Origin: Isoetes taiwanensis
Taxonomy: Eukaryota > Streptophyta > Lycopodiopsida > Isoetales > Isoetaceae
DNA length: 64,000 nt
Reading direction: 5' to 3'
Assembly (NCBI GenBank): GCA_021234155.1
Contig: JAJEKV010000330.1
Span: forward strand, 124,001-188,000
Shown: one piece after another, positions 1-64,000 of the stretch
How the letters are laid out: the number at the start of each line of letters is the position of its first letter
Numbering within the stretch: position 1 is the first letter of the stretch
Notes under the pieces: model-generated
The model's input: only the letters and a program-made list of their open reading frames with translations
What the model was told of the DNA's origin: nothing
Database searches by the model: none
Made by a program: the position numbers and the translations under genes

Positions 1-46
1 AGAAAGAAAACAAGGAAAATAAGTTAGCCCAAAGAGTGTGGCGGCA

Positions 47-208
47 GATAAATTTATACCACGGTTTGCCTTGTCTTGTCAGAAAAAATTTTACCACGGC
101 GGCAAGTCAGATAAATTTATACAAACATTGCCTTGTCAGATAAATTTATACCACGGTTGTTCCACCGCTTAAATTTAAACAAGGCAACCGGTGGTATAAA
201 TTTATACC
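47..208. repeat. Palindromic TATAAATTTATA repeat, left cluster
   Basis: Four copies of a self-complementary motif sit at 47-60, 110-122, 139-152 and 193-208. The best copy (193-208) is the perfect 16-bp palindrome GGTATAAATTTATACC. Most are preceded by CAG and followed by ACGG or GCGG. Isolated further copies lie at 1276-1290 and 2332-2345. The same motif is clustered at 3013-3322 and 3560-3732, so the blocks probably belong to one element or family. The function is unknown; iterated protein-binding sites are the simplest guess. Confidence 0.85.
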
Positions 209-212
209 GCGG

Positions 213-1580
213 AGTTACAAAGAAAAGAAAAAGCGTTGAAAGTAAAGCTTACCAAACGCAGCTGGGCTTCTGTTACATGCATCCGCTCCCATAGGTTTAA
301 GCACCGACATCGCCTCAGAGGTCGGAATGGAAAATGATGACCCTCCGCTTAGCGTGATATATCGGACTTCCTTCAAAGCCATCCAAAAGAACGGACTTGC
401 ACGCGGCATTGAAAGCCTCCGCCAAAAAAGCGCTTATCCTTAATTTTAAAGCCATAAGGAATATCCGCAATGCATAATGTAAAATTTTGCTTGTCTAAAA
501 GAGTCCCCACTCGCAATCACCCCCAACAACCCTTGGCATAAGCAAATTCCGACCAAATGTTGTAAATCTCTCATAAGTAGTGTCAAAACTACCAAGCATG
601 CACCTCTTTACCCTGCTCAATTGCCTTTAAGTCTCGCCTCTTCTCTCCTTGGCCCTACTTAACTAGGTTTAAAAATCCGGGCTTGGTAGGCCCCTTCTTC
701 TTGTTTCAGAAGAATACTATGAGACAAAGGCACAAACACGTAACATATTTTCTACAAAACTTACCCAGCCCACCGGAAGTTAACAAGCCAGGTTCTCCGA
801 TGATACTATATGTGGTACAACTTGGGTATAAAGCTTGCACTCCTCCCAAATTCTCTAGGTTTAGTCGCTTCATTAACTCGGCCCGGTGTGACAATGTCTT
901 TTCCGACCGCAAAGGGAAAATAATGTAAGACAAAAAAGGTAGAAAAAAACACCAAGATAGCAAAATGAGGCTTACATCTTAGCTTCCTTTGGCCATCTCG
1001 GCCCAATGTGAATTCCTTTGGCCACAACTTTTTCCAAGAGGCTTAACAAAAATTTTTTGCTTTTTAACCCTCAGAATCAAGGGTCACTGGTACAATGCTC
1101 ATATTTTTTTTGTTTTGATTCGCCACCTTTTTGGTTTTTTCATGGAGCTAGCTTGTTCTTTAAGCTCACCATCTTCAACATTACAAAAATTCTGAAGATC
1201 CCTCTTGAAGATCCCATCGCTGTACGCGGGTTCCAACGCCTAAATAAGATACCGCACGGTGACTAGGCACTATGTGATAAATTTATACCGCGCCCCAGCT
1301 AATACACACTTCTAACCACGCTAAACATACTACAAAAAGATTGAATTAAAGCATTTACTTATTTGACCATCTCTCAAAGCGAAGCCGAAAGTAGTTATCG
1401 TATTGTTTCACGTACCATAATGGGCTTCTTATCGTAATCATAACTGAGGCAAAGACTGGTCACAATGTGCTTCTGAAGCTCTTGAAGCTTGTTCTTTTGT
1501 TTTTTGAAGTCCTCTCCATGCACTTGTTTGAAATCCACGCACTCTGCAGGTGAAACGGATCTTGTCTATTAGGCTCATTT
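213..1580. other. No recognisable gene
   Basis: This AT-rich stretch holds only short overlapping ORFs with no family resemblance. The one structured item is a further palindrome copy at 1276-1290 (GATAAATTTATACCG). I see no RNA gene or terminal repeat. Confidence 0.5.
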
Positions 1581-2775
1581 TTAGTCTAAAGTCATTGTGA
1601 GATTATGACTCACGGCAAATGACTTTTTGCCTCTTCGCCCTGCTACACCCACGTAAATATGGGCTTCCACGCTTTTCCACACTTCGCTACGGCTTTCTTC
1701 CTTTGATAGTTCTTTTTTCTTGCCTTGTAACCGTGGTGTGCCTCCAAGGACATAATAAGTGTAATCTTCAAAGTCCGCCTTTTGTAATCTTTTAATTGGT
1801 TGCAATCGACTTCTATCAACCATCACAACTAGTGGCTTAATACATGCGCATGAGGATTCCTTCTCATTCTTTGCTTAAGGATAGCCACATGTGCCGCTGC
1901 ACAACTTTCGGAATAGGTGGCCTCTTAATAGTGCTTTAGTGTCAAGGAAATGGAAATGGTTTGCTTGAGGAGTTTGGTTTCATTTACGCTTTTAGAATGG
2001 CACTTGACTTGTCCGAGGGTCGCGACAACAATATCAGCTCCGTGAGCCTTTTGTAGAGCTTCACGACTCATCTATAGTCAAGGTTTTGTGGTTCTTTTCT
2101 TTTTGGTAGGAGGTCAGGTATCTACTACCGGGAATGCTTCCTACCCTTCCCCTTTGGCACCACCGGTTCCTCCTCCTCTTCCTCTTCTTGTTCTCAAAAC
2201 CTCGCCCTTTTTCGGACATCTTCTTGAGGACTTGGGTACCAAAGACCCTTTTACCATTTTTCTTTCAAAGTATTAATCGAGACAAAATGTCCACTATGTC
2301 CCCAGAATGCGTGGTAAATTAGAAAGATGATGGTATAAATTTATATTTTGAGGCCACTAAGACATACTTACATAGCCATTCTTGTAATTTTCCCGCCATG
2401 TAATCATGGACGCCTTTAGGTCTCCAGACATGCTTATGCGGAGCATTCTAACCTGCTCGTAACATAAAAGACTTCACCGTTGTCATTATTGCACTTCATC
2501 AAAACCTCATCTTCATTTCCAGCTTGCGGTAGTGTTATCATTTCCCCAAATGGGTAGTAATCATCTTTGGTAAACTTTTCCTCCCCCGATTGGTTACACA
2601 AATAAAGGTAGGCCTCGTGGGTTTGCGCCTCTTTCGCCCTCAGGCACGCATTCACGCCGGGTCCGGACAGCTCATATGTTTGTGGCTCGGGTGGTGCCAG
2701 CCTTTGATGATTGGCCTCTCCGCGGTGAACTTGATCTTTGGGTTGAAAAGGAGCAAAACCCATTTTTACACCCAA
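1581..2775 (-). pseudogene. Unrecognised decayed coding region, minus strand
   Basis: Two coherent minus-strand ORFs, 2434-2775 (113 codons) and 1581-1826 (81 codons), have protein-like composition: acidic and aromatic (EEKFTKDDYYPFGEM) and basic (KRLQKADFEDYTYYV). Between them other frames stay partly open with protein-like stretches such as REALQKAHGADIVVATLGQV around 2040-2070. They could be exons or frameshifted parts of one gene. Palindrome copies lie on both sides, so this may be cargo or a protein gene of the palindrome-bearing element. I do not recognise the family. Confidence 0.3.
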
Positions 2776-3012
2776 AAATACAATTTTTCCGCCACTATTT
2801 TAGACACTTTAACTATAAGAAAAACGGCTTTAAAGGACCTAAAATGCACGCTTATTTTAACCCTTTTATTTGTGTCATTTGACCTTTAAAATACAACATT
2901 AATACTAAACTAATGAGGTTTAGGACATTTTTTTAGACTTTTGACATTTTACGCAGAATAGAAGCCACAAAATGTTGTCTTTCTCAGAAATTTAAACCGA
3001 AAAGTGTTCGAA

Positions 3013-3322
3013 CGGTATAAATTTATATACCTCGAGCAAGAGCGTATAAATTTATATCATTTGCAAAACACTTCCACGGTATAAATTTATACTGAAAATT
3101 AACGAGCAATATAAATTTATACCGCTCGCGAGAACACCCTGATAAATTTAGCGCCTCGAAAGCATAGGGGTATAAATTTATACCGTAACAGAATATAAAT
3201 TTATATACCGTAGCCGAAGCGATAAATTTATACCGCGAGTGTTTAATAAGATAAATTTATACCGCCGGTGGTAGGGCGATAAATTTATACCGCTCCGTAA
3301 CAATTTCGTATAAATTTATACG
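3013..3322. repeat. Phased palindrome array (11 copies, about 30-bp period)
   Basis: Copies of TATAAATTTATA begin at about 3013, 3043, 3078, 3108, 3141 (partial), 3168, 3193, 3221, 3250, 3278 and 3308. Each is about 14-16 bp, separated by 12-20 bp of different sequence, so starts fall 25-35 bp apart. The flanking dinucleotides are usually GG or GC on the left and CC on the right, which keeps the palindrome. Every copy also contains a TATAAA core. Such arrays are known as subterminal transposase-binding repeats in some DNA transposons; that role is inference here. Confidence 0.9.
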
Positions 3323-3559
3323 AAGGACCCCAAACTCAACAGATTAAAAAGAGACGAAACTAGAATAGTATGGAATAGAGACTTACGTGGCCATGATCGT
3401 ATGGATTCGGGCTTTTATAGCCGCTTTTGGAGAAGCAAATTGGGGAGGGTATATAAGGTAAAGACGAAACTTTTGACTCGGGCTTAAGTACTCTGTTAAG
3501 TCGTTTAGTATAGCGTTTCTCCATAAAAGTTTCAATACAAGTGTTCAGTGGGAATTTAA

Positions 3560-3732
3560 GTATAAATTTATACCGTTTCTGTTCTATGTTGACCTCCATC
3601 AGATAAATTTATATACCGCGAATTCCATATAAATTTATACGGTCACGCTCAAAGTTTCTCTTCTCAGATAAATTTATACCATCTCGTCAGATAACTTTTA
3701 CCGCCCGCTTCTCCGTAGAGATAAATTTATAC
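3560..3732. repeat. Palindrome array, right cluster
   Basis: Five further copies of the same palindrome lie at 3560-3575, 3602-3617, 3627-3641, 3667-3680 and 3720-3732. The last ends just before the first codons of the decayed DUF7869-like gene that starts near 3737, so this cluster occupies its promoter position. Confidence 0.85.
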
Positions 3733-3736
3733 AAAG

Positions 3737-6700
3737 GTGACGCTTAACTTTCTTCGAAAGTATGGCTCGAGAGAAAAGAACGCAGAAGCCTCCAATCCCC
3801 TATTCGCGGGCTTCCTCCCCGCAACGACTCTTTCACACCTCCTCAACCGACACTGTGAAGTAGCCACAAAAATTCTTCCTCCGATATTCAAACCCCCAGC
3901 TCTATTGAGTTTACTTCCAAAGACATTCACCTCGGCTTCCACCACCGGCTCATTTACTCCACCACACCCCAAGCCCCGAGGGTCGCTTGCCCCCACCAAC
4001 GTTTTTACTCCACCACAGTCGGAGAGCTCACTACCTCCTCCAGCTTCATTTTAGTACGTCGCCCATAGTCCAACGTAGGCTCCCTCCCCGGAGGCAAACA
4101 CGCCAACTCCATCCATTTCGCTAAATGGTACTACAACAAGTGGGAGCAGTCAACGCCACACTTCAGGAGCTGGTCAATTACGTCACCAACTTTGATTACT
4201 TTTTCCCAGAGAGAGGGAAAGCACCTCCCCCCAGGACTTGCCCACACCAAACCTCTCAGCATCTACTAGTACACCTCATGTTGATCTCTCAGACGAAGAA
4301 ACACCTCATGTTGATCTCTCAGACGAGGACCTACCAAAGCCACAAGACTCTATGTTCGAATTCAAAGCTCCTGCAAGTAAGAATCTTAAGCGAAACTTAC
4401 ACAAGAAAGCATGTACAACCCAAAGAAGAAAGAAACTCATGGACGAGGCTCACTTGAGGGCAACACATACAAAGCACTGTTGTTCTCAACGTTGTTTGCT
4501 TAAGATTGGACTAAAGGAATTGAGGTTGATTCGTGATAGTTACAGTTCAATGACTCTGCTAGACCAAAGGGGCTACTTAGCCTTCAATATTAGGCCAGAT
4601 TATGGTGAGAAGTTTACTTACACAGCTGGTGGCCACAATCGTCTAAATCAAACAGCCTTTTAATTGATTCATGCTTTAGGCAGCAGACGACTTGACCGTC
4701 TGAAGAAAAGGCTTGACAAGAATCCAGGCATTAATGACTACTGCCATTCATGAGGTATATCCAGAATTCATGCCCTTCAATGTGTTTCCCGGATGGAAGG
4801 TTTTTTAAGGAGTCGCGCGAGAAACTCCCTAACAGCCCCATGTATCACTTGAGTGACAACTTCCTAAAACGTGAAGTCTACTTATAATTATAAGGACATG
4901 TGTGTTGAGGTCGAGAATGCCATGTTCCGCTACTCTTACTCAATCACTGTTCTCGAAAAAGAGTTTTCTCAAGGTCCATTCCTAGAAAGCACCGGATGTC
5001 TGTTTGTGCTACATGCTCAATTAAAAGCTCGTAGACAAAATGCAAGGACACTTCACACTAAAAGTAAGCTTCCAAAACATGTTCTTGCCTAGTTCTACTT
5101 AAAAGTAGGTTCTTTTCCTAAACATATTTCCATTTCAGTGATGAATTGAAAGAGAAACCCAATGCTAATGCAGAACAACAATCTTTGGAAAGGAGAAAAT
5201 TGACAAAACATAGGAAGAAAAGTAATCGAACAACCACTCAACCTCATATCTGGGTTGTTATTGATGGAATGGACCGTAAGAAGACCACCCTACCACATTT
5301 TGTCAATGTGCCTAAGGATGTCGCCGAAGAAGATTTCATACACCGCATGTTGTTGGTGCTATGGTATTTAATGGAAAACTATCTTGCAAGGCATTTTGAA
5401 CTATCCAAACATTCATGCTGATCCAAATCTCACTATCACAATATTGAATAAGCTTCTTTCCAATCTAGAACATATACCACCGCTCTATATCTTCAGCCTA
5501 GACAACACGACAAGAGAAAATAAGAATCAGCGTTGTTTGCTTATCGTGTTATGTTAGTTGAGAAACAAATCTTCAAGAAGGTGAAGATTGGTTTCCCCGC
5601 TTGTTGGTCATACACACCCATCAAATTGATCGATGTTCAAGAGGTTCTTTAAACGCCTTGCTCGAAAAAGCTCTCACCTTACCAAAGCAATGATTGAGGT
5701 TATCCAAGATTCCTACAATCCTCGGCCCGCACATCGAAGTTATTAGAAGAAACTTATGATTTCAAGGAATGGATTTTTCAGAGAGATCAACTGGGTCATC
5801 GTGGTTATTGAGCCATTGAGAAACATTACATTTCAAGATCGATCAAAATTTCACTTGTAGATGGCAAGGCCATCTTACAAGGAAAGAAATATGCCACATC
5901 CTTGCAGTGGCAGCCAAAGAATGTGTATTCAATTCATTCGCACCATCCCCTAATACTAGTTCTATGCTCTCGCAGAGCAAATGCCTCTAAAAAGCTTGAA
6001 AGAAATCACAAAAAGTAAAAAGAAGGGAAGAGCATTTGACTCAAACAAATCATTGGATTATATTGAGACAAGTATTCATCGTGGTCTAACCACTTTGGGG
6101 AGGCAGATGCTTTATGGTGGCCCTCGCTTTTTCAACAACGTGACATGTTGCAAGCTTCATTACAAGGTCGAAGACCGTTATATTCAACCGCCATCTAGGC
6201 AAACTCTCCCCTCGCAAGTTGAGAATCAAGAGGAACATGTAGAGATAATGGCTAGCTCAAATGAAGATGACAGAGTCATGTACACCGCCCCTGACGCACG
6301 GCACAACAAGTTGCTCGAAGTCTCCTGCTCAAGATCGAGATTCGAAAAGGAATGCCTATAGCCGTCCCACCGATAATGATGAACTGGGAAGCCATTCGCT
6401 AGCTAAAGTACCAGAGGTAACAAGAGAGATGGAATTCCCACTCAATTAAAAGTGCATCGGATGAGAACAAATGCCGCCAATGCTTTCAAAGTGGGAGTTA
6501 TACTTTGGAGATGGTAAAAAACAGAGTGGGAAAGAGAGCAAAGTCCAAAGCAAACACATTGGCCATAGATCTAGCTGAAGTAAAGGTTATTGCATATGAC
6601 TTTGTTCTCGCCGCTAATAAGTTACGTGATGGTCACTCAAACTTTAATAAGGCTCTCAGATGTGGATTAGACAAACAACCCAGAAAGGTGGCCAAAAAAA

Positions 6701-6858
6701 GACGATGATGAAGACTCACTTGTAGACAAAGTGGGAGGAAAAAGATCGCTCAAGTACATCCGGGGCTTTGAGAGTGAAGCCGAGGATGAAGGCTCAAGTG
6801 ATCGTGGATTAAATGAGTCCGAGGATGAGATGCATCCCGATATTGTCGCGAAAATGTA
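3737..6858 (+). pseudogene. Decayed DUF7869-like (transposon-type) protein gene
   Basis: The coding trace runs through several frames. In order: a Pro/Ser-rich start (3737-4052), a duplicated acidic HVDLSDE segment (4270-4326), a Cys-containing region QRCLLKIGLKELRLIRDSY (about 4490-4545), LKARRQNART after a broken Cys cluster (about 5020), VVIDGMDRKKTTLPHFV (5250-5310), YIFSLDNTTRENKNQ (about 5490-5530), FKKVKIGFP (about 5570-5600), a C-terminal NPRP region (about 5700-5760), and an acidic tail ending near 6858. The ID-MD-KT, LDN-T-ENKN and related motifs match, from memory, the eukaryotic DUF7869 family, which has an RNase H-like core. The GHTH-DID motif of the family is broken here (ACWSYTPIKLID). 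Many frameshifts and stops indicate a dead copy. A relative lies at 36517-39220. Confidence 0.6.
4270..4326 (+). repeat. 27-bp tandem duplication in coding sequence
   Basis: The segment ACACCTCATGTTGATCTCTC plus AGACGA occurs twice in tandem, in frame, and encodes a duplicated TPHVDLSDE peptide in the acidic N-terminal part of the DUF7869-like remnant. Confidence 0.8.
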
Positions 6859-6859
6859 A

Positions 6860-9055
6860 GTTTGTCCGATGACTTAACATGTAAAGAACGTAAAGTGTGT
6901 GATGAGTGTTTGTCAAAATGTCCTATATTTTTGACAATTTTGTTCATAATTTTGTACAATTTTCACAACCTTGAATATATCACTTCTTTATCAATCTACT
7001 ACCCTTGCTATATTTTTTATTGCCCCTTTTTTGCTACACTTTATATAAGTAACTATTTTTGTTCTAAATTAGAGGATGAAAATTGCTATTTAAAATTTTT
7101 GCATGGAAGTTATGTTCAATCAACCCCTCAAAAATGGTACCTAAATTACCTAAATTGTCGACCGGTCAAAAAAAATCTTAAAAATGGACTTTTAGGGGAA
7201 TTTTAGGAATCTTTCAAAGATTCCTTTGAAGTGCGCTTTGAGCAAATAAGTGCTTTTCATTTTAAACTTTGTTCCAAGGCATTGTTCCTACTAAGACATT
7301 ATTCCCCGCTTCGCTTTTACCAAAAAGCATTATCAAAACTAGATTGCAAACCTTTAATTGCTCCTCTATATTCTCAAGGGAAAACATGCAAGAAGCTTAA
7401 AAACATCTTAAATCTTCTCGCCTCCAGCCTTCATTCGCCTCGATTTTATTTTTGTTTTTTTCCGCCACAAAGAAGAAGTTGAGATCACCGTAAACACATT
7501 GATTCATTTACTAGTACGCCATATATGGGATATTTACCCTTGAGAAGATGGCACGCCTCAGAAGGCACCGGATTATTGTTACTTATTGGCTTTCTCCTTA
7601 CCCCGCTTAATATTTTTTAGCAGCAGCCCATGTGGTATGAACATCCACATCTTTCTATCTTTTCACTTTTTGCTATCGCTAGTTACATGGTTTTCTTTCT
7701 TTTCAAGATTCAGGTTCCTCCCCCCACACATGATTTTTCTTACTTTGGGCATTGCAGATATACCGCAAGGGTTGAAAGAAAGTTCGCAGGATGGGCATCG
7801 GGCCAAAAAGGCTACAGCTTGAAGAAGGATATGGATTTATGGGGGGGCGTAAACTATCTTCGGGTTAAGGATTGCCGGGTCTAAAGCAAAGAATAAGTGA
7901 GATTTTTTTTTTTTTGTTTTTCCCCATCTTTTAGGGCCTATAGCTTTTGAACATAAAACTACCTAGCAGACATGGCGTAAATGGTGGCAATCTTTGGTAT
8001 GGTGTCTTAGGTGAAATGCACCATCACATTGTTAGCAAGCTACGTTTAACTTGGATAAAGGTTTAAGTTTTCATCCGAACAAAGGAATCAATGTTCAAAA
8101 CATTGAAAGCTCGAACTTAGGCTTAAAAAACTATAAATAAGAATAAAAACAAAAGACTTTAGAAGAACTCTATGCTTATAAAATTACTATGCCTCATGGA
8201 CTTCTTTTTGGGTTCGATTCCCCAAAAAGGTTTTTCTAAGAGAACCTAAGAACAACTAAAATATAAGCCAACAAGAAATTCTTATCTTTAAATATTTTAT
8301 TTGGTAAAATGCACGTTGTTTTTGTAAATTTAGTGTTTTCTTTTATTTGTATTTTCACAAAAACAACACATGAAACAATAGCTATTTTTAAGAAATAACG
8401 TGTTAATATTTTTTATAACTACATTTGAAAATAAATATTTATATAAAACCAATATGGATTTTATTTAAAACAATACTTAAAACAACATCTACTTTAAAAA
8501 CCACGATTTATTTTTTTAGGAAACCAACATTTAAAAACAACATAGTTAAAAGAAAAAATAGAAAACTACATGTAGTTTCTAGCAAAATCTGGACAAAATT
8601 TATATAATGTGTTTTTTAGTGTTGTTTTTCACAAAATAACAGCTTAAAAACCATATGTGGATTTTTAGCTTTACAAAGAACCACTATCTATTTTTAGGAA
8701 AGCAACACTTGAAAACCACATCTACTTAAAAAACAAGATGTAGACACACGTAATTTCTAATACGTAGATAATTTTGACAAAACTCTACGCGGTAGACTTT
8801 TAACAAAAAAACTAATGTATAAAAATTTGGCTAAAAACTACCTCGTTGTTTCTAGCAAGATCGGACAAAAACACCACGAAAGTTTTTATGTTGTTTTTAG
8901 TAAAACCACACTAAAAAAACAACATGTGGACCAAAAGATTGGGGTGGTTGTGGGGCCCTTGGGAGCTACAACCTTTCTTGCAACCAATATTTGATGACGA
9001 AGTCTATGGAGCTTAAATGTTGGCTTTTATGTGTCAATGACTCAAGATTGCGCCC
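6860..9055. other. AT-rich non-coding stretch
   Basis: No gene family is recognisable. 6960-7480 carries short ORFs of biased composition. From about 8280 to 8940 variants of AAAACAACATGTGG or AAAACCACATCTACTT recur on an A-rich strand, so this part looks like a degenerate tandem or satellite-like region. ORFs at 7586-7884 overlap in two frames and are probably chance. Confidence 0.45.
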
Positions 9056-10010
9056 GCTGTGTTTAGTATTTCTGATTTCTTCCCATCTTATCTTCCTCCT
9101 TCGCTATGCTAATGACCTGATCTTGATCACTTCTCTTGAATCATATCTCATTGCTCTCAAAACCTAGCTGCATCAAGAATTTCACGAAAAGTTTAGGATC
9201 TATATACCACTTTCTTGGCCTTCTAAGCAAGTTTTTAGACTCTTCCACATTCATCAAACCAAATATCTCCATGATCTTTTTGTAGACTGATATGCTTTTA
9301 TTGTAGTCCTGTTATAACTCCTCTAAAATTTGGCATCCCCGCCCAAATAACCCTCCATGCACCTCATGTCTTCTTCTATGTCCAACATCAATACTATAAT
9401 ATACTTGGTATACTAACTTCACCGCAATATCACTCTCCCCGACCTTTCTTCCTTTCTTCAAACTCAGCTAATTTGCAAATGATCCTCGCCACTCATTGCC
9501 TTCATTACATTGCCGGATCACTTTCCCTTGGCCTTCATTATACCGTAAGTGGGGAGATAAAGTTGTTGATTATTCTCGATTTTGATTGGGCCAATACTCG
9601 ACCGCAAGTCAACCCCAAGTTATGTGTTTCCTCAGATATGCAAGTAGCGCCAAGTGGGAGCAGCTCAACAAAGGATGTGTTTCTCAATCTACCACGAGAC
9701 AAAGTACTATTCTATTATGGCTTCAACGCTTGAAACTCGAAAAGCGAAATTCATTCTTCTACAGGTCTTTCTCTGATGGTTGAGAATCAAGGGGCTATTG
9801 CCATTTCCAAATATCATGTTGATCATCAATGCATGAAGCATGTGAACATAAATGCCATTTTATTAGAGATGTTCATCGAGGCCTTCTGCAACTAAGGTAT
9901 TCTCCTACAAATGGCATGGTCACGACATATTGACAAAAGCTCTTGCCCGTTCAAATCTTGCACACTTTCTAGACATGATCGGGCTTCTTCCTCCGCCACC
10001 AAAACCATGA
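9056..10010 (+). mobile_element. Ty1/copia reverse transcriptase-RNase H remnant
   Basis: Plus-strand frames spell a decayed copia pol 3' half: LRYANDLILITSLE (9095-9140, the YVDD box, with Asn in place of the first Asp), HEFHEKF near 9180, KYLHDLF near 9260, ITPLKFGIPAQ near 9320, then ATHCLHYIAGSLSLGLHYT (9485-9545), DFDWAN, and ENQGAIAISK near 9785 with H-KHVNI following. These correspond to the RT palm and thumb and the RNase H domain, in family order. Stops and frameshifts throughout make it non-functional. The 5' part of this copy is absent: to the left is A-rich repeat, and to the right lies an oppositely oriented copia fragment. Confidence 0.75.
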
Positions 10011-10079
10011 TCAATGGGGGTTCTTTCTACTTCTAAGGCCCAGATTCTCTGTGGCATCAAATGCCATAAAAAAATATCT

Positions 10080-10760
10080 ACCGTTAACCAGATGTATGAT
10101 TCCACTATGGCAAAGGTAGTTCTTCCACAACAAAATCTACTCCGTTGCTCTGATTCATGTTAAGATCTAGAGAATGGCCTTGGGTAACAAGATGGTAAAA
10201 ACATATAGGAGTAAGATGGCCCAATATGTGGTGCCACAAGGATTTGGGTGTGGGTGGAGTGGACACAAAATTGATAAGTTCTAGTGGAGCGGTCCCATCT
10301 TGAATCTGGTAGAGATTGCCAATGCATATGCCTCAAAAGAATTTTCTTTTCTGTGGCAAGAACATGACAAGTGTTAGAAGAAATAGCAACATGCAAGCCT
10401 GCATTTGTAAGTCGCTTAGAGAAAGTAAACACTTCTGAAGACCAAGACATGATGAACTTCACACGTGCATAAGTTTGCAATGGCCGACAAGCGTATTTCA
10501 ATTGTTCCAAGCAATGGCATGATCATCTTCCATGCGAACAATTTTGGATTGGAGAAAAGGGGAGTATGAAATCATGGCAGCTCTTTTGAGATGTCATATG
10601 GCTTATAGCACCCAGTCCAAATACCATGTGGGGAGTAAGAATACGAGGATCGATTCAAAGGCAAAGATAAAGGTAACCTTGAACCATGTTAGGAGCCGGT
10701 GGATTAGGAGCTGGTGGATTAGGAGCTGGAGCTCTGGTGATTCTTTTGCAAGATGTCCTC
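10080..10760 (-). mobile_element. Ty1/copia protease/pre-integrase remnant, opposite orientation
   Basis: Read on the minus strand from 10760 down, frames give GAISHMTSQKS (about 10605, a degenerate protease-region motif), then SKRLTNAGLHVAISSNTCHV (10370-10430), and LWHHILGHLTPICFYHLVT (about 10165-10220), the pre-integrase zinc-binding segment. This is the expected copia gag-pol order. The piece abuts the plus-strand RT remnant at 9056-10010, so either two insertions or an inversion joined them. The ORF 10160-10510 covers only part of it. Confidence 0.7.
10691..10733 (+). repeat. GGAGCTGGTGGATTA tandem repeat
   Basis: Three tandem copies of a 15-16 bp unit (GGAGCCGGTGGATTA, GGAGCTGGTGGATTA, GGAGCTGG) encode a Pro/Asn-rich linker (PAPNP) on the minus strand, inside the copia remnant just upstream of the protease-region motif. 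Confidence 0.7.
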
Positions 10761-10829
10761 CTTTCTCGCATCAATAACATGTTATCTTGTTTGTGATCAA
10801 ACCGAGACTTTTTGAGGGATCTTTAGGAC

Positions 10830-11140
10830 CTCAGATTTGGAGTCCGGATCCGCCTTTTTCTGACAAATCTCGGCCAAGATTTCCGACTCTAAGTGACCAG
10901 CCGCATTCATGGCCATGTGAATGCGATAGGGAGGCATCAACCCCGCCATGCCATTCGGCATGCATCCGAACGCGGCGGTTCAACCGCTGATGAACATACC
11001 GTGGGGGCCGCCTGTGGTACTGTCGCACAAGCCCCACAGTTCGTGGTACCTATGGGTAGATGCATTCAAGAGGGGGCCGCTTTGAACGAGGCGCGGAGGT
11101 GGTATTTCGGGCGAAGCAGAACGAATTGGCCATGGTTTTT
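10830..11140 (+). repeat. Dispersed repeat, inverted partner at 29815-30118
   Basis: This stretch matches the reverse complement of 29815-30118 over about 300 bp. Shared landmarks in the same order are TTTGGAGTC, GATCCG, CATGCCATTCGG, GATGAACATACC, CACAAGCCC, TGGTACCT and GCATTCAAGA. Both copies adjoin copia remnants, so the sequence may be an internal or untranslated part of a copia element. Neither copy has a conserved open frame across its length. Confidence 0.7.
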
Positions 11141-11144
11141 CCGC

Positions 11145-11199
11145 CACTGGCATGGTATTTTCGCTATGATAACTAAGGTTATCACAACATAAATTGTTT
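11145..11199 (+). repeat. End of 299-bp satellite unit, left of half-LINE insertion
   Basis: GGCATGGTATTTTCGC followed by ACTAAGGTTATCACAACATA and AATTGTTTTA matches the end of the satellite units at 12964-13595. The satellite resumes at about 12945, so the DNA between is an insertion. Confidence 0.75.
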
Positions 11200-11202
11200 T
11201 AC

Positions 11203-11339
<137 letters not shown>

Positions 11340-12945
11340 AATTTTAACGCCCCGCTAAAAACCCCATCGGGTTATGGGATCCAATACAAAAGAGGGGCAT
11401 AAGCCCTAACCAAAACGGGGACAAAGTCCCATTACAAAACCAAAATCCCCTAACAAGAACAAAACAATGCAAAAAAACAATACAAATACCGACCAAAGCC
11501 GAAAGGTAGGTTTAATTAGCCCAACCAAGGGTTTAGAGGCCACTGGATCAAGAATAAGTGCTCTACCGCCCGGATATATCGCCCATTTTCCTTGGAGCCT
11601 CGCTCGAACCTTGCATAACTCGGCCCCGCCACCGAAGTTAATTGAACCGGGGAGATATCCTCTTGTACCTAAAAGGAGCTCTGAAATGACTCCATGCCAT
11701 AGCACATATAACCGATCTTGGGATGTCGAATCGTATCAGAAGATGGCGGGCGGGCCGGGTCGCATTAGCACCCACTCGCCGCGACCGAAAAGTTCTTGGG
11801 CTTCGGATATGCTTAGTATCCGCGGAAACAATGTGCGCCGACTTTGGTCCGCTGTGAGTCTGCTTTTAAGATGCCTACTAGACGAGGTAGGTTCAAGAAG
11901 GTCCCCGCCAGTTGGCCTATACATGGGTTCTCGTGCTAAGCATCTGGACAGCCTGGCCGGGTTCCCCGTATGTGCCATGAGTCGCATCTTGCATTTGGAC
12001 ATCCAAATTCTTCGAATGGCGGTGCCTCCGCACTCTCTCGCTTTGGACCATGGCATCTACACGCATCGCGGTGCACGCTACTACCGGGCCGCACCTTTGC
12101 TATCGCCGGCCCGGGCACCATGGCATCCGATCACAATGCCCTCACCGCACTCATGGCATCCGATCGCAATGCCTCAGCCTATACCATGGCATCTCGATCG
12201 CAATGTGTGGGCGATCCGTCCGGGCGGCTTAATGAAGGCTAGTATGATATATGTATTCTTTCATCAAGAGCTCCAATATTTCTAGAGCTTGCTTCAACTA
12301 TCCATAGGAGCCGCACGGAATTGGCGATAATCAGAATCACACCAAACCGACCGTGATCCCCGGAGTGAATTGTAAGCAAGGGGACTCTAGTGTGGCCAAG
12401 TTTGAGGATACCAAGATGTATCCGCTGGAACCGTAGCTCCCCGTGGGACCGGAGGCCACTAAGGGACCGTGTAACGTGCGCAGGGGAGGGCCTGATATGG
12501 TGTGGCCTGGGACCGTGCTTGGGAGTTGAGGGAGGGGTGGGCATGGTGGAACCTTCCCCGTGGTTCCTCGCCATATCTTTAGCTTTCCGCGGTCATGGCT
12601 AAGGGTAGGCGTAAAGAAATGCATGTAACAAGAAGCCAAAGGGGAAAATTGAAACCGCCGGGGCCCGGCCCGCCAGAAAGTCCCCTTACGTAATCGGATG
12701 TCTTGAGGTCGGCTAACCGGGCGGGCTAACAAGTAATGTAAGCAGCTTGTGTCGAAAGCAAAATTATGCCGGCTAAGGGTTGACAAACTCGGGTCGATAG
12801 AATCTCAACACCGGATGCCTTGATGCCGGATGACATGGGTGGGCAAATGTGATAACAGATAACAAACAACAGATAACAGAGGCGGTGCTGGGCAAGATCA
12901 TGCTGAAGCAAGGACTGCGGAATCGATGGCCGAACTTGTCGATGA
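11340..12945 (-). mobile_element. Half-LINE: ORF1-like non-LTR element without ORF2 (copy 2)
   Basis: On the minus strand, frames give RVGA-AT-RPARHLLIRF (about 11730-11790) and ELCKVRARLQGKWAIYPGGR (11565-11625). These match RVGAARPDRPRHLLIRF and ELCKVREARQHKKWAVYRGG of the copy at 52569-53200. Both then run about 210-230 bp to a shared 3' end with a small AACCC/GGGTT hairpin (11360-11373) and a simple-repeat tail. The RPR-LLIRF pattern recalls LINE-1 type ORF1p. No reverse transcriptase lies between ORF1 and the tail. The element is bracketed by interrupted satellite (11199 and 12945), so its full length is about 1.6-1.75 kb. A Pro/His-rich frame at 12239-12574 may be the N-terminal part. 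Frameshifts make it inactive. Confidence 0.65.
12118..12210 (-). repeat. About 33-bp tandem repeat inside half-LINE
   Basis: Three imperfect copies of CATGGCATCCGATCGCAATG at about 12119, 12151 and 12186 are separated by short variable spacers. They lie in the presumed ORF1-like N-terminal half of the half-LINE. Confidence 0.6.
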
Positions 12946-13595
12946 TGTGCTGAATCTAGACTTTAGAGCAATATAACTATTGCTTATATTAAATTTGTAA
13001 GTGTAAAAAGCCTTTATTTGTTAGAAATTGATATAGTCCTCACTAACAACAAGCTTGTCCTTATAATAACACTCGCTTATTTTTTCCTAATAATGTGTTA
13101 TTCTCCCTGGTTTTGAATAAATTAATATGGTAAGTTAATATGGTATTTTTGGCCAAATACATGGTATTTCTGGCCATATACCATGGTATTTCTGGCCAAT
13201 ACCTGGTATTTCTGGCCATGATCACTAAGGTTGTCACAATATAAATTGTTTTAGATCAATACAACTATTAAATTTTTAAGTGCAAAAAAAGCCTTTATTT
13301 GTTACAAAGTGACATAGTCCTCACTAGCCACAAGCTTAGCCTTATAATAACAGTGGCTTCAATTTTTTTTAAAAATGTGTTATTTTCCCTGGCTTTGAAT
13401 AGATTAATATGGTAAGTTGATATGGTATTTCTGGGCATATACCATGGTATTTCTGGCCAATACCATGGTATTTCTGGCCAAATACATGGTATTTCTAAGG
13501 TTGTCACGCGGCCATGCCATTTCTAAGGCCATGTCACAACATAAACTGTTTTAGATCAATACAACTATTAAATTTTTAAGTGCAAAAGGGTAAAA
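12946..13595 (+). repeat. 299-bp satellite, 2.1 units, with internal 22-bp minisatellite
   Basis: Units start near 12964, 13261 and 13561 with CAACTATTAAATTTTTAAG or variants, share AGCCTTTATTTGTTA, ACATAGTCCTCACTA and CCTTATAATAACA, and end with AGGTTGTCACAATATAAAT. Each contains 3-4 repeats of ATACCATGGTATTTCTGGCC; ATACCATGGTAT is a perfect palindrome. Related sequence occurs at 11145-11199 and 27600-27880. No coding capacity is seen. Confidence 0.9.
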
Positions 13596-13789
13596 GCACG
13601 CTGTGGTGTTCCAATTCAGTGCCCCTCGCCCCCCAAAATGTGGTATGCTGCATCCACCACTTTTGTGGTATGAAAGTATAATTATGGCACCGCCAACCGG
13701 CCGCTATTTAAGAATAGAGTCCCAATTTGTGGGGGAAATTTAATTTCAAAAACTAAAATTCAAATTCAAATTCCTATTCTTTGGTCCTT

Positions 13790-14525
13790 CCTCGCTTTTT
13801 GCCTACGCCCCGCTTTTTGGCTCCTCCATGCCGCAAGCTCCAATCCATTGTGGATATGGATGTCAATGAGGTAATCTGTCCACAAACCGGCATTTCGCAT
13901 GTGAAAACGAAGAAGAACCAAGGAACAAGAAATGTTGAAGAAAAGACGCCGTGAGGAAAAGAAGAAGAGAAGAAAAATTGAGCTTGCGTAATTGGCGTAA
14001 GGATCCGGCTCATCAAGAAGTGCAAGCAGAAACGCCGATTTGTCCTTAATTTGCTAACGCCTTTTCCATAAAACGTAATTCAAAAAAGAATGGAGGATAG
14101 CATTTAAGAAAGAAATTTTACTTGATTTTTGAGGGATAAAACATTGGAAAAATTCATAGGTGAAGAATTAAAGGATTTGGAAGCCAAGAGCATCGCTATA
14201 AGGAGCCTCCGGGACTCCATGCAGATTGTCAAACTCTCTACCAAAGAATGACTACCTAGCAGCCCAAGAATATCCGCTTTGTAACAAACAGACACTGCAC
14301 CGTGATTCTCAAACAAGTGACAAAATCAGCCATGAGATCTTGAAAGATATTAGGTGTTCACCCAAGAAACCCGCAAAAAGGCAAAAGAAAAAGAAGGAAG
14401 AGATCGACACAATGGTGGTAAATGGGTTTCTTACAAGAGGGCTAAAAGATTCGATGCAATTTCGTGATGAACATATAGAAAAAATTCAAAAATTTTGGAT
14501 TGAAAACACAGTGAGTGTCTCCTAA
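13790..14525 (+). pseudogene. Decayed transposase-like gene, N-terminal part
   Basis: Plus-strand frames encode a basic protein: RRKDAVRKRREEKLSLRNWR (about 13940-13995), KSIAIRSLRDSMQIVKLSTK (14185-14245), then the open frame 14226-14525 with LCNKQTLHRDSQTSDKISHE and KPAKRQKKKKEEIDTM. I believe it is the front of the gene whose DFAENY-containing part lies at 16500-18400, because both are plus-strand, similarly decayed and separated by 2 kb of unrelated low-complexity DNA. Family name unknown to me. Confidence 0.4.
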
Positions 14526-15700
14526 CACAAAGAATGTTAGAACTAGAAGATTGGAGAGAAATGTAAGAGAAGAACATGTCGCCCCACTATCCTGGAGGAA
14601 TCATGTGTTAGTTTATTTCTCGTTATTCATGTTTTCTTAGTTATGGTGCTTAGTGTGGTGGTGCATGTGGTGGTTATTGTGTTGTACGTTGATTGTGGTG
14701 TAATCAGATGCAAAGATGTGAATTGTGTGTAGTTGACTCTAGTCCTGAAATGCAATATTTAATGTTTGGAATATTATTAGAACATGACAGTAATTGAGTA
14801 CCTTTTACGGGTGTGTGTACCTAAAATATTTGAGAATGATAACTAACCGATCCTCGAGATACAAATTTTGTTGAATAAAGACAATTTTTTGTCGATTCAA
14901 GCAATACTGCTGGAAAGTATGATATATTAAAAAAAAGGATCTTTACAAAATTTGGTTTTTACAAAATTTGGCTTTCCATTGAAAGCTCAGCACGGTGAAC
15001 TAAATTTACATGCATGATTTCTAAGCAATGTGAAATGCCGGTATGACTGCTCGAGAACCGGTGCATCCAAAATTATTGTTTTCTCGCGACTAAAGCATCT
15101 AAGCTTTTCAGCAGTCATCCTGAATTTAACAGATGAGGTTTGCCGCTGCTTCCCCGTGATCCCCCGGGTGGTGGCACGCACTTCGCCAAGAAAACCCGCT
15201 TGTTGCGCAGACAGAGCGACAAGTGACAGAGAACAAATATATCACCGCCTTTGCAAAGAGCATGTAACATAAGCTCATGGACTCGCCTAAGAGCTCTTCC
15301 TCCTCAACCGACTCCAAGCATAGCCATTGAAGGCCCAAACATCCACCTGCTGTATGCCTTTAGGTTGGATTCGAAATTAGCAAAGAAGGTGGATTTAGGC
15401 ATATCCACCTTCGAGATTGATCACGAGCCCCGCTTAACATGTGCCTAATGCCATCCTCGCCACCCTACAATAGTCGAGTGATCTCCGAACATCCCTCCTA
15501 CCATGTTGCCGAATGAACTTGTTCAAATTGGCGAATTGGGAATGAAACGCCAAAAATCGACGTAGGAATGTGGATTTAGGACCCGCATCCTTTCTAATGA
15601 TTAGAAGAGGAATGTAATTATTATCGTGGTGTAATAATTTCAAAAAGTGTTTATGAGATGTGCTAGGCAGATTTTTTATGTCCATTTAAATAGGATAAAA
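14526..15700. other. No recognisable gene
   Basis: Short ORFs on both strands (14987-15338, 15434-15685) overlap each other and resemble no family. This may be the left part of an insertion that split the transposase-like gene. Confidence 0.4.
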
Positions 15701-16455
15701 GTGATGATGTGATGTGTGGTGTCGCGGATGGTGTGGTGTGGTGTCGGATGATGTGGTGTGGTGGTGTGGGTTGCGTTATGTCCATGGTGTCATGTGGGTG
15801 TGTGCATGTTAATGTATGACATGTGTGGATTCAATTTTATTTATTCTCCCCCTCACCCCACCACACCCCATCTATCCCACCACCATAGACTACCACCACA
15901 TCTTTGCACCACCACATTACCAACACATGCACACACATCCCTGGCACCACATCCCATGCCACACCCCCTCCACCACCACCACCACCACACTCCACCACCA
16001 CCACATCACACCACAATCCACAACACCACACTACACCACCACCACTACACCCCCACCACACCCACCACACACCACCACCACCACCACCCACACCCCACCA
16101 CCACACTCCACCACACCACATCATACCACCACACACCACTACACACACTACTACCACCACCCCCACCACACCACACACCACTCCACCACACTCCACCACC
16201 ACCACCCCCACCACCACGCCCACCACCACACACCACACCACACCTCCACCACCACCCCCCCCACACCCCCACCACCACCACACACCACTACACACACTAC
16301 CACACCACCACTCACACTCCACCACCACCCACACCCATCATTTGGTGTATGGTGTGTGTGTGGTGGGGTGTGGTATGGTGTGTGACTAAGGTGCTCGCTC
16401 GTGAATATGATGAGTGTGGGGCATGGTATGGTGCATGGTTTGGTGTGGTATACAC
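15700..16455. repeat. CCA/TGG low-complexity block with strand switches
   Basis: 15700-15815 is rich in GTGGTGTGG on the plus strand. 15850-16335 is almost entirely CCACCACAC-type repeats. 16338-16450 returns to GTGGTGTGG. The G-rich strand therefore switches twice, so flanks and centre can pair as a large foldback. ORFs of up to 234 codons across it are His/Pro/Thr or Gly/Val/Trp runs and are not genes. A mirror-type block lies at 26240-26665. Confidence 0.85.
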
Positions 16456-16499
16456 ATCTTAACAGCTTTAGTGTTCATTTCATGTGTGCTATTGTTCAA

Positions 16500-18410
16500 G
16501 AGGTTTCGGACCAACATCCCAAAATTAAGATTCGCCTTTCGAAGCTTTTGAGAAGCTAAAACCCCGGGTTTGTTGTGAAATTGAAGGACTTCAATAGTTG
16601 ATGTTGCATTCAAAGACGTGAGGATGCAAATGCTAGTGGATGGACTCAATGGGATGAGAACCAAACATCCAAAGAATTGCACTTGCACTGCCGCGATGTT
16701 TGTAGATCACATGAACTTGGTCAATGCAGGCACACCAAAGATAAAATTGCAAGTACGTGAAGCTTGTGGAGATCTATATTGTGTCCAAAGAGTGAATTAG
16801 ATGAGTTTCACAAGAAGGCTGCATCCTGGAAATTGTGAGTCAGGTGGAATCAAGAAGTTTCTGACCGCCCCATGGAAGGAAGTGGCAAGAGGAAAGTGAA
16901 ATGGGAGTACATTGACTATGAAAAGACAACGCCTCGAAGTTCGGTAGGAGACTCCACTCATCAAGATAATGAGACGTAACCCAAGGAGCTTCTAGATAAA
17001 TTGAAAGAGCCGCCTAAAAATCTTTCCATCGCATAATTTCAGTACCAATGGCGTGCAAAATAGTTTTTAAGGAGCTTCGAGAATCTCCCAACAGATGCAT
17101 GTCTCTAAGAGTGGATTTTGCAGAGAACTATACATTCAAGGAACAAGAGGAGGTGCAAATGATACCGGGTCAATAAACCGATTACCATTTTGGTTCAAAT
17201 AACATATCAACGATGACTCAAAGGGCCAAAGGATGAGATTATCAAGGAAACACATTACTATGTATCGATGATAGGGAACACGATACTTTGTTCGCGGCAA
17301 CACCGCTTCATGAAGTACCACAAATATCCGAGCAAAAAGGAAGGGTTCCAAAGAGACATTATGTGTTTTCGATGGTGCAAAGATCTCAATTCAAGGCTTC
17401 TAGACCATTTTATTTTGTGGTTAGGTACACAAACATTAATCGATGTCTATATGATGTGGAATTTTTTTGGTTCTAACCACTCGGAAAGGTGAACACGATG
17501 GCAAAGCCGCCGAAGTTGAAGAGATGGTTAAGACAACGTAATTAAAAATACAAAGAAAGATAAAATTGAATAATGCTCATGAAGTGGTAGAAGTTGTCAA
17601 GAGATATTTACTTGTGGAACATCCGAGTGGATGAACACATCCAAAACCAAGAAGAGGAAGAATATAAAAAGGTTCTTTTGGGAAGTCAAGGTGGAGGATA
17701 TAGATAGAAAGAAAGCATGGGGTGCGAAAAGGATTTTGGACACTAGGCGATCCATTGTGTACATGCATTCAATCCTCAATCTCCATTGCTGGTTGCACAC
17801 GAGGGAACTTTCATGCTTCTCGCAGCCTACCGCTTGGATGGCATGTGGGATGTTTTAGTGTGAACAAGCACCACGCTGATGATTGGAAACTTCAAGTTAT
17901 TGTACCATCCTCCAATGTGCATGCCGACATTGAGGACCGTGAATTCAAGCAGTCCTTGTTCTCCTCCAATCCCACATGTTAGCAGAGGCACTTAGAGTTG
18001 GTGATAATTTTGTCGCCGCTGTTCAAAGGGAATGATGAGGGTTCAATTTTGATCTCGATGTGCACAAAACCAAAATGGATAGTGGAGAAAGACTTCCAAC
18101 TCAATGGAACATGGTACCTCACGGGGTGATAGTGTCATAGAAGGTATGTATTACAAGAAGGGCGCAAGATCAACCGGCCGCCTATGATCTTTGCAAGAAA
18201 GACGCCTTTAGGCATAGTATTCACAACACGATCAGGCAATCGACTTCACATGCCACCAACTAAACGCAAAAAACAGATCAGATATAGGTCGATCCTTTAT
18301 ATGAGGAGAAAATTCTACGTAATTTACCCAAAGTTCTTCTCGATGATGATGAAATGTAAAACCATTCTCAGAGTTTTCGTAACTCATGTGAAGTTTTGTG
18401 CTTCACCGTG
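16500..18410 (+). pseudogene. Decayed transposase-like gene with DFAENY motif, C-terminal part
   Basis: Frames in order: KHPKNCTCTAAMFVDHMNLV (16663-16720), GDLYC, a Trp-rich segment, then RVDFAENYTFKEQEEVQ (about 17108-17160) with the first acidic residue of a presumed RNase H-like (DDE) core. Further conserved-looking segments follow: KRHYVFSMVQRSQFKASRPF (about 17362-17420), DDWKLQVIVPSS (17878-17912), and FQLNGTWYL with FARKTPLGIVFTT (18090-18230). An Asp-Phe-Ala-Glu-Asn-Tyr box occurs in uncharacterised eukaryotic transposon-type proteins as I remember them. Stops and frameshifts are frequent. The N-terminal part probably lies at 13790-14525. Confidence 0.45.
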
Positions 18411-19141
18411 AAAAATGAGTTTGTCTTGATTTCTTTTGAAGATTTGAATTCTTCTAAAACACTTGATTCCTTTGTTTGTGAGATGAATTGAATATGAATT
18501 TTCATTGAAATGAATCGAGATTACAATAACAATTATGTACATAAGAAAGATATACAAAGGATTTAAGTACCAGGTGACTCATGCACCTACATACTTCCCA
18601 ATACATATGTTCCTTCAAGCCCAGCCTTTTGTTGCTTCTAATCTTAAAACTTCAAGCATGAACACTCTAACATCAACTAGATCCCGGATCGAAATGTCCA
18701 CAACGGCAGCTAGCCACACTTTGTCAATAAATGCAGTTTGGTTTGTCTCACGATTTAAGTTGACTTACTAGATCAGGCAAACAATATATTCACCTTTCAA
18801 GTACCCCTCACAAATTTGTGCATAAACTTAACATATGGGCAGGCCACATGAATGACCATCGGTTTGAAGAGGCGCTCTAGAAATTTTCACAACATCCGAG
18901 GTTGTAAACCGGAAAATTATTGTGTCCAAGCAATTCCGTGAACCTCAGACTCAAAGTTTATTGTCATTGTGCCACAACAGCAAAATGCAATGAGCAAGCA
19001 CTAACCTTCAATATGTCTGTTTTCGCCATGCAAGCCCGAAGCTATCAAAGTGATATATCCCCGGTTTATATCTCTCGGCGTAGACACGCCAGTGGCTTAC
19101 AATCAAAACAAAGTCCAAAGATGTCCATCACAAGCAGGCAA
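18411..19141. other. No recognisable gene
   Basis: AT-rich sequence with short ORFs (18535-18771, 18920-19204); the second reads into the LTR start and is chance. No RNA gene or terminal repeat other than the target duplication at 19142-19146. Confidence 0.45.
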
Positions 19142-19146
19142 AAACA

Positions 19147-20721
19147 TGTGACACACCTAGGGGTTGTGCACAAGTTAACATTTGAGTTTTTAACCATAGG
19201 TTAGAAATAATTAACTTTGAAAGAGATTATGAAAATACGATAAATACGGTATTCGTATCATGCTAGATATCTGATGGAATATCAGATATGAATAGTGAAG
19301 CTAAGTTTAGAAGATTTTATTGTTAGTTTGGGAAAAGGGAAGATATTTTCCTTTTAACCTTAGGGAGTAAGGGTATTTTAAAGGGAAACGTCTTTTTGTT
19401 TGAAATTTCTGGAGAGCTTAGCCTGCGCCATCGAGCTTAGTTACAGAAGGAGAACAATCCAAGCAGGTGGGTTAACCGGAGCCAAAACCATAAGATTCCG
19501 TGAAGACTTGGCCGCTAATGCTAGATTGATATGTTTGTTGTTGCTAAATTCACAGAAAGTATCTGGTTGTTCAAATCTGCCATTGTTGTTGTTCTTGCAG
19601 CCAGCGGATTATACAAGACAAACTCCTGTTATAAGTCTTGAAGCCGTTCCTTATCCATTCATGGTTTGATGTAGTTTGTTTTTCTTTTTCTTCCAGGAAG
19701 CCTATGAATCTACCCTGGCGGCCAAACACTTGTTCTCAGACTGAACGGCCTTGAATCCAGCTTCTATATGTCATGCAGAGAATCATTCCTTAAAATCGGC
19801 CTGAGATTTGCTTATTCCGGCCTGTTCCGGTCCTTCTCGCTAAGATCCGATCATGTTTTGCTGAGCCCATTCTGTTCTAATACGCAGTCTTAAGTCTCTG
19901 TTATACCTTATTTGAAACCCTTTGTATCGTTCTTCATCCATATTTTCTCATTTGTTTTAAAAGCCATTGGTAGCTTAGTTGGTTAAGAGTTTATCCTGTT
20001 GTTCCATAGACCCAAGTTCGAGTTTCTGTTTAAACTCAACTTTTGTCTAGCCTTTCCTTTTAAGTGTTTATAGTACCTATATACCAAGTACCCCCCTTTT
20101 ATAGGATTTCTTGCTAGTATTTAATGAATTGTTGGAACGTTTTCTATTTTGTGTTTTCTAATGCATAACATGGTTTATGTGGAATGTTAATAAGATATAG
20201 ATTAATTGTGTGAACGAACCCGCCTCCCTTGCCGGGATGAGAGGGTCGATGATAGAGCATCGTGCAATACCGTGATTGGTGTGTGAACGCAGATCCGCGG
20301 TCGCGAATCTGCATTTAATGGGAGCTTCGGCGAGGGACCCATCATCCCCGGATAACATCAATAATTGATGATGTCAGTGTGTTGTGATGTTGTGTTTCTT
20401 TTCCGTTGAAGTTGTGTTGCCATGTTGCGTTTCTTTTCCGTGATTGTCTAGACCGTGTAACGGCTGCCCACTTAGTCCTTTTTGTCCCGACTAATCCTCA
20501 TCATTTCATTCTCTTTTCTTACAGATTATTCTAGTAGTTACGGACCAAGGTTGTAGGGAGCATGAGCGATAGAAGAGATGCTATTTTTGTGTTGAATTCC
20601 TATGTAGTTCCAATTGTAACCTTGAGTTATGAATATTATTAATGAAAGATATTTATTATTCTCGGGTCCTCTATTCTCTCGTTTTTTATCTCAGTGCTTA
20701 ACGCTTCTAGGAGCTGCTTCA
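19147..20721 (+). repeat. Left LTR (1575 bp)
   Basis: TGTGACACACCTAGGGG to GCTGCTTCA. Colinear with 22241-23793 over the full length with scattered substitutions and indels. It contains a tRNA-like segment with A and B boxes (19967-20040) and ends with AATGAAAGATATTTATT, which may serve polyadenylation. The most diverged part is a GC-rich patch near 20220-20340. Confidence 0.92.
19967..20040 (+). promoter_or_regulatory. tRNA-like pol III promoter boxes inside LTR
   Basis: TAGCTTAGTTGG (about 19972-19983) fits the A-box consensus TRGCNNAGYNGG, and AGTTCGAGTTT (about 20013-20023) fits the B-box core GTTCGANT. Spacing between the box starts is about 41 bp. The right LTR has the same pair near 23060-23115, so it predates insertion of this copy. 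A SINE captured by the LTR or a decayed tRNA are the likely sources. The T-arm does not pair well, so it is not a functional tRNA. Confidence 0.5.
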
Positions 20722-20750
20722 TTTGCATCGAGCCTAGGTTCCGATCATTA
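20722..20750 (+). other. Degenerate tRNA-iMet primer-binding site
   Basis: Immediately after the left LTR, TTTGCATCGAGCCTAGGTTC resembles TGGTATCAGAGCC-AGGTT, the plant initiator-methionine primer-binding site, with several changes. Its position adjoining the LTR end supports the assignment. Confidence 0.55.
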
Positions 20751-21089
20751 ACCATTGTTTGGTTATTGACCAAGCCAATGGGAGTCATTAACATTAGAGT
20801 TATGGGAGCCAAGAAGGAAAACTTTGGGAAAGTTATCTAGTCGAGATATTAAGCGTGGTCGAGGGGGGCAAGGGAGAGCCCACCAAGCTTCAAATGGGAG
20901 AACTAGAAAACCCAAAACCAAGGCCAAATACCATTCTTTGAACATGATAGATCCTATGAACCTCCCGAAGGATAGATGTCATGTGATTAGATCACGTGTG
21001 TATTCTCTCGAGAATGAATTAAAATATGTTTTACTTGTGTCAACCATTCCATTAGCACTAACCTTATGTTAAGGATTGACTTAGATTGT

Positions 21090-22000
21090 CTTCTAGAACT
21101 CTAACAAACTTGCTAAGGTGGATTATAGATTAACATGGAGGGAGGTGATGACAACGCCACAGAAGACAAATGCTAGGTCAAATATCGCAAGGAGTGCAAA
21201 AGCAGCTGGGTTTGCTCCGAACCGTGATGTGTCATTTGCAAAAAGATCCCGTTAGCCCGGACGAGATTAACAAGATCCTTCGCAATGTCAAGCAAGAACG
21301 ATTGACGGGGAAAGGATACCACAGCATGATGCGATGCGCATTTATGGCTCCGCGGGGCATAGAATTCTATTTTAGCGTAAAGAAGACGCCGAAAAGCGTA
21401 AAAGTCATATCATGGATTTGTTACTCACCGCCTATGCTAAGATTTGGTGGGACGATTATAAGAAGATCCATAAGCTTTTACCTTTGAAGATATTGACGGA
21501 TGTGTTCCGTGAAAGCTTTTCAAACACATTACCGCATGGGGATATAGATTGACGAAGATGCATGATTTCTTGAATTTTGCTCCAAACAAATTAGGTTGAA
21601 GATTATCTGCTAAGTTCCAAAGAATTGCAAAATTTTATGGACCTCCCGCTCGAGCCGTAAACGCTAGCCGATAAGTATATTAAGGGTTTGAAGCCGAAAG
21701 TTAACTGCTCTAATTGGAGGTGTTACATATCCTAGCTTTGGGTGAAGCGATTAGAGTCGCTAAGTATAAGGAAGAAGTATTGGCACAAAGACAAAAGAAG
21801 CGTGCAAATGATGATATAGGTTGGAATCGGGCCCACAATCACGACAACGAAGTTGAGGATATTTTGACATTGAAAAATATCAATAGCGGACAATGCCAAC
21901 TGGGCGTAAAAGTTAAGGGCTAAGTTATTTCGAGAACGAAGTGTTTTTATTGCCACCGGTGGGTCATCAAATGAGAGATTGTCCCCGGAAGTTACAAGAA
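21090..22000 (+). pseudogene. Retrotransposon gag (decayed)
   Basis: Frames include HIMDLLLTAYAKIWWDDYKK (21406-21465) and LTDVFRESFSNTLPHGD (21496-21545), typical of the Ty3/gypsy capsid domain with its paired Trp. VEDYLLSSKELQNFMDLPLE follows near 21600, and LADKYIKGLKPKVN near 21665. A zinc knuckle KCFYCHR-VGHQMRDCPRK (Cys-X2-Cys-X4-His-X4-Cys, 21937-21993) needs one frameshift. The protein would package the element RNA. Stops and shifts make it a pseudogene. Confidence 0.75.
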
Positions 22001-22230
22001 CATCGATTCGATGGCATATCCAATCCTACGGTGGAAGTACTCTAGAGGATAACCGAGGTAAACAACCCATGCATGCTCGAAAGCAATTACCATTGAAGAT
22101 CACACCAAGAGTTCAGAAAGGCGTGCATGTGCACCACCGATGGGAATCCACCAGAGGGCCCAAGCTAGTATGATTTGTGTTCCACGTAAGTTTGAGAATC
22201 TTTCCATGAGGACATGGGTAAATTTTTAGT

Positions 22231-22240
22231 GTGGGAGAAA
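22231..22240 (+). other. Polypurine tract
   Basis: GTGGGAGAAA lies directly before the right LTR, where the plus-strand primer for reverse transcription is expected. Confidence 0.65.
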
Positions 22241-23793
22241 TTAGACACACCTAGGGGTTGGTGCACAAGTTAACATTTGAGTTTTAACCATAGGTTAGAA
22301 ATAATTAACTTTGAAAGAGATTATGAAAATACGATAAATACGGTATTCGTATCATGCTAGATATCTGATGGAATATCAGATATGAATAGTGAAGCTAAGT
22401 TTTAGAAGATTTTATTGTTAGTTTGGGAAAAGGGAAGATATTTTCCTTAACCTTAGGAGTAAGGGTATTTTAAAGGGGAAACGTCTTTTGTTTGGAAATT
22501 TCTGGAGAGCTTAGCCTGCGCCATCGAGCTTAGTTACAGAAGGAGAACAATCCAAGCAGGTGGGTTAACTGGAGCCAAAACCATAAGATTCCGTGAAGAT
22601 TCTTGGCCGCTAATGCTAGATTGATATGTTTGTTGTTGCTAAATTCACAGAAAGTATCTGGTTGTTCAAATCTGCCATTGTTGTTGTTCTTGCAGCCAGC
22701 GGATTATACAAGACAAACTCCTGTTATAAGTCTTGAAGCCGTTCCTTATCCATTCATGGCTTGATGTAGTTTGTTTTCTTTTTTCTTCCAGGAAGCCTAT
22801 GAATCTACCCCTGGCGGCCAAACACTTGTTCTCAGACTGAACGGCCTTGAATCCAGCTTCTATATGTCATGCAGAGAATCATTCCTTAAAATCGGCCTGA
22901 GATTTGCTTATTCCGGCCTGTTCCGGTCCTTCTCTGCTAAGATCCGATCATGTTTGCTGAGCCCACTTGTTCTACGCAGTCTTAAGTCTCTGTTATACCT
23001 ATTTGAAACCCTTTTGTATCGTTCTTCATCCATATTTTTCATTTGTTTTAAAAGCCATTGGTAGCTTAGTTGGTTAAGAGTTTATCCTGTTGCCCCATAG
23101 ACCCAAGTTCGAGTTTCTGTTTAAACTCAACTTTTGTCTAGCCTTTCCTTTTAAGTGTTTATGAAGTACCTATATACCAAGTACCCCTTATAGATTTCTT
23201 GCTAGTATTTAATGAATTGTTGGAACGTTTTCTATTTTGTGTTTTTCTAATGCATAACATGGTTTATGTGGAATGTTAATAAGATATAGATTAATCAGGT
23301 GAACGAACCCGCCCTTCGCCGATGCCTGAGGGGTCGGAGTTAGAGCATCGCATAACACCCGTGATTGGTGTGTGAACGCGGCATCCCGTCGCTAACGGTA
23401 ATGGAGAGCCCCGGGCGAGGGACCGATCATCCTCGGATAACATCAATAATTGATGATGTGTGTTGTGATGTTGTGTTTCTTTTCTCGCTGAAGTTGTGTT
23501 GCCATGCGCTTTCTTTCCCATTGTCTAGACCGTGTAACTGCTGCCCACTTAGTCCTTGTCCCGACTAATCCTCATCATTTCATTCTCTTTCTTACGCATT
23601 ATTCTAGTAGTTACGGACCGCTGAGCGAGGGAGCATGAGCCATAGAAGAGATGCTATTTTGTGTTGAATTCCTATGTAGTTCCAATTGTAACCTTTGAGT
23701 TATGAATATTATTAATGAAAGATATTTATTATTCTCGGGTCCCTATTCTCTCGCTTTTTTTATTCAGTGCTTAACGCCTAGGGAGCTGCTTCA
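22241..23793 (+). repeat. Right LTR (1553 bp)
   Basis: Colinear with the left LTR. It starts TTAGACACACC, two changes from TGTGACACACC, ends GCTGCTTCA and is followed by the target duplicate AAACA. The tRNA-like boxes are retained near 23060-23115. The region 23300-23420 is strongly diverged from its partner. Confidence 0.92.
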
Positions 23794-23798
23794 AAACA

Positions 23799-24229
23799 TG
23801 TAACGGGCACTTATCCGTATTCACATGTTTCTTTATTGTTTTGTAACCATTTGTGTCCTTGGACAATGTCGAAAGTGAAAAAGAGGGTCAAAGAAATGAA
23901 AGGGATGGCTCATTCCTTGGAGAATCGTATAGTATTCCATGTATCAAAAACATATGCATATCATCCGCAATAATCCTCGAGCGATCACAAATCGATGAAA
24001 GTATCACCTTGAGAAGAGGAGGATCAATTGATCATTGAACCAATCTGACGCCTTCCAAAAATTTTGATGTGGGTGGAGCTAATCACTCTACGCCAGCCTT
24101 CCACTCAAAGACCACTTCCGGATGTGTTTTTGGCTTTAGATAGTCGTGGACCGGCCAAGCTCTATCATCTCTAGTTCTAAAACACACACGAACATTTGCT
24201 CACAATCCATTCAAATATTTTAAATTGAA
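23799..24229. other. No recognisable gene
   Basis: Sequence right of the LTR element. One 61-codon ORF (23853-24038) has ordinary composition but no recognisable motif. Confidence 0.4.
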
Positions 24230-25690
24230 AAAGTACAACACATATCATAGAAATTTTTTACTTATATTGACTTTCAAAGAGTGTTACAAGATTCATTTAT
24301 GAAAATACTTGTGAAAGCATTTTCATGCAGCCATATACACTTCTTTTCAATCCGACATGTTCCACATTTGATGTTCCTTCACATAAGCCGCACACTTTCT
24401 CAGCAGCCTAAGTCCCTCCAGCCATGGTTTGAGTTGTTCAAAAAAGGAAATTGGAATCCAACCCGTCGAGCAAAACTATTTGGACATATCATTGTGTTCT
24501 ACCGGGTTGGCGTAACCCTTATATCCGGCCTGCCATCTATCAACAATGTGTTTGTCACCGGTATTTCCAAAATTTCTCGTACACTTTGGACAGATCCTTA
24601 AGGAAAATTTGGCTTATTAACCACTTTTAATTTTGTGTTGTGCAAACTATCCCGATTCCAAATAAAAAAGAAATCAGCCTCTTATATTCCCTCAAACAAC
24701 TTTCATCAACAAGTCAACATTACTTTAGCCATGCCGACCACAATGCAATCTCAAATTTTGAAAACGCCATTCTAAGAACTCCTGAAATCCAGCCCGAAAC
24801 CGCGAACTTTTGATGGTTAAATTTCGATGGTCACTGCTCTACCGATGTAGATCCTCTTTTCAAGTCATAAAACTTGCCTAAAACCCCATTAAAAATCCGT
24901 AACAAGGAGAATTTCGCTTAACCTCTTGGTTTTTTTGGTTGAGGTTGTATTGGACTGCTGAGCAGCCCGATGATCTTGTCCAGATCCTGTTTCTTTGTCA
25001 AACTTCATCACTTGTATCCCAAGATTTGGCTCATATTCAAAGACCAAAACTTTTTTCCGGGTGAAGGACCCGCATTTAATGAATTCAAGGAATTAATTTT
25101 CCCCCTAAATCGTGATGTACTAGGAATCTCTTCGGGATGGCTTCCAAATGGGTGAGTATTTATCTCAAGTGAATATAATTGAAATGAGGAAGACCACGTA
25201 AAATAAATAAATCATGTATGTGGCATCTAAGATTTACTTGATACGACGATTCAATTGACTATCCAAATTTCGCTTTTGGAGTTCTCCATCACCACAAATT
25301 CGGGATTGGACTTAGGAGTATCAAATGGGGTGAATTTGTGGTACAACCGGGAGGTATCTTGCGCCTCATAACCCATCGACGACGTGGATAATCTGGATAT
25401 CCTTGGTCTCAAATTTCGCACTCTCGAAAACACTAAGTCAAGAGACCCGCTTGGACAACATCGTATTCTTTCACCCCTCTTGGACTTCATTTGTGTCTAT
25501 TGGTTCTTGTGGTACCACTGAACACCAAAAGCCAAAAGCCATGTCTACTATAATGTGGGCACAATCGGGCCGCAGCAAAGTTCTAGAGTATTCGCAAAAC
25601 AAATTCAAAATCAACAGAGTCTTTAGGACGTGGGTTAGAGATGATAATATTTACCTCAAATGGTGTGATAGACATGGAATGTGATATCGG
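24230..25690 (-). pseudogene. Unrecognised decayed gene, minus strand
   Basis: One minus-strand frame from about 24600 down reads KCTRNFGNTGDKHIVDRWQA, GYANPVEHND, STGWIPISFFEQLKPWLEGL and LRKCAAYVKEHQMWNMSD, with only isolated stops. The Cys/His/Trp-rich, gene-like composition is unlike neighbouring shadows. Further up, minus frames near 24780-24740 (WISGVLRMAF) and 25250-25490 (RISRLSTSSMGYEAQDTS) may belong to the same gene. I do not recognise the family; a transposon protein is likely from the surroundings. Confidence 0.35.
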
Positions 25691-26239
25691 GTGACCGTGA
25701 TTTTGCTATCACAACGGGCAACATTTTACCCTCCCATTTCGCATAACGCCCACAAAATAGACAACCTTCATCACCCTTCTTCGGCCGTGAAGCATGGAAG
25801 TGCGGTGATCTAAAGGAGTGTCATGACCACTACGCCGTAAAAATCTCAAATCTTTGCATTCGGGAGGTAGCAAAGAAGAAGTCTTCACATACCTTTTAGC
25901 CCAATTTTAGTTTCGCTAATTCTTTATTTAATTGTTTCACCCTCGTGCAACATCAGTACCATTTAGCTCTTTTCATCCTTTAGTTCAAGCATACAACCCT
26001 AACACCCTCCTGCTGTTTTCTGGATTTGTCCGCCATGATTGATTGCCATCCGCAAATCACTCTAATTTCCGATGCTTTATGCTCCATCAACTCAATCTTT
26101 TTTTGATATCATTTTTCCTATCCTCGCTTGTTTGTAATCATTGCCTCGTGATCTATCAAACCTACCGATGTTGGGTACCCAACCATTCCTTCACAAGTCC
26201 GACATAGTCTCAGAAAACAAAACAATACGTGATATGTGT

Positions 26240-26665
26240 CTCCTAACATAGTGGTAAATCATTACAATCACACCACACAACACAAGTAGTTCTCATCACC
26301 CATTATACACCGTCAACACACAACATACGACAGACAAGACACACCACAACAACACTGTGGTGGTGGTGGTGATGGTGGGGTGGTGGTGGTGGTGGTGTGT
26401 GTGTGGTAGTGGTGGTGGTGTGGTGGTGGGGTTTGGTGGTGGTGGTGGTGGTGGGGTATGGGTGGTGGTGGAGTGGTGGTGGTGGTGGTGGGTGGTGGTG
26501 GTGGTGGTGGTGGTGGTGTGGTGGTGGTGGTGGTGGTGGTGGTGGTGGTGGTGGTGGTGGTGGTGGAGGTGGTGGGGAGTGTGGCATGGGGAGATGGTAG
26601 ATTTGTAGTGGCGGGATATGGGGCGTGGGGGACATGGTGGGATGCCAACGCATCCCACCACCACA
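26240..26665. repeat. GGT/CCA low-complexity block with strand switches
   Basis: 26264-26355 is CA-rich (ACCACACAACAC), then 26355-26580 is (GTG)n/(GGT)n with a pure run of about 20 triplets near 26520-26565, and 26650-26665 returns to CCCACCACCAC. The order C-strand, G-strand, C-strand is opposite to the block at 15700-16455. ORFs up to 141 codons here are His/Pro/Thr or Gly/Val/Trp runs without coding meaning. Confidence 0.85.
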
Positions 26666-26979
26666 CATACTGAATGCATCCATCACGATGGCATCATATA
26701 GACACAACATGACAATACAACCTAACATGATGCAAAATGGTAGTAGACATAACCGGATTCTTGAAGTGGATTTGATGTTACCTTTTCGGTTGATAGAAAC
26801 ACCTTAGATCTTGAGATTTTTTTCTGTAACACAACTAATAATTGAACATACCGCAATGGCATGTTTTGGTCTCGTAACATTGCTCGCTCGCTTTTTTGAT
26901 TGTGAGTTCGGGATTGAATGTGTGGTCTAGAGGAACCCGATTTGGTTTTTTCCCCTATCATCTTCATCATCCCCTGCCA

Positions 26980-27480
26980 CTTTACTATTTTCCTCCTCGC
27001 CGTTGGATTTGCCTATGCTTCTTGGGTCTAGAAGAACTGCCTCCGCTCTCATCGAGTTTTATAATAACCGAGAAGTTTCTTCCACTAATCTCCCTTTTAT
27101 ATGCAAATAATATCGGGCCTGTGTTCAGGAGAGCCATTCCACCCCATGTATGTGGCTTCCTGTAACTTTTGTAAATTTGCATGAACTCTTTGTATTGTTC
27201 ATTGCCGATTCTTCAACCCGCATAAGAAAACATATGCCTTAATTTTTTCGCTTGAACAAAACATTTGGGGAAAATACCAGAATGCATTTATTTGGAACTC
27301 CTCACCCCAAAGCTTCTTTATATCTTCGGGGCACAATCTCTTGTTTGAGGAGAGATTTCATCGTGGTAACCAAGTATGCTCAATTACTCCATTAGGTTCA
27401 ATCGGGCAAGAAGTTTGCAAAAACGTAGAAGAGGTCATTATTTCTTAATTCAAAAGGTGGACAATGATGACGGCATAAAA
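26980..27480 (-). pseudogene. Possible OTU-like or retroelement fragment
   Basis: The minus strand encodes KEFMQIYKSYRKPHTWGGMA then LLNTGPILFAYKREISGRNF (27070-27190), preceded by PKNIKKLWGEEFQINAFW-like residues in another frame (about 27290). The TWGG followed by a hydrophobic stretch faintly resembles OTU-type cysteine protease domains, but no catalytic Cys is visible. The assignment is weak; it could equally be an unrelated transposon fragment. Confidence 0.2.
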
Positions 27481-27599
27481 TTCAAATAACCGACGCCATT
27501 AATTCAAGACCGCACCCGCTTCTAGATGCACCCACCCGATTCTACCCAAAGGTGGTGCTAAAATGTATGCCAAAATGCACGCTATTGATACACCCACAG

Positions 27600-27880
27600 C
27601 TGCTTTTACCCAAAAGCCTTTAATTTGTTGCAAAGTTTAACATAGTCCTCACTTAGTGGTCTATAGTCCTCATAGTCCTTTACTTGCCTTATAATAACAC
27701 CGCTTTAATTTTTCTTTTGAAGATGTATTATTTTGCCCGGCTTAGATTAATGATAAGTTAATATGGTATTTCCGCCAAGACTTTGTATATTTAGCCATAT
27801 ACCATGGTATTTATGGCCAATATACCATGGTATTTCGGCTATATACCATGGTATTTTTGGCCAATGCTATTTGTGGCCAA
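27600..27880 (+). repeat. Diverged copy of the 299-bp satellite
   Basis: Matches the 12964-13595 array in order: AAAGCCTTTAATTTGTT, ACATAGTCCTCACTTA, CCTTATAATAACA, TTAATATGGTATTTC, then three repeats of ATATACCATGGTATTT with GGCC. It has a small internal duplication of TATAGTCCTCATAGTCCT. It is a single unit rather than an array. Confidence 0.85.
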
Positions 27881-28059
27881 CACCCTCATCCTTCATGAAC
27901 CCGTTATATGACATGTGGGTTTCTAATATACGCGGTCAAGATGTAAATCAACCAATCAATTCGGGCTTTCTCTCAAAGCATGCTTAGAGACCTCTAATCT
28001 TCTCTTCATGTGGCCATGGTAAGACTCTATGCCAGCATTTGTCTCTTTGCTGCCGTGGA

Positions 28060-28790
28060 GGATATATCCTTGTCGAATTATCCAATATGTGATGTTATTG
28101 ATTTAGACCTTGTTCATATACCTTACAACCCTCTTTTCACATCTTGTACTTTTCCTTGAATTCATCCAGCTTTCAATGCCCTTTACGACAAGCCCCCACA
28201 TAATCAATGGTCCTTCTTTGATCACATTCCACACAAGTGGTATACATGATATGCCCCAGGTTCTTAAACATTTCCCTCTCACCTTCCATGGATCTATAAA
28301 ACCCTATTCTATTCTTTTCTTATTCTTGACGACTTCAAGAGCGTTTCATCCAGCTTCTTCTCACATGCCAAATACATAACCTCAATATTGGTTCTAGGCC
28401 ACACATCCTTCAAGGCATTGATCTCAAGTTGTGCGCCATCCACAATGAAACATGAAGGTTCCTGTGGTGGGTCCTCCCTATGTATACCGGGGCTTCTTTC
28501 ATTGCAACCAGCCAAGGGTGGATATCTTCCCGGGGTGGCACTAGAGGTTAGAACCAAGCAACATGGACACTATTTCCATGCTGCCATATACTAGCAGTGG
28601 TATACAAGCCAGAACAATGATCATTGGTCTTGAAGGTTGAGTCCATGGCTACAATATTCCCTCGTCCATGTTCCAACAAGACTTTCATTTGAAAGGGGGT
28701 GATGATGCCCAAAATAAAAGGGACACTGTGGAGCATCCATGTGTCAGCAGCCACCTTATGGGACAAGTTATACAAAAATCATCCGTGAAA
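28060..28790 (-). pseudogene. MULE-like transposase remnant
   Basis: Minus-strand frames read VAMDSTFKTNDHCSGLYTTA (about 28600-28660), VAWVLTSSATPGRYPPLAGC (about 28500-28560), and SCFIVDGAQLEINALKDVWP (about 28410-28465). A degenerate stretch of about 300 bp follows (GAYHVYHLC near 28240). The D-x-TFKTN box followed by a hydrophobic/Gly segment, and FI-D--L-EINA--.-WP, match the first and second catalytic regions of MULE (Mutator) transposases with C-terminal SWIM zinc finger as I know them. One frameshift joins the two ORFs at 28548-28557. No terminal inverted repeats were located. Confidence 0.5.
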
Positions 28791-29814
28791 TGTGAATTCA
28801 TCATCTCGTTTGGGAGCATTGGGGTGCATCCTATGCTTTAAGAACCATTACTCCTCATGTTGATGATAGACTTCCGGGAGTGGTGTTCTGAGCAACATGG
28901 AGCTACATCGCCTTCTACACTTTGATAACCATGGAGCTACATCAGCCTTGTTCTAAAGCATTGGGGATCCTCCATTCCATGGGCACTATGCCTTTACTAT
29001 CAACATGTCTCATCTCATAGAATGTTACATATCTCTAAGCCACATACAACCGCTGGCCTCGAAAATGGTACTTGCAACCTCGCCAATACTCATTCCTCTC
29101 CTCTTGAGTAGGAAGGATCCTTCCTCTTAGCTTTAGCAATTGTAGCTCGATGTTTTATCTTTTGATCTCATGAGTGCACTCACGCCCTCAAAGCTATAGC
29201 CGCATCGTGAGGGCTACAAAGAAGAAGACTACTTTAATTATTAACCTAAGTAAAGAAAGAAGTCCGGCCAAACTAATTGAAACCAATTTCCTTACTAACA
29301 AACTTGTGTGTCCAAACAATCAAATCAAATCGCATACCATGCAAGAAATGGCTTACTTGGTTAACTTCAAGTGCATGTCGATCAACTTTCTTGGCTGATT
29401 CCCCGCCCCTCCCCGAGATCCACGCCTCGAAGGTGGTATTGCATCCTCGGCAAATTCTCGGCCTTCGGCCCACAAAACTCGAACCCTATTGTGGGGATAT
29501 AGCATACATGTATAGAAACAGACTGGTGTGGAGTGGTGGTTTTGGCTACATAGACATGATGTCGATCTCCCATTGCAATTGCAAATTAGAAAATAAAACA
29601 GGGACGGGATTTCAAACTGGGAGCAAAGAAAAGCTTCGGAAAATCACAAATGCAACAAAGATACCTAAAGCTGCTGAAAAATGCCGCCACAAATTGCTCT
29701 TATTAGTCCAAATGCAGATTTCGGTAAGAGTCCAACCATGGCCAATTCGCCCTGGGTCGACACCGCACTCCCCTCGGAATGAAAGGGAGCGTAAAAATTG
29801 AGAGCAGATTTAGG
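28791..29814. other. No recognisable gene
   Basis: Mixed sequence. The longest frame (29277-29801, 174 codons) overlaps minus-strand ORFs and shows no family motif. The 18-mer GAGTCCAACCATGGCCA is repeated near 29728 and 29815. Confidence 0.4.
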
Positions 29815-30118
29815 AGTCCAACCATGGCCATCTCACGTAAATACCATCTCAAAAAAATGGCCCCCTTTCTTGAATGCACCGCCCGGAAGGTACCACTTGA
29901 ATGTGTGGGCTTGTGCGAAGGAAGTACCCGGGCAGCAGACCCTGGTATGTTCATACGCGATTGAATTGCGCGGTTCAGATGCATGCCCGAATGGCATGCC
30001 GGGATTAATGCCTCCCATCGCATTTGGATGGGCATGGCCTGGCTGATCACCAGAGTCCGAAAATACCGATCGAGATTTGGCCAGAAAGACCGGATCCCAG
30101 ACTCCAAATACGGGGGTT
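29815..30118 (-). repeat. Dispersed repeat, inverted partner at 10830-11140
   Basis: The reverse complement of this stretch aligns with 10830-11140 throughout. Here it lies immediately downstream of the copia gag remnant on the same strand, which suggests it is the part of the copia element following gag. The minus ORF 29833-30192 (119 codons) spans it, but the partner copy does not keep that frame. Confidence 0.7.
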
Positions 30119-30189
30119 TGGATCTTTAGCGTCTTGGAAAGAACTTTAACATCTCTAGAATCAGAAGATTTAGAATGCAAATCAGCAAG

Positions 30190-30600
30190 CATTAAGGTAT
30201 CAAAAGGTATTGATTTGGTCTACTGTTGCCAGATGGCTTTAGCCTTTACACAATCCATGGCCTTGTCAAAAGTATAGTAAAAAAGCCGTCCTTTTAAATT
30301 TATGACAATGCCTTCAAAAGGCTTGGACAAACTATTTAAGAGCATGCATACTTTTATCCTCTCTAATAGCAATCTGAGTTGCATACAATTCATCCAGAAG
30401 ATATTTCATTTGGCATCATGCTCCATAAAATCCCTATTATTAGAGAGGTGAAGAGTGTACAATTGCTTGCGTAGAGCAAGGCAATTTTCTAGCAAGATTA
30501 GATGCATAATGATTTAGCGACATTTGGCAAATCTCACGAGTAGAAATTGCCCCTTTTACCTAACGTGCAAGGGTATCTTCTAAACTGGAGCAACAGTTAT
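30190..30600 (-). mobile_element. Ty1/copia gag remnant
   Basis: Minus frames read REICQMSLNHY with NLARKL (about 30480-30540), ALRKQLYTLHLSNNRDFMEH (about 30410-30475), DELYATQIAIREDK after a shift (about 30350-30400), and LLNSLSKPFEGIVINLKGR plus TFDKAMDC (about 30250-30330). These are the conserved stretches of the UBN2-type copia gag in the usual order. Several frameshifts and stops are present. Confidence 0.7.
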
Positions 30601-31385
30601 GGTGCCCAACATTGCTAGGCATCAATGCGCATAATAAAACTGACATTGGCAATCCCAGTTACTATAGGTTGAATTCCAGATAGGATTTTGTGGCGCAATT
30701 TGTCACCAAAAGGATACGTCAATATGCTGGAGCCAGAAAACATCAAATTATTATTGATGGCCTTATATTGTGTGCAACCTAGAAGTAAGAATTATAGTGG
30801 AGAAATTCGAATAGGTATTTTAATTGGCTTTTTTGCTTGCAAAGGTCATTCTTGCACTGTGACTCACTTGAAAACAACAACATCCTGATAGATAGGCTTT
30901 TCATTCATCTCAGCAGTTTTTTCTACAATGGTATAGGGTGGGTAGCTGCACATCGCAGGCTAACCAAAAAATGAAAAACATAGGGAATATCCAGTTATAA
31001 CACATGGACCCTAAATCAAATTGTGTGCTACAGATGTTGGCTAGTGTACCTGCCGAGAGCTTATCACCGGGATTAAAAAACCCCTCCCTTTCGGGTTTAC
31101 GAGGAAAAACCCTAGCGATAAAATCTCGGCAAGGGGCTTGGACAATGCAGGGCTGCTAAACGTTCCCAATAAAACCCACGCCCACGTAGAATATCAAGTC
31201 GCAAGATCACCCCCGGACTTGCACACATCACCAACGTAAAAACTAATAGCAAAAACCCCAAAAGCGAGGGGTGGTCACGCGTGCCACGCCGCAAAAACAA
31301 CATTTACACCTCGAAAAAAGTGAGGGCTGGTCACGCCGTACACGCGACAATTATAACAAATATGAACATATAAATGACAATTTTA
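30601..31385. other. No recognisable gene
   Basis: Contains weak upstream gag-like traces on the minus strand to about 30700, then sequence without motifs. Two similar GTGGTCACGC-type segments (GAGGGGTGGTCACGCGTGCC at 31266 and GAGGGCTGGTCACGCCGTAC at 31322) are a short local duplication. Confidence 0.4.
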
Positions 31386-31392
31386 AGGGGAG

Positions 31393-31590
31393 GGAAAGGG
31401 AGCCATAGATACTGGCCGAGAGATGAGAAAGCCGATGAAACGCCGATGAAGAACTCGCAATAAATAGCGATCCCCAACTTGATGAACGGCCTAAAAATGC
31501 ATGCGCGATGCATGCATGCGGACGACATAATGCATGCATGCTCGCCTTGTGCAAGAATGTTGATCGCTACGCGAATCGATGATATTCTTG
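31393..31590 (+). repeat. ATGCAT-rich module, copy A0
   Basis: About 195-bp module that recurs at 31795-31985 and 34000-34190. Landmarks are GATGAAACGCCGATGAAGAA, CAATAAATAGCGATCCCC, two ATGCATGCATG palindromes and CTTGTGCAAGAATGTTGATC. This copy is outside the 2.2-kb tandem duplication and is partial. Confidence 0.85.
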
Positions 31591-31737
31591 CAATGCGACT
31601 GCTGCGGAAAAACAACAACATCCCGATCTGGCGATACCGAGAACTTCAAATACTAGATCCGAGGAGAAAAGTTGAAGATTGTCCTATGCTCGACAAAAGG
31701 ACAAAGATAGAAGAGGTTAGAATGGATATGAATGGTC

Positions 31738-33936
31738 AAGAAAGAGTAGCCCATGCAAGAAGAAGCCCCTCCTCCGCATGAGATCAAAGAATAGAAGCCA
31801 TGGATACCGGCCGAGATGAAAAAAGCCCGGATGAAACGCCGATGAAGAACTCGCAATAAATAGCGATCCCCCAACCCCGATGAACGGCCTAAAAAATGTG
31901 GGCGCGATGCATGCATGCGACGCACGCAATGCATGCATGCTCGTCTTGTGCAAGAATGTCGATCCGCTACGCGAATCAATGACATTATTGTAATGTCTTT
32001 CTTTTTTGTATGTTTCCTTAATTCGTTTGTTGGTTATGTGTGGAAGAGGTGATCTTCAGGTTTATCAATGCAACGTGGCAATGTGAATGGAACGTGCCAT
32101 TCATAGATTTGTGCCTAGGGATTATTTGTTTGTTCAACACAAAAAATCAATATGGATTTTTCCAAGATTGTTCTTTTGTTTTATGTTGTTATTCTTTCTT
32201 ATCTGGACTTTGGGCCTGGCATAGGCATTTAAAAATGACGTTACAATATAAACAATGTGCCTTACATAGAATGGCACGTGGATCCTGAATCATTCTAAGC
32301 CTGAATCCGGAATCATGCTAAGCCCATCTGCATCTAGCTATGCAGGCCTTGTCTTCCTGCAAAACCAAGAATGAAACATTTCTAGGGTCTCCCGCCCACT
32401 AGAAGCCCATGGCTCTCAATCTGCCCCGTACATCATGACTACCAGTACACAAGCCACCCCTTGCTGGGAAAGGGGAGCGCATGCCCTGCTACATGTTAAG
32501 CAAACTACCACAAAATCTTCAAAATAATTGCAGACGGATTATGAGGAGTTGCTCCACTCAATAGATCTTATTCTTGCCAACTCCTGGCATCTGCTCAAAG
32601 AAAGTTTACAGCCTAGTACTAATAATGGAAGCAGCGTCTTCTTCTTCCTTACCATAGTACTATAGAAGAGCATCACTTCTTTCCAGCCTTTGCCTTTTTG
32701 CCCAGACTTTAAAGATCCCTTCCGAAAAATGTTCTAGCAAAGGTTTCTGTACTAGCAGTGCTCTCCTTCTTCCTTAGGCGGTGAATACTATAGCTATGCT
32801 TACATTGTTTTCCTGAAAACTGTATGACCTTCTCCCAGTCGGCATACTAGAAGTAACCAAGAAAAGATATATCTTAAATACAGCTCCTCCCCATAACCTT
32901 GGCCACTAACCTGAGGCACAGCTCCCCTGACCGGAAATCTTGTGGAAGATGCTGAAATATGCAGCAGAAAACCAGGTATGCCGTCCTTGCCAAGCAACAC
33001 AGAAGCCCCTGGATCGTTAGAAGCTGAAAGATAAGGAAGGAAGGCTTTCCTGATTAGTAGCACAAAAGGGAACAAAAGAGTGGAAAAACCCAGCTGCATA
33101 GAACCGATTCCTGCAGCCCTGTTATCTGAAGTGCAGATCCCTAATGGCCCTCCAGCAGCTTGCCAGAAAACGACTCACCAAGCAACAGAGACGGCCACAA
33201 CCGTCTCCTACTTTTCGGCCAAGAACTTGGCCGCCATCACCGGCCCGTTTTCATCCACTTTTTCCACTATTTTGCTGGATTTTGTTTTAAAAGTCTAGAC
33301 ATAGATGTGAATGGAAAATTATTTTAAGGTTATTGAAAAGTTAAGTGAACTGAAGCTGAAGTGCCCAATACCAAAATGAAACGAAAGCGTAACAAACATG
33401 TGTCGAGTTGTGATGCAACAAATGTAATGGCAAAACTCCATTGCAAGTTTGTATATGTGGTTGCACCTTTTTAACCCAAGAGCTAGAACGCCAAAAGCTG
33501 CAACTATAGTAGATGTAACTTTAAAATTTAAGGAATATGCAATCTACCACAGAAAAAGAGCTACAACAGCCTAACTCATGGGGATGCCATAGTCTCATGA
33601 GGATGTCACAGTTTAGTTGCATGATGAGGAAATAATACAATAGAACATACCCTCTAAAAGTTGTGGTGCATTATCACCACCACAACAGCTAGCAATGGAT
33701 AAAACAAAAGGCTTGCATATGCGGCAAACAACATTGAAAGTTGAGTTTCCAAAACGCATCTATCTACCATTGGAAAGTAGCCTCCCAATACTTAAGACAG
33801 AACTTGCCTGTATGCTTCAAATAATCTTACCTCATAAAGGATTTGAAATAGAAGTCGAAGAATTGGTGCTTGCAGTTGTTGTTAACATCAGTCGTGCCCA
33901 TTTCCTTTCCACAATAAAATCATCTCCAAGCACACG
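31738..33936 (+). repeat. 2.2-kb tandem duplication, unit 1 (uninterrupted)
   Basis: Starts AAGAAAGAGTAGCCCATGCA. It contains the ATGCAT module (31795-31985), a block to 33095 shared with 34190-35260, and a block from 33096 shared with 45441-46302. Its internal junction CCCAGCT|GCATAG at 33095/33096 is the empty-site counterpart of the 10.2-kb insertion in unit 2. ORFs within (e.g. 32800-33099 minus) recur in unit 2 but show no recognisable domain, and the pattern of differences does not suggest coding constraint. Confidence 0.88.
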
Positions 33937-35381
33937 AAGAAAGAGTAGCCCATGCAAGAAGAAGCCCCTCCTTCGCATGAGATCAAAGAATAGAAGCAAT
34001 GGATACTGCTGAGAGATGAAAAAGCGTCGATGAAACGTCGATGAAGAACTCTGCAATAAATAGCGATCCCCCAACCTGATGAACGGCCTAAAAATGCATG
34101 CGATGCATGCATGCGACGCACGCAATGCATGCATGCTCGTCTTGTGCAAGAATGTCGATCCGCTACGCGAATCGATGACATTATTGTAATGTCTTTCTTT
34201 TTTGTATGTTTCCTTAATTCGTTTGTTGGTTATGTGTGGAAGAGGTGATCTTCAGGTTTATCAATGCAACGTGGCAATGTGAATGGAACGTGCCATTCAT
34301 AGATTGGTGCCTAGGGATTATTTGTTTGTTCCAAGATTGTTCTTTTGTTTTATGTTGTTATTCTTTCTTATCTGGACTTTGGGCCTGGCAGAGGCATTTA
34401 AAAATGACGTTACAATATAAACAATGTGCCTTACATAGAATGGCACGTGGATCCTGAATCATTCTAAGCCTGAATCCTGAATCATGCTAAGCCCATCTGC
34501 ATCTAGCTATGCAGGCCTTGTCTTCCTGCAAAACCAAGAATGAAACATTTCTAGGGTCTCCCGCCCACTAGAAGCCCATGGCTCTCAATCTGCCCCGTAC
34601 ATCATGACTACCAGTACACAAGCCACCCCTTCTCGGGAAAGGGAGATGATGCCCTCGCTACATGTTAAGCAAACTACCACAAAATCTTCAAAATAATTGC
34701 AGACGGATTATGAGGAGTTGCTCCACTCAATAGATCTTATTCTTGCCAACTCCTGGCATCTGCTCAAAGAAAGTTTACAGCCTAGTACTAATAATGGAAG
34801 CAGCATCTTCTTCTTCCTTACCATAGTACTATAGAAGAGCATCACTTCTTTCCAGCCTGCCTTTTGCCCAGCCTTAAAGATCCCTTCCGAAAAATGTTCT
34901 AGCAAAGGTTTCTGTACTAGCAGTGCTCTCCTTCTTCCTTAGGCGGTGAATACTATAGCTCTGCTTACATTGTTTTCCTGAAAACTGTATGACCTTCTCC
35001 CAGCCGGCATACTAGAAGTAACCAAGAAAAGATATATCTTAAATACAGCTCCTCCCCATAACCTTGACCACTAACCTGAGGCACAGCTCCCCTGACCGGA
35101 AATCTTGTGGAAGATGCTGAAATATGCAGCAGAAAACCAGGTATGCCGTCCTTGCCAAGCAACACAGAAGCTCCTGGATCGTTAGAAGCTGAAAGATAAG
35201 GAAGGAAGGCTTTCCTGATTAGTAGCACAAAAGGGAACAAAAGAGTGGAAAAACCCAGCTAAGCACGATTTCATTAATTGGAGAAAATAAGCCCATTTTG
35301 AGAATTTTAAGCACACCTAATTTGCTCTAGCACGAATACTTTCACCTACTTCTCGAGCACAAGAAACATGAGGTAATTAAC

Positions 35382-35428
35382 ATACACATATACATACAAA
35401 TACACATATACATACACATACACATATA
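35382..35428 (+). repeat. CATACA/TACACA microsatellite
   Basis: About 47 bp of CATACACATATACATACA type repeats close to the left terminus of the 10.2-kb element. Confidence 0.8.
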
Positions 35429-35461
35429 CTCGTAGAAGCTCAATAATGGCCCTACATTGTA

Positions 35462-35715
35462 CACCAATAATTCACATCAATAATTTAACTTCACTATAAA
35501 AACGGCTTGACGAGGGGTAGAGGCCATTCATCTTCCATGGCTTCCTCGATGCCCCTTCGAGCACATCCGCTCTTTCAAGTGTTACTTGAGCTACAACGAT
35601 CCGGGCTAATGCGCTTAGAAATGGCGTTAAGCTTGATCCATGGCTCTTATCTAAAGCCGATGGACACCGCTTAGTGCTTGCGAGGAAGCTCACTTTCGTG
35701 TTAAAGTCCACATTT
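35462..35715 (+). promoter_or_regulatory. Promoter cassette 1 in the 10.2-kb element
   Basis: CCAATAATTCACATCAATAA, then ACTTCACTATAAAA (TATA box about 35490-35503), then ATGGCTTCCTCGATGCCC at about 35539. The same order with about 75-80% identity recurs at 36062-36150. Downstream of this ATG the frame is broken. An oppositely oriented ORF over the area (35472-35711) is probably a shadow. Confidence 0.55.
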
Positions 35716-36061
35716 CGGCTTCGATCGGGGAGATCTATGAGTGAATGCCATCCACGAGCTTTGATGTTGATGACGAAAGTGAATGACCGCTAATAATGTA
35801 ATAATGACATGGGTACCTAATAACTAAGTAAGGATGTAATAGCATTACGATTAAGGATGTAATATCACGTACCTTAAGCGAGTATATTGTAACGATGTGC
35901 TATCCCACCTCCACTTTTTACGCAAGTCGTCATTGAATTCAATCATAGCTAAATTCGGCAAGCAAACATGTTTTCAAACACACGATATACTAGTATGAAA
36001 TAAGTATTATTCTTGTACGTATATAACGATACCGATACACGTTCAATAATGGTGAACTCTA

Positions 36062-36323
36062 CCCCAATAATTCACCTCAATCATTCCACTTCACTATAAA
36101 AGCTTCTCAGTTCGGGGCTACATTTCATTCATCCCCCATGGATTTCTCGCCTTCTTCGATTCACCACATTGAGGCGATCAAGTGCTCAATGAGCCACGCA
36201 GATCTTGTTGGTTGCCTTGACAGGCATCTTCTTCTTGATCCCTACCCTGAAGAAAAGCTTTGGGCGAGATTCATTGCCCAAGCGTCAATTAGGTGTTATG
36301 ATCCATCTGATTTGGCTTCCTGA
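36062..36323 (+). CDS. Promoter cassette 2 and short ORF (61 aa)
   Basis: CCCCAATAATTCACCTCAAT, ACTTCACTATAAAA (TATA about 36088-36101) and then ATG at 36138 opening a 61-codon frame to 36323. Residues include MSHADLVGCLDRHLLLDPYP. The upstream part is a duplicate of cassette 1, which argues that this is a genuine core promoter in the element. The peptide could be a complete small protein or the first exon of a longer one. No family is recognised. Confidence 0.35.
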
Positions 36324-36516
36324 GCGCATGAGCTATGAGATATCAGGGATCACTACTACAAATCCTGAAGATGAATGAATCACCTGTTTGGCATTGTATA
36401 GTGTAAGAGCTCTTGTGTTGAGATGAAAAACACAAAGCCTAATGAATAATAACTAGTCTATTGTAAGGTGCATGTCATGTATGATATAGTAATTATGTAA
36501 AAGAGCATTGCATACC

Positions 36517-39220
36517 TCAAGAGTTCTCATCCTCGTCGTTAGCTTCTTTAGCCACCAATTCTTGCAACTGAGACCTCACACTACTGGGGATCACTGCTGA
36601 CAACGGCCTGGTCCCTACGGCCCAACCATAGTCTATCGTTTTCAAATGTTGGTAGCGTGGTGGGTCATTAGGATTCGGTCTCCAATTCTTGCTCCAACAA
36701 TCCCTATACTGCATTGCATATGAGGTACCCTTTCTTTGCAATGGGCTCAAACCAAGAAACAAACACCTCTTCATAGTGAGGGAGATTAGGGTCCTCTACT
36801 GGGTCCTCTTCCGCAAAGGCCATCCACGTCGGGCAGTTATCATGTGGCCTGATCAGCAAGAGCATTCCTTTCTTCACATCTTGGTAGGGGTCGAATATTT
36901 CAACAGGGTTCTTGGGTCTACCAGAGAAAGGCCCGACATAATGAGATGCACCAATGTGTTCATCCACCAATAAGTTGTCGGGTTCTTCTAATGCGGTTTA
37001 ATGCAGTCTTTGGGCCGAAATCGAATGACAGTTCTACCGGGTGAACGTCCCCAAGCACTTTCGCAACAAAAGGTGGACCAGTAGTCAATAACTTCATTCA
37101 TATATGTGTTAGACCATGAGTTATCGCCGGCTCTAGAAATAGCTGCCTAGTGCATCATGTACTTGGCAATTGAAGCTCTCAAGGCACCTATATCTGTCAA
37201 GCTCTGATATGGCTGCACGACCTTAGGTGACCCTCTAGGAATCATAGGTAAGCCTTGGGCATCCTCCTTCCACATTTTAATTCCCTTTTCAGGTAGCCAC
37301 TCCCTATGCCCTGGCCTCATCTTGTAGAACATTAGTGGCCATCCATCATTCATGCAGAACTTGAAGAGTAGAGGTTCCAAATGACCACATAAGCGGTCCT
37401 TCTTATCGGGGATAAAACCTTTCACGAATTCTTTCGGTTGGGAACCTCGGACACAAGGTAGGGCGTAGGAGACTTTGAACTACACTTTGCCGAAGAGTTG
37501 CATAAGCTCCGAATAGTCAATGCATCGATCTTCTCAGCAGAGTGGAGTAGTTTCCAAAGAGGGCATCTATGTCATCGTGGGTGTGTCCAACCATCATGAA
37601 TCCCGGTTGCACTGATCGAAGACACCTAACGGACCAAATATGACAAGTAAGAGAAAAAGATACCTGTTCTTGTTTTGTCACGAGCAATTGTCTAGGCAAG
37701 CAAGTAAAGCCTCCTAGGCAACTTCTTTGGTATCAGAGGGCCCTTGATAGGAGGCATAAAATCATTTCTAGTGCCATTCACCATTTTTGTCCTAAGGGCT
37801 TCCGTGTTCATAATTGCTCCACCCCAGCAGCTCCCTTGATGATCTGTATTTCTCAAATGACCCCAGTTGTCCTCAGATTGATTCTCTAGTGTTTTCAAGG
37901 TATGATTTAAAGATCCCACATGAAAATTCGAATCATCTGGCCAGAGGTCCAGCGAGAAGTGCCCCAAAGCACCTACACCATGCCCATGCATGAGAGCACC
38001 AGTAAGACTCACCTTCAACCGTTCACCCCTCCATACAGATTTTGCTAGCTTCTCCAGACGAGGAACCATCGTCTTATTCTGATCCATCTTATCATGTATA
38101 ATGGTTAAGGCATTTCAAGGAGATCGATGAGACAAAGCTCTCCACGACCCGGTAGAGACTCCTGCAGGAAAGTTGGGCTGTCATGTGAGATTTCCTTTCC
38201 ACGGCGAGCTCTCTTCTTTCTCTTGGATCTCTAGTCTTGGCAAGTTTCTCCTTTATCACAATACAGGTATTACACTTAGAAAATGCTATTCTTTTGGCGA
38301 TTGCTACCTCAGAGTGGTTCTCCTTCCACGTTGACAAGAAGGACGATTGAGAAACATGTTTTCCTGTCATGTCGTGGGCGGTTATATCTACCTCTTGATG
38401 AATGTCCTTTTTAGTCAAGATGGAAGGTAATCTCTTCACATTTTCTCTAGTTCCCCCTTTCGTAACCTTTGGCGGTGTGGCATAGTTTGACATTCTCATC
38501 TATGTACATAGATAGCCACGGCACCTCCGGCCGATTGTATGAGACCTTGGCTTCATGGACCCGGAGTTTCCATGCTCCGCAATCCTGTGCCCTTCCATGA
38601 AAAGCTTCCTCCATTTGTAAAATGTAGAAACTGGTATACCGTATGCACTATGCCATGCCTTCACACAGACTACCCTGTTGTTCAGCATTAGCTTTTTCAC
38701 ACATCCATTCTACGAACAAAAAGATCTAGCATGTTATGCGCAAAAAGTCGTGCGTTACGAGCTTTTCATGTTCGATAGAAGGTCCTCATGGCGGATATCT
38801 TCTTTAGCTGTGAAATTAGCACAACATCTCTTCAAGCGACACATGGAGGGACTGAGCGCAAGATAGCTTGGTGTGGTTTTCCTTTCACCTTTTTTTTTTT
38901 GGGGTCGGCGTCCTCTGCGCCTTCTGTTCACCATGTGGTGCTTGTCTTTTTTTGTTACTCCAGCCTCGGGCACGGCGGCATAAGCTTCCTTCGACCTCGG
39001 TCTCCTTCCGCGGCCGTAACTAGGCTAAGCTGGAATATTGTCAGCGAGAACCAATGCTATTGGCCATCTCACCAAGTCATGCATCGTGGCATTTTGCACA
39101 AGCAGCTTTGTGAGCATAGTAATCTTCTCGGGCATTGGCAACAAATTGGTCTGAAACCCCTATCCATGCTTCACCCAACTTCATATCCGGATCTGACATC
39201 GTTTGGATCTCGAAAGCGAT
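36517..39220 (-). pseudogene. DUF7869-like transposon protein gene (frameshifted)
   Basis: Read from about 39220 down: basic low-complexity linker NRRRRGRRPQKKKGERK (about 38920), Cys-containing segment near 38830, helix-turn-helix-like GIPVSTFYKWRKLFMEGHRI with HGNSGS (38540-38640), SKCNTCIVIKEKLAKTRDPR (about 38220-38280, Cys-x2-Cys knuckle), HDKMDQNKTMVPRLEKL (38030-38090), GHGVGALGHFSLDLWPDDSN (about 37930-37990), the hallmark MVGHTHDDIDALFGNYSTLL (37530-37590), and a Trp-rich C terminus (QYRDCWSKNWRPNPNDP, 36630-36700) ending at 36517. This order matches the DUF7869 protein family from memory. About six frameshifts and a few stops interrupt it, including one between the overlapping ORFs 36517-36774 and 36704-36970. 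Located in the 10.2-kb TIR element. Confidence 0.65.
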
Positions 39221-40800
39221 GATTTTTTGTAGCATAAGCGGTTTGCGACTTTTCGTGCATTAACTCACATGTCTTTTCCACTAGTTTATCCCCGCAAATC
39301 CCACGCAATTCAATTGGTTCATTGTTTCCTTCCGGGGAGTTTCTTTGGAACTTGCCAATTTATCCGTTTGATCGACGGTGGTGTGCTAACATCGGTCTTT
39401 GGAGTGATTTCATCATGAGCGTAAACTTTTGGACCAAAGAATGAAGCTACCTTGACCTCCTCTAGGTGGTTCAATTAAAACTACGGAAGCGGCGGTGGTA
39501 TCGCCCATCAAAGACAGCGACTAGAGAAACTACTATCAATTAAATCGACGCGCGGGGCGTTGTGGTGATTTTTGAAGTTATGCACTCGCCCTCGACCACC
39601 TTCTTCCCCAGCGGGTAGAAAGGCGTAGAGCTTCCATCTGAATAAAGTCAACAACGCTTTCGTCAACATCGCGATGGCGTCGTTGGACCTCATTAGAAGA
39701 AAAAAATGCGTACTCAAAGACCCAAAGGGACAACATAATACCTCGGGGGAAGATCGCCAAAGGGAAGGCGATTCTCTTGAACACATGGGTATAAATGGCG
39801 GAAGCACAAGACAGCGGCGGTAGGGGAGATGGCGGCGGCGATCCATCCGACCTCTATGGTGGACCTTCAATCCTTCAAATCTACCTAGAAACTTTGTCTA
39901 ATCTAACTAACCATTTAAAAACCACCTATCTACTAGACTTACCTCGAAAGATGCATAATCGCGATTAATTTGAAATAATCTGTGTCGCTATATAGCTGCT
40001 ATGCTCGGGATGAGCGCGTCGCGATTCTTTCATGGAACATCCAGAGCGGTGGCCCGAGCAAAAATAGATGCTTGAGTAAGTCTACGCCAAATCAAATGTC
40101 TATGTGAATATTAATTTAAATTTATTATTTCCACAGCGAAAATTGCTGTCAGTTAATTAAAATGGAGATCTCGTGAATTGAGCATTTGGGAGCAAAACCA
40201 TTAGCACTACCATTAAGCGAGAACCATTATATTACCGTGATATTCCCTCACTATCAATTAGTCCAGAAATAAACAATTCAATTGGGCCTCGCTAACCGGA
40301 TTATGGGATCCACGAACGGCATATACCAAGAAAGAGATGGTGCATATGTTGTTATGGTTGTGAGGGCACTATTATAACCTATACATAAACAACAAATCGA
40401 AAATCTCTCACGAGATTCGACAACTTCTAGGCTATTTGGATAGGCGGTAAGGCATTAGGATTTTGTACCCGGTAGCTTAGAGTGAAGGCGCCTTCAAGAT
40501 GAGCACTATAGCCCGATGGCGGATCGAGCGCCTCAAAAAACCAACGGCGCCCGGACGAGAAGAGCGGCGCCTTCGAACACCTGCTTTCGATTACAAAGCT
40601 GGAAATCCCGCCCTCTTCATCGGCCTTGAAATTCAGGTTTAAAATTTGAAATCGAGTTGTCTCTTCGGGCCTTCAACCGGCGCTCGGAGGCGTCTTAATT
40701 ATGGTTAGTAGGGCCTTTATTATGTACATTTTTTGAATTTGGAGGTGCGACCGGAAGTACCTCTTGTCAGGAGAATGCCACGTTTACAATAAAGTTGTTG
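39221..40800. other. Central part of 10.2-kb element, no recognised gene
   Basis: GC content rises from about 39500. A 120-codon minus ORF (39508-39870) has an overlapping alternative frame and no motif. Sequence 40440-40700 is rich in GGCGCC/CGGCG. This may be the divergent promoter region between the minus-strand and plus-strand genes of the element. Confidence 0.4.
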
Positions 40801-40805
40801 TGTGT

Positions 40806-40861
40806 CCATTAATACGGGCTGCATTAATGGTGGGTATTTATGAATGCGGCCGTATTAATGG
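40806..40861. repeat. 20-bp-stem hairpin
   Basis: CCATTAATACGG at 40806-40817 pairs perfectly with CCGTATTAATGG at 40850-40861, and the stem continues GCTGCATT/AATGCGGC with one G-T pair, leaving a loop of about 17 bp. A third related ATTAATGG sits in the loop. It lies near the middle of the 10.2-kb element. Confidence 0.8.
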
Positions 40862-41179
40862 CTGCCATTTATGGCGTGTCGGCTCATGCGTGCGGATTAA
40901 ATTAATCCGGCTTCCAGGCCGATATTTATTCTCGCGATCCCTTGGACTTTCATTAGCCCGGCGATTTCGGTGGCCTTCCGCGATTCCAGCGCCGCCTCCT
41001 CGGCGCCTTCCACCACGGTCGAAATCAACCCGTTTTCGAAAGTTTCCAGCCCGGCGATCCATGGCACCAAAAGCCCACCTCGGAAGGTTAGTTCCAACCC
41101 CTCGGCTCGAAGGGTCGCGGTAGCGATTTCTTTCGATAGTGCATGTTCAATTAGACTCTTCACCTTACCGTAATGTAGT

Positions 41180-44100
41180 CATTAGAAAGTGCGGAACTCA
41201 AGGAGGATGCTGCTCGGTGGTCGGACGGATCGGCGTCGCGATCTGCTGATTGCTCGGTAGCGGTAGCGGCGCGATCGTGTTAGTGGTCAACAACATCGCG
41301 GTCGCGATCTTCTTGACTTGACTCACCACTGCCGGCTATTTGCGATCTTCTGAATCACTCATGAGGATGCGGTCGCGATAAAATCAAAGCGATGATTGGC
41401 GCATCACGGAAGAACTTGTGCATTACGGAATCTTGACCCACTTCTTACTTGCGACTCTGGATTTGTATCAGCGGCCGGACGTTGAACCCAATAAGATCAT
41501 CACACCTTCAAATGAAAGAAAGTGGTGTATAGAAATTGCGGCGAGGCAATTCCACGGACGAAAGCGACCGTAGTAAAGACCTCTGCTTGTTCCTCGGGGT
41601 GGCAAAGCCGATGACATCTCAGCGGATGGGAATTGCAATCGCTATGTGGGAAGGAACAAAAACAATGTCAAAGGCGCTATTATATGCGGCGTAGAGGACA
41701 CCACGAGAATTTGCGGTTCATTGAGTATGTCCTTAAATGGACAAACTATGATCCCTCGCTCATGGCGGCTAGCAAATTAAACAAGCCGATCCTTTGGAAA
41801 GAATGTTGGCCGGTCACGAAGGATCTGGTGAGTCCCTCTGAATCTGTCTCACATGCGGAATATCCGGGCAATAGGGATATATTGTCGGCTTCTCGACATC
41901 ACGAGAAAAGGTTCTTGAGCGGATAAGAAACCACCTAGCATTGCTTTGAAAGCTAAGCGAGATGAGAAGATGCCTTACGTAATGGACACGAATTGGTTAA
42001 GGGCTCGGTGAAGAAAAAACATGTGAAACTGTATCTATAGGGAGGCCTCTAGAACCCGAGCCCTCTCGTTGAGCTGTTTCCTTTGCCCAACCATCTAACG
42101 TTATAGATCTGCTCAACCTCGGCTATTTGTGCTCCCCCTCATTGCCTAAAGATTCTACCATCCCAAAGTTCGGAATCAAACTTCGGCAAACTCAATACTT
42201 CGATAAATGAGAACCTTCTTCTTCCAACAAGTCTCGGGTCTTTGATCGTCCAAGAGGCTAGCATTTCCTATTATACAGGCTGCAAGGCGGACCTCAAATT
42301 CAATCAAGAAGAAGCGCAAATTGCTTGAACAATTCAAGCGGTTCTATCCGGCTTGGTGTGGCCCCGGGTTTATGAAGGTTTCAATATTCGATTGCGAACC
42401 AGCTCACTGCTAACCTCACGCGCCGAATGCGTTCAAAGCGACCCGTCGCGGACTCTCGTGAAGAGTTTCAAGGCGTATCCTACGGAGGTGCTCACACCGA
42501 TGTTGTCCCCGCCGACCCCATTACCGGTGATTGTTATTGTTCATGATTTACGGTTTGTGGTACATCTAACTTACAAGTGCACATTATTTAGGAAAAAGAT
42601 CACATGGAGTCTGAGAGGATGACTTGAAGGGCAAGAAATTTTGGATAATATCGGTAACCACGGTATATGTGCGGCTCAATTTGCTATATTTGTATTGTTG
42701 GAGAAGCGGGAGCGGCGGATGGGTTTGCTAAAGCCTCTGGCGAGGAGAAAAACAAGAGTGCTTAGCGGAAACTTGGCCAGATAGAATATATTGAGTTGAG
42801 CATTGATTGCAATGAAGTCGCCGCTAACCTTGTATATAGAGAGCCATTGTTAGAGAAGCTTCATGACTCACGACATCAACATAAAAGCGTATGGTTGTCC
42901 TCCTCAAAGGTCCCATTGAATGCGCCACCACCTCGGCATGGAAGGTATTTTTATTATCTTTGCTCAAAGACGCCCGGCGATTTTCCCTAACCATTTGTTT
43001 TGTAGGACTTCCACGAGATAGCTACCACAGCGTTGAAGGTGAAGGAGCTAAGGGCGAAGCAATTTATTTTTATGGAGGAGGCGGGTGTTGAGAAAGTTAA
43101 TGGAAGTAGCCATGGATGGGTCAACAAGAAGATTTGTGATGAGCATGGAGATTTTCACGATAAGCCCTCGAAGGACTTCTTCAACAAAACCTGGTTAAGA
43201 TACCTTGAGGCATGTCTATCACGAGAGGCTTCTCGGCTTCTCGATGAGATTTTGGAAGGAAAGACATATCGTTAAGGTGCAAAGCGGATATCATGGCAGG
43301 TTTAATTGCGGGCGCCATTGATATTAGAAGCGACCTTCATGCGGAAAGAGATTTTGTCATACGCATCCGCGCTTGCCGGAAAGATTACACATTTTGGGAG
43401 GAGTTGCTTTTCGACTTTCACGATTTCCGGAACGGTGGTTACGGATATATCGATTCGGATCTGATACGTGAAAGCAAATTACAATAAGGAGCATGTTGTG
43501 GGTAATTTGCCGTTGCATTTCTAGAACCCATTAGATCGATTTTGAAACCTGAAGAGGCTATAAAGATCAAGGAGAAGAAAAATGTTGTGCATCTTTGTAA
43601 CAAAGGAAGGGATTCCCACCTCCCACTCCGATTAATGCGAGAATGCAACTATGGTGTTCATAGACTTTAGAGGATTCTGCATTGTGGGCGTGCAAGAAAT
43701 ATATGGAACTCTTCACAAGAATATCCGGCATGACAATTTGCTAATATTTATCACCTTGTCATTCTAATGCGGTGCGAATTTGCGTTTGCTTATGCGATAA
43801 AAGCAATTCAAGGCGGGTCCCATATTTCTGTAGGTACATATGACGAGCGGGATGGGTGAACAAGAAAGGGTGAAGGAATATCGATATTACATCACCCATA
43901 TGTGCGTGCTGAAGCGACTCGGGGTGAGCGATAATGCGGGCTGGAGCTTCGTTTGAAACCGCAGTGTGTACTGCACCAAAGAAAGCGCCCTTGCCACCAA
44001 TGCATCGGTGGTAGCGAAGATCTTGATGAGAAAATGAAGAAGAAATGGCGGACATATTTCCGCGGGTAAACCCGGTACAAGTTTGGCCGGAATGGAAGGT

Positions 44101-45060
44101 GAATACGTGATGAAGTGCGGATAGAAGACATCATATGCCTACTACACGGTTGACAAGCTTGTGCGAAGGATAGTTGTGTTCTTGATTTCTTCTGGCCAGT
44201 GCTTGCTCTCATTGTCGTGTCCTTCTTGCCGGGGAAAGAAGAGTATTGCTTTACCGAAAGCGAATTAAAAAGTGTGCCGATTTACGAGGGCTTTCTTGGA
44301 TAAGCTTCGAAAAAAAAATTCGAACGGTATTTGGGGAGGCAGATAGCGAGGATAAAGGCGAGAGCGAGAATGATCCTCATCGCGATCAATTTAAACATTA
44401 CCCAACGAGCGGATATATCTAACATCGATTCAATCTTGGATCAAATGGATGAGAAAAGCTACGAGGAAAGAATCACGGGAAGCGAAAAGACTTAGGAGGC
44501 TAAAGAAAGGTATTCTTCTTGGCTTGGGCCGATGTTTCAAAAATTAGGGGCTCTAAATGAAAAAATTGATGCCTACATGCCTTTTTTGACAGGCGGTCCG
44601 GAGTTCGAATCGTAGGTATGGTCGAGGGACCTGCGGATCAAGAGGGTGAGCCATCGGGCACACAAGAGCATCGAGGTTCGGCAAAGAAAAAAAAACCAAA
44701 CTCTTCCATGCACCCAGATATCGCATGTCTTTGGCGAGTGAAGCCTTGGATGTCGAAGGACCCCCATGGAATCTTGACGACGAAGGACCGGATCCCATGT
44801 CCAACTCCTTGCTTGAGGCCATGTACGTAGAAATCCCGGATAAACAGGCTACTTGAGATGGACCCGAGAAGATGTTTTACAAAGGGGCGAGGAACATGTA
44901 GCTAGGATAGGCTGGCGAGAGCTCGGTGTTGTACACGAGGCGATGCTCGGAAACCCGGATGGACTAATTTACGCCCATATGGCAAAGAAATGTACATTGA
45001 AATGTTTGAGGAATACAAATTACAATGCTTTGAGTTTACTATTTGGTTATTTTGTCTAAA
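41180..45060 (+). pseudogene. Unrecognised plus-strand coding remnants in 10.2-kb element
   Basis: Protein-like frames with few shared features: NLRFIEYVLKWTNYDPSLMA (41707-41766), NKPILWKECWPVTKD, KLHDSRHQHKSVW (42858-42895), a run 43033-43275 (AGVEKVNGSSHGWVNKKICD, WLRYLEACLSREASRLLDEI), 43293-43487 (RKDYTFWEELLFDFHDFRNG), and an acidic tail with coiled-coil-like residues around 44290-44580. Short matches such as FLEPI near 43520 recall SIN3 corepressors but are too few to rely on. It is probably the second gene of the element, oppositely oriented to the DUF7869-like gene and broken by many frameshifts. Confidence 0.35.
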
Positions 45061-46302
45061 CATTCCTTCCCACGACAACTCACAATGTTAAGCCACCGCG
45101 ATCCTCATTATCACTTTCAATTCTTTTTTATCCATGTGAAGAGCTTAGCGGAATTGTAATATTACATCCATGGCTGCCTAGGCAGCTTCAAATCTTCGCC
45201 GTGGCGATCCTGGCTGAGTGTTTTCACTCTTTCACGTGGACCGCTCTTGCTCAGAAGGAACTTAGGATAGCCTTATACATGTCCAAATCGGATCGTCGTC
45301 ATTGTTTGTGCCCAAAAGCGGCGGAAAAAAGCGATCAACTTTACTCGGTGCAACCATTTGCGGTGTTTTATAACACCAAGAACCTATTTCATGCTAAGCG
45401 AGAATTAAAATTCTCTAATTAATTAAATCGTGCTTATTTTGCATAGAACCGATTCCTGCTGACCCTGTTATCTGAAGTGCGGATCCCTAATGGCCCTCCA
45501 AGAGCTTGCCAAAAAGCGACTCACCAAAAGCGAGGCGGCCACGGCCGTCTCCTACTTTCGACCAAGAACTTGGCGCCATCACGTTTTTTTTTTTTTTTTT
45601 CATCCACTTTTCCACTATTTTCTTTGGATTTTGTTTTTAAAAGTCTAGGCATAGATGTGAATGGAAAATTATTTTAAGGTTATGAAAAGTTAAGTTAAGT
45701 GAATTTGAAAATTTGAAGTGCCCAATACCAAAATGAAGCGAAAGCGTAACAAACATGTCGAGTTGTGATGCAACAAATGTAATAGCAAAACTCCATTGCA
45801 AGTTTGTATATGTGGTTGCACCTTTTAACCCAAGAGCTAGAAGCCAAAAAAGCTGCAACTATAGTAGATGTAACTTTAAAATTTAAGGAATATGCAATCT
45901 ACCACAGAGAAAAAGAGCTACAAACGACCCTAACTCATGGGGATGCCATAGTCTCATGAGGATGTCACGGTTTAGTTGCATGATGAGTAGGAAATAATAC
46001 AATAGAACATACCCTCTAAAAAGTTGTGGTGCATTATCACCACCACAGCGACTAACAATGGATAAAACAAAAGGCTTGCATATCGCGGCAAACAACATTT
46101 AAAGTTGAGTTTCAAAAACGCATCTATCTACCATTGGAAAGTAGCCTCCCAATACTTAAGGCAGAACTTTTTGTATGCTTCAAATAATCTTGCCTCATAA
46201 AGGATTTGGAAATAGAAGTCGAGAAGAATTGGTGCTTGCGGTTATTTATTAACATCGATCGTGCCCATTTCCTTTCCACAATAAAATGCATCTCCAAGCA
46301 CA

Positions 46303-47666
46303 AATCATAGTTGGCATTGAGATTGTACATCCTTCTTGTATAAAATGGCGGTCCATAAAAGCATGAAGTCATATCCATTTAGAAAACAAACCATTGATAA
46401 GCTCCATTAATGAGATCAATAGCTTTCTTTTAAAAGAAATGGACTGCATGAAAAAACACAAAGCAACCCTATCATTGCTTCAAATCCACTTAAACAAACA
46501 AAAACAGACATGCTCCATCTACACCAAAAGAAAGTTCAGGGCAAGGGTGCTGGCCTATGAGCTAGAAAGCATGCAATCTAAATCCCTTCTTAGGATAAAG
46601 ATCTCCATTTATTTATATAGTTTGCAAAGCGGGCCATGAATAACTTCGGGAAGAACTCAAGAATGCTACCAAGATCAACATCATCAGCCAAAAATAATAT
46701 GTAGAGGTGCATAGGCATCCCAATTGGGCAAAAAATATCATATTATAAAATGAACTTAAAGATGACCTCATTTAGCCTCGGCCTTGGCATTTACGTAAAA
46801 CAAAGTACTAAGATGATTTAAATATCTAAGGCCCATAGCATGGAATTTTTTCTGTTATATAAAAGGCATCCATGCTTAGAACATAGCTGTCAAAAATTCC
46901 TTTTCTAACCTTAACTGTAGACATGAATTGGATCAGAGCTAGAGAATCGTTCTAGACCCAAGATCCTCGTTTAAGCCCATCCTCCAAAACCTAGCAAAGG
47001 AAAGGCCTTCAGAAAATAAAGCATTGATAAAAAAACAAAAAGCTTAACCGAGGAAACACAGCTAAGAATACTGAGCTTGCATGAAAAAAAACTTGAAGAA
47101 GCCTTGAAGAAATGAATTTGTTGAAACATAGAATCGCAGGCCCTAATGCTGACAACCACCTTTTCAAATGCCTTTGGTAAGAAGACCATTCAAGGGAAAT
47201 GAATCGAATATTGCATGCCAACAACCACGATTCTTCAAATTAGAGGCCCACTCGCTTTATCAGAAGCGAAGCATTCAGGAAAAACAAAAAGCTTTAACTC
47301 TTAGGAAGTAGGTACCCAAGCCCATCTTAATTGCGGATACAAATCTAAGATAGCCATGAGAAAATTTCACGGATGGGCAAGGCTCGCGACTGAACCTCTA
47401 AGCGAGGCATGCTAATGCAATTTCTACCTATGAACGAGGGCGGAATGAAAGGGCCTTCAACTCGGCATATCCGGGAGTCCGGATAGCGAGTAGATCAAGC
47501 CCTTGTCGGTTCATCACCATTAATATTGCCAAGCGGAAGAAGTCTTGCGGATACGTACCAATCGCTAAGGCCACCACCAATATGGATCATCTCCTTCTAT
47601 CTCCAGGCACCCCACAAAAGCCCAGACTGCACCAATGCATGCTCTATCATTTGGCCATAGCTTCTC
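46303..47666. other. No recognisable gene
   Basis: Unique-looking AT-rich sequence beyond the duplication. ORFs of 70-84 codons (46124-46378, 46394-46639, 46971-47224) show no motif; the last two overlap in different frames. Confidence 0.4.
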
Positions 47667-48047
47667 TAAGGCCCTTTTCCACATTAAGTCATAAAATATG
47701 GGCATCATATACAATATATGACACTATTTTCGACTCAGGGGCTAAAATGAGACACACAAATTTAAACTTATTTTCCATTTGCATGGTAGTCATAAAATGT
47801 GATACCACTAAAAATAGTATTGGAAAACCATGAAAAAATAAGACCACGTCTTATTTTTAGTCATATTCTAAATCCCAGGAATAAAATAAGACTCAATTTA
47901 CAAATCCAAACGCATTTCAACCTAAATAAGACATGTCTTATTTTTATAGTGTAAAAGTGATTTTTTTTTTAGGACAATAGGTGGCCAAACATCATTTGAT
48001 AAAATATGTGACTTTTGTAAATCGACTACCGTGGAAAAGGGGCCTAA
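47667..48047. mobile_element. Tourist-type (PIF/Harbinger) MITE with TAA target duplication
   Basis: The element 47670-48044 (375 bp) has ends GGCCCTTTTCCAC and, reverse-complemented on the right, GGCCCCTTTTCCAC (one extra C). It is flanked by TAA at 47667-47669 and 48045-48047, the 3-bp duplication typical of PIF/Harbinger. The interior is AT-rich with a palindromic core AAATAAGACATGTCTTATTT (about 47923-47942) and related CTTATTTTTAGTC segments. There is no coding capacity. Confidence 0.85.
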
Positions 48048-48172
48048 AAGCGTGGAAAAGCCTAAATCGAAGCAAGAATAAAAAAGGGAGCTATGTGGAC
48101 CATCTAATTGTGCGTCAAATTTGTGCGTCGGATGTAGGAGTGGTTCAAGACACACCCTATAACATTATAATA

Positions 48173-51049
48173 CTAGTAATATATAGTGCCCGGCGTTCGG
48201 GCAAATGTCGAACATGTCAATGATAAAGCAAAAAAGAGCATAAGTAGGTGGTATTTTTATTTACTATGATAGCGAAAAACCTAAATAGTGATATAGGAAG
48301 CAAGTCGTGTAGTTAGTGTTGTTGGACTAAGTTGGATAACATGTAATTAAAGTTTTGTGGATTCTACGTTAGATTGTTGTTGAGAACTATGTGCATGATC
48401 CCCAAATGTCTAAGTTTACATTTTAGCATATGGTGCGTGTTAGCACTATCCAATGCCATTTTATATTTTACGTATCTTCTTTCCCCTTGGGTGAAGAAGT
48501 TTAATGACCCAGATAAGATGATTGAGAAAAAGTTATTGATGTGGTGTAGCAATCATTTGATAACTTCTTAGATTGGAAAGCATTCACAGTCTCTTTCTTA
48601 TTATTCCATGTGATCGTCTATTTTTTATTCCATTGAATCTAGTTGGAATAAGTAGTGAACCATAATAATGAATTGTGGCTTTTTCGACTCTTATGGCAAA
48701 ACCATTTAGTTTGGAAATTGAATCAACTATGCTTTTCTAAACAATCTCACATGGTCTATTGCTATTGTAAGGATGGTGATCATACACTTGTCACTTCTTT
48801 TAAGATGTTTTCATGTTTCAGGATTGTGATCACACACATTATTACTTTATTTATTTTCATAATTGTGATCATATACATATTATCACTTTGTTGACCATCA
48901 TGGAGAAAATGGTCCAGCAACATCATGAGTAGTTCCGAATCTAGCGACAAAGGTGCAACTAGGCTTTTACACTAAGGCGTTTTACACAACTTATACGCTT
49001 CTAGCAACAAAGACAGGAACTACAATCCTTCTTATCGTTTTTTTATTATCAAAGGTCAACATTTAGGCCAGACCCCATGATGATCTGCTAGTATAAAAAT
49101 AAGAGTGTCACCTTCTTGAAAATCCATGCACTAAACACCTTCTTGAAGATCCAGGCATTAAACTTTGCTTAACAATAAATGACAGCATGTAAGAACCTAA
49201 CTGAGCTAGGAAGCAAAGAAAGCATAAACCGCAACCAATGTCATACGGTTACGGCGAGAAATGGCTATAATTGCAAAAGAAAGATCATAACATTGGGAAG
49301 CCTAAACAATCAACTGACGCATGCCGAAGCTGCATGCCTTTGTTCAATAGATTCATTGGTAAATGGTTCATAAAGTTACAATTTAAAATGGTAGCAACTG
49401 ACATAGGTAATATACTTGAAATTTGAAAATGATAAAATCACGTACACGCTGATTGGCTGCACAACATGTATAGCTATAGTACATGATAATTTACAAAGCC
49501 TAGAATCATGTCAAAAGATTGTATATGATGTCTAAATATTTCCATACCTTCTGCTTGTGAACACTTCCAAATTTCATAAAAACAATACATAATTTCTATC
49601 ATCCAACAATTCAAAATAAGTTAATCCTAGTTGAGATATTAAGAAGAATGCATAACCTTCTTAAAAGTCATAATGCAGCATTCTGACACACTACGTTGTT
49701 GTAAAGAAAGAATACGTTTGGTTATAAATATTTTCAAACTAGAAACAAATCTGCCAAGGACTGGCAAACAGAAGATTGTTAGATACATCTTGGTCGATAA
49801 TGCAGGAGAAAATACAATTTTGCAAATGAGCTAACTGACCTTCATCTATATCCATAGCCACTTGTAGCCATTTTGAAATGCAGAAATTGTCCAGTATAGC
49901 TGAGTCCTTTTCACCTAAAGAATTGCCCAATGGATCTGCAAACATAGTGTATAACCCTATTTTCAGAGGCAGAAAGCATGGCCAGGTCTCCAATAACCGA
50001 CTCACCAAGTACTCCTTTGCTGGACCCATCTAGATTTACCTTGCCCATTCACGTTTTGTAAATCTGGGCTGCAAGCCCTAGGATGATCTTGCTCTCCATA
50101 CTATATAATACATATCAAATGTTCGACTTTTGCATCAAATGATTTACATTAGACAGTGCTAAAAAACTTGATCTTTCCATGCTTCCACATTTTATGTGCA
50201 TGTTTTAGCTGTGTATATGCAAATCTGCATAAATGGAGCCTTTGCGGATGCTTGATATCAATAGGGTATTCACATTTCCTACATCAAGCAATAACTCCAA
50301 GCTAAAGTTTTCTTATAACAAAAGAAGAAGAAACAGGGCAAAGCTTTAAAATCGCATACCTTGTAACAATCTATCATGTGGGCTTCATATGCTCTGCTTC
50401 AATCCCTATTTCCCAAAGAAGGTTGGGCACAAAAACCCTTTGCACAAAACCCAAATTATTTAGATAAGGCCTGGCTTTAAGAAAAAATCCGAAATGAAGC
50501 CTTCAGAATAAACTCGAGACTTGAGATATGTTGCCTTCAAAATTGCAGCATGTGAATGGCTGCCAGTCCTTGCACTTGCTCTGCCAAGCAAACCCAATCA
50601 TATTCATGATTTTAGGATTTAGTACGATTTTAGAATTTAGAGAAACTCAAAAGCATACATTTTACCTCTTCTTGCCACAACTCTCTGGAGACTTCAAAAA
50701 ATTAGACTCGACCCTGCATAAATTACCACCAAAACTTATTACAATTCCTATGCTCAAGTTTTAAATTCTGATATCCAAGCTTCCTAATTGGCGTTTCCTT
50801 TACTTTGTCCAAAGAAAAACTTGATAAACATCACAATTTGCAACACCAAAGAATGGGCACATGGGGAGGTCTACGGGAAGCGAGCTGACAAACCGACGCC
50901 ATCGCCACTTACTTTGTGTTTTAGGGTAAAAAAAAAGGGTGAGTTTCGGATCCGGAGCCGTTTAACTTTTAACTAAAATTTGGGTCGTTGGATCTAGGGC
51001 TGGGTCCAACACTTACAATAAAAACTTTATAATATAGGATAGGATAGGA
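48173..51049 (-). mobile_element. Non-autonomous Helitron 1
   Basis: On the minus strand the 3' end is a hairpin TGCCCG-AACGC-CGGGCA (48187-48203) followed 10 bp later by CTAG (48173-48176) and then T, as in Helitrons. The presumed 5' end is TCCTATCCTATATTATAAAG at about 51049, preceded by A, fitting A/T insertion. Length about 2.88 kb. No Rep/helicase gene is inside. One minus ORF (49739-50029, 96 codons) may be captured gene or LINE RNase H sequence: in another frame VNLDGSSKGVLGESVIGDL resembles the start of an RNase H domain. The exact 5' base is uncertain because GGATA is repeated there. Confidence 0.7.
49739..50045 (-). pseudogene. Possible captured coding fragment in Helitron 1
   Basis: The 96-codon frame includes LVSRLLETWPCFLPLKIGLY and SKWLQVAMDIDEGQLAHLQN. 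The alternative frame gives GKVNLDGSSKGVLGES near 50000-50045, like the DGSSKG-PG-G motif of plant LINE/RVT_3 RNase H domains. Which frame was real is unclear. Short gene pieces are commonly captured by Helitrons, so this is a plausible passenger. Confidence 0.25.
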
Positions 51050-51095
51050 TCATGATTTCAGAAAAAAAAAAAAAGATTTGAGGGACCAAAACAAA

Positions 51096-51113
51096 TTGAG
51101 AGAAAAATCTCAA
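51096..51113. other. Hairpin between the two Helitrons
   Basis: TTGAGA-GAAAAA-TCTCAA is a perfect 6-bp stem in the 68-bp spacer between the 5' end of Helitron 1 (51049) and the 3' CTAG of Helitron 2 (51118). An A-run of 13 precedes it. Confidence 0.6.
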
Positions 51114-51559
51114 TGTACTAGTAGCAATTGCCCGGCGTTGTTTGGGCATAAGTTAAACGTGTTAATGATGAACCTTAGATATAACAAATAAGCCAGCATA
51201 GAAAAAAGAGGAGAGTAGGCCTTTACTCCATGTTTTGTTGATGTCGCGCAAATAGAATAGTAGGCCCTTCATTACGTGGTTGTGTTGTTGTGCAAATCTT
51301 ACATTTAGTATGGCTTATTACTCTAATGTGCATTTTATGTTATAGTGTGTTAGGGTTAAATGTTATTATGTTGCCCTAATGTAAGTTATTTATTACGACT
51401 TGTTAAGTTGAATGTTGGCATATTGTAAGCAACAAATCTCAAAGCAATTTGTTTACCTAGTGTTCTTTGAATTGTTTATAGTATTCAAAGGTACACATAA
51501 AAGCTCATCATGTATGTGTTTTACTAATGATGGTTTTTTATTATAGGTGTTTTACTAAT

Positions 51560-51890
51560 GATGGTTTTGATGGTACTTGTGACTTGCTTATGTGTTGTGG
51601 CGCATTGCCCCGCTATAAGGAATTTGACCATATTGGATTTTTGATGTTGTAGTTGTGACTTGCTTAGGTGTTGTGGAGCATTATAGATTTTTGATGTTGT
51701 AGTTGTTGTGACTTGCTTGTGTTGGATTTTTGATGTTGTAGTTGGGACTTGCTTAGGTGTTGTGGAGCATTATAGATTTTTGATGTTTTAGTTGTTGTGA
51801 CTTGCTTGTGTGTTGCTGCAACTATAAGGAATTTGAGTGTAGTTGATTTTTGATGTTGTAGTTGTAACTTGCTAATGTCTTGTGGAGGTT
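51560..51890 (+). repeat. GATTTTTGATGTTGTAGTTG minisatellite
   Basis: Five imperfect copies of a roughly 45-75 bp unit made of GATTTTTGATGTTGTAGTTG, GACTTGCTTAGGTG and TTGTGGAGCATTATA. A preceding duplicate of GTTTTACTAATGATGG at 51518 and 51549 suggests slippage-prone sequence. Confidence 0.8.
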
Positions 51891-52490
51891 ATGTGTTATG
51901 GAGCTTACAAATTGATCCATTTTTTGCTTGATTCTATGCATTCAAATACAATTTTGAATTTAATGATCAAAGTTCAATGCCTTTTCTGCTTTTTTGTTGT
52001 ATTTATGTAGTGATTTTCTCATTAGAATTCAATGCCTTTTTGCTTCTTCATTGACCCTATATGTTGCAATTTCGTAGTCATTTTAAGTTCACATGTTCAA
52101 GTGTTGTAGTTAGTATATTGAAAGTTTGCATCATCACCGCATTGTTTTATATAAACTCAAATTTCATCCAAACTGCTCATGTGGATCATCACCATGATGT
52201 TCGTAGGCCCAAACCTCAAGTTGCAATTTCACAAAAGGTTCAAGCACCAATATGCCAATCCAATCTTCTTTATCAAGTCTCTTTATGTTGACCAAAAGCA
52301 AAGGCTCAACATTTTATGTAGATGACTCTGACAGAGGAGCATGATAGATACAAAACATAATGAGGGGCAACTTAATATAATGAGGGGCAACTTGAGTAGA
52401 TACAAATGTACTCCGGAGAACACTGAAGTTACACATAACATCACAAAAATCAGGAGCATTATTGCTACCTCTGCATAGACCAACTTTTTC

Positions 52491-53278
52491 CCTAAGAGAC
52501 CTATGCACCTAAGATCTCCCCTCTTAGAGAGAATCTACTATACTAAAGGCTTTCATATTGTTATCAGATCCAACTTTTTCCCACAAGACCGAGCTTTGAA
52601 TTTACGTATTATAGGGGTAGAGGAGACAGACACTGAGGGTCAGACAGATTTGGAGGTCGCTAAGCAGTTCTTCTGTGGGGTTATGCATGTCCCAGCTATT
52701 GGACTTGTGTCTGCAGCTAGGGTGGGGGCTGCGCGTCCTGATCGACCTCGACACCTTCTAATTCGCTTTCGGGATGTGTTGAGTCGTCTAAGTGTTCTTC
52801 AGCACAGAAATCATTTGAGGGGCTCTACTTTTTCATTACAGGAAGATCTTTCTCCCATACAGCTATGCAATCGCGGGAATGAGTTGTGCAAGGTTAGGGA
52901 AGCCCGTCAACACAAGAAATGGGCGGTATACCGAGGAGGAGCAGTAATTATCCTAGACCATTGGCCGTCTAACCCGTGGACAGGCTATGTCTAGGGTCTC
53001 TCAGCAGTACCATATCATCAGAACAAATAGCTTTCATTTAGTTTGGGCACTTGCCCTCAGCATGTATATATACTACTTTAGGCTTCTGCGATGGGGCTTT
53101 GTCCTCGAGCTCTTGTTGGGGGTTACACCCCTCTTTCATGTACTGGTCCCATAACCCGATTGGGTTTCCGTGGACGTTAAAAAATCTTCTTCTTCTTCTT
53201 CCTAAGAGACCTATGCAACTAAGATCTCCCCTCTTAGAGAGGATCTGGTGTACTAATAGCTTTCATATTGTTATCAGA
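52491..53278 (+). mobile_element. Half-LINE (copy 1) with 78-bp flanking duplication
   Basis: The body 52569-53200 is flanked by CCTAAGAGACCTATGC...TTATCAGA at 52491-52568 and again at 53201-53278 (78 bp each, about 90% identical). The body carries an ORF1-like C-terminal coding region (LRIIGVEETDTEGQTDLEVA, RVGAARPDRPRHLLIRF, ELCKVREARQHKKWAVYRGG) ending at the stop near 52992. A roughly 190-bp 3' region follows, with hairpin AACCCGATTGGGTT (53153-53166), then GACGTTAAAAAA and a TCT tail (53185-53200). It matches the element at 11340-12945 through coding part, 3' region and hairpin. No ORF2. Its 5' truncation and long duplication are typical of target-primed reverse transcription. Confidence 0.75.
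52595..52994 (+). pseudogene. ORF1p-like protein, 5'-truncated
   Basis: The open frame formally starts at 52503 inside the flanking duplication, so that start is accidental; the element part begins at about residue 27. The remaining 130 or so residues contain an RRM-like strand pattern (LRIIGVEE), an acidic linker, a middle RVGAARPDRPRHLLIRF-DVLSRLSVLQHR segment like the LINE-1 ORF1p core, and FSLQEDLSPIQ resembling its C-terminal domain. It would bind element RNA. It is unusually well preserved, with no internal stop, compared with copy 2. Confidence 0.55.
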
Positions 53279-54860
53279 CGCATGACATATGATGGTTTCC
53301 ACAAATGTTAGTGTGAAGCATAATTTCACCTTCACATATAGATCAAATGAGTTGCATGTACACAAACGGCTATGAAGCTAAGACTATGAAACAACTATGT
53401 ATCGGGTAGACCTACTGAAGTGTAGCGTGATACCAATTCCAGTTTAGCATGATAACAATTTCAGTGTTGCTTGAGTTAAACATTGAGCAACAATGCTTAG
53501 CTTACTTCTAAATAACACAACAAAATTGATGCCATTGTGGATCTTTATAGAGTGATGCCTACCTCACAAATAAACACTTCCAATCCTTCTATGAAATCAC
53601 AAGATCGTTTACAAACATTATTTATAATGTAAATTCCACACAACCTCAAGACTACAAAGAAGGAGAATAATGGTTTTAGCATTATTATCTCCTCAACATG
53701 TCCTGTTCTAGAGAATATATAGCATATATGAGGGTCTTGAACAAAGATTTACTTGTGAACAAACATATACGAATAAACACATTTGAACATACCGGACCTT
53801 ATGTCTGCATGAAGCTATGAATTTGATTAAAATTCTCACCTTACAACTTTATTATGCATAAAGAGGTAGGGATGGTACTCAATGCAACAGGAACAATATT
53901 TTAGTAACCAGGCGTCTGAGTAGCGGATGTGCTCTTTTTTTTTTGCTTGTGAATAACACATGCACAATAAATACATGCCCCTGCTGAGAATTCATCTCAA
54001 ATTAAAACAACGATTGAAATTAGCCTAGAACCATACCTTAGAGGGATCTACTCACGGAAGATCCCCACAAAAGCCATGGCCATAGGATCTAAAGCAAGTT
54101 ACGTGTAGATATTTTGCTCTAGCAAAAATCTGAAAATCTGATTCACTTAGAATAATGGTATGTTTGTTAGCTTTTCGCTCCCAAAATTTAAAAATTTCTC
54201 GGGCTTCCTTAAAGCCTTTGTCACCCCAAGATCTAGTAACAATATACTCTTTGATATCTTAGGAGAACAAAGATTTAACAGGATAGCAACAAACCGGATG
54301 GTGGCACCTCCTTAAAGAAATAAAATTTCATAATCATCGGGATCTTATATGCCCGATAAAATCCTTACTCCATGACTCATTTCCATAACGCTCATGCCGC
54401 TTCCTCTCTAGTTGAGAGCTCCTCTTGATTCTGTGGAAAACCTAAGTCAAAACCTTGTTAATTGAAGAGGCCTGAGAAGAGCTCTTACGATTTTAGAATC
54501 GGGGATGCATGTCTTCCTTTGCTCGAATAACAATGAGAACAACATGTCTTCTGCTTGACGTAACAACTCTAGCACACCGGTGATGGAACAAAACTAACGT
54601 TTATAAACAGAGAGAAAAAGAATTTCAGAGAAAAAAAAGGGCTTCGTTTACACCATCGAAAAAAGATCACATTTAAAGATAGATAGATAGCATTTTTAAA
54701 GAAAAAGGACCGGGGCTTTGTTTGAACCCTTCGATCTGGTCAGGTGATTTGTGGCCGTCGGATCTAAGGCTGATCCCTTTTATCAGTTGAATCCCCATCG
54801 TCGAATTAAGCCAATCAAATTCTGGCCGCCAGATTTAGGGCGTGGTCCATTACTTGCACT
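53279..54860. other. Interior of Helitron 2, no recognised gene
   Basis: AT-rich non-coding sequence with short ORFs only. From 54700 a subterminal region with GGATCTAAGG and GGCGTGGTCC words resembles 50960-51010 of Helitron 1. Confidence 0.45.
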
Positions 54861-54903
54861 AAAACATTATACGTATACGAGGAATTGAGAAGACTGATGT
54901 TTA

Positions 54904-55203
54904 TCACCCAATCAACATGATGCCAAACAACAAGACCAATATTGAAGCTAAGAAATGTGGCGATGGTGTATTGGAGCTGCTTTTATCGGCTGGATACGTA
55001 CCGGCAGGCGATACAACCGCAGAAGAGGAGGAAGATGGGGAATTTGTAGTATTAAGGTAATGGATAAAATCTCTAGAGTCGGTAACTGCTACAACCACAT
55101 TGAAACTGTGGGCTGTCTCGGTAGCAGTTAGATTGGCCACTCTAACATTGGTAGTGTATGCCTCACCGACTGCTATGTAGCCCAGAGAATCAGATGCATA
55201 GAT
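54904..55203 (-). CDS. Last exon of a probable GPI-anchored protein (partial)
   Basis: The minus frame from 55203 to the stop at 54904-54906 encodes about 99 residues: a beta-rich part (GYIAVGEAYTTNVRVANL, FNVVVAVTDSRDF), a Ser/Pro-rich stretch (SPSSSSSAVVSP), small residues that could be an omega site (DKSSSNTP), and a hydrophobic tail (LASILVLLFGIMLIG) ending at the stop, the layout of a GPI-anchor signal. A plausible acceptor site TTTTCTGAG lies at 55204-55212, so earlier exons would be to the right, but I could not place them. The frame has no ATG near its start. It faces away from the AGP gene. The beta-rich domain is not identified. Confidence 0.5.
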   Translation of the reverse strand: MYASDSLGYIAVGEAYTTNVRVANLTATETAHSFNVVVAVTDSRDFIHYLNTTNSPSSSSSAVVSPAGTYPADKSSSNTPSPHFLASILVLLFGIMLIG

Positions 55204-55556
55204 CTCAGAAAATACGAAAAAAACGGGACCCTAAAATTACAGGGCTAAATAGCAACTTTTTTCAAATCGAAAAACAGAGTCGAGATTGGGTCGATTCAAT
55301 CCGTCGGCCCCTGCCTCCGTCCCCTGCTTCCGTCCGCCCCCTGCTGTCCCCTTCTAACCGGCGCCGCCAATATTTCCGGCGGATAAATGCCGGAAAAGCA
55401 AAAAAAAAAAAATTCAGGGTCCCCTTTTTTTCGGTTTATTACAAAATAAGAAGCTTGACGATGTCGATATTCCTCAGGTCCCAGCTTGTTACACCACGTA
55501 GATGTGACGGCAAGCCGCGGTAGGCATGTCGCACGATCAGCCAGGCGGCCAACGGA

Positions 55557-55566
55557 ATATTTAAAG
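55557..55566 (+). promoter_or_regulatory. TATA-like box of the AGP gene
   Basis: ATATTTAAAG lies 109 bp upstream of the ATG at 55675. A start of transcription about 30 bp downstream would leave a leader of about 80 bp that is rich in GAAGAAGAAG. A five-codon upstream ORF (ATGAGCAAAGATAGTTGA, 55584-55601) lies at or just before the expected start. Confidence 0.45.
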
Positions 55567-55674
55567 GAGTTGGGCGCAGAAGCATGAGCAAAGATAGTTG
55601 AGCGAGGAAGAAGAAGAAGAAGGGCAAGGCAGGAGCATCGCTGATAGGCAGGGTGTGTGTGTGTGGGATAACCA

Positions 55675-56202
55675 ATGGCAGCCGTCAATCGTCATGCAAT
55701 GGCTGCGCTATGTCTCTTCTTCACAATACAGGGAGTATGGAGTGTGGAGTTTAATGTGTTGAGAGCAGCCAAGGAAGGCTTGTCTAATGCCTACGCCTCT
55801 GTTTTTGATGGGCAGCACCATGCACCACCACCACCCATCTCCTTATCTCCTCCATCTCCACCTCCTTATGAATCTCCTTATGCATCTCCATCTCCAGCTC
55901 ATCCTTCTGAATCTCCTTCTCCTTCTTCCATACCACCGTCTCCTTATGATTTTCCTCCTTCTTCCACGCCACCACCACCAAGCTCCCCGCCTCCTCTGTC
56001 TCCTGTCCCCGGCCTGCCCCCTCCTCCTCCTCCTCAACTATCTCCCCCTCCCCCGTTTACTGCCCAGCCACCATCCATTCCCCCTTCTACTTCTCGCCCC
56101 CCTGCTATCGCCCCTTCCCCGTCCAAGAGCAGCTCCATGCTACTTTTGCCACCATTCCCTCCAGCCTTGCTCCTGCTCTCCATCATGTTCTTGGGATTAT
56201 AA
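55675..56202 (+). CDS. Arabinogalactan-protein-like, GPI-anchored (175 aa)
   Basis: An intact single-exon frame. Residues 1-24 (MAAVNRHAMAALCLFFTIQG plus VWSV) look like a secretion signal. Residues 25-46 form a short non-repetitive segment. Residues 50-150 are Pro/Ser/Ala/Tyr-rich with SPSP, APPPP, YESP and SPPPP motifs, expected sites of hydroxyproline O-glycosylation in classical AGPs and extensin hybrids. Residues 157-175 (LLPPFPPALLLLSIMFLGL) are a hydrophobic C-terminal GPI signal after small residues SKSSS. The product would be a cell-surface glycoprotein. The ATG at 55675 is the first in this frame and gives the signal peptide. A possible AATAAA lies at 56518-56523. The frame is clean, unlike the rest of the window. 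Confidence 0.85.
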   Translation: MAAVNRHAMAALCLFFTIQGVWSVEFNVLRAAKEGLSNAYASVFDGQHHAPPPPISLSPPSPPPYESPYASPSPAHPSESPSPSSIPPSPYDFPPSSTPPPPSSPPPLSPVPGLPPPPPPQLSPPPPFTAQPPSIPPSTSRPPAIAPSPSKSSSMLLLPPFPPALLLLSIMFLGL

Positions 56203-57239
56203 TCTATATCAGCTCTTCCTTAAAAATAATTTTTATATGCCTTGCCATCTACTATCTACTTGGAGGACAGTTTCATATCCGATTGCAGTATGAATTCGAT
56301 TTTGAAGGAAAGTTCTGTCATCATTAGCTGGGGTTTGCTTGTGGTTAATATAACACACACGCACCGTCAAGAAGAAGAAAAAAAAACTAGTAAAAAAAGC
56401 AAGTTTGATTATTTTTACAGAAATTACATGTTTTCACAATGTTCTTTTGCCTCTGTAATTTGTATATGAAATTCCCTATATAAATGTATCAAAAGGAGCG
56501 CTAATTTCTAGTTATAAAATAAAAAATGTAGTTTCCTTCTTCCGAATGCTCGGCTTGTAGTTCTCTAGTACTATGCAACAATACTTTGCACTATAATCAC
56601 TATAATTTGATGTGTTTGAAAAGCAACAGCATTCTTATTACCTGGATATTGCATCTAAAAAGACAACTTAAGTGCAATTTCAAACTAGCATTGGTGGAAA
56701 TGATTGCAGGCGCCATGTTGCAATGCCAAAAGAGCCTCATTTGCTTTTGCCAAATAACCATATGAGATGGTCATTCAACATTGCAATAGGATCAAGTCCA
56801 ATGAGGACTATAAGATTTGTCTTGCACCCAATAGGTCATTCTCCCTTATACCTGCAAAAGGGTATATGCTTTATTGTCCCTTAGAGAGCATTTAAAATAA
56901 TAATAATAATAATAATCTATCCCTTGTTTATCCACAGTCTCCGTGTTTTAAGCATTTACTTGTGAGAGACGACACTCGAAGAAGCTTTTCAAGACTAGCC
57001 AGTAATTTTAATGAGAAGCTTGGAGGCATTTAGAACAAATTATTACCAAATGAAAATTGGTGTGCAGTGAAGACCTTCAATGCATTAACTCAGAAAACCA
57101 AAGAATTTTCTCCTGAGGTATCTATTTTAAGCAAATCTAATCTCTTTAATTTGATGCAATTGCTTTGTTTTGCTTAAAATGAAATATGCATTCAATGGAC
57201 ATCTCATAACAAATCCATGCCAAATCTACCTAGCAAAGT
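56203..57239. other. 3' region of the AGP gene and intergenic sequence
   Basis: Includes a CACACACGCACC segment near 56350, AATAAA at 56518-56523 and an (AAT)7 microsatellite at 56898-56920. A 70-codon ORF (56672-56884) has no recognised domain. Confidence 0.45.
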
Positions 57240-57500
57240 ACTAAACTCACGCAAGAAAATAAATGTGGTACTTCTAGAACATGGAACCAACCTGAACCAA
57301 CGTAGCCAGGGGAATAAGAGAGACAAGAACTGTTGCTTTCCACTGGCCAACAACAGACTTAACAAGATTAAAATCTGCAATAGAAGCTTCGAATTCCAAT
57401 CCAAGAGTATATTGTTACATTTCACATCCCAATAAATGAGTCTAGCATTGAAATCATGGTGTAGGCAGCAGACCATATAAGTCAATGTGAAGAATAATAA
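57240..57500 (-). pseudogene. Receptor-like kinase fragment
   Basis: Minus frames read CCLHHDFNARLIYWDVKCNN then ILLDWNSK (about 57400-57465), corresponding to the YLHHD-.-.VIHRDVK--NILLD catalytic loop of plant receptor kinases. The next frame reads IADFNLVKSVVGQWKATVL (about 57325-57385), the activation segment. His-Arg of HRD is Tyr-Trp and the Gly of DFG is Asn, so it cannot be an active kinase. Frameshifts follow. It is a single-domain fragment, likely a decayed or captured gene piece. Confidence 0.6.
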
Positions 57501-58849
57501 ATGTGAAGATATAAATCATTCTCTTTACGGGTGCACGGGCCTTCTATTTTTTACAATCTTCACAACTACATGAGACAAAGTCATGTATATGTGTGTTAAC
57601 TACATTCTCTACATGTACCATACCTAGTTTTTCTCAGAAAAAACTTCCAGATGTCTCCTATTTCATGGCTCATCTCTGTCCATCATCGCCTATCTCCATA
57701 AATAATAGAAAGAGCTATATGTAGCATCCTTTAGAAGGATCCAACTCGATAACATACTCTGCAGAAATCTAACTGCAATATTCATATTGGGCTATTGTTT
57801 TCTTGAAGTTTGAAGTTAGAATGCGATAACAATATGAAGTCACTGCATGGCTACACCAACTCTAGTAGATTGCAGATTTTTAATCTTTTGTGTCCATGCA
57901 TATTGATAGCAAGAAGCCATTTTATCAGGCTATGTTGGCAACCAAAGATCAATGCACAATTCTCTCTACTCCCTTGTTGCAAAACATTCTCTGCGCCGAA
58001 GAGTAGACATATCAAGTTGTGTTGCGAGGAATTATAATATAAGAGAATTCCCATGTATAGAAAATTGTGTCAAAGCTAGCTTATAAACATCGCACTTGTT
58101 CTTGGCACCACTACTACAAACCCCTTAATCCACTGGCCTAGCAAATTTTGGCTACTGCATTGTTCCAGTACACCTAACAATCTACTTAATTTAGCTGAAC
58201 TTTAAAACAATTTCTTTGTCACAAGTCTACATCTAGATAATAGATTAACATGTTCAGACAAAGGAAGCGCTACGATTTTACAGCATGGTGGCTTATTTAG
58301 TTTTGTCTTCGTAAAACTACACCATTAAATTGTATCTCAAGAAATGGAACATAAGGGAAATGAATCACTTATCTTAGGACGTTTCTTAACTAATTGAATT
58401 GCTGGAGAACTTACTTCTTGACCACTGATCCTGAATATGCTACAATTCAGTAGTAGTGACCTTGCAAAACATTAGGTTGAACTTCATGTTATAAGTGCCA
58501 AATAAATCTTGTCAGTTAAACTCAGATCCAACTAGTTGTTCCATTTTTTACAAGGCCCTTCTGCACAGATTAATGAAAGGATACACTTCTTAATCACTTT
58601 ATATCTGCTTATTATTCTATATCCAATTGCTTGTGGCCCAATTTTGGGAATAGAGTACACATCTCTAATTGGGAAATGAAGTTTGAAAAATACCCAAAGT
58701 GTGAGTAACTCTGCACCATTATTTAGCAAGATATTTGTTCAATAATATACCATAACATTATCTATGTTTTAGTGTTTTAATGATGTTTCAATTCCTAGAA
58801 GTTTTTGAAGTATGTAATACAGATCTGGAGCTTTTATATCAATAGTTCG
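57501..58849. other. No recognisable gene
   Basis: AT-rich sequence with short ORFs on both strands (57810-58054, 58532-58729) and no motif, RNA gene or repeat of note. Confidence 0.4.
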
Positions 58850-59075
58850 CGATCAAGGTGCATATGTCTACGCCTGTAATTTTTCTGACAGTAGTCTGCC
58901 AATGGTTGCATTATACATTATCTTTTATTTTGATCCACCATGCCTATAAATGTACAAAGGAGCATGTGTCTAAGCCTCGAAGATTCTGAGAGTAGTCTGC
59001 CAATGACTGCATTATACATAATTATATTTTTCTTGGTTGATCCGCCATGCCTATAAATCTACAAAGCAGCCTAAG
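58850..59075 (+). repeat. Tandem duplication, about 115-bp unit
   Basis: Two copies share ATGTCTACGCCT or GTGTCTAAGCCT, then AGTAGTCTGCCAATG, GCATTATACAT, and TTGATCC-CCATGCCTATAAAT with CTACAAAG. First copy about 58860-58960, second 58965-59070. Confidence 0.8.
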
Positions 59076-59116
59076 TTGCATATCGGGATTTACCTTTCTT
59101 TTTTGAATGAATGAAT

Positions 59117-59650
59117 TTAGGATATATCCCATTCACTGTTGATTATAACTTCATTGATTGCCTTTTCCTGGGATGCATTTATAACTAGGATGGGACAGAG
59201 CTCCTTAGCCTCATCCTCATCGAAATCTTCCTCTGGTATAGCTCCCTCAGATAAATAAGTCATCAGAGTATCTCTGCACAAAGCATCAGCTTCCCAATTC
59301 TGCTCCCTTGGGATATGAGTAATTTCCCAAGAGGTAAAATGAGCAAGCATCCCCATTACCTGGTTTCTCTGGAGCTCCATATCAGCATTCTTGGCTTGAT
59401 ATTCACCATTTACCTGTCTGCAAACTAATTGTGAATCCCCATAGATATGTATGATTGAAATATCCATAGCTCTAGCTTCTTGGAGACCTGCAATCAAAGC
59501 CTTGTATTCTGCTGCATTAGAAGTTATTTGGGGAAAAATTCTTCCTACCTTGGCCAAAAGTTTATTGGCAGCTGCCACCATCCCAAGAACTTGGAGCAAG
59601 GCAAGAGGAGGAGCTCATGCTCCTCAAGAACCTTTTATAAACATTACTTC
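59117..59650 (-). mobile_element. Second RNase H domain of a Tat-like Ty3/gypsy element
   Basis: A well-preserved minus frame (160 codons) contains SNAAEYKALIAGLQEARAMD (Glu present), YGDSQLVCRQVNGEYQAKNA (Asp present) and IPREQNWEADALCRD (final Asp present): motifs of the plant-acquired RNase H (RVT_3 type) of Tat/Ogre elements. Upstream the frame reads FIKGS where FDGS is expected, so the first catalytic Asp is Lys. An acidic tail (EEDFDEDEAKELC) follows. It lies about 2.9 kb downstream, on the same strand, of the integrase at 62570-63775. That is an unusual order unless two copies are involved. Confidence 0.7.
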
Positions 59651-62064
59651 TTATCTTGACCTTTGATTTTTTGCCTCTTAATCTCCACCTTTGATCTTGC
59701 CTCTTCATCTTCACCTTTAATTTCGACCCCTTCATCTCCACCCTTAATCTTGCCTCTTTATCTCAACCTTTAATTTTTGTCTTTTTTTAATCTCCAACTT
59801 GAGCTTTCACTCAAATTGGGGTTAGAACCTCCAGATCACTTAAGGTGATCAATCTATGCAAGCAAATTTCAATGATAAGTCAAAAACTTGAAGTTTTGTA
59901 CCTTTCCCATTTCCAGAAATTGACACCTTTGTCAAAACAGTTGTGGTACTGATATGCAAATCGATTTTTTGAGTCAACCACTGTAGACTTAGTCAGAAAA
60001 GATGTAGGTACTCAATGGTAAAGCTTCTGACCAAGTAGAAATATAGTTTGTGAGTTATTCGAGCTCAAAGTGCGATCAAAATTTGGTCAATAGCAGTCAA
60101 AATCTGAAAACAAATGATCGAGAGATTGGAATTTTGGAGTTGCAGACGAGTTGTTGAGAATCTCCAAAGCAAATGTGCTTTAATGGTGATAAGGAATCTA
60201 GGCAAATGGTCAGATTGTCATCGGATAAGCAAAAGTAATTTTTGTATTTGGATTTGGCAAAATACGATCAAGAATAGTCAAAAAGCGAGTGCAAAAATTT
60301 CTAACTCAAGTTGTGAGTGGGATTTTTTGGATTTTTCAAGGCATATAGGTTCAGATGCTTCAAGGATTGATGGCAAATGGATCAAAGGTAATCAAAAAAG
60401 TACTCGGGGATTTTCTATAGAATTTTGAGCAGGAGGAAAAATTGTAAAGGATCATAACGAGAGATAATTTCTTGAGATAGGCATCAAATTTCATTGATAG
60501 GAATGTAAATCAATCATAATAATGTTGGATAATAATAATTCAGTACTTCAAAATCAACTTCAGGTCAATAAAAAGTTTCAATAGATAATTTCCAACCAAA
60601 TCTCTTGTGACTTGATGGGGATTACTCGAGAGACTTCCAAAATCCTTCAGTCATGCTCAAGAATGATCACGGTAAGGTTTTGTACGCCACGGGCCTTCAA
60701 GAAAATCCTTTTTGTCGAATCCCATGTTTTTATCTTAGTTTTCAAATGTTTGCTTAATCTTAGCCTTGATTGATGGGTTTATTAGGTTCATAAAGGGTGG
60801 GAAGGTCAAAATAGGTAGATTCAGAGGGCTCACGGTGCCAAATCCGTGAGATTCGAGGTGGAAGCAGAAATTTAGGGTTCTTGGCTGTATTTTTCGAGAA
60901 ATAAGCGACACGATTTCGTATTTTTGCCCCAGTATATCCATGGAATATCTTTGTATTTTTTATTTTTGCAAAGCTAGGCCATGGTTTTAAAAAGGTCACT
61001 TATAGAAAATTGAAGAGGTGAATCACTTTAGCAATGGCAACCCTAATTTTTCTTTGGGAATATGCTAAGTCCTTGGGCATAATGGTCAAGAATATTCCAT
61101 GAAGTATACAAGTGGCATGGCATAATGGTAAGGACTTGCAAAAGGGTCTTGGCTAGGGAAATTTGCAAAACAAATGTCATATGAAGTGAGAAAGTATAGA
61201 GGCAATGGGGAATGTGGATGTAATGGAGAAAGAAAGGAAAATTTGGGTAGGGCAAAATAAGGTAGGCAAAGGGTAAACAAAAAGGAGGGTATGGGTGTGG
61301 GAAGAAATGGCTAGAAAATCTCAATGGATAGAGATAGAATATGAACAATGATTGGATGAGAATGGCTAAGGGATAAAATCAAGCACCATGGGGTCTTCCA
61401 AACTCTTTGACTTCCAATCTTCAAAAAATGTCTTCCAAACTTCATAACCCAGAATCTTCTAGAGCATACTTTTTGACTAAGCATCTTGACCTCGAATAAA
61501 GTACCTCATGTAAATTTGAACCTCGAGCACTTGTTGACCTGAAGAAGGAACATCCTTTGACCTCCATATCAATGTTAAATGCCAAGGGTCTTCCAAACTT
61601 TGACCTAGTCTTCTAAAGTAAATTGACCTAGTTTGAATGCATAGACCACAATTAGCATGTTGCCCTTTGGGGGCAACATCTATAAAAACAAGAAAAAGGC
61701 TGGTCCCCTCGACCATGTGATGTCGAGAAATGGATCACTAGGGGGGTCTTCAACTTTGTGCCAATGTATCCAAGTGGAGATATGAGAGTGTGAGATGTAA
61801 GTGGAGGTGAAGTGAGTATGAATGTGGTGATGAAATAATATAGATAGAAAAAGGTGGAAGTGAGTGTGAGTATGGAAGTATGGATGTGGTGAGGGAATAA
61901 TATGGATAAAAAGGCATAAGAAGGGTGGTGGAATGATTGTGAATGGAATAAGTAGTGAAAAGGAAATGAGTGTGTATATGGTGAGGTGGTGGTAAAATGG
62001 AAATGGAGTGAGTGTGCAAGTGTTTGAAACTTCGCCAAAACAAGAAAATATGTCTTCCTCCTAA
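59651..62064. other. Non-coding stretch between RNase H and integrase remnants
   Basis: 59660-59800 is a degenerate array of CTTAATCTCCACCTTTGATC type words. 61380-61640 has repeated TCTTCCAAACTTTGACCT type words. 61760-62000 is purine-rich GTGGTGAGTGTG on the plus strand. No LTR pair was found. Such tandem-repeat-rich untranslated regions are common in Tat/Ogre elements, which fits but does not prove the assignment. Confidence 0.4.
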
Positions 62065-62410
62065 TCTTCAACAAGTGCAACTCTGCTGTGATGGTAAAGA
62101 TGAATTGCAGAGTGCTTTTCTTCTTTAGGGAATGAGAATAAGAATAAGGAGTTCAAATGGGAGGTAGGGCTACTTAAGACAGATGAAAAAATATGGAAGA
62201 AGAGTGCACTGTCATGGAAACACATAAACCAATTAGTCTCAAACCCTTGCAACTTCTGCTATGATGGTGAAGGTGATTTTGCAGAGTGCTTGTTAAGGTA
62301 TGGAAAAACAAGAATAAGAGGCTGGATGGATGGTAGGAATGCTTAAGGACAGGTGAATAAAGATGGAGGAAGGATGCTCCTGCATATGACACTTGGTAAT
62401 TATTAGTATC
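62065..62410 (+). repeat. Tandem duplication, about 170-bp unit
   Basis: Two diverged copies (about 62068-62225 and 62248-62395) share TGCAACT-CTGCT-TGATGGT, TTGCAGAGTGCTT, AACAAGAATAAGA (AATAAGAATAAGGAG in copy 1), CTTAAG-CAG-TGAA and ATGGAAGAAG-like words. Confidence 0.65.
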
Positions 62411-62569
62411 AACCCCTGTTCTTGAGATCATTTGCACTATTACGATCAGATCAACCTAGGAACATGAACCAAATTCTATTAGAGTAATGTGCTCAAAGTC
62501 AAACTGTTCTATCTCTTTGAAATAATGTGCTTAAAATCAACTGATTTAACTACTTTAAACCTACTATAA

Positions 62570-63775
62570 ATCTCTAAACCTTTTAATAAAAGAAGAGGGA
62601 CAAGCAAGCATCTTTGGTCCCAATACCTTTCAGGTGCAAGATGTTGATAGGATTTGGCAATGGCATCCTGAAGCAACTTCCTGTAACCAATAAGAATTAG
62701 TACTGCGGGATCCAACACTACAAAGGGCCCTTCCCAAATGTTGTCAAATTTGCCAGCTGAATCCTCCTTTGACTTGTTCCATTTGAGAACAAGCTCCCCT
62801 TTTAAAAGTGCCTTGTATTTTGTGTGCAGCCTTGAATGCGGCCGGATCTTTAGCCTTTTTCAACAAGTTTGTGTTCTCGGCTTCCATTACGTACTCATCC
62901 AAATGTAGCGAGGGGCATCCGGTCTTTCTGTAGAGCATGTTCAAAAGGTAAACACAATTTGTGAGCTAATCTTAAAGAAGGTAATTCGAGTTCTCTTTGG
63001 TAGAAGCTGCCTCTATGCCATAAACCAAATTGAAAGGTGTGTGATTTGTAGCTGTTTTGATAGTGACCCTATAAGCCCAAAGGGCGTCCACTATTTTGAT
63101 ATGCCAATCCTTTTTGTTGATCTCCACTGTTTTCTGCAAGATATTTTTCAATACTTTGTTAGTAGCCCGACTTGTCCATTACCCGAGGATAATATGAAGA
63201 ACTTTTGGTGTGCTTGACCTTCAAAATGCTCAACAAATTAGCAATGACTTCATTAACAAAGGGGTACCTCTATCGAGAATGTATCCGGAAGGAATACCAA
63301 ACACGGAGCAAATAAATTCATGTAAAACCTTGCGGTTGTGAGGGCATTAGCTTGTCTCAAAGGTATAGCCTCGCCCACTTAGTGAAATAATCTGTAGCCA
63401 CAATAATATGTTGATGTTGACCTGCAGAGGAAGGATTAATAGGACCAATATAATCTAGCCCCAGATTTGAAAAGGTCCACGGAGATATGATAGGATTTAA
63501 AGGCATTTGGCAATAAAATTCTTTTACTAAAAATTTGACATTGATGGCAAGTTTTTTATAACCTCATAGCAATCTCTAAAAACAAGTAGGCCAATAATAT
63601 CGGACACGAGAATCTTTTTTGCGGTGGTATCCCCGGCAAAATGTCCCCCACAATTCCTTTGTGCATCTCTTTAATTATCAAGGCGATTCTTCTTCACTTA
63701 CACACCTCAAAGCAAGATTCCATCCCTGTTGACTTTGCATAGGATATTTTCTATTAGCTTGAATTATGCGCACTT
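62570..63775 (-). mobile_element. Ty3/gypsy (Tat-like) integrase remnant
   Basis: From the right, minus frames read H-KGIVGDILPGIPPQKR and KTCHQCQIF (zinc-binding region, 63540-63680), WTFSNLGLDYIGPINPSSAG then QHQHIIVATDYFTKWA (63390-63490, the catalytic core with its first Asp), a degenerate middle (NGQVG near 63170, WTPFGLIG near 63080), and KWNKSKEDSAGKFDNIWEGP with FVVLDPAVLILIG (62690-62785), the C-terminal GPF/Y-type module. The integrase would join element DNA to the host genome. Frameshifts and stops are numerous. Confidence 0.75.
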
Positions 63776-64000
63776 GTCTTTAAGTCTTCTTTTCTGACTT
63801 GGGTGAGGTTTGGAGAAGTGAATCCATATTGCAAAAATCCCTAATAGGTTCTTTGCCATCCTCCTTGGGCTTGACCTCCACGAGTTACTTCCAAATGTGC
63901 TCTTGCAAGCGAAGTGTCATTAATATTCATTTCATCCTCATGATCAAAAAATATATAAGGCAAGTAGAGGCTAGGATTTAGGTGTCAAGTGCAACTCTTT

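Follow-up and report, generated by a model that had tools for sequence, protein, structure and literature searches.

Sola transposons are described as having a DDD transposase, 4-bp target duplications and inverted repeats of 11-1124 bp, and most are 2-9 kb long, with some above 15 kb (PMC10741241). The superfamily is also treated in PMC4455052, PMC5199201 and PMC10294476. In Ectocarpus, the element Sola1-1_Ec32 carries, on the strand opposite the transposase, a gene for a ParB-like protein with an N4/N6 DNA methylase (PMC12477816, where Iyer 2011 and Petroll 2025 are cited as earlier reports). Amoebozoan Sola2 is a long element with short inverted repeats and AT-rich 4-bp duplications of the type AWWT (ATAT, AAAT, ATTT; PMC3627910).

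The window analysed here, a 64,000-nucleotide stretch of the genome of Isoetes taiwanensis, contains what would be a degraded two-gene DNA transposon of the cut-and-paste type. In our estimate, the core of this reading (a DUF7869 transposase, 4-bp target duplications and a Sola-type element, Sola being compared by its published description only) has a probability of about 80%.

Ends, copies and target duplications

The element and its insertion site are delimited as follows:

35261-45435: whole element, an old and broken member of an abundant family of plant DNA transposons
33092-33095: AGCT of the empty site in the sister tandem unit
35257-35260: left target site AGCT, which flanks copy C103 on both sides at the identical site and is single in the empty sister
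35261-35285, plus strand: left terminal inverted repeat, beginning AAGCACGATTT
45411-45435, minus strand: right terminal inverted repeat
45436-45440: ATTTT in the place of the expected right AGCT duplication, a probable secondary change

The 25-bp inverted ends of the original prediction were confirmed, with 23 of 25 positions matching. Over 26 nt (35260-35285 and 45411-45436) they are 92% complementary, and the pattern never occurred in 100 shuffled controls. The proposed empty site is also real, as the tandem unit runs uninterrupted from AGCT (33092-33095) into position 33096, with AGCT present once.

The suggested search for further copies of the ends gave about 2,000 matches in the 1.66-Gb genome (986 + 1061, with at most three mismatches), while a reversed-pattern control gave none. 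Besides the window copy, ten two-ended copies were fetched; nine measure 10.1-10.4 kb, and the tenth, which has an internal deletion, 4.6 kb. A perfect 4-bp target duplication was observed in all ten (ATAT, AAAT, AGCT, ATAA, ATTT, ACAT, AATT, AGAT, TGTA and AAAT). This family thus makes ordinary 4-bp duplications. The earlier claim of a missing target duplication does not hold for it, and the suggested non-standard integration chemistry is not supported.

For the window element itself, unusual integration without a duplication might be read from its right edge, which is ATTTT and not AGCT. However, C103 has AGCT on either side at the identical site and the other copies are perfectly duplicated (10/10), which refutes this explanation for the family and makes it extremely improbable here. 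ATTTT replaces AGCT in a right flank that diverges more from the tandem sister unit (90.9% identity) than the left flank does (98.4%), so a later mutation or an assembly error in the window copy is most likely.

The duplications were also compared with those of other superfamilies. The TA duplication of Tc1/mariner is excluded by the variable 4-bp duplications of the other copies. TA..TA at the ends is a palindrome artefact. PiggyBac, Kolobok and Sola3 duplicate TTAA, which is not among the ten duplications listed above. Duplications are 8 bp long in hAT, 2-3 bp in CACTA and 3 bp in PIF/Harbinger elements. Those of Mutator measure 7-12 bp (PMC10741241). All four are contradicted by the 4-bp duplications, and their Pfam domains are absent from the scanned ORFs.

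Gene A and its DUF7869 region

36520-39660, minus strand: gene A, a broken transposase-like gene (tblastn with the ORFs of copy C1037)
37398-38108, minus strand: DUF7869 region, in which the DKMDQ and GHTHDDID motifs are present and LQLDN is damaged (tblastn, E 6.7e-101)
38503-38709, minus strand: HTH-like segment (PF13384, E 0.0013, under the Pfam cut-off)

Gene A consists of an N-terminal part, the HTH-like region, DUF7869 and a C-terminal part. In the window copy, its longest open frame reaches at most 147 aa. The DUF7869-like gene that had been predicted is indeed present on the minus strand, divergent from a second gene: PF25273 matches the broken pieces with E-values of 3.6e-9 and 3.8e-5, and a better-preserved copy with 5.4e-45. 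The proposed check of same-ended copies found DUF7869 peptides in 10 of 11, the exception being the internally deleted 4.6-kb copy (C334), which retains its ends and duplication. This result, together with two more DUF7869 families with defined ends, strongly supports the proposed link between the domain and the terminal repeats that makes it a transposase candidate.

Each of these two families is bounded by inverted repeats of its own and makes 4-bp duplications. The first copy of family 2 is flanked by AATG (1/1). At ten further loci, where the places of the ends were predicted solely from gene positions, both ends were located in five, all with equal 4-bp flanks (5/5), and a single end was found in five, giving a duplication in 6/6 copies with both ends. 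One of 23 end sequences of this family (L042) diverges before the common end. Family 3 has the duplication CTAC (1/1).

Since the window family makes 4-base target duplications, its transposase is very probably the DUF7869 protein, the candidate proposed from sequence. Gene A has conserved aspartate motifs (D(K/G)MDQ, LQLDN and GHTHD.ID), and its dN/dS of ~0.1 (L043/L042) indicates purifying selection. Alternatively, DUF7869 could be a passenger or accessory gene, with the true transposase acting in trans from another element. The broken state of the window copy and the persistence of ends and duplication in C334 fit this explanation, but DUF7869 is the sole strongly significant domain in all three families, whose ends differ, and both the selection on gene A and the conserved aspartates argue against it. 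So does the lack of any known transposase family among the chosen ORFs scanned (20 of the window element and seven from better copies), and we regard a passenger role as very unlikely.

Genome-wide, there are 9903 DUF7869 candidates, of which 150 were scored, and none in the control genomes (0/14). DUF7869 was not mentioned in the literature searched, and a PDB sequence search with it returned five matches, all beta-lactamases (best E 0.082). Among viral contigs, two stretches in a search by protein fit a pattern, neither being confirmed, and none carried GHTHDDID. The same motif was matched in 14 bacterial or archaeal contigs.

For catalysis, we infer that the N-terminal HTH-like part of gene A would bind the 25-bp ends and that DUF7869, with its conserved aspartates, would act as the DDD nuclease inserting the element with a 4-bp stagger. 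This would provide a probable function for a Pfam domain of unknown function. Annotation could take the thousands of candidates in this one lycophyte genome for host genes.

Gene B and the palindrome arrays

41427-44939, plus strand: gene B, broken, collinear with a ParB-like and DNA methyltransferase accessory gene (tblastn)
42570-43136, plus strand: ParB-like region (tblastn, E 8e-31 to copy C920)
43648-43698, plus strand: position of methylase motif IV by inferred correspondence, TMVFIDFRGF, not D-P-P-Y-like
44166-44252, plus strand: position of methylase motif I, VLDFF..., altered in the window copy

The ORFs opposite gene A had been called divergent and unrecognised. Their divergence is real; they are recognisable, however, as the remains of one gene collinear with the ParB-like/methyltransferase gene. 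Outside the window copy, in further copies or in relatives, open frames of up to 678 aa occur. The methylase of families 2 and 3 matches PF01555 (E 2.7e-16 and 5.4e-15) and has canonical-looking motifs. In the window family, PF01555 was matched at E 0.015 in one copy, and four longer gene B frames gave no match at E up to 1. In a profile comparison, the motif I region of this family scores E 0.003 (probability 10.7%) and its motif IV region E 0.26 (probability 0.2%). These similarities weakly suggest a motif-degenerate form of the methylase.

The ParB-likeness of families 2 and 3 is indicated by weak matches to TIGR03764 (E 0.041) and DUF6551 (E 0.0086 and 0.034), and C920 is weakly similar to the ParB-like region of family 2 (hhalign E 0.0085, probability 4.7%). 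The family-2 frame L044 had no Pfam match, and a PDB sequence search with family-2 gene B returned none.

The two genes and the ends were observed together. Among 150 x 150 scored matches, gene B lies within 15 kb of DUF7869 in 22 pairs, 20 of them divergent and one being the query's own element, against 0.4 expected (shifted controls 0, 0, 0, 0, 2). Counted among the 100 end matches listed, at least 22 pairs place a window-clade gene B near window-family ends, all correctly oriented and involving 18 of 102 gene B matches (controls 0, 2, 0, 0). Gene B is under purifying selection (pN 0.20 vs pS 0.77).

Three palindromic sites are found between the genes of the window copy:

39828-39843: near-palindrome GATGGCGGCGGCGATC, two mismatches to GATCGCGNNCGCGATC
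41228-41243: palindrome-like site GATCGGCGTCGCGATC, two mismatches
41294-41309: palindrome CATCGCGGTCGCGATC, one mismatch

In ten full-length copies, 62 of 69 such sites cluster in the gap between genes A and B, and a few are inside gene B. The palindrome is specific to the family, GATCGCGNNCGCGATC (34-bp steps), GTGTATTCCGGAATACAC (~42-bp steps) or GGTATNAATTNATACC, and in all three families it lies in the divergent promoter region common to both genes. This location would suit mere promoter or transposase-operator elements unrelated to gene B, to which we give a probability just short of one half. Against them, ParB-type proteins recognise palindromes of ~13-16 bp, the sequence differs by family as a self-recognition site would, and some sites are within gene B.

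There is a roughly even chance that the gene B protein acts on the palindromes of its own family, which are its candidate sites. Gene B, divergently transcribed from gene A, would encode a ParB-like DNA-binding protein fused to a DNA methyltransferase. This protein would probably bind the 16-18-bp palindrome array between the genes, and thereby mark, methylate or regulate the element that encodes it. A broader proposal, which remains tentative, is a self-recognition of the bacterial ParB-parS style: protein and family-unique sites would have diverged together, each family marking or silencing only itself, and the window methylase, without catalytic motifs, would be a binding-only form kept by selection.

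With candidate binding sites at hand for three families, the published suggestion that Sola ParB-methylase proteins bind and modify their own transposon is open to a concrete test. If one lineage retained the protein but not its methylase motifs, binding could be studied apart from methylation.

Comparison with Sola and other known systems

Given the published algal Sola1 gene pair and the 4-bp duplications of Sola, the window element looks like a land-plant Sola-type element, compared with Sola by description only, and not like new chemistry. It would belong in the Sola superfamily, probably near Sola1. The 4-bp duplication is present in 10/10 window-family, 6/6 family-2 and 1/1 family-3 copies; the inverted repeats (22-26 bp) and sizes (~8.05, 9.47 and 10.1-10.4 kb) agree with those of Sola, and the three conserved aspartate motifs of gene A, seen at the sequence level, may be those of a DDD transposase. 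The Sola1-type accessory gene is found in families 2 and 3 with a strong methylase, a divergent orientation and a ParB part by weak matches, and in the window family as a collinear gene of weak similarity on the expected strand.

DUF7869 might instead be an unrelated DDD/RNase-H-like transposase of a new superfamily, with coincidental 4-bp duplications and a ParB-methylase gene gained by exchange. The scanned gene A pieces match no Pfam transposase model, the searched literature does not name the domain, and Sola was compared by description, not sequence. Yet the gene pair, its opposite orientation, the 4-bp duplications, the size and the aspartates are all as printed for Sola, and we consider a separate superfamily unlikely. 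Most parts match those of a known, little-studied superfamily, the partner gene and the repeated palindromes being unusual. DUF7869 as a transposase domain, the arrays as candidate binding sites and the degenerate-methylase lineage appear to be new.

ParB proteins of the ParABS/KorB type use palindromic sites, and in Isoetes a ParB-like protein likewise adjoins short palindromic repeats, the link between protein and palindrome being proposed here. With amoebozoan Sola2, the window family shares AT-rich 4-bp duplications, short inverted repeats and a long element; in contrast, the accessory gene reported for Sola2 codes for Fanzor1 and not for a ParB-methylase (PMC3627910), and AWWT fits just five of the ten duplications. 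Sola1-1_Ec32 is a 21.5-kb algal element, whereas those of Isoetes, compared by description only, are from a land plant and 8-10.4 kb long, and the methylase of the window lineage is degenerate. The available text of PMC12477816 makes no mention of palindrome arrays for Sola1-1_Ec32. Like this algal element, the Isoetes families are large, have the 4-bp duplications stated for Sola and a putative DDD transposase, and carry on the opposite strand a ParB-like and methylase gene, in the window family a weakly similar one.

Ends, insertion sites and target duplications

The window lies on contig C31 of the searched genome (1,658,258,908 bases in 1110 contigs). The published Isoetes taiwanensis genome is described as assembled from Nanopore reads (PMC8566536). 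The element in it is delimited by terminal inverted repeats, a pattern absent from all 100 shuffles:

35260-35285 and 45411-45436, terminal inverted repeats, 92% match over 26 nt
35261-45435, element proper

The original prediction was right about these boundaries, as the repeats match and the sister tandem unit is uninterrupted, with unbroken sequence across 33092-33095/33096. Tandem units ~2.17 kb apart are found at 31904-35259 and 45441-46300, and the element sits inside one of them. The window also contains a second tandem duplication (19188-23313, spacing ~3.09 kb) and simple (TAGA)n and (TGG)n runs (11168-11371 and 26361-26584).

Other copies of the ends, for which a search had been proposed, were found genome-wide: at ≤3 mismatches, the 26-bp end pattern was matched 986 times forward and 1061 times in reverse, against 0 for its reversed control. 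If most copies retain both ends, this window family would number in the order of a thousand. Among 100 end matches listed, 12 convergent pairs less than 13 kb apart were identified, the window included. Ten of the 11 non-window pairs were examined for duplications (a 12-kb pair on C908 was left out), and all ten are flanked by a perfect 4-bp target duplication: ATAT, AAAT, AGCT, ATAA, ATTT, ACAT, AATT, AGAT, TGTA and AAAT, with AWWT fitting 5/10. Pairwise identity among the copies, that of the window included, is 86.5-96.4%.

The window copy itself has AGCT on its left and ATTTT on its right, from which an absence of target duplication and an unusual integration chemistry had been proposed. 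Neither is borne out for the family, given the ten copies with duplications, among them the copy on contig C103. The latter is inserted at the identical base of the same tandem repeat unit and has AGCT on both sides. The left flank of the window copy is 94.0% identical to C103 and 98.4% to the sister, and the right flank 88.6% and 90.9%, respectively. Most simply, the missing duplication is a secondary change in the window copy, and the integration chemistry of the element looks ordinary. The window and C103 copies may represent a single insertion, duplicated along with its host repeat, or two insertions that hit one site.

The DUF7869 gene and two further families

In the better-preserved copies, the minus-strand gene A matches PF25273 (DUF7869; E 5.4e-45) and, weakly, HTH_23 (E 0.0018). 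The window copy of gene A has no open frame above 147 aa. The question whether intact copies always encode the DUF7869-like protein was put to 11 same-ended window-family copies: its peptides were found in 10, the exception being the 4.6-kb, internally deleted copy on C334 (L027). There, the ends and an AAAT duplication are kept, gene A is reduced to a piece without DUF7869 peptides, and the palindromes are lost.

A genome search for DUF7869 yielded 9903 candidates, of which 150 were scored, every one with E <1e-45; none of 14 control genomes matched. Twenty regions were extracted, and a motif-filtered frame was obtained from 18 of them. By identity, they and the earlier loci sort into about five groups. 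An alignment (A2) of 12 chosen sequences shows conservation of three motifs, D(G/K)MDQ, LQLDN and GHTHD.ID. The D(G/K)MDQ motif has its leading aspartate altered in locus L083, and several frames run across a probable intron.

The DUF7869-side end of family 2 (L042-L044) was read from 20 copies and three loci with differing flanks. CTTGTT terminates 22 of these 23 sequences, L042 diverging earlier. A complete copy of ~8.05 kb (L066 and L043) has AATG at both sides. For a blind test, ten elements were taken from the gene-pair list and only 600-bp stretches at the expected end places were read. Both ends were recognised in five and one end only in the other five, and all five two-ended loci carry identical 4-bp flanks (CTTA, TCTT, TAAA, AATA, TAGC). 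An inverted repeat with 277-nt arms, possibly a separate miniature element, adjoins the family-2 end at L042:2243-2901. Retrotransposon-like polyprotein frames were seen by eye at L069 (C908:19949500-19953500), where a family-2 left end was sought.

In family 3 (L045 and L067, ~9.47 kb), an exhaustive 22-mer scan (≤6 mismatches) returned a single inverted-repeat pair with matching flanks, CTAC. The repeats of the three families start with AAGCACGATT, AACAAG(A/G)TTG and AACAACGT(T/C), sharing an AA..A-like pattern. The proposed link between DUF7869 and defined ends is thus upheld in the window family and extended to two families with repeats and 4-bp duplications. From the anatomy of the elements, DUF7869 is well supported as a putative transposase. 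DUF7869 is unmentioned in the papers searched.

The partner gene and the palindrome arrays

Gene B, divergent from gene A, contains in families 2 and 3 a region YVLGG(N/T)HS...GLTDEEAK...HN.DNE (GLTDE is GPTDE in a single frame), with weak ParB-type matches (TIGR03764, E 0.041; DUF6551, E 0.0086 and 0.034). A methylase region follows (PF01555, E 2.7e-16 and 5.4e-15), with DLPYG/DIPYG and LDAFSGSGTT, which we take to be motifs IV and I. That of family 2 also matches phrog_67 (5e-17) and CcrM (5e-10).

In the window family, a gene occupies the corresponding position and strand, and its frames reach 678 aa in other copies or relatives. This gene reads F-I-D-(I/F)-R-G at the place of motif IV and FFSAGTAS at that of motif I, as does a relative ~68% identical over whole frames. 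No methylase match was obtained at E up to 1 in four longer frames; one window-family copy gave E 0.015. In a profile comparison, both motif places align in order, but the matches are weak, with E-values of 0.003 and 0.26 and probabilities of 10.7% and 0.2%, and single BLASTP comparisons of gene B pieces gave E 0.097 (ParB-like) and 0.006 (methylase). Judged from its sequence, window-family gene B would be a degenerate methylase. Between subfamilies, gene B has pN 0.20 and pS 0.77 (saturated); for gene A, L043 versus L042 gives dN 0.10 and dS 1.04. For closer pairs, the ratios are 0.27-0.38. Both genes appear to have been retained by selection during family divergence.

The association was measured, as association and not frequency, on the matches listed. 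Among 150 x 150 scored matches, at least 22 methylase-DUF7869 pairs lie <15 kb apart, one being the query's own element (expected 0.4; five shifted controls 0, 0, 0, 0, 2). Twenty of the 22 are divergent, and 18 of these are spaced 5.3-6.05 kb. Window-clade gene B and a listed end form at least 22 pairs within 13 kb, 22/22 in the expected orientation (shifted controls 0, 2, 0, 0). They cover 18 of 102 gene B matches, including three copies already examined (C101, the query; C920; C1037).

The gap separating gene A from gene B holds a palindrome specific to each family, as observed in 10 copies of the window family, three loci of family 2 and one of family 3. In the 10 full-length window-family copies, 62 of 69 GATCGCGNNCGCGATC sites (≤2 mismatches) fall inside the ~1.6-1.8 kb intergenic gap; the 4.6-kb deleted copy has none. 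Full-length copies carry 3-14 sites each (≤3 mismatches), where mononucleotide shuffles average 0.15-0.55; the copies are related, their sites thus non-independent, and the motif was picked after inspection. Counted inside or outside elements, the exact palindromes occur 533 times forward for the window family (GATCGCGGYCGCGATC; controls 0 and 1) and 2585 times for family 2 (GTGTATTCCGGAATACAC; control 0).

Family-2 palindromes are often ~42 bp apart among the matches listed (e.g., C21, C37, C54), a step near four helical turns. In the window-family copies C1037 and C79, several palindromes are spaced by 34 bp. C1037 (L021) has a ~230-bp internal tandem duplication, 90% identical, at about element positions 4205-4653, which doubles a palindrome pair. 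Window-family palindromes paired 1.30-1.32 kb apart on C6, C208, C212 and C878 suggest that a second repeat family or variant carries them.

Comparison with Sola transposons

What is unusual in these elements is gene B, together with palindrome arrays peculiar to each family. Sola elements are described as having a DDD transposase, 4-bp duplications and 11-1124-bp inverted repeats, and as present in moss and apparently uncommon in flowering plants (PMC10741241). The 4-bp duplications reported for amoebozoan Sola2 are AT-rich (PMC3627910). Since the present element agrees with the published Sola description, it probably belongs with Sola, and there with Sola1, a placement by description.
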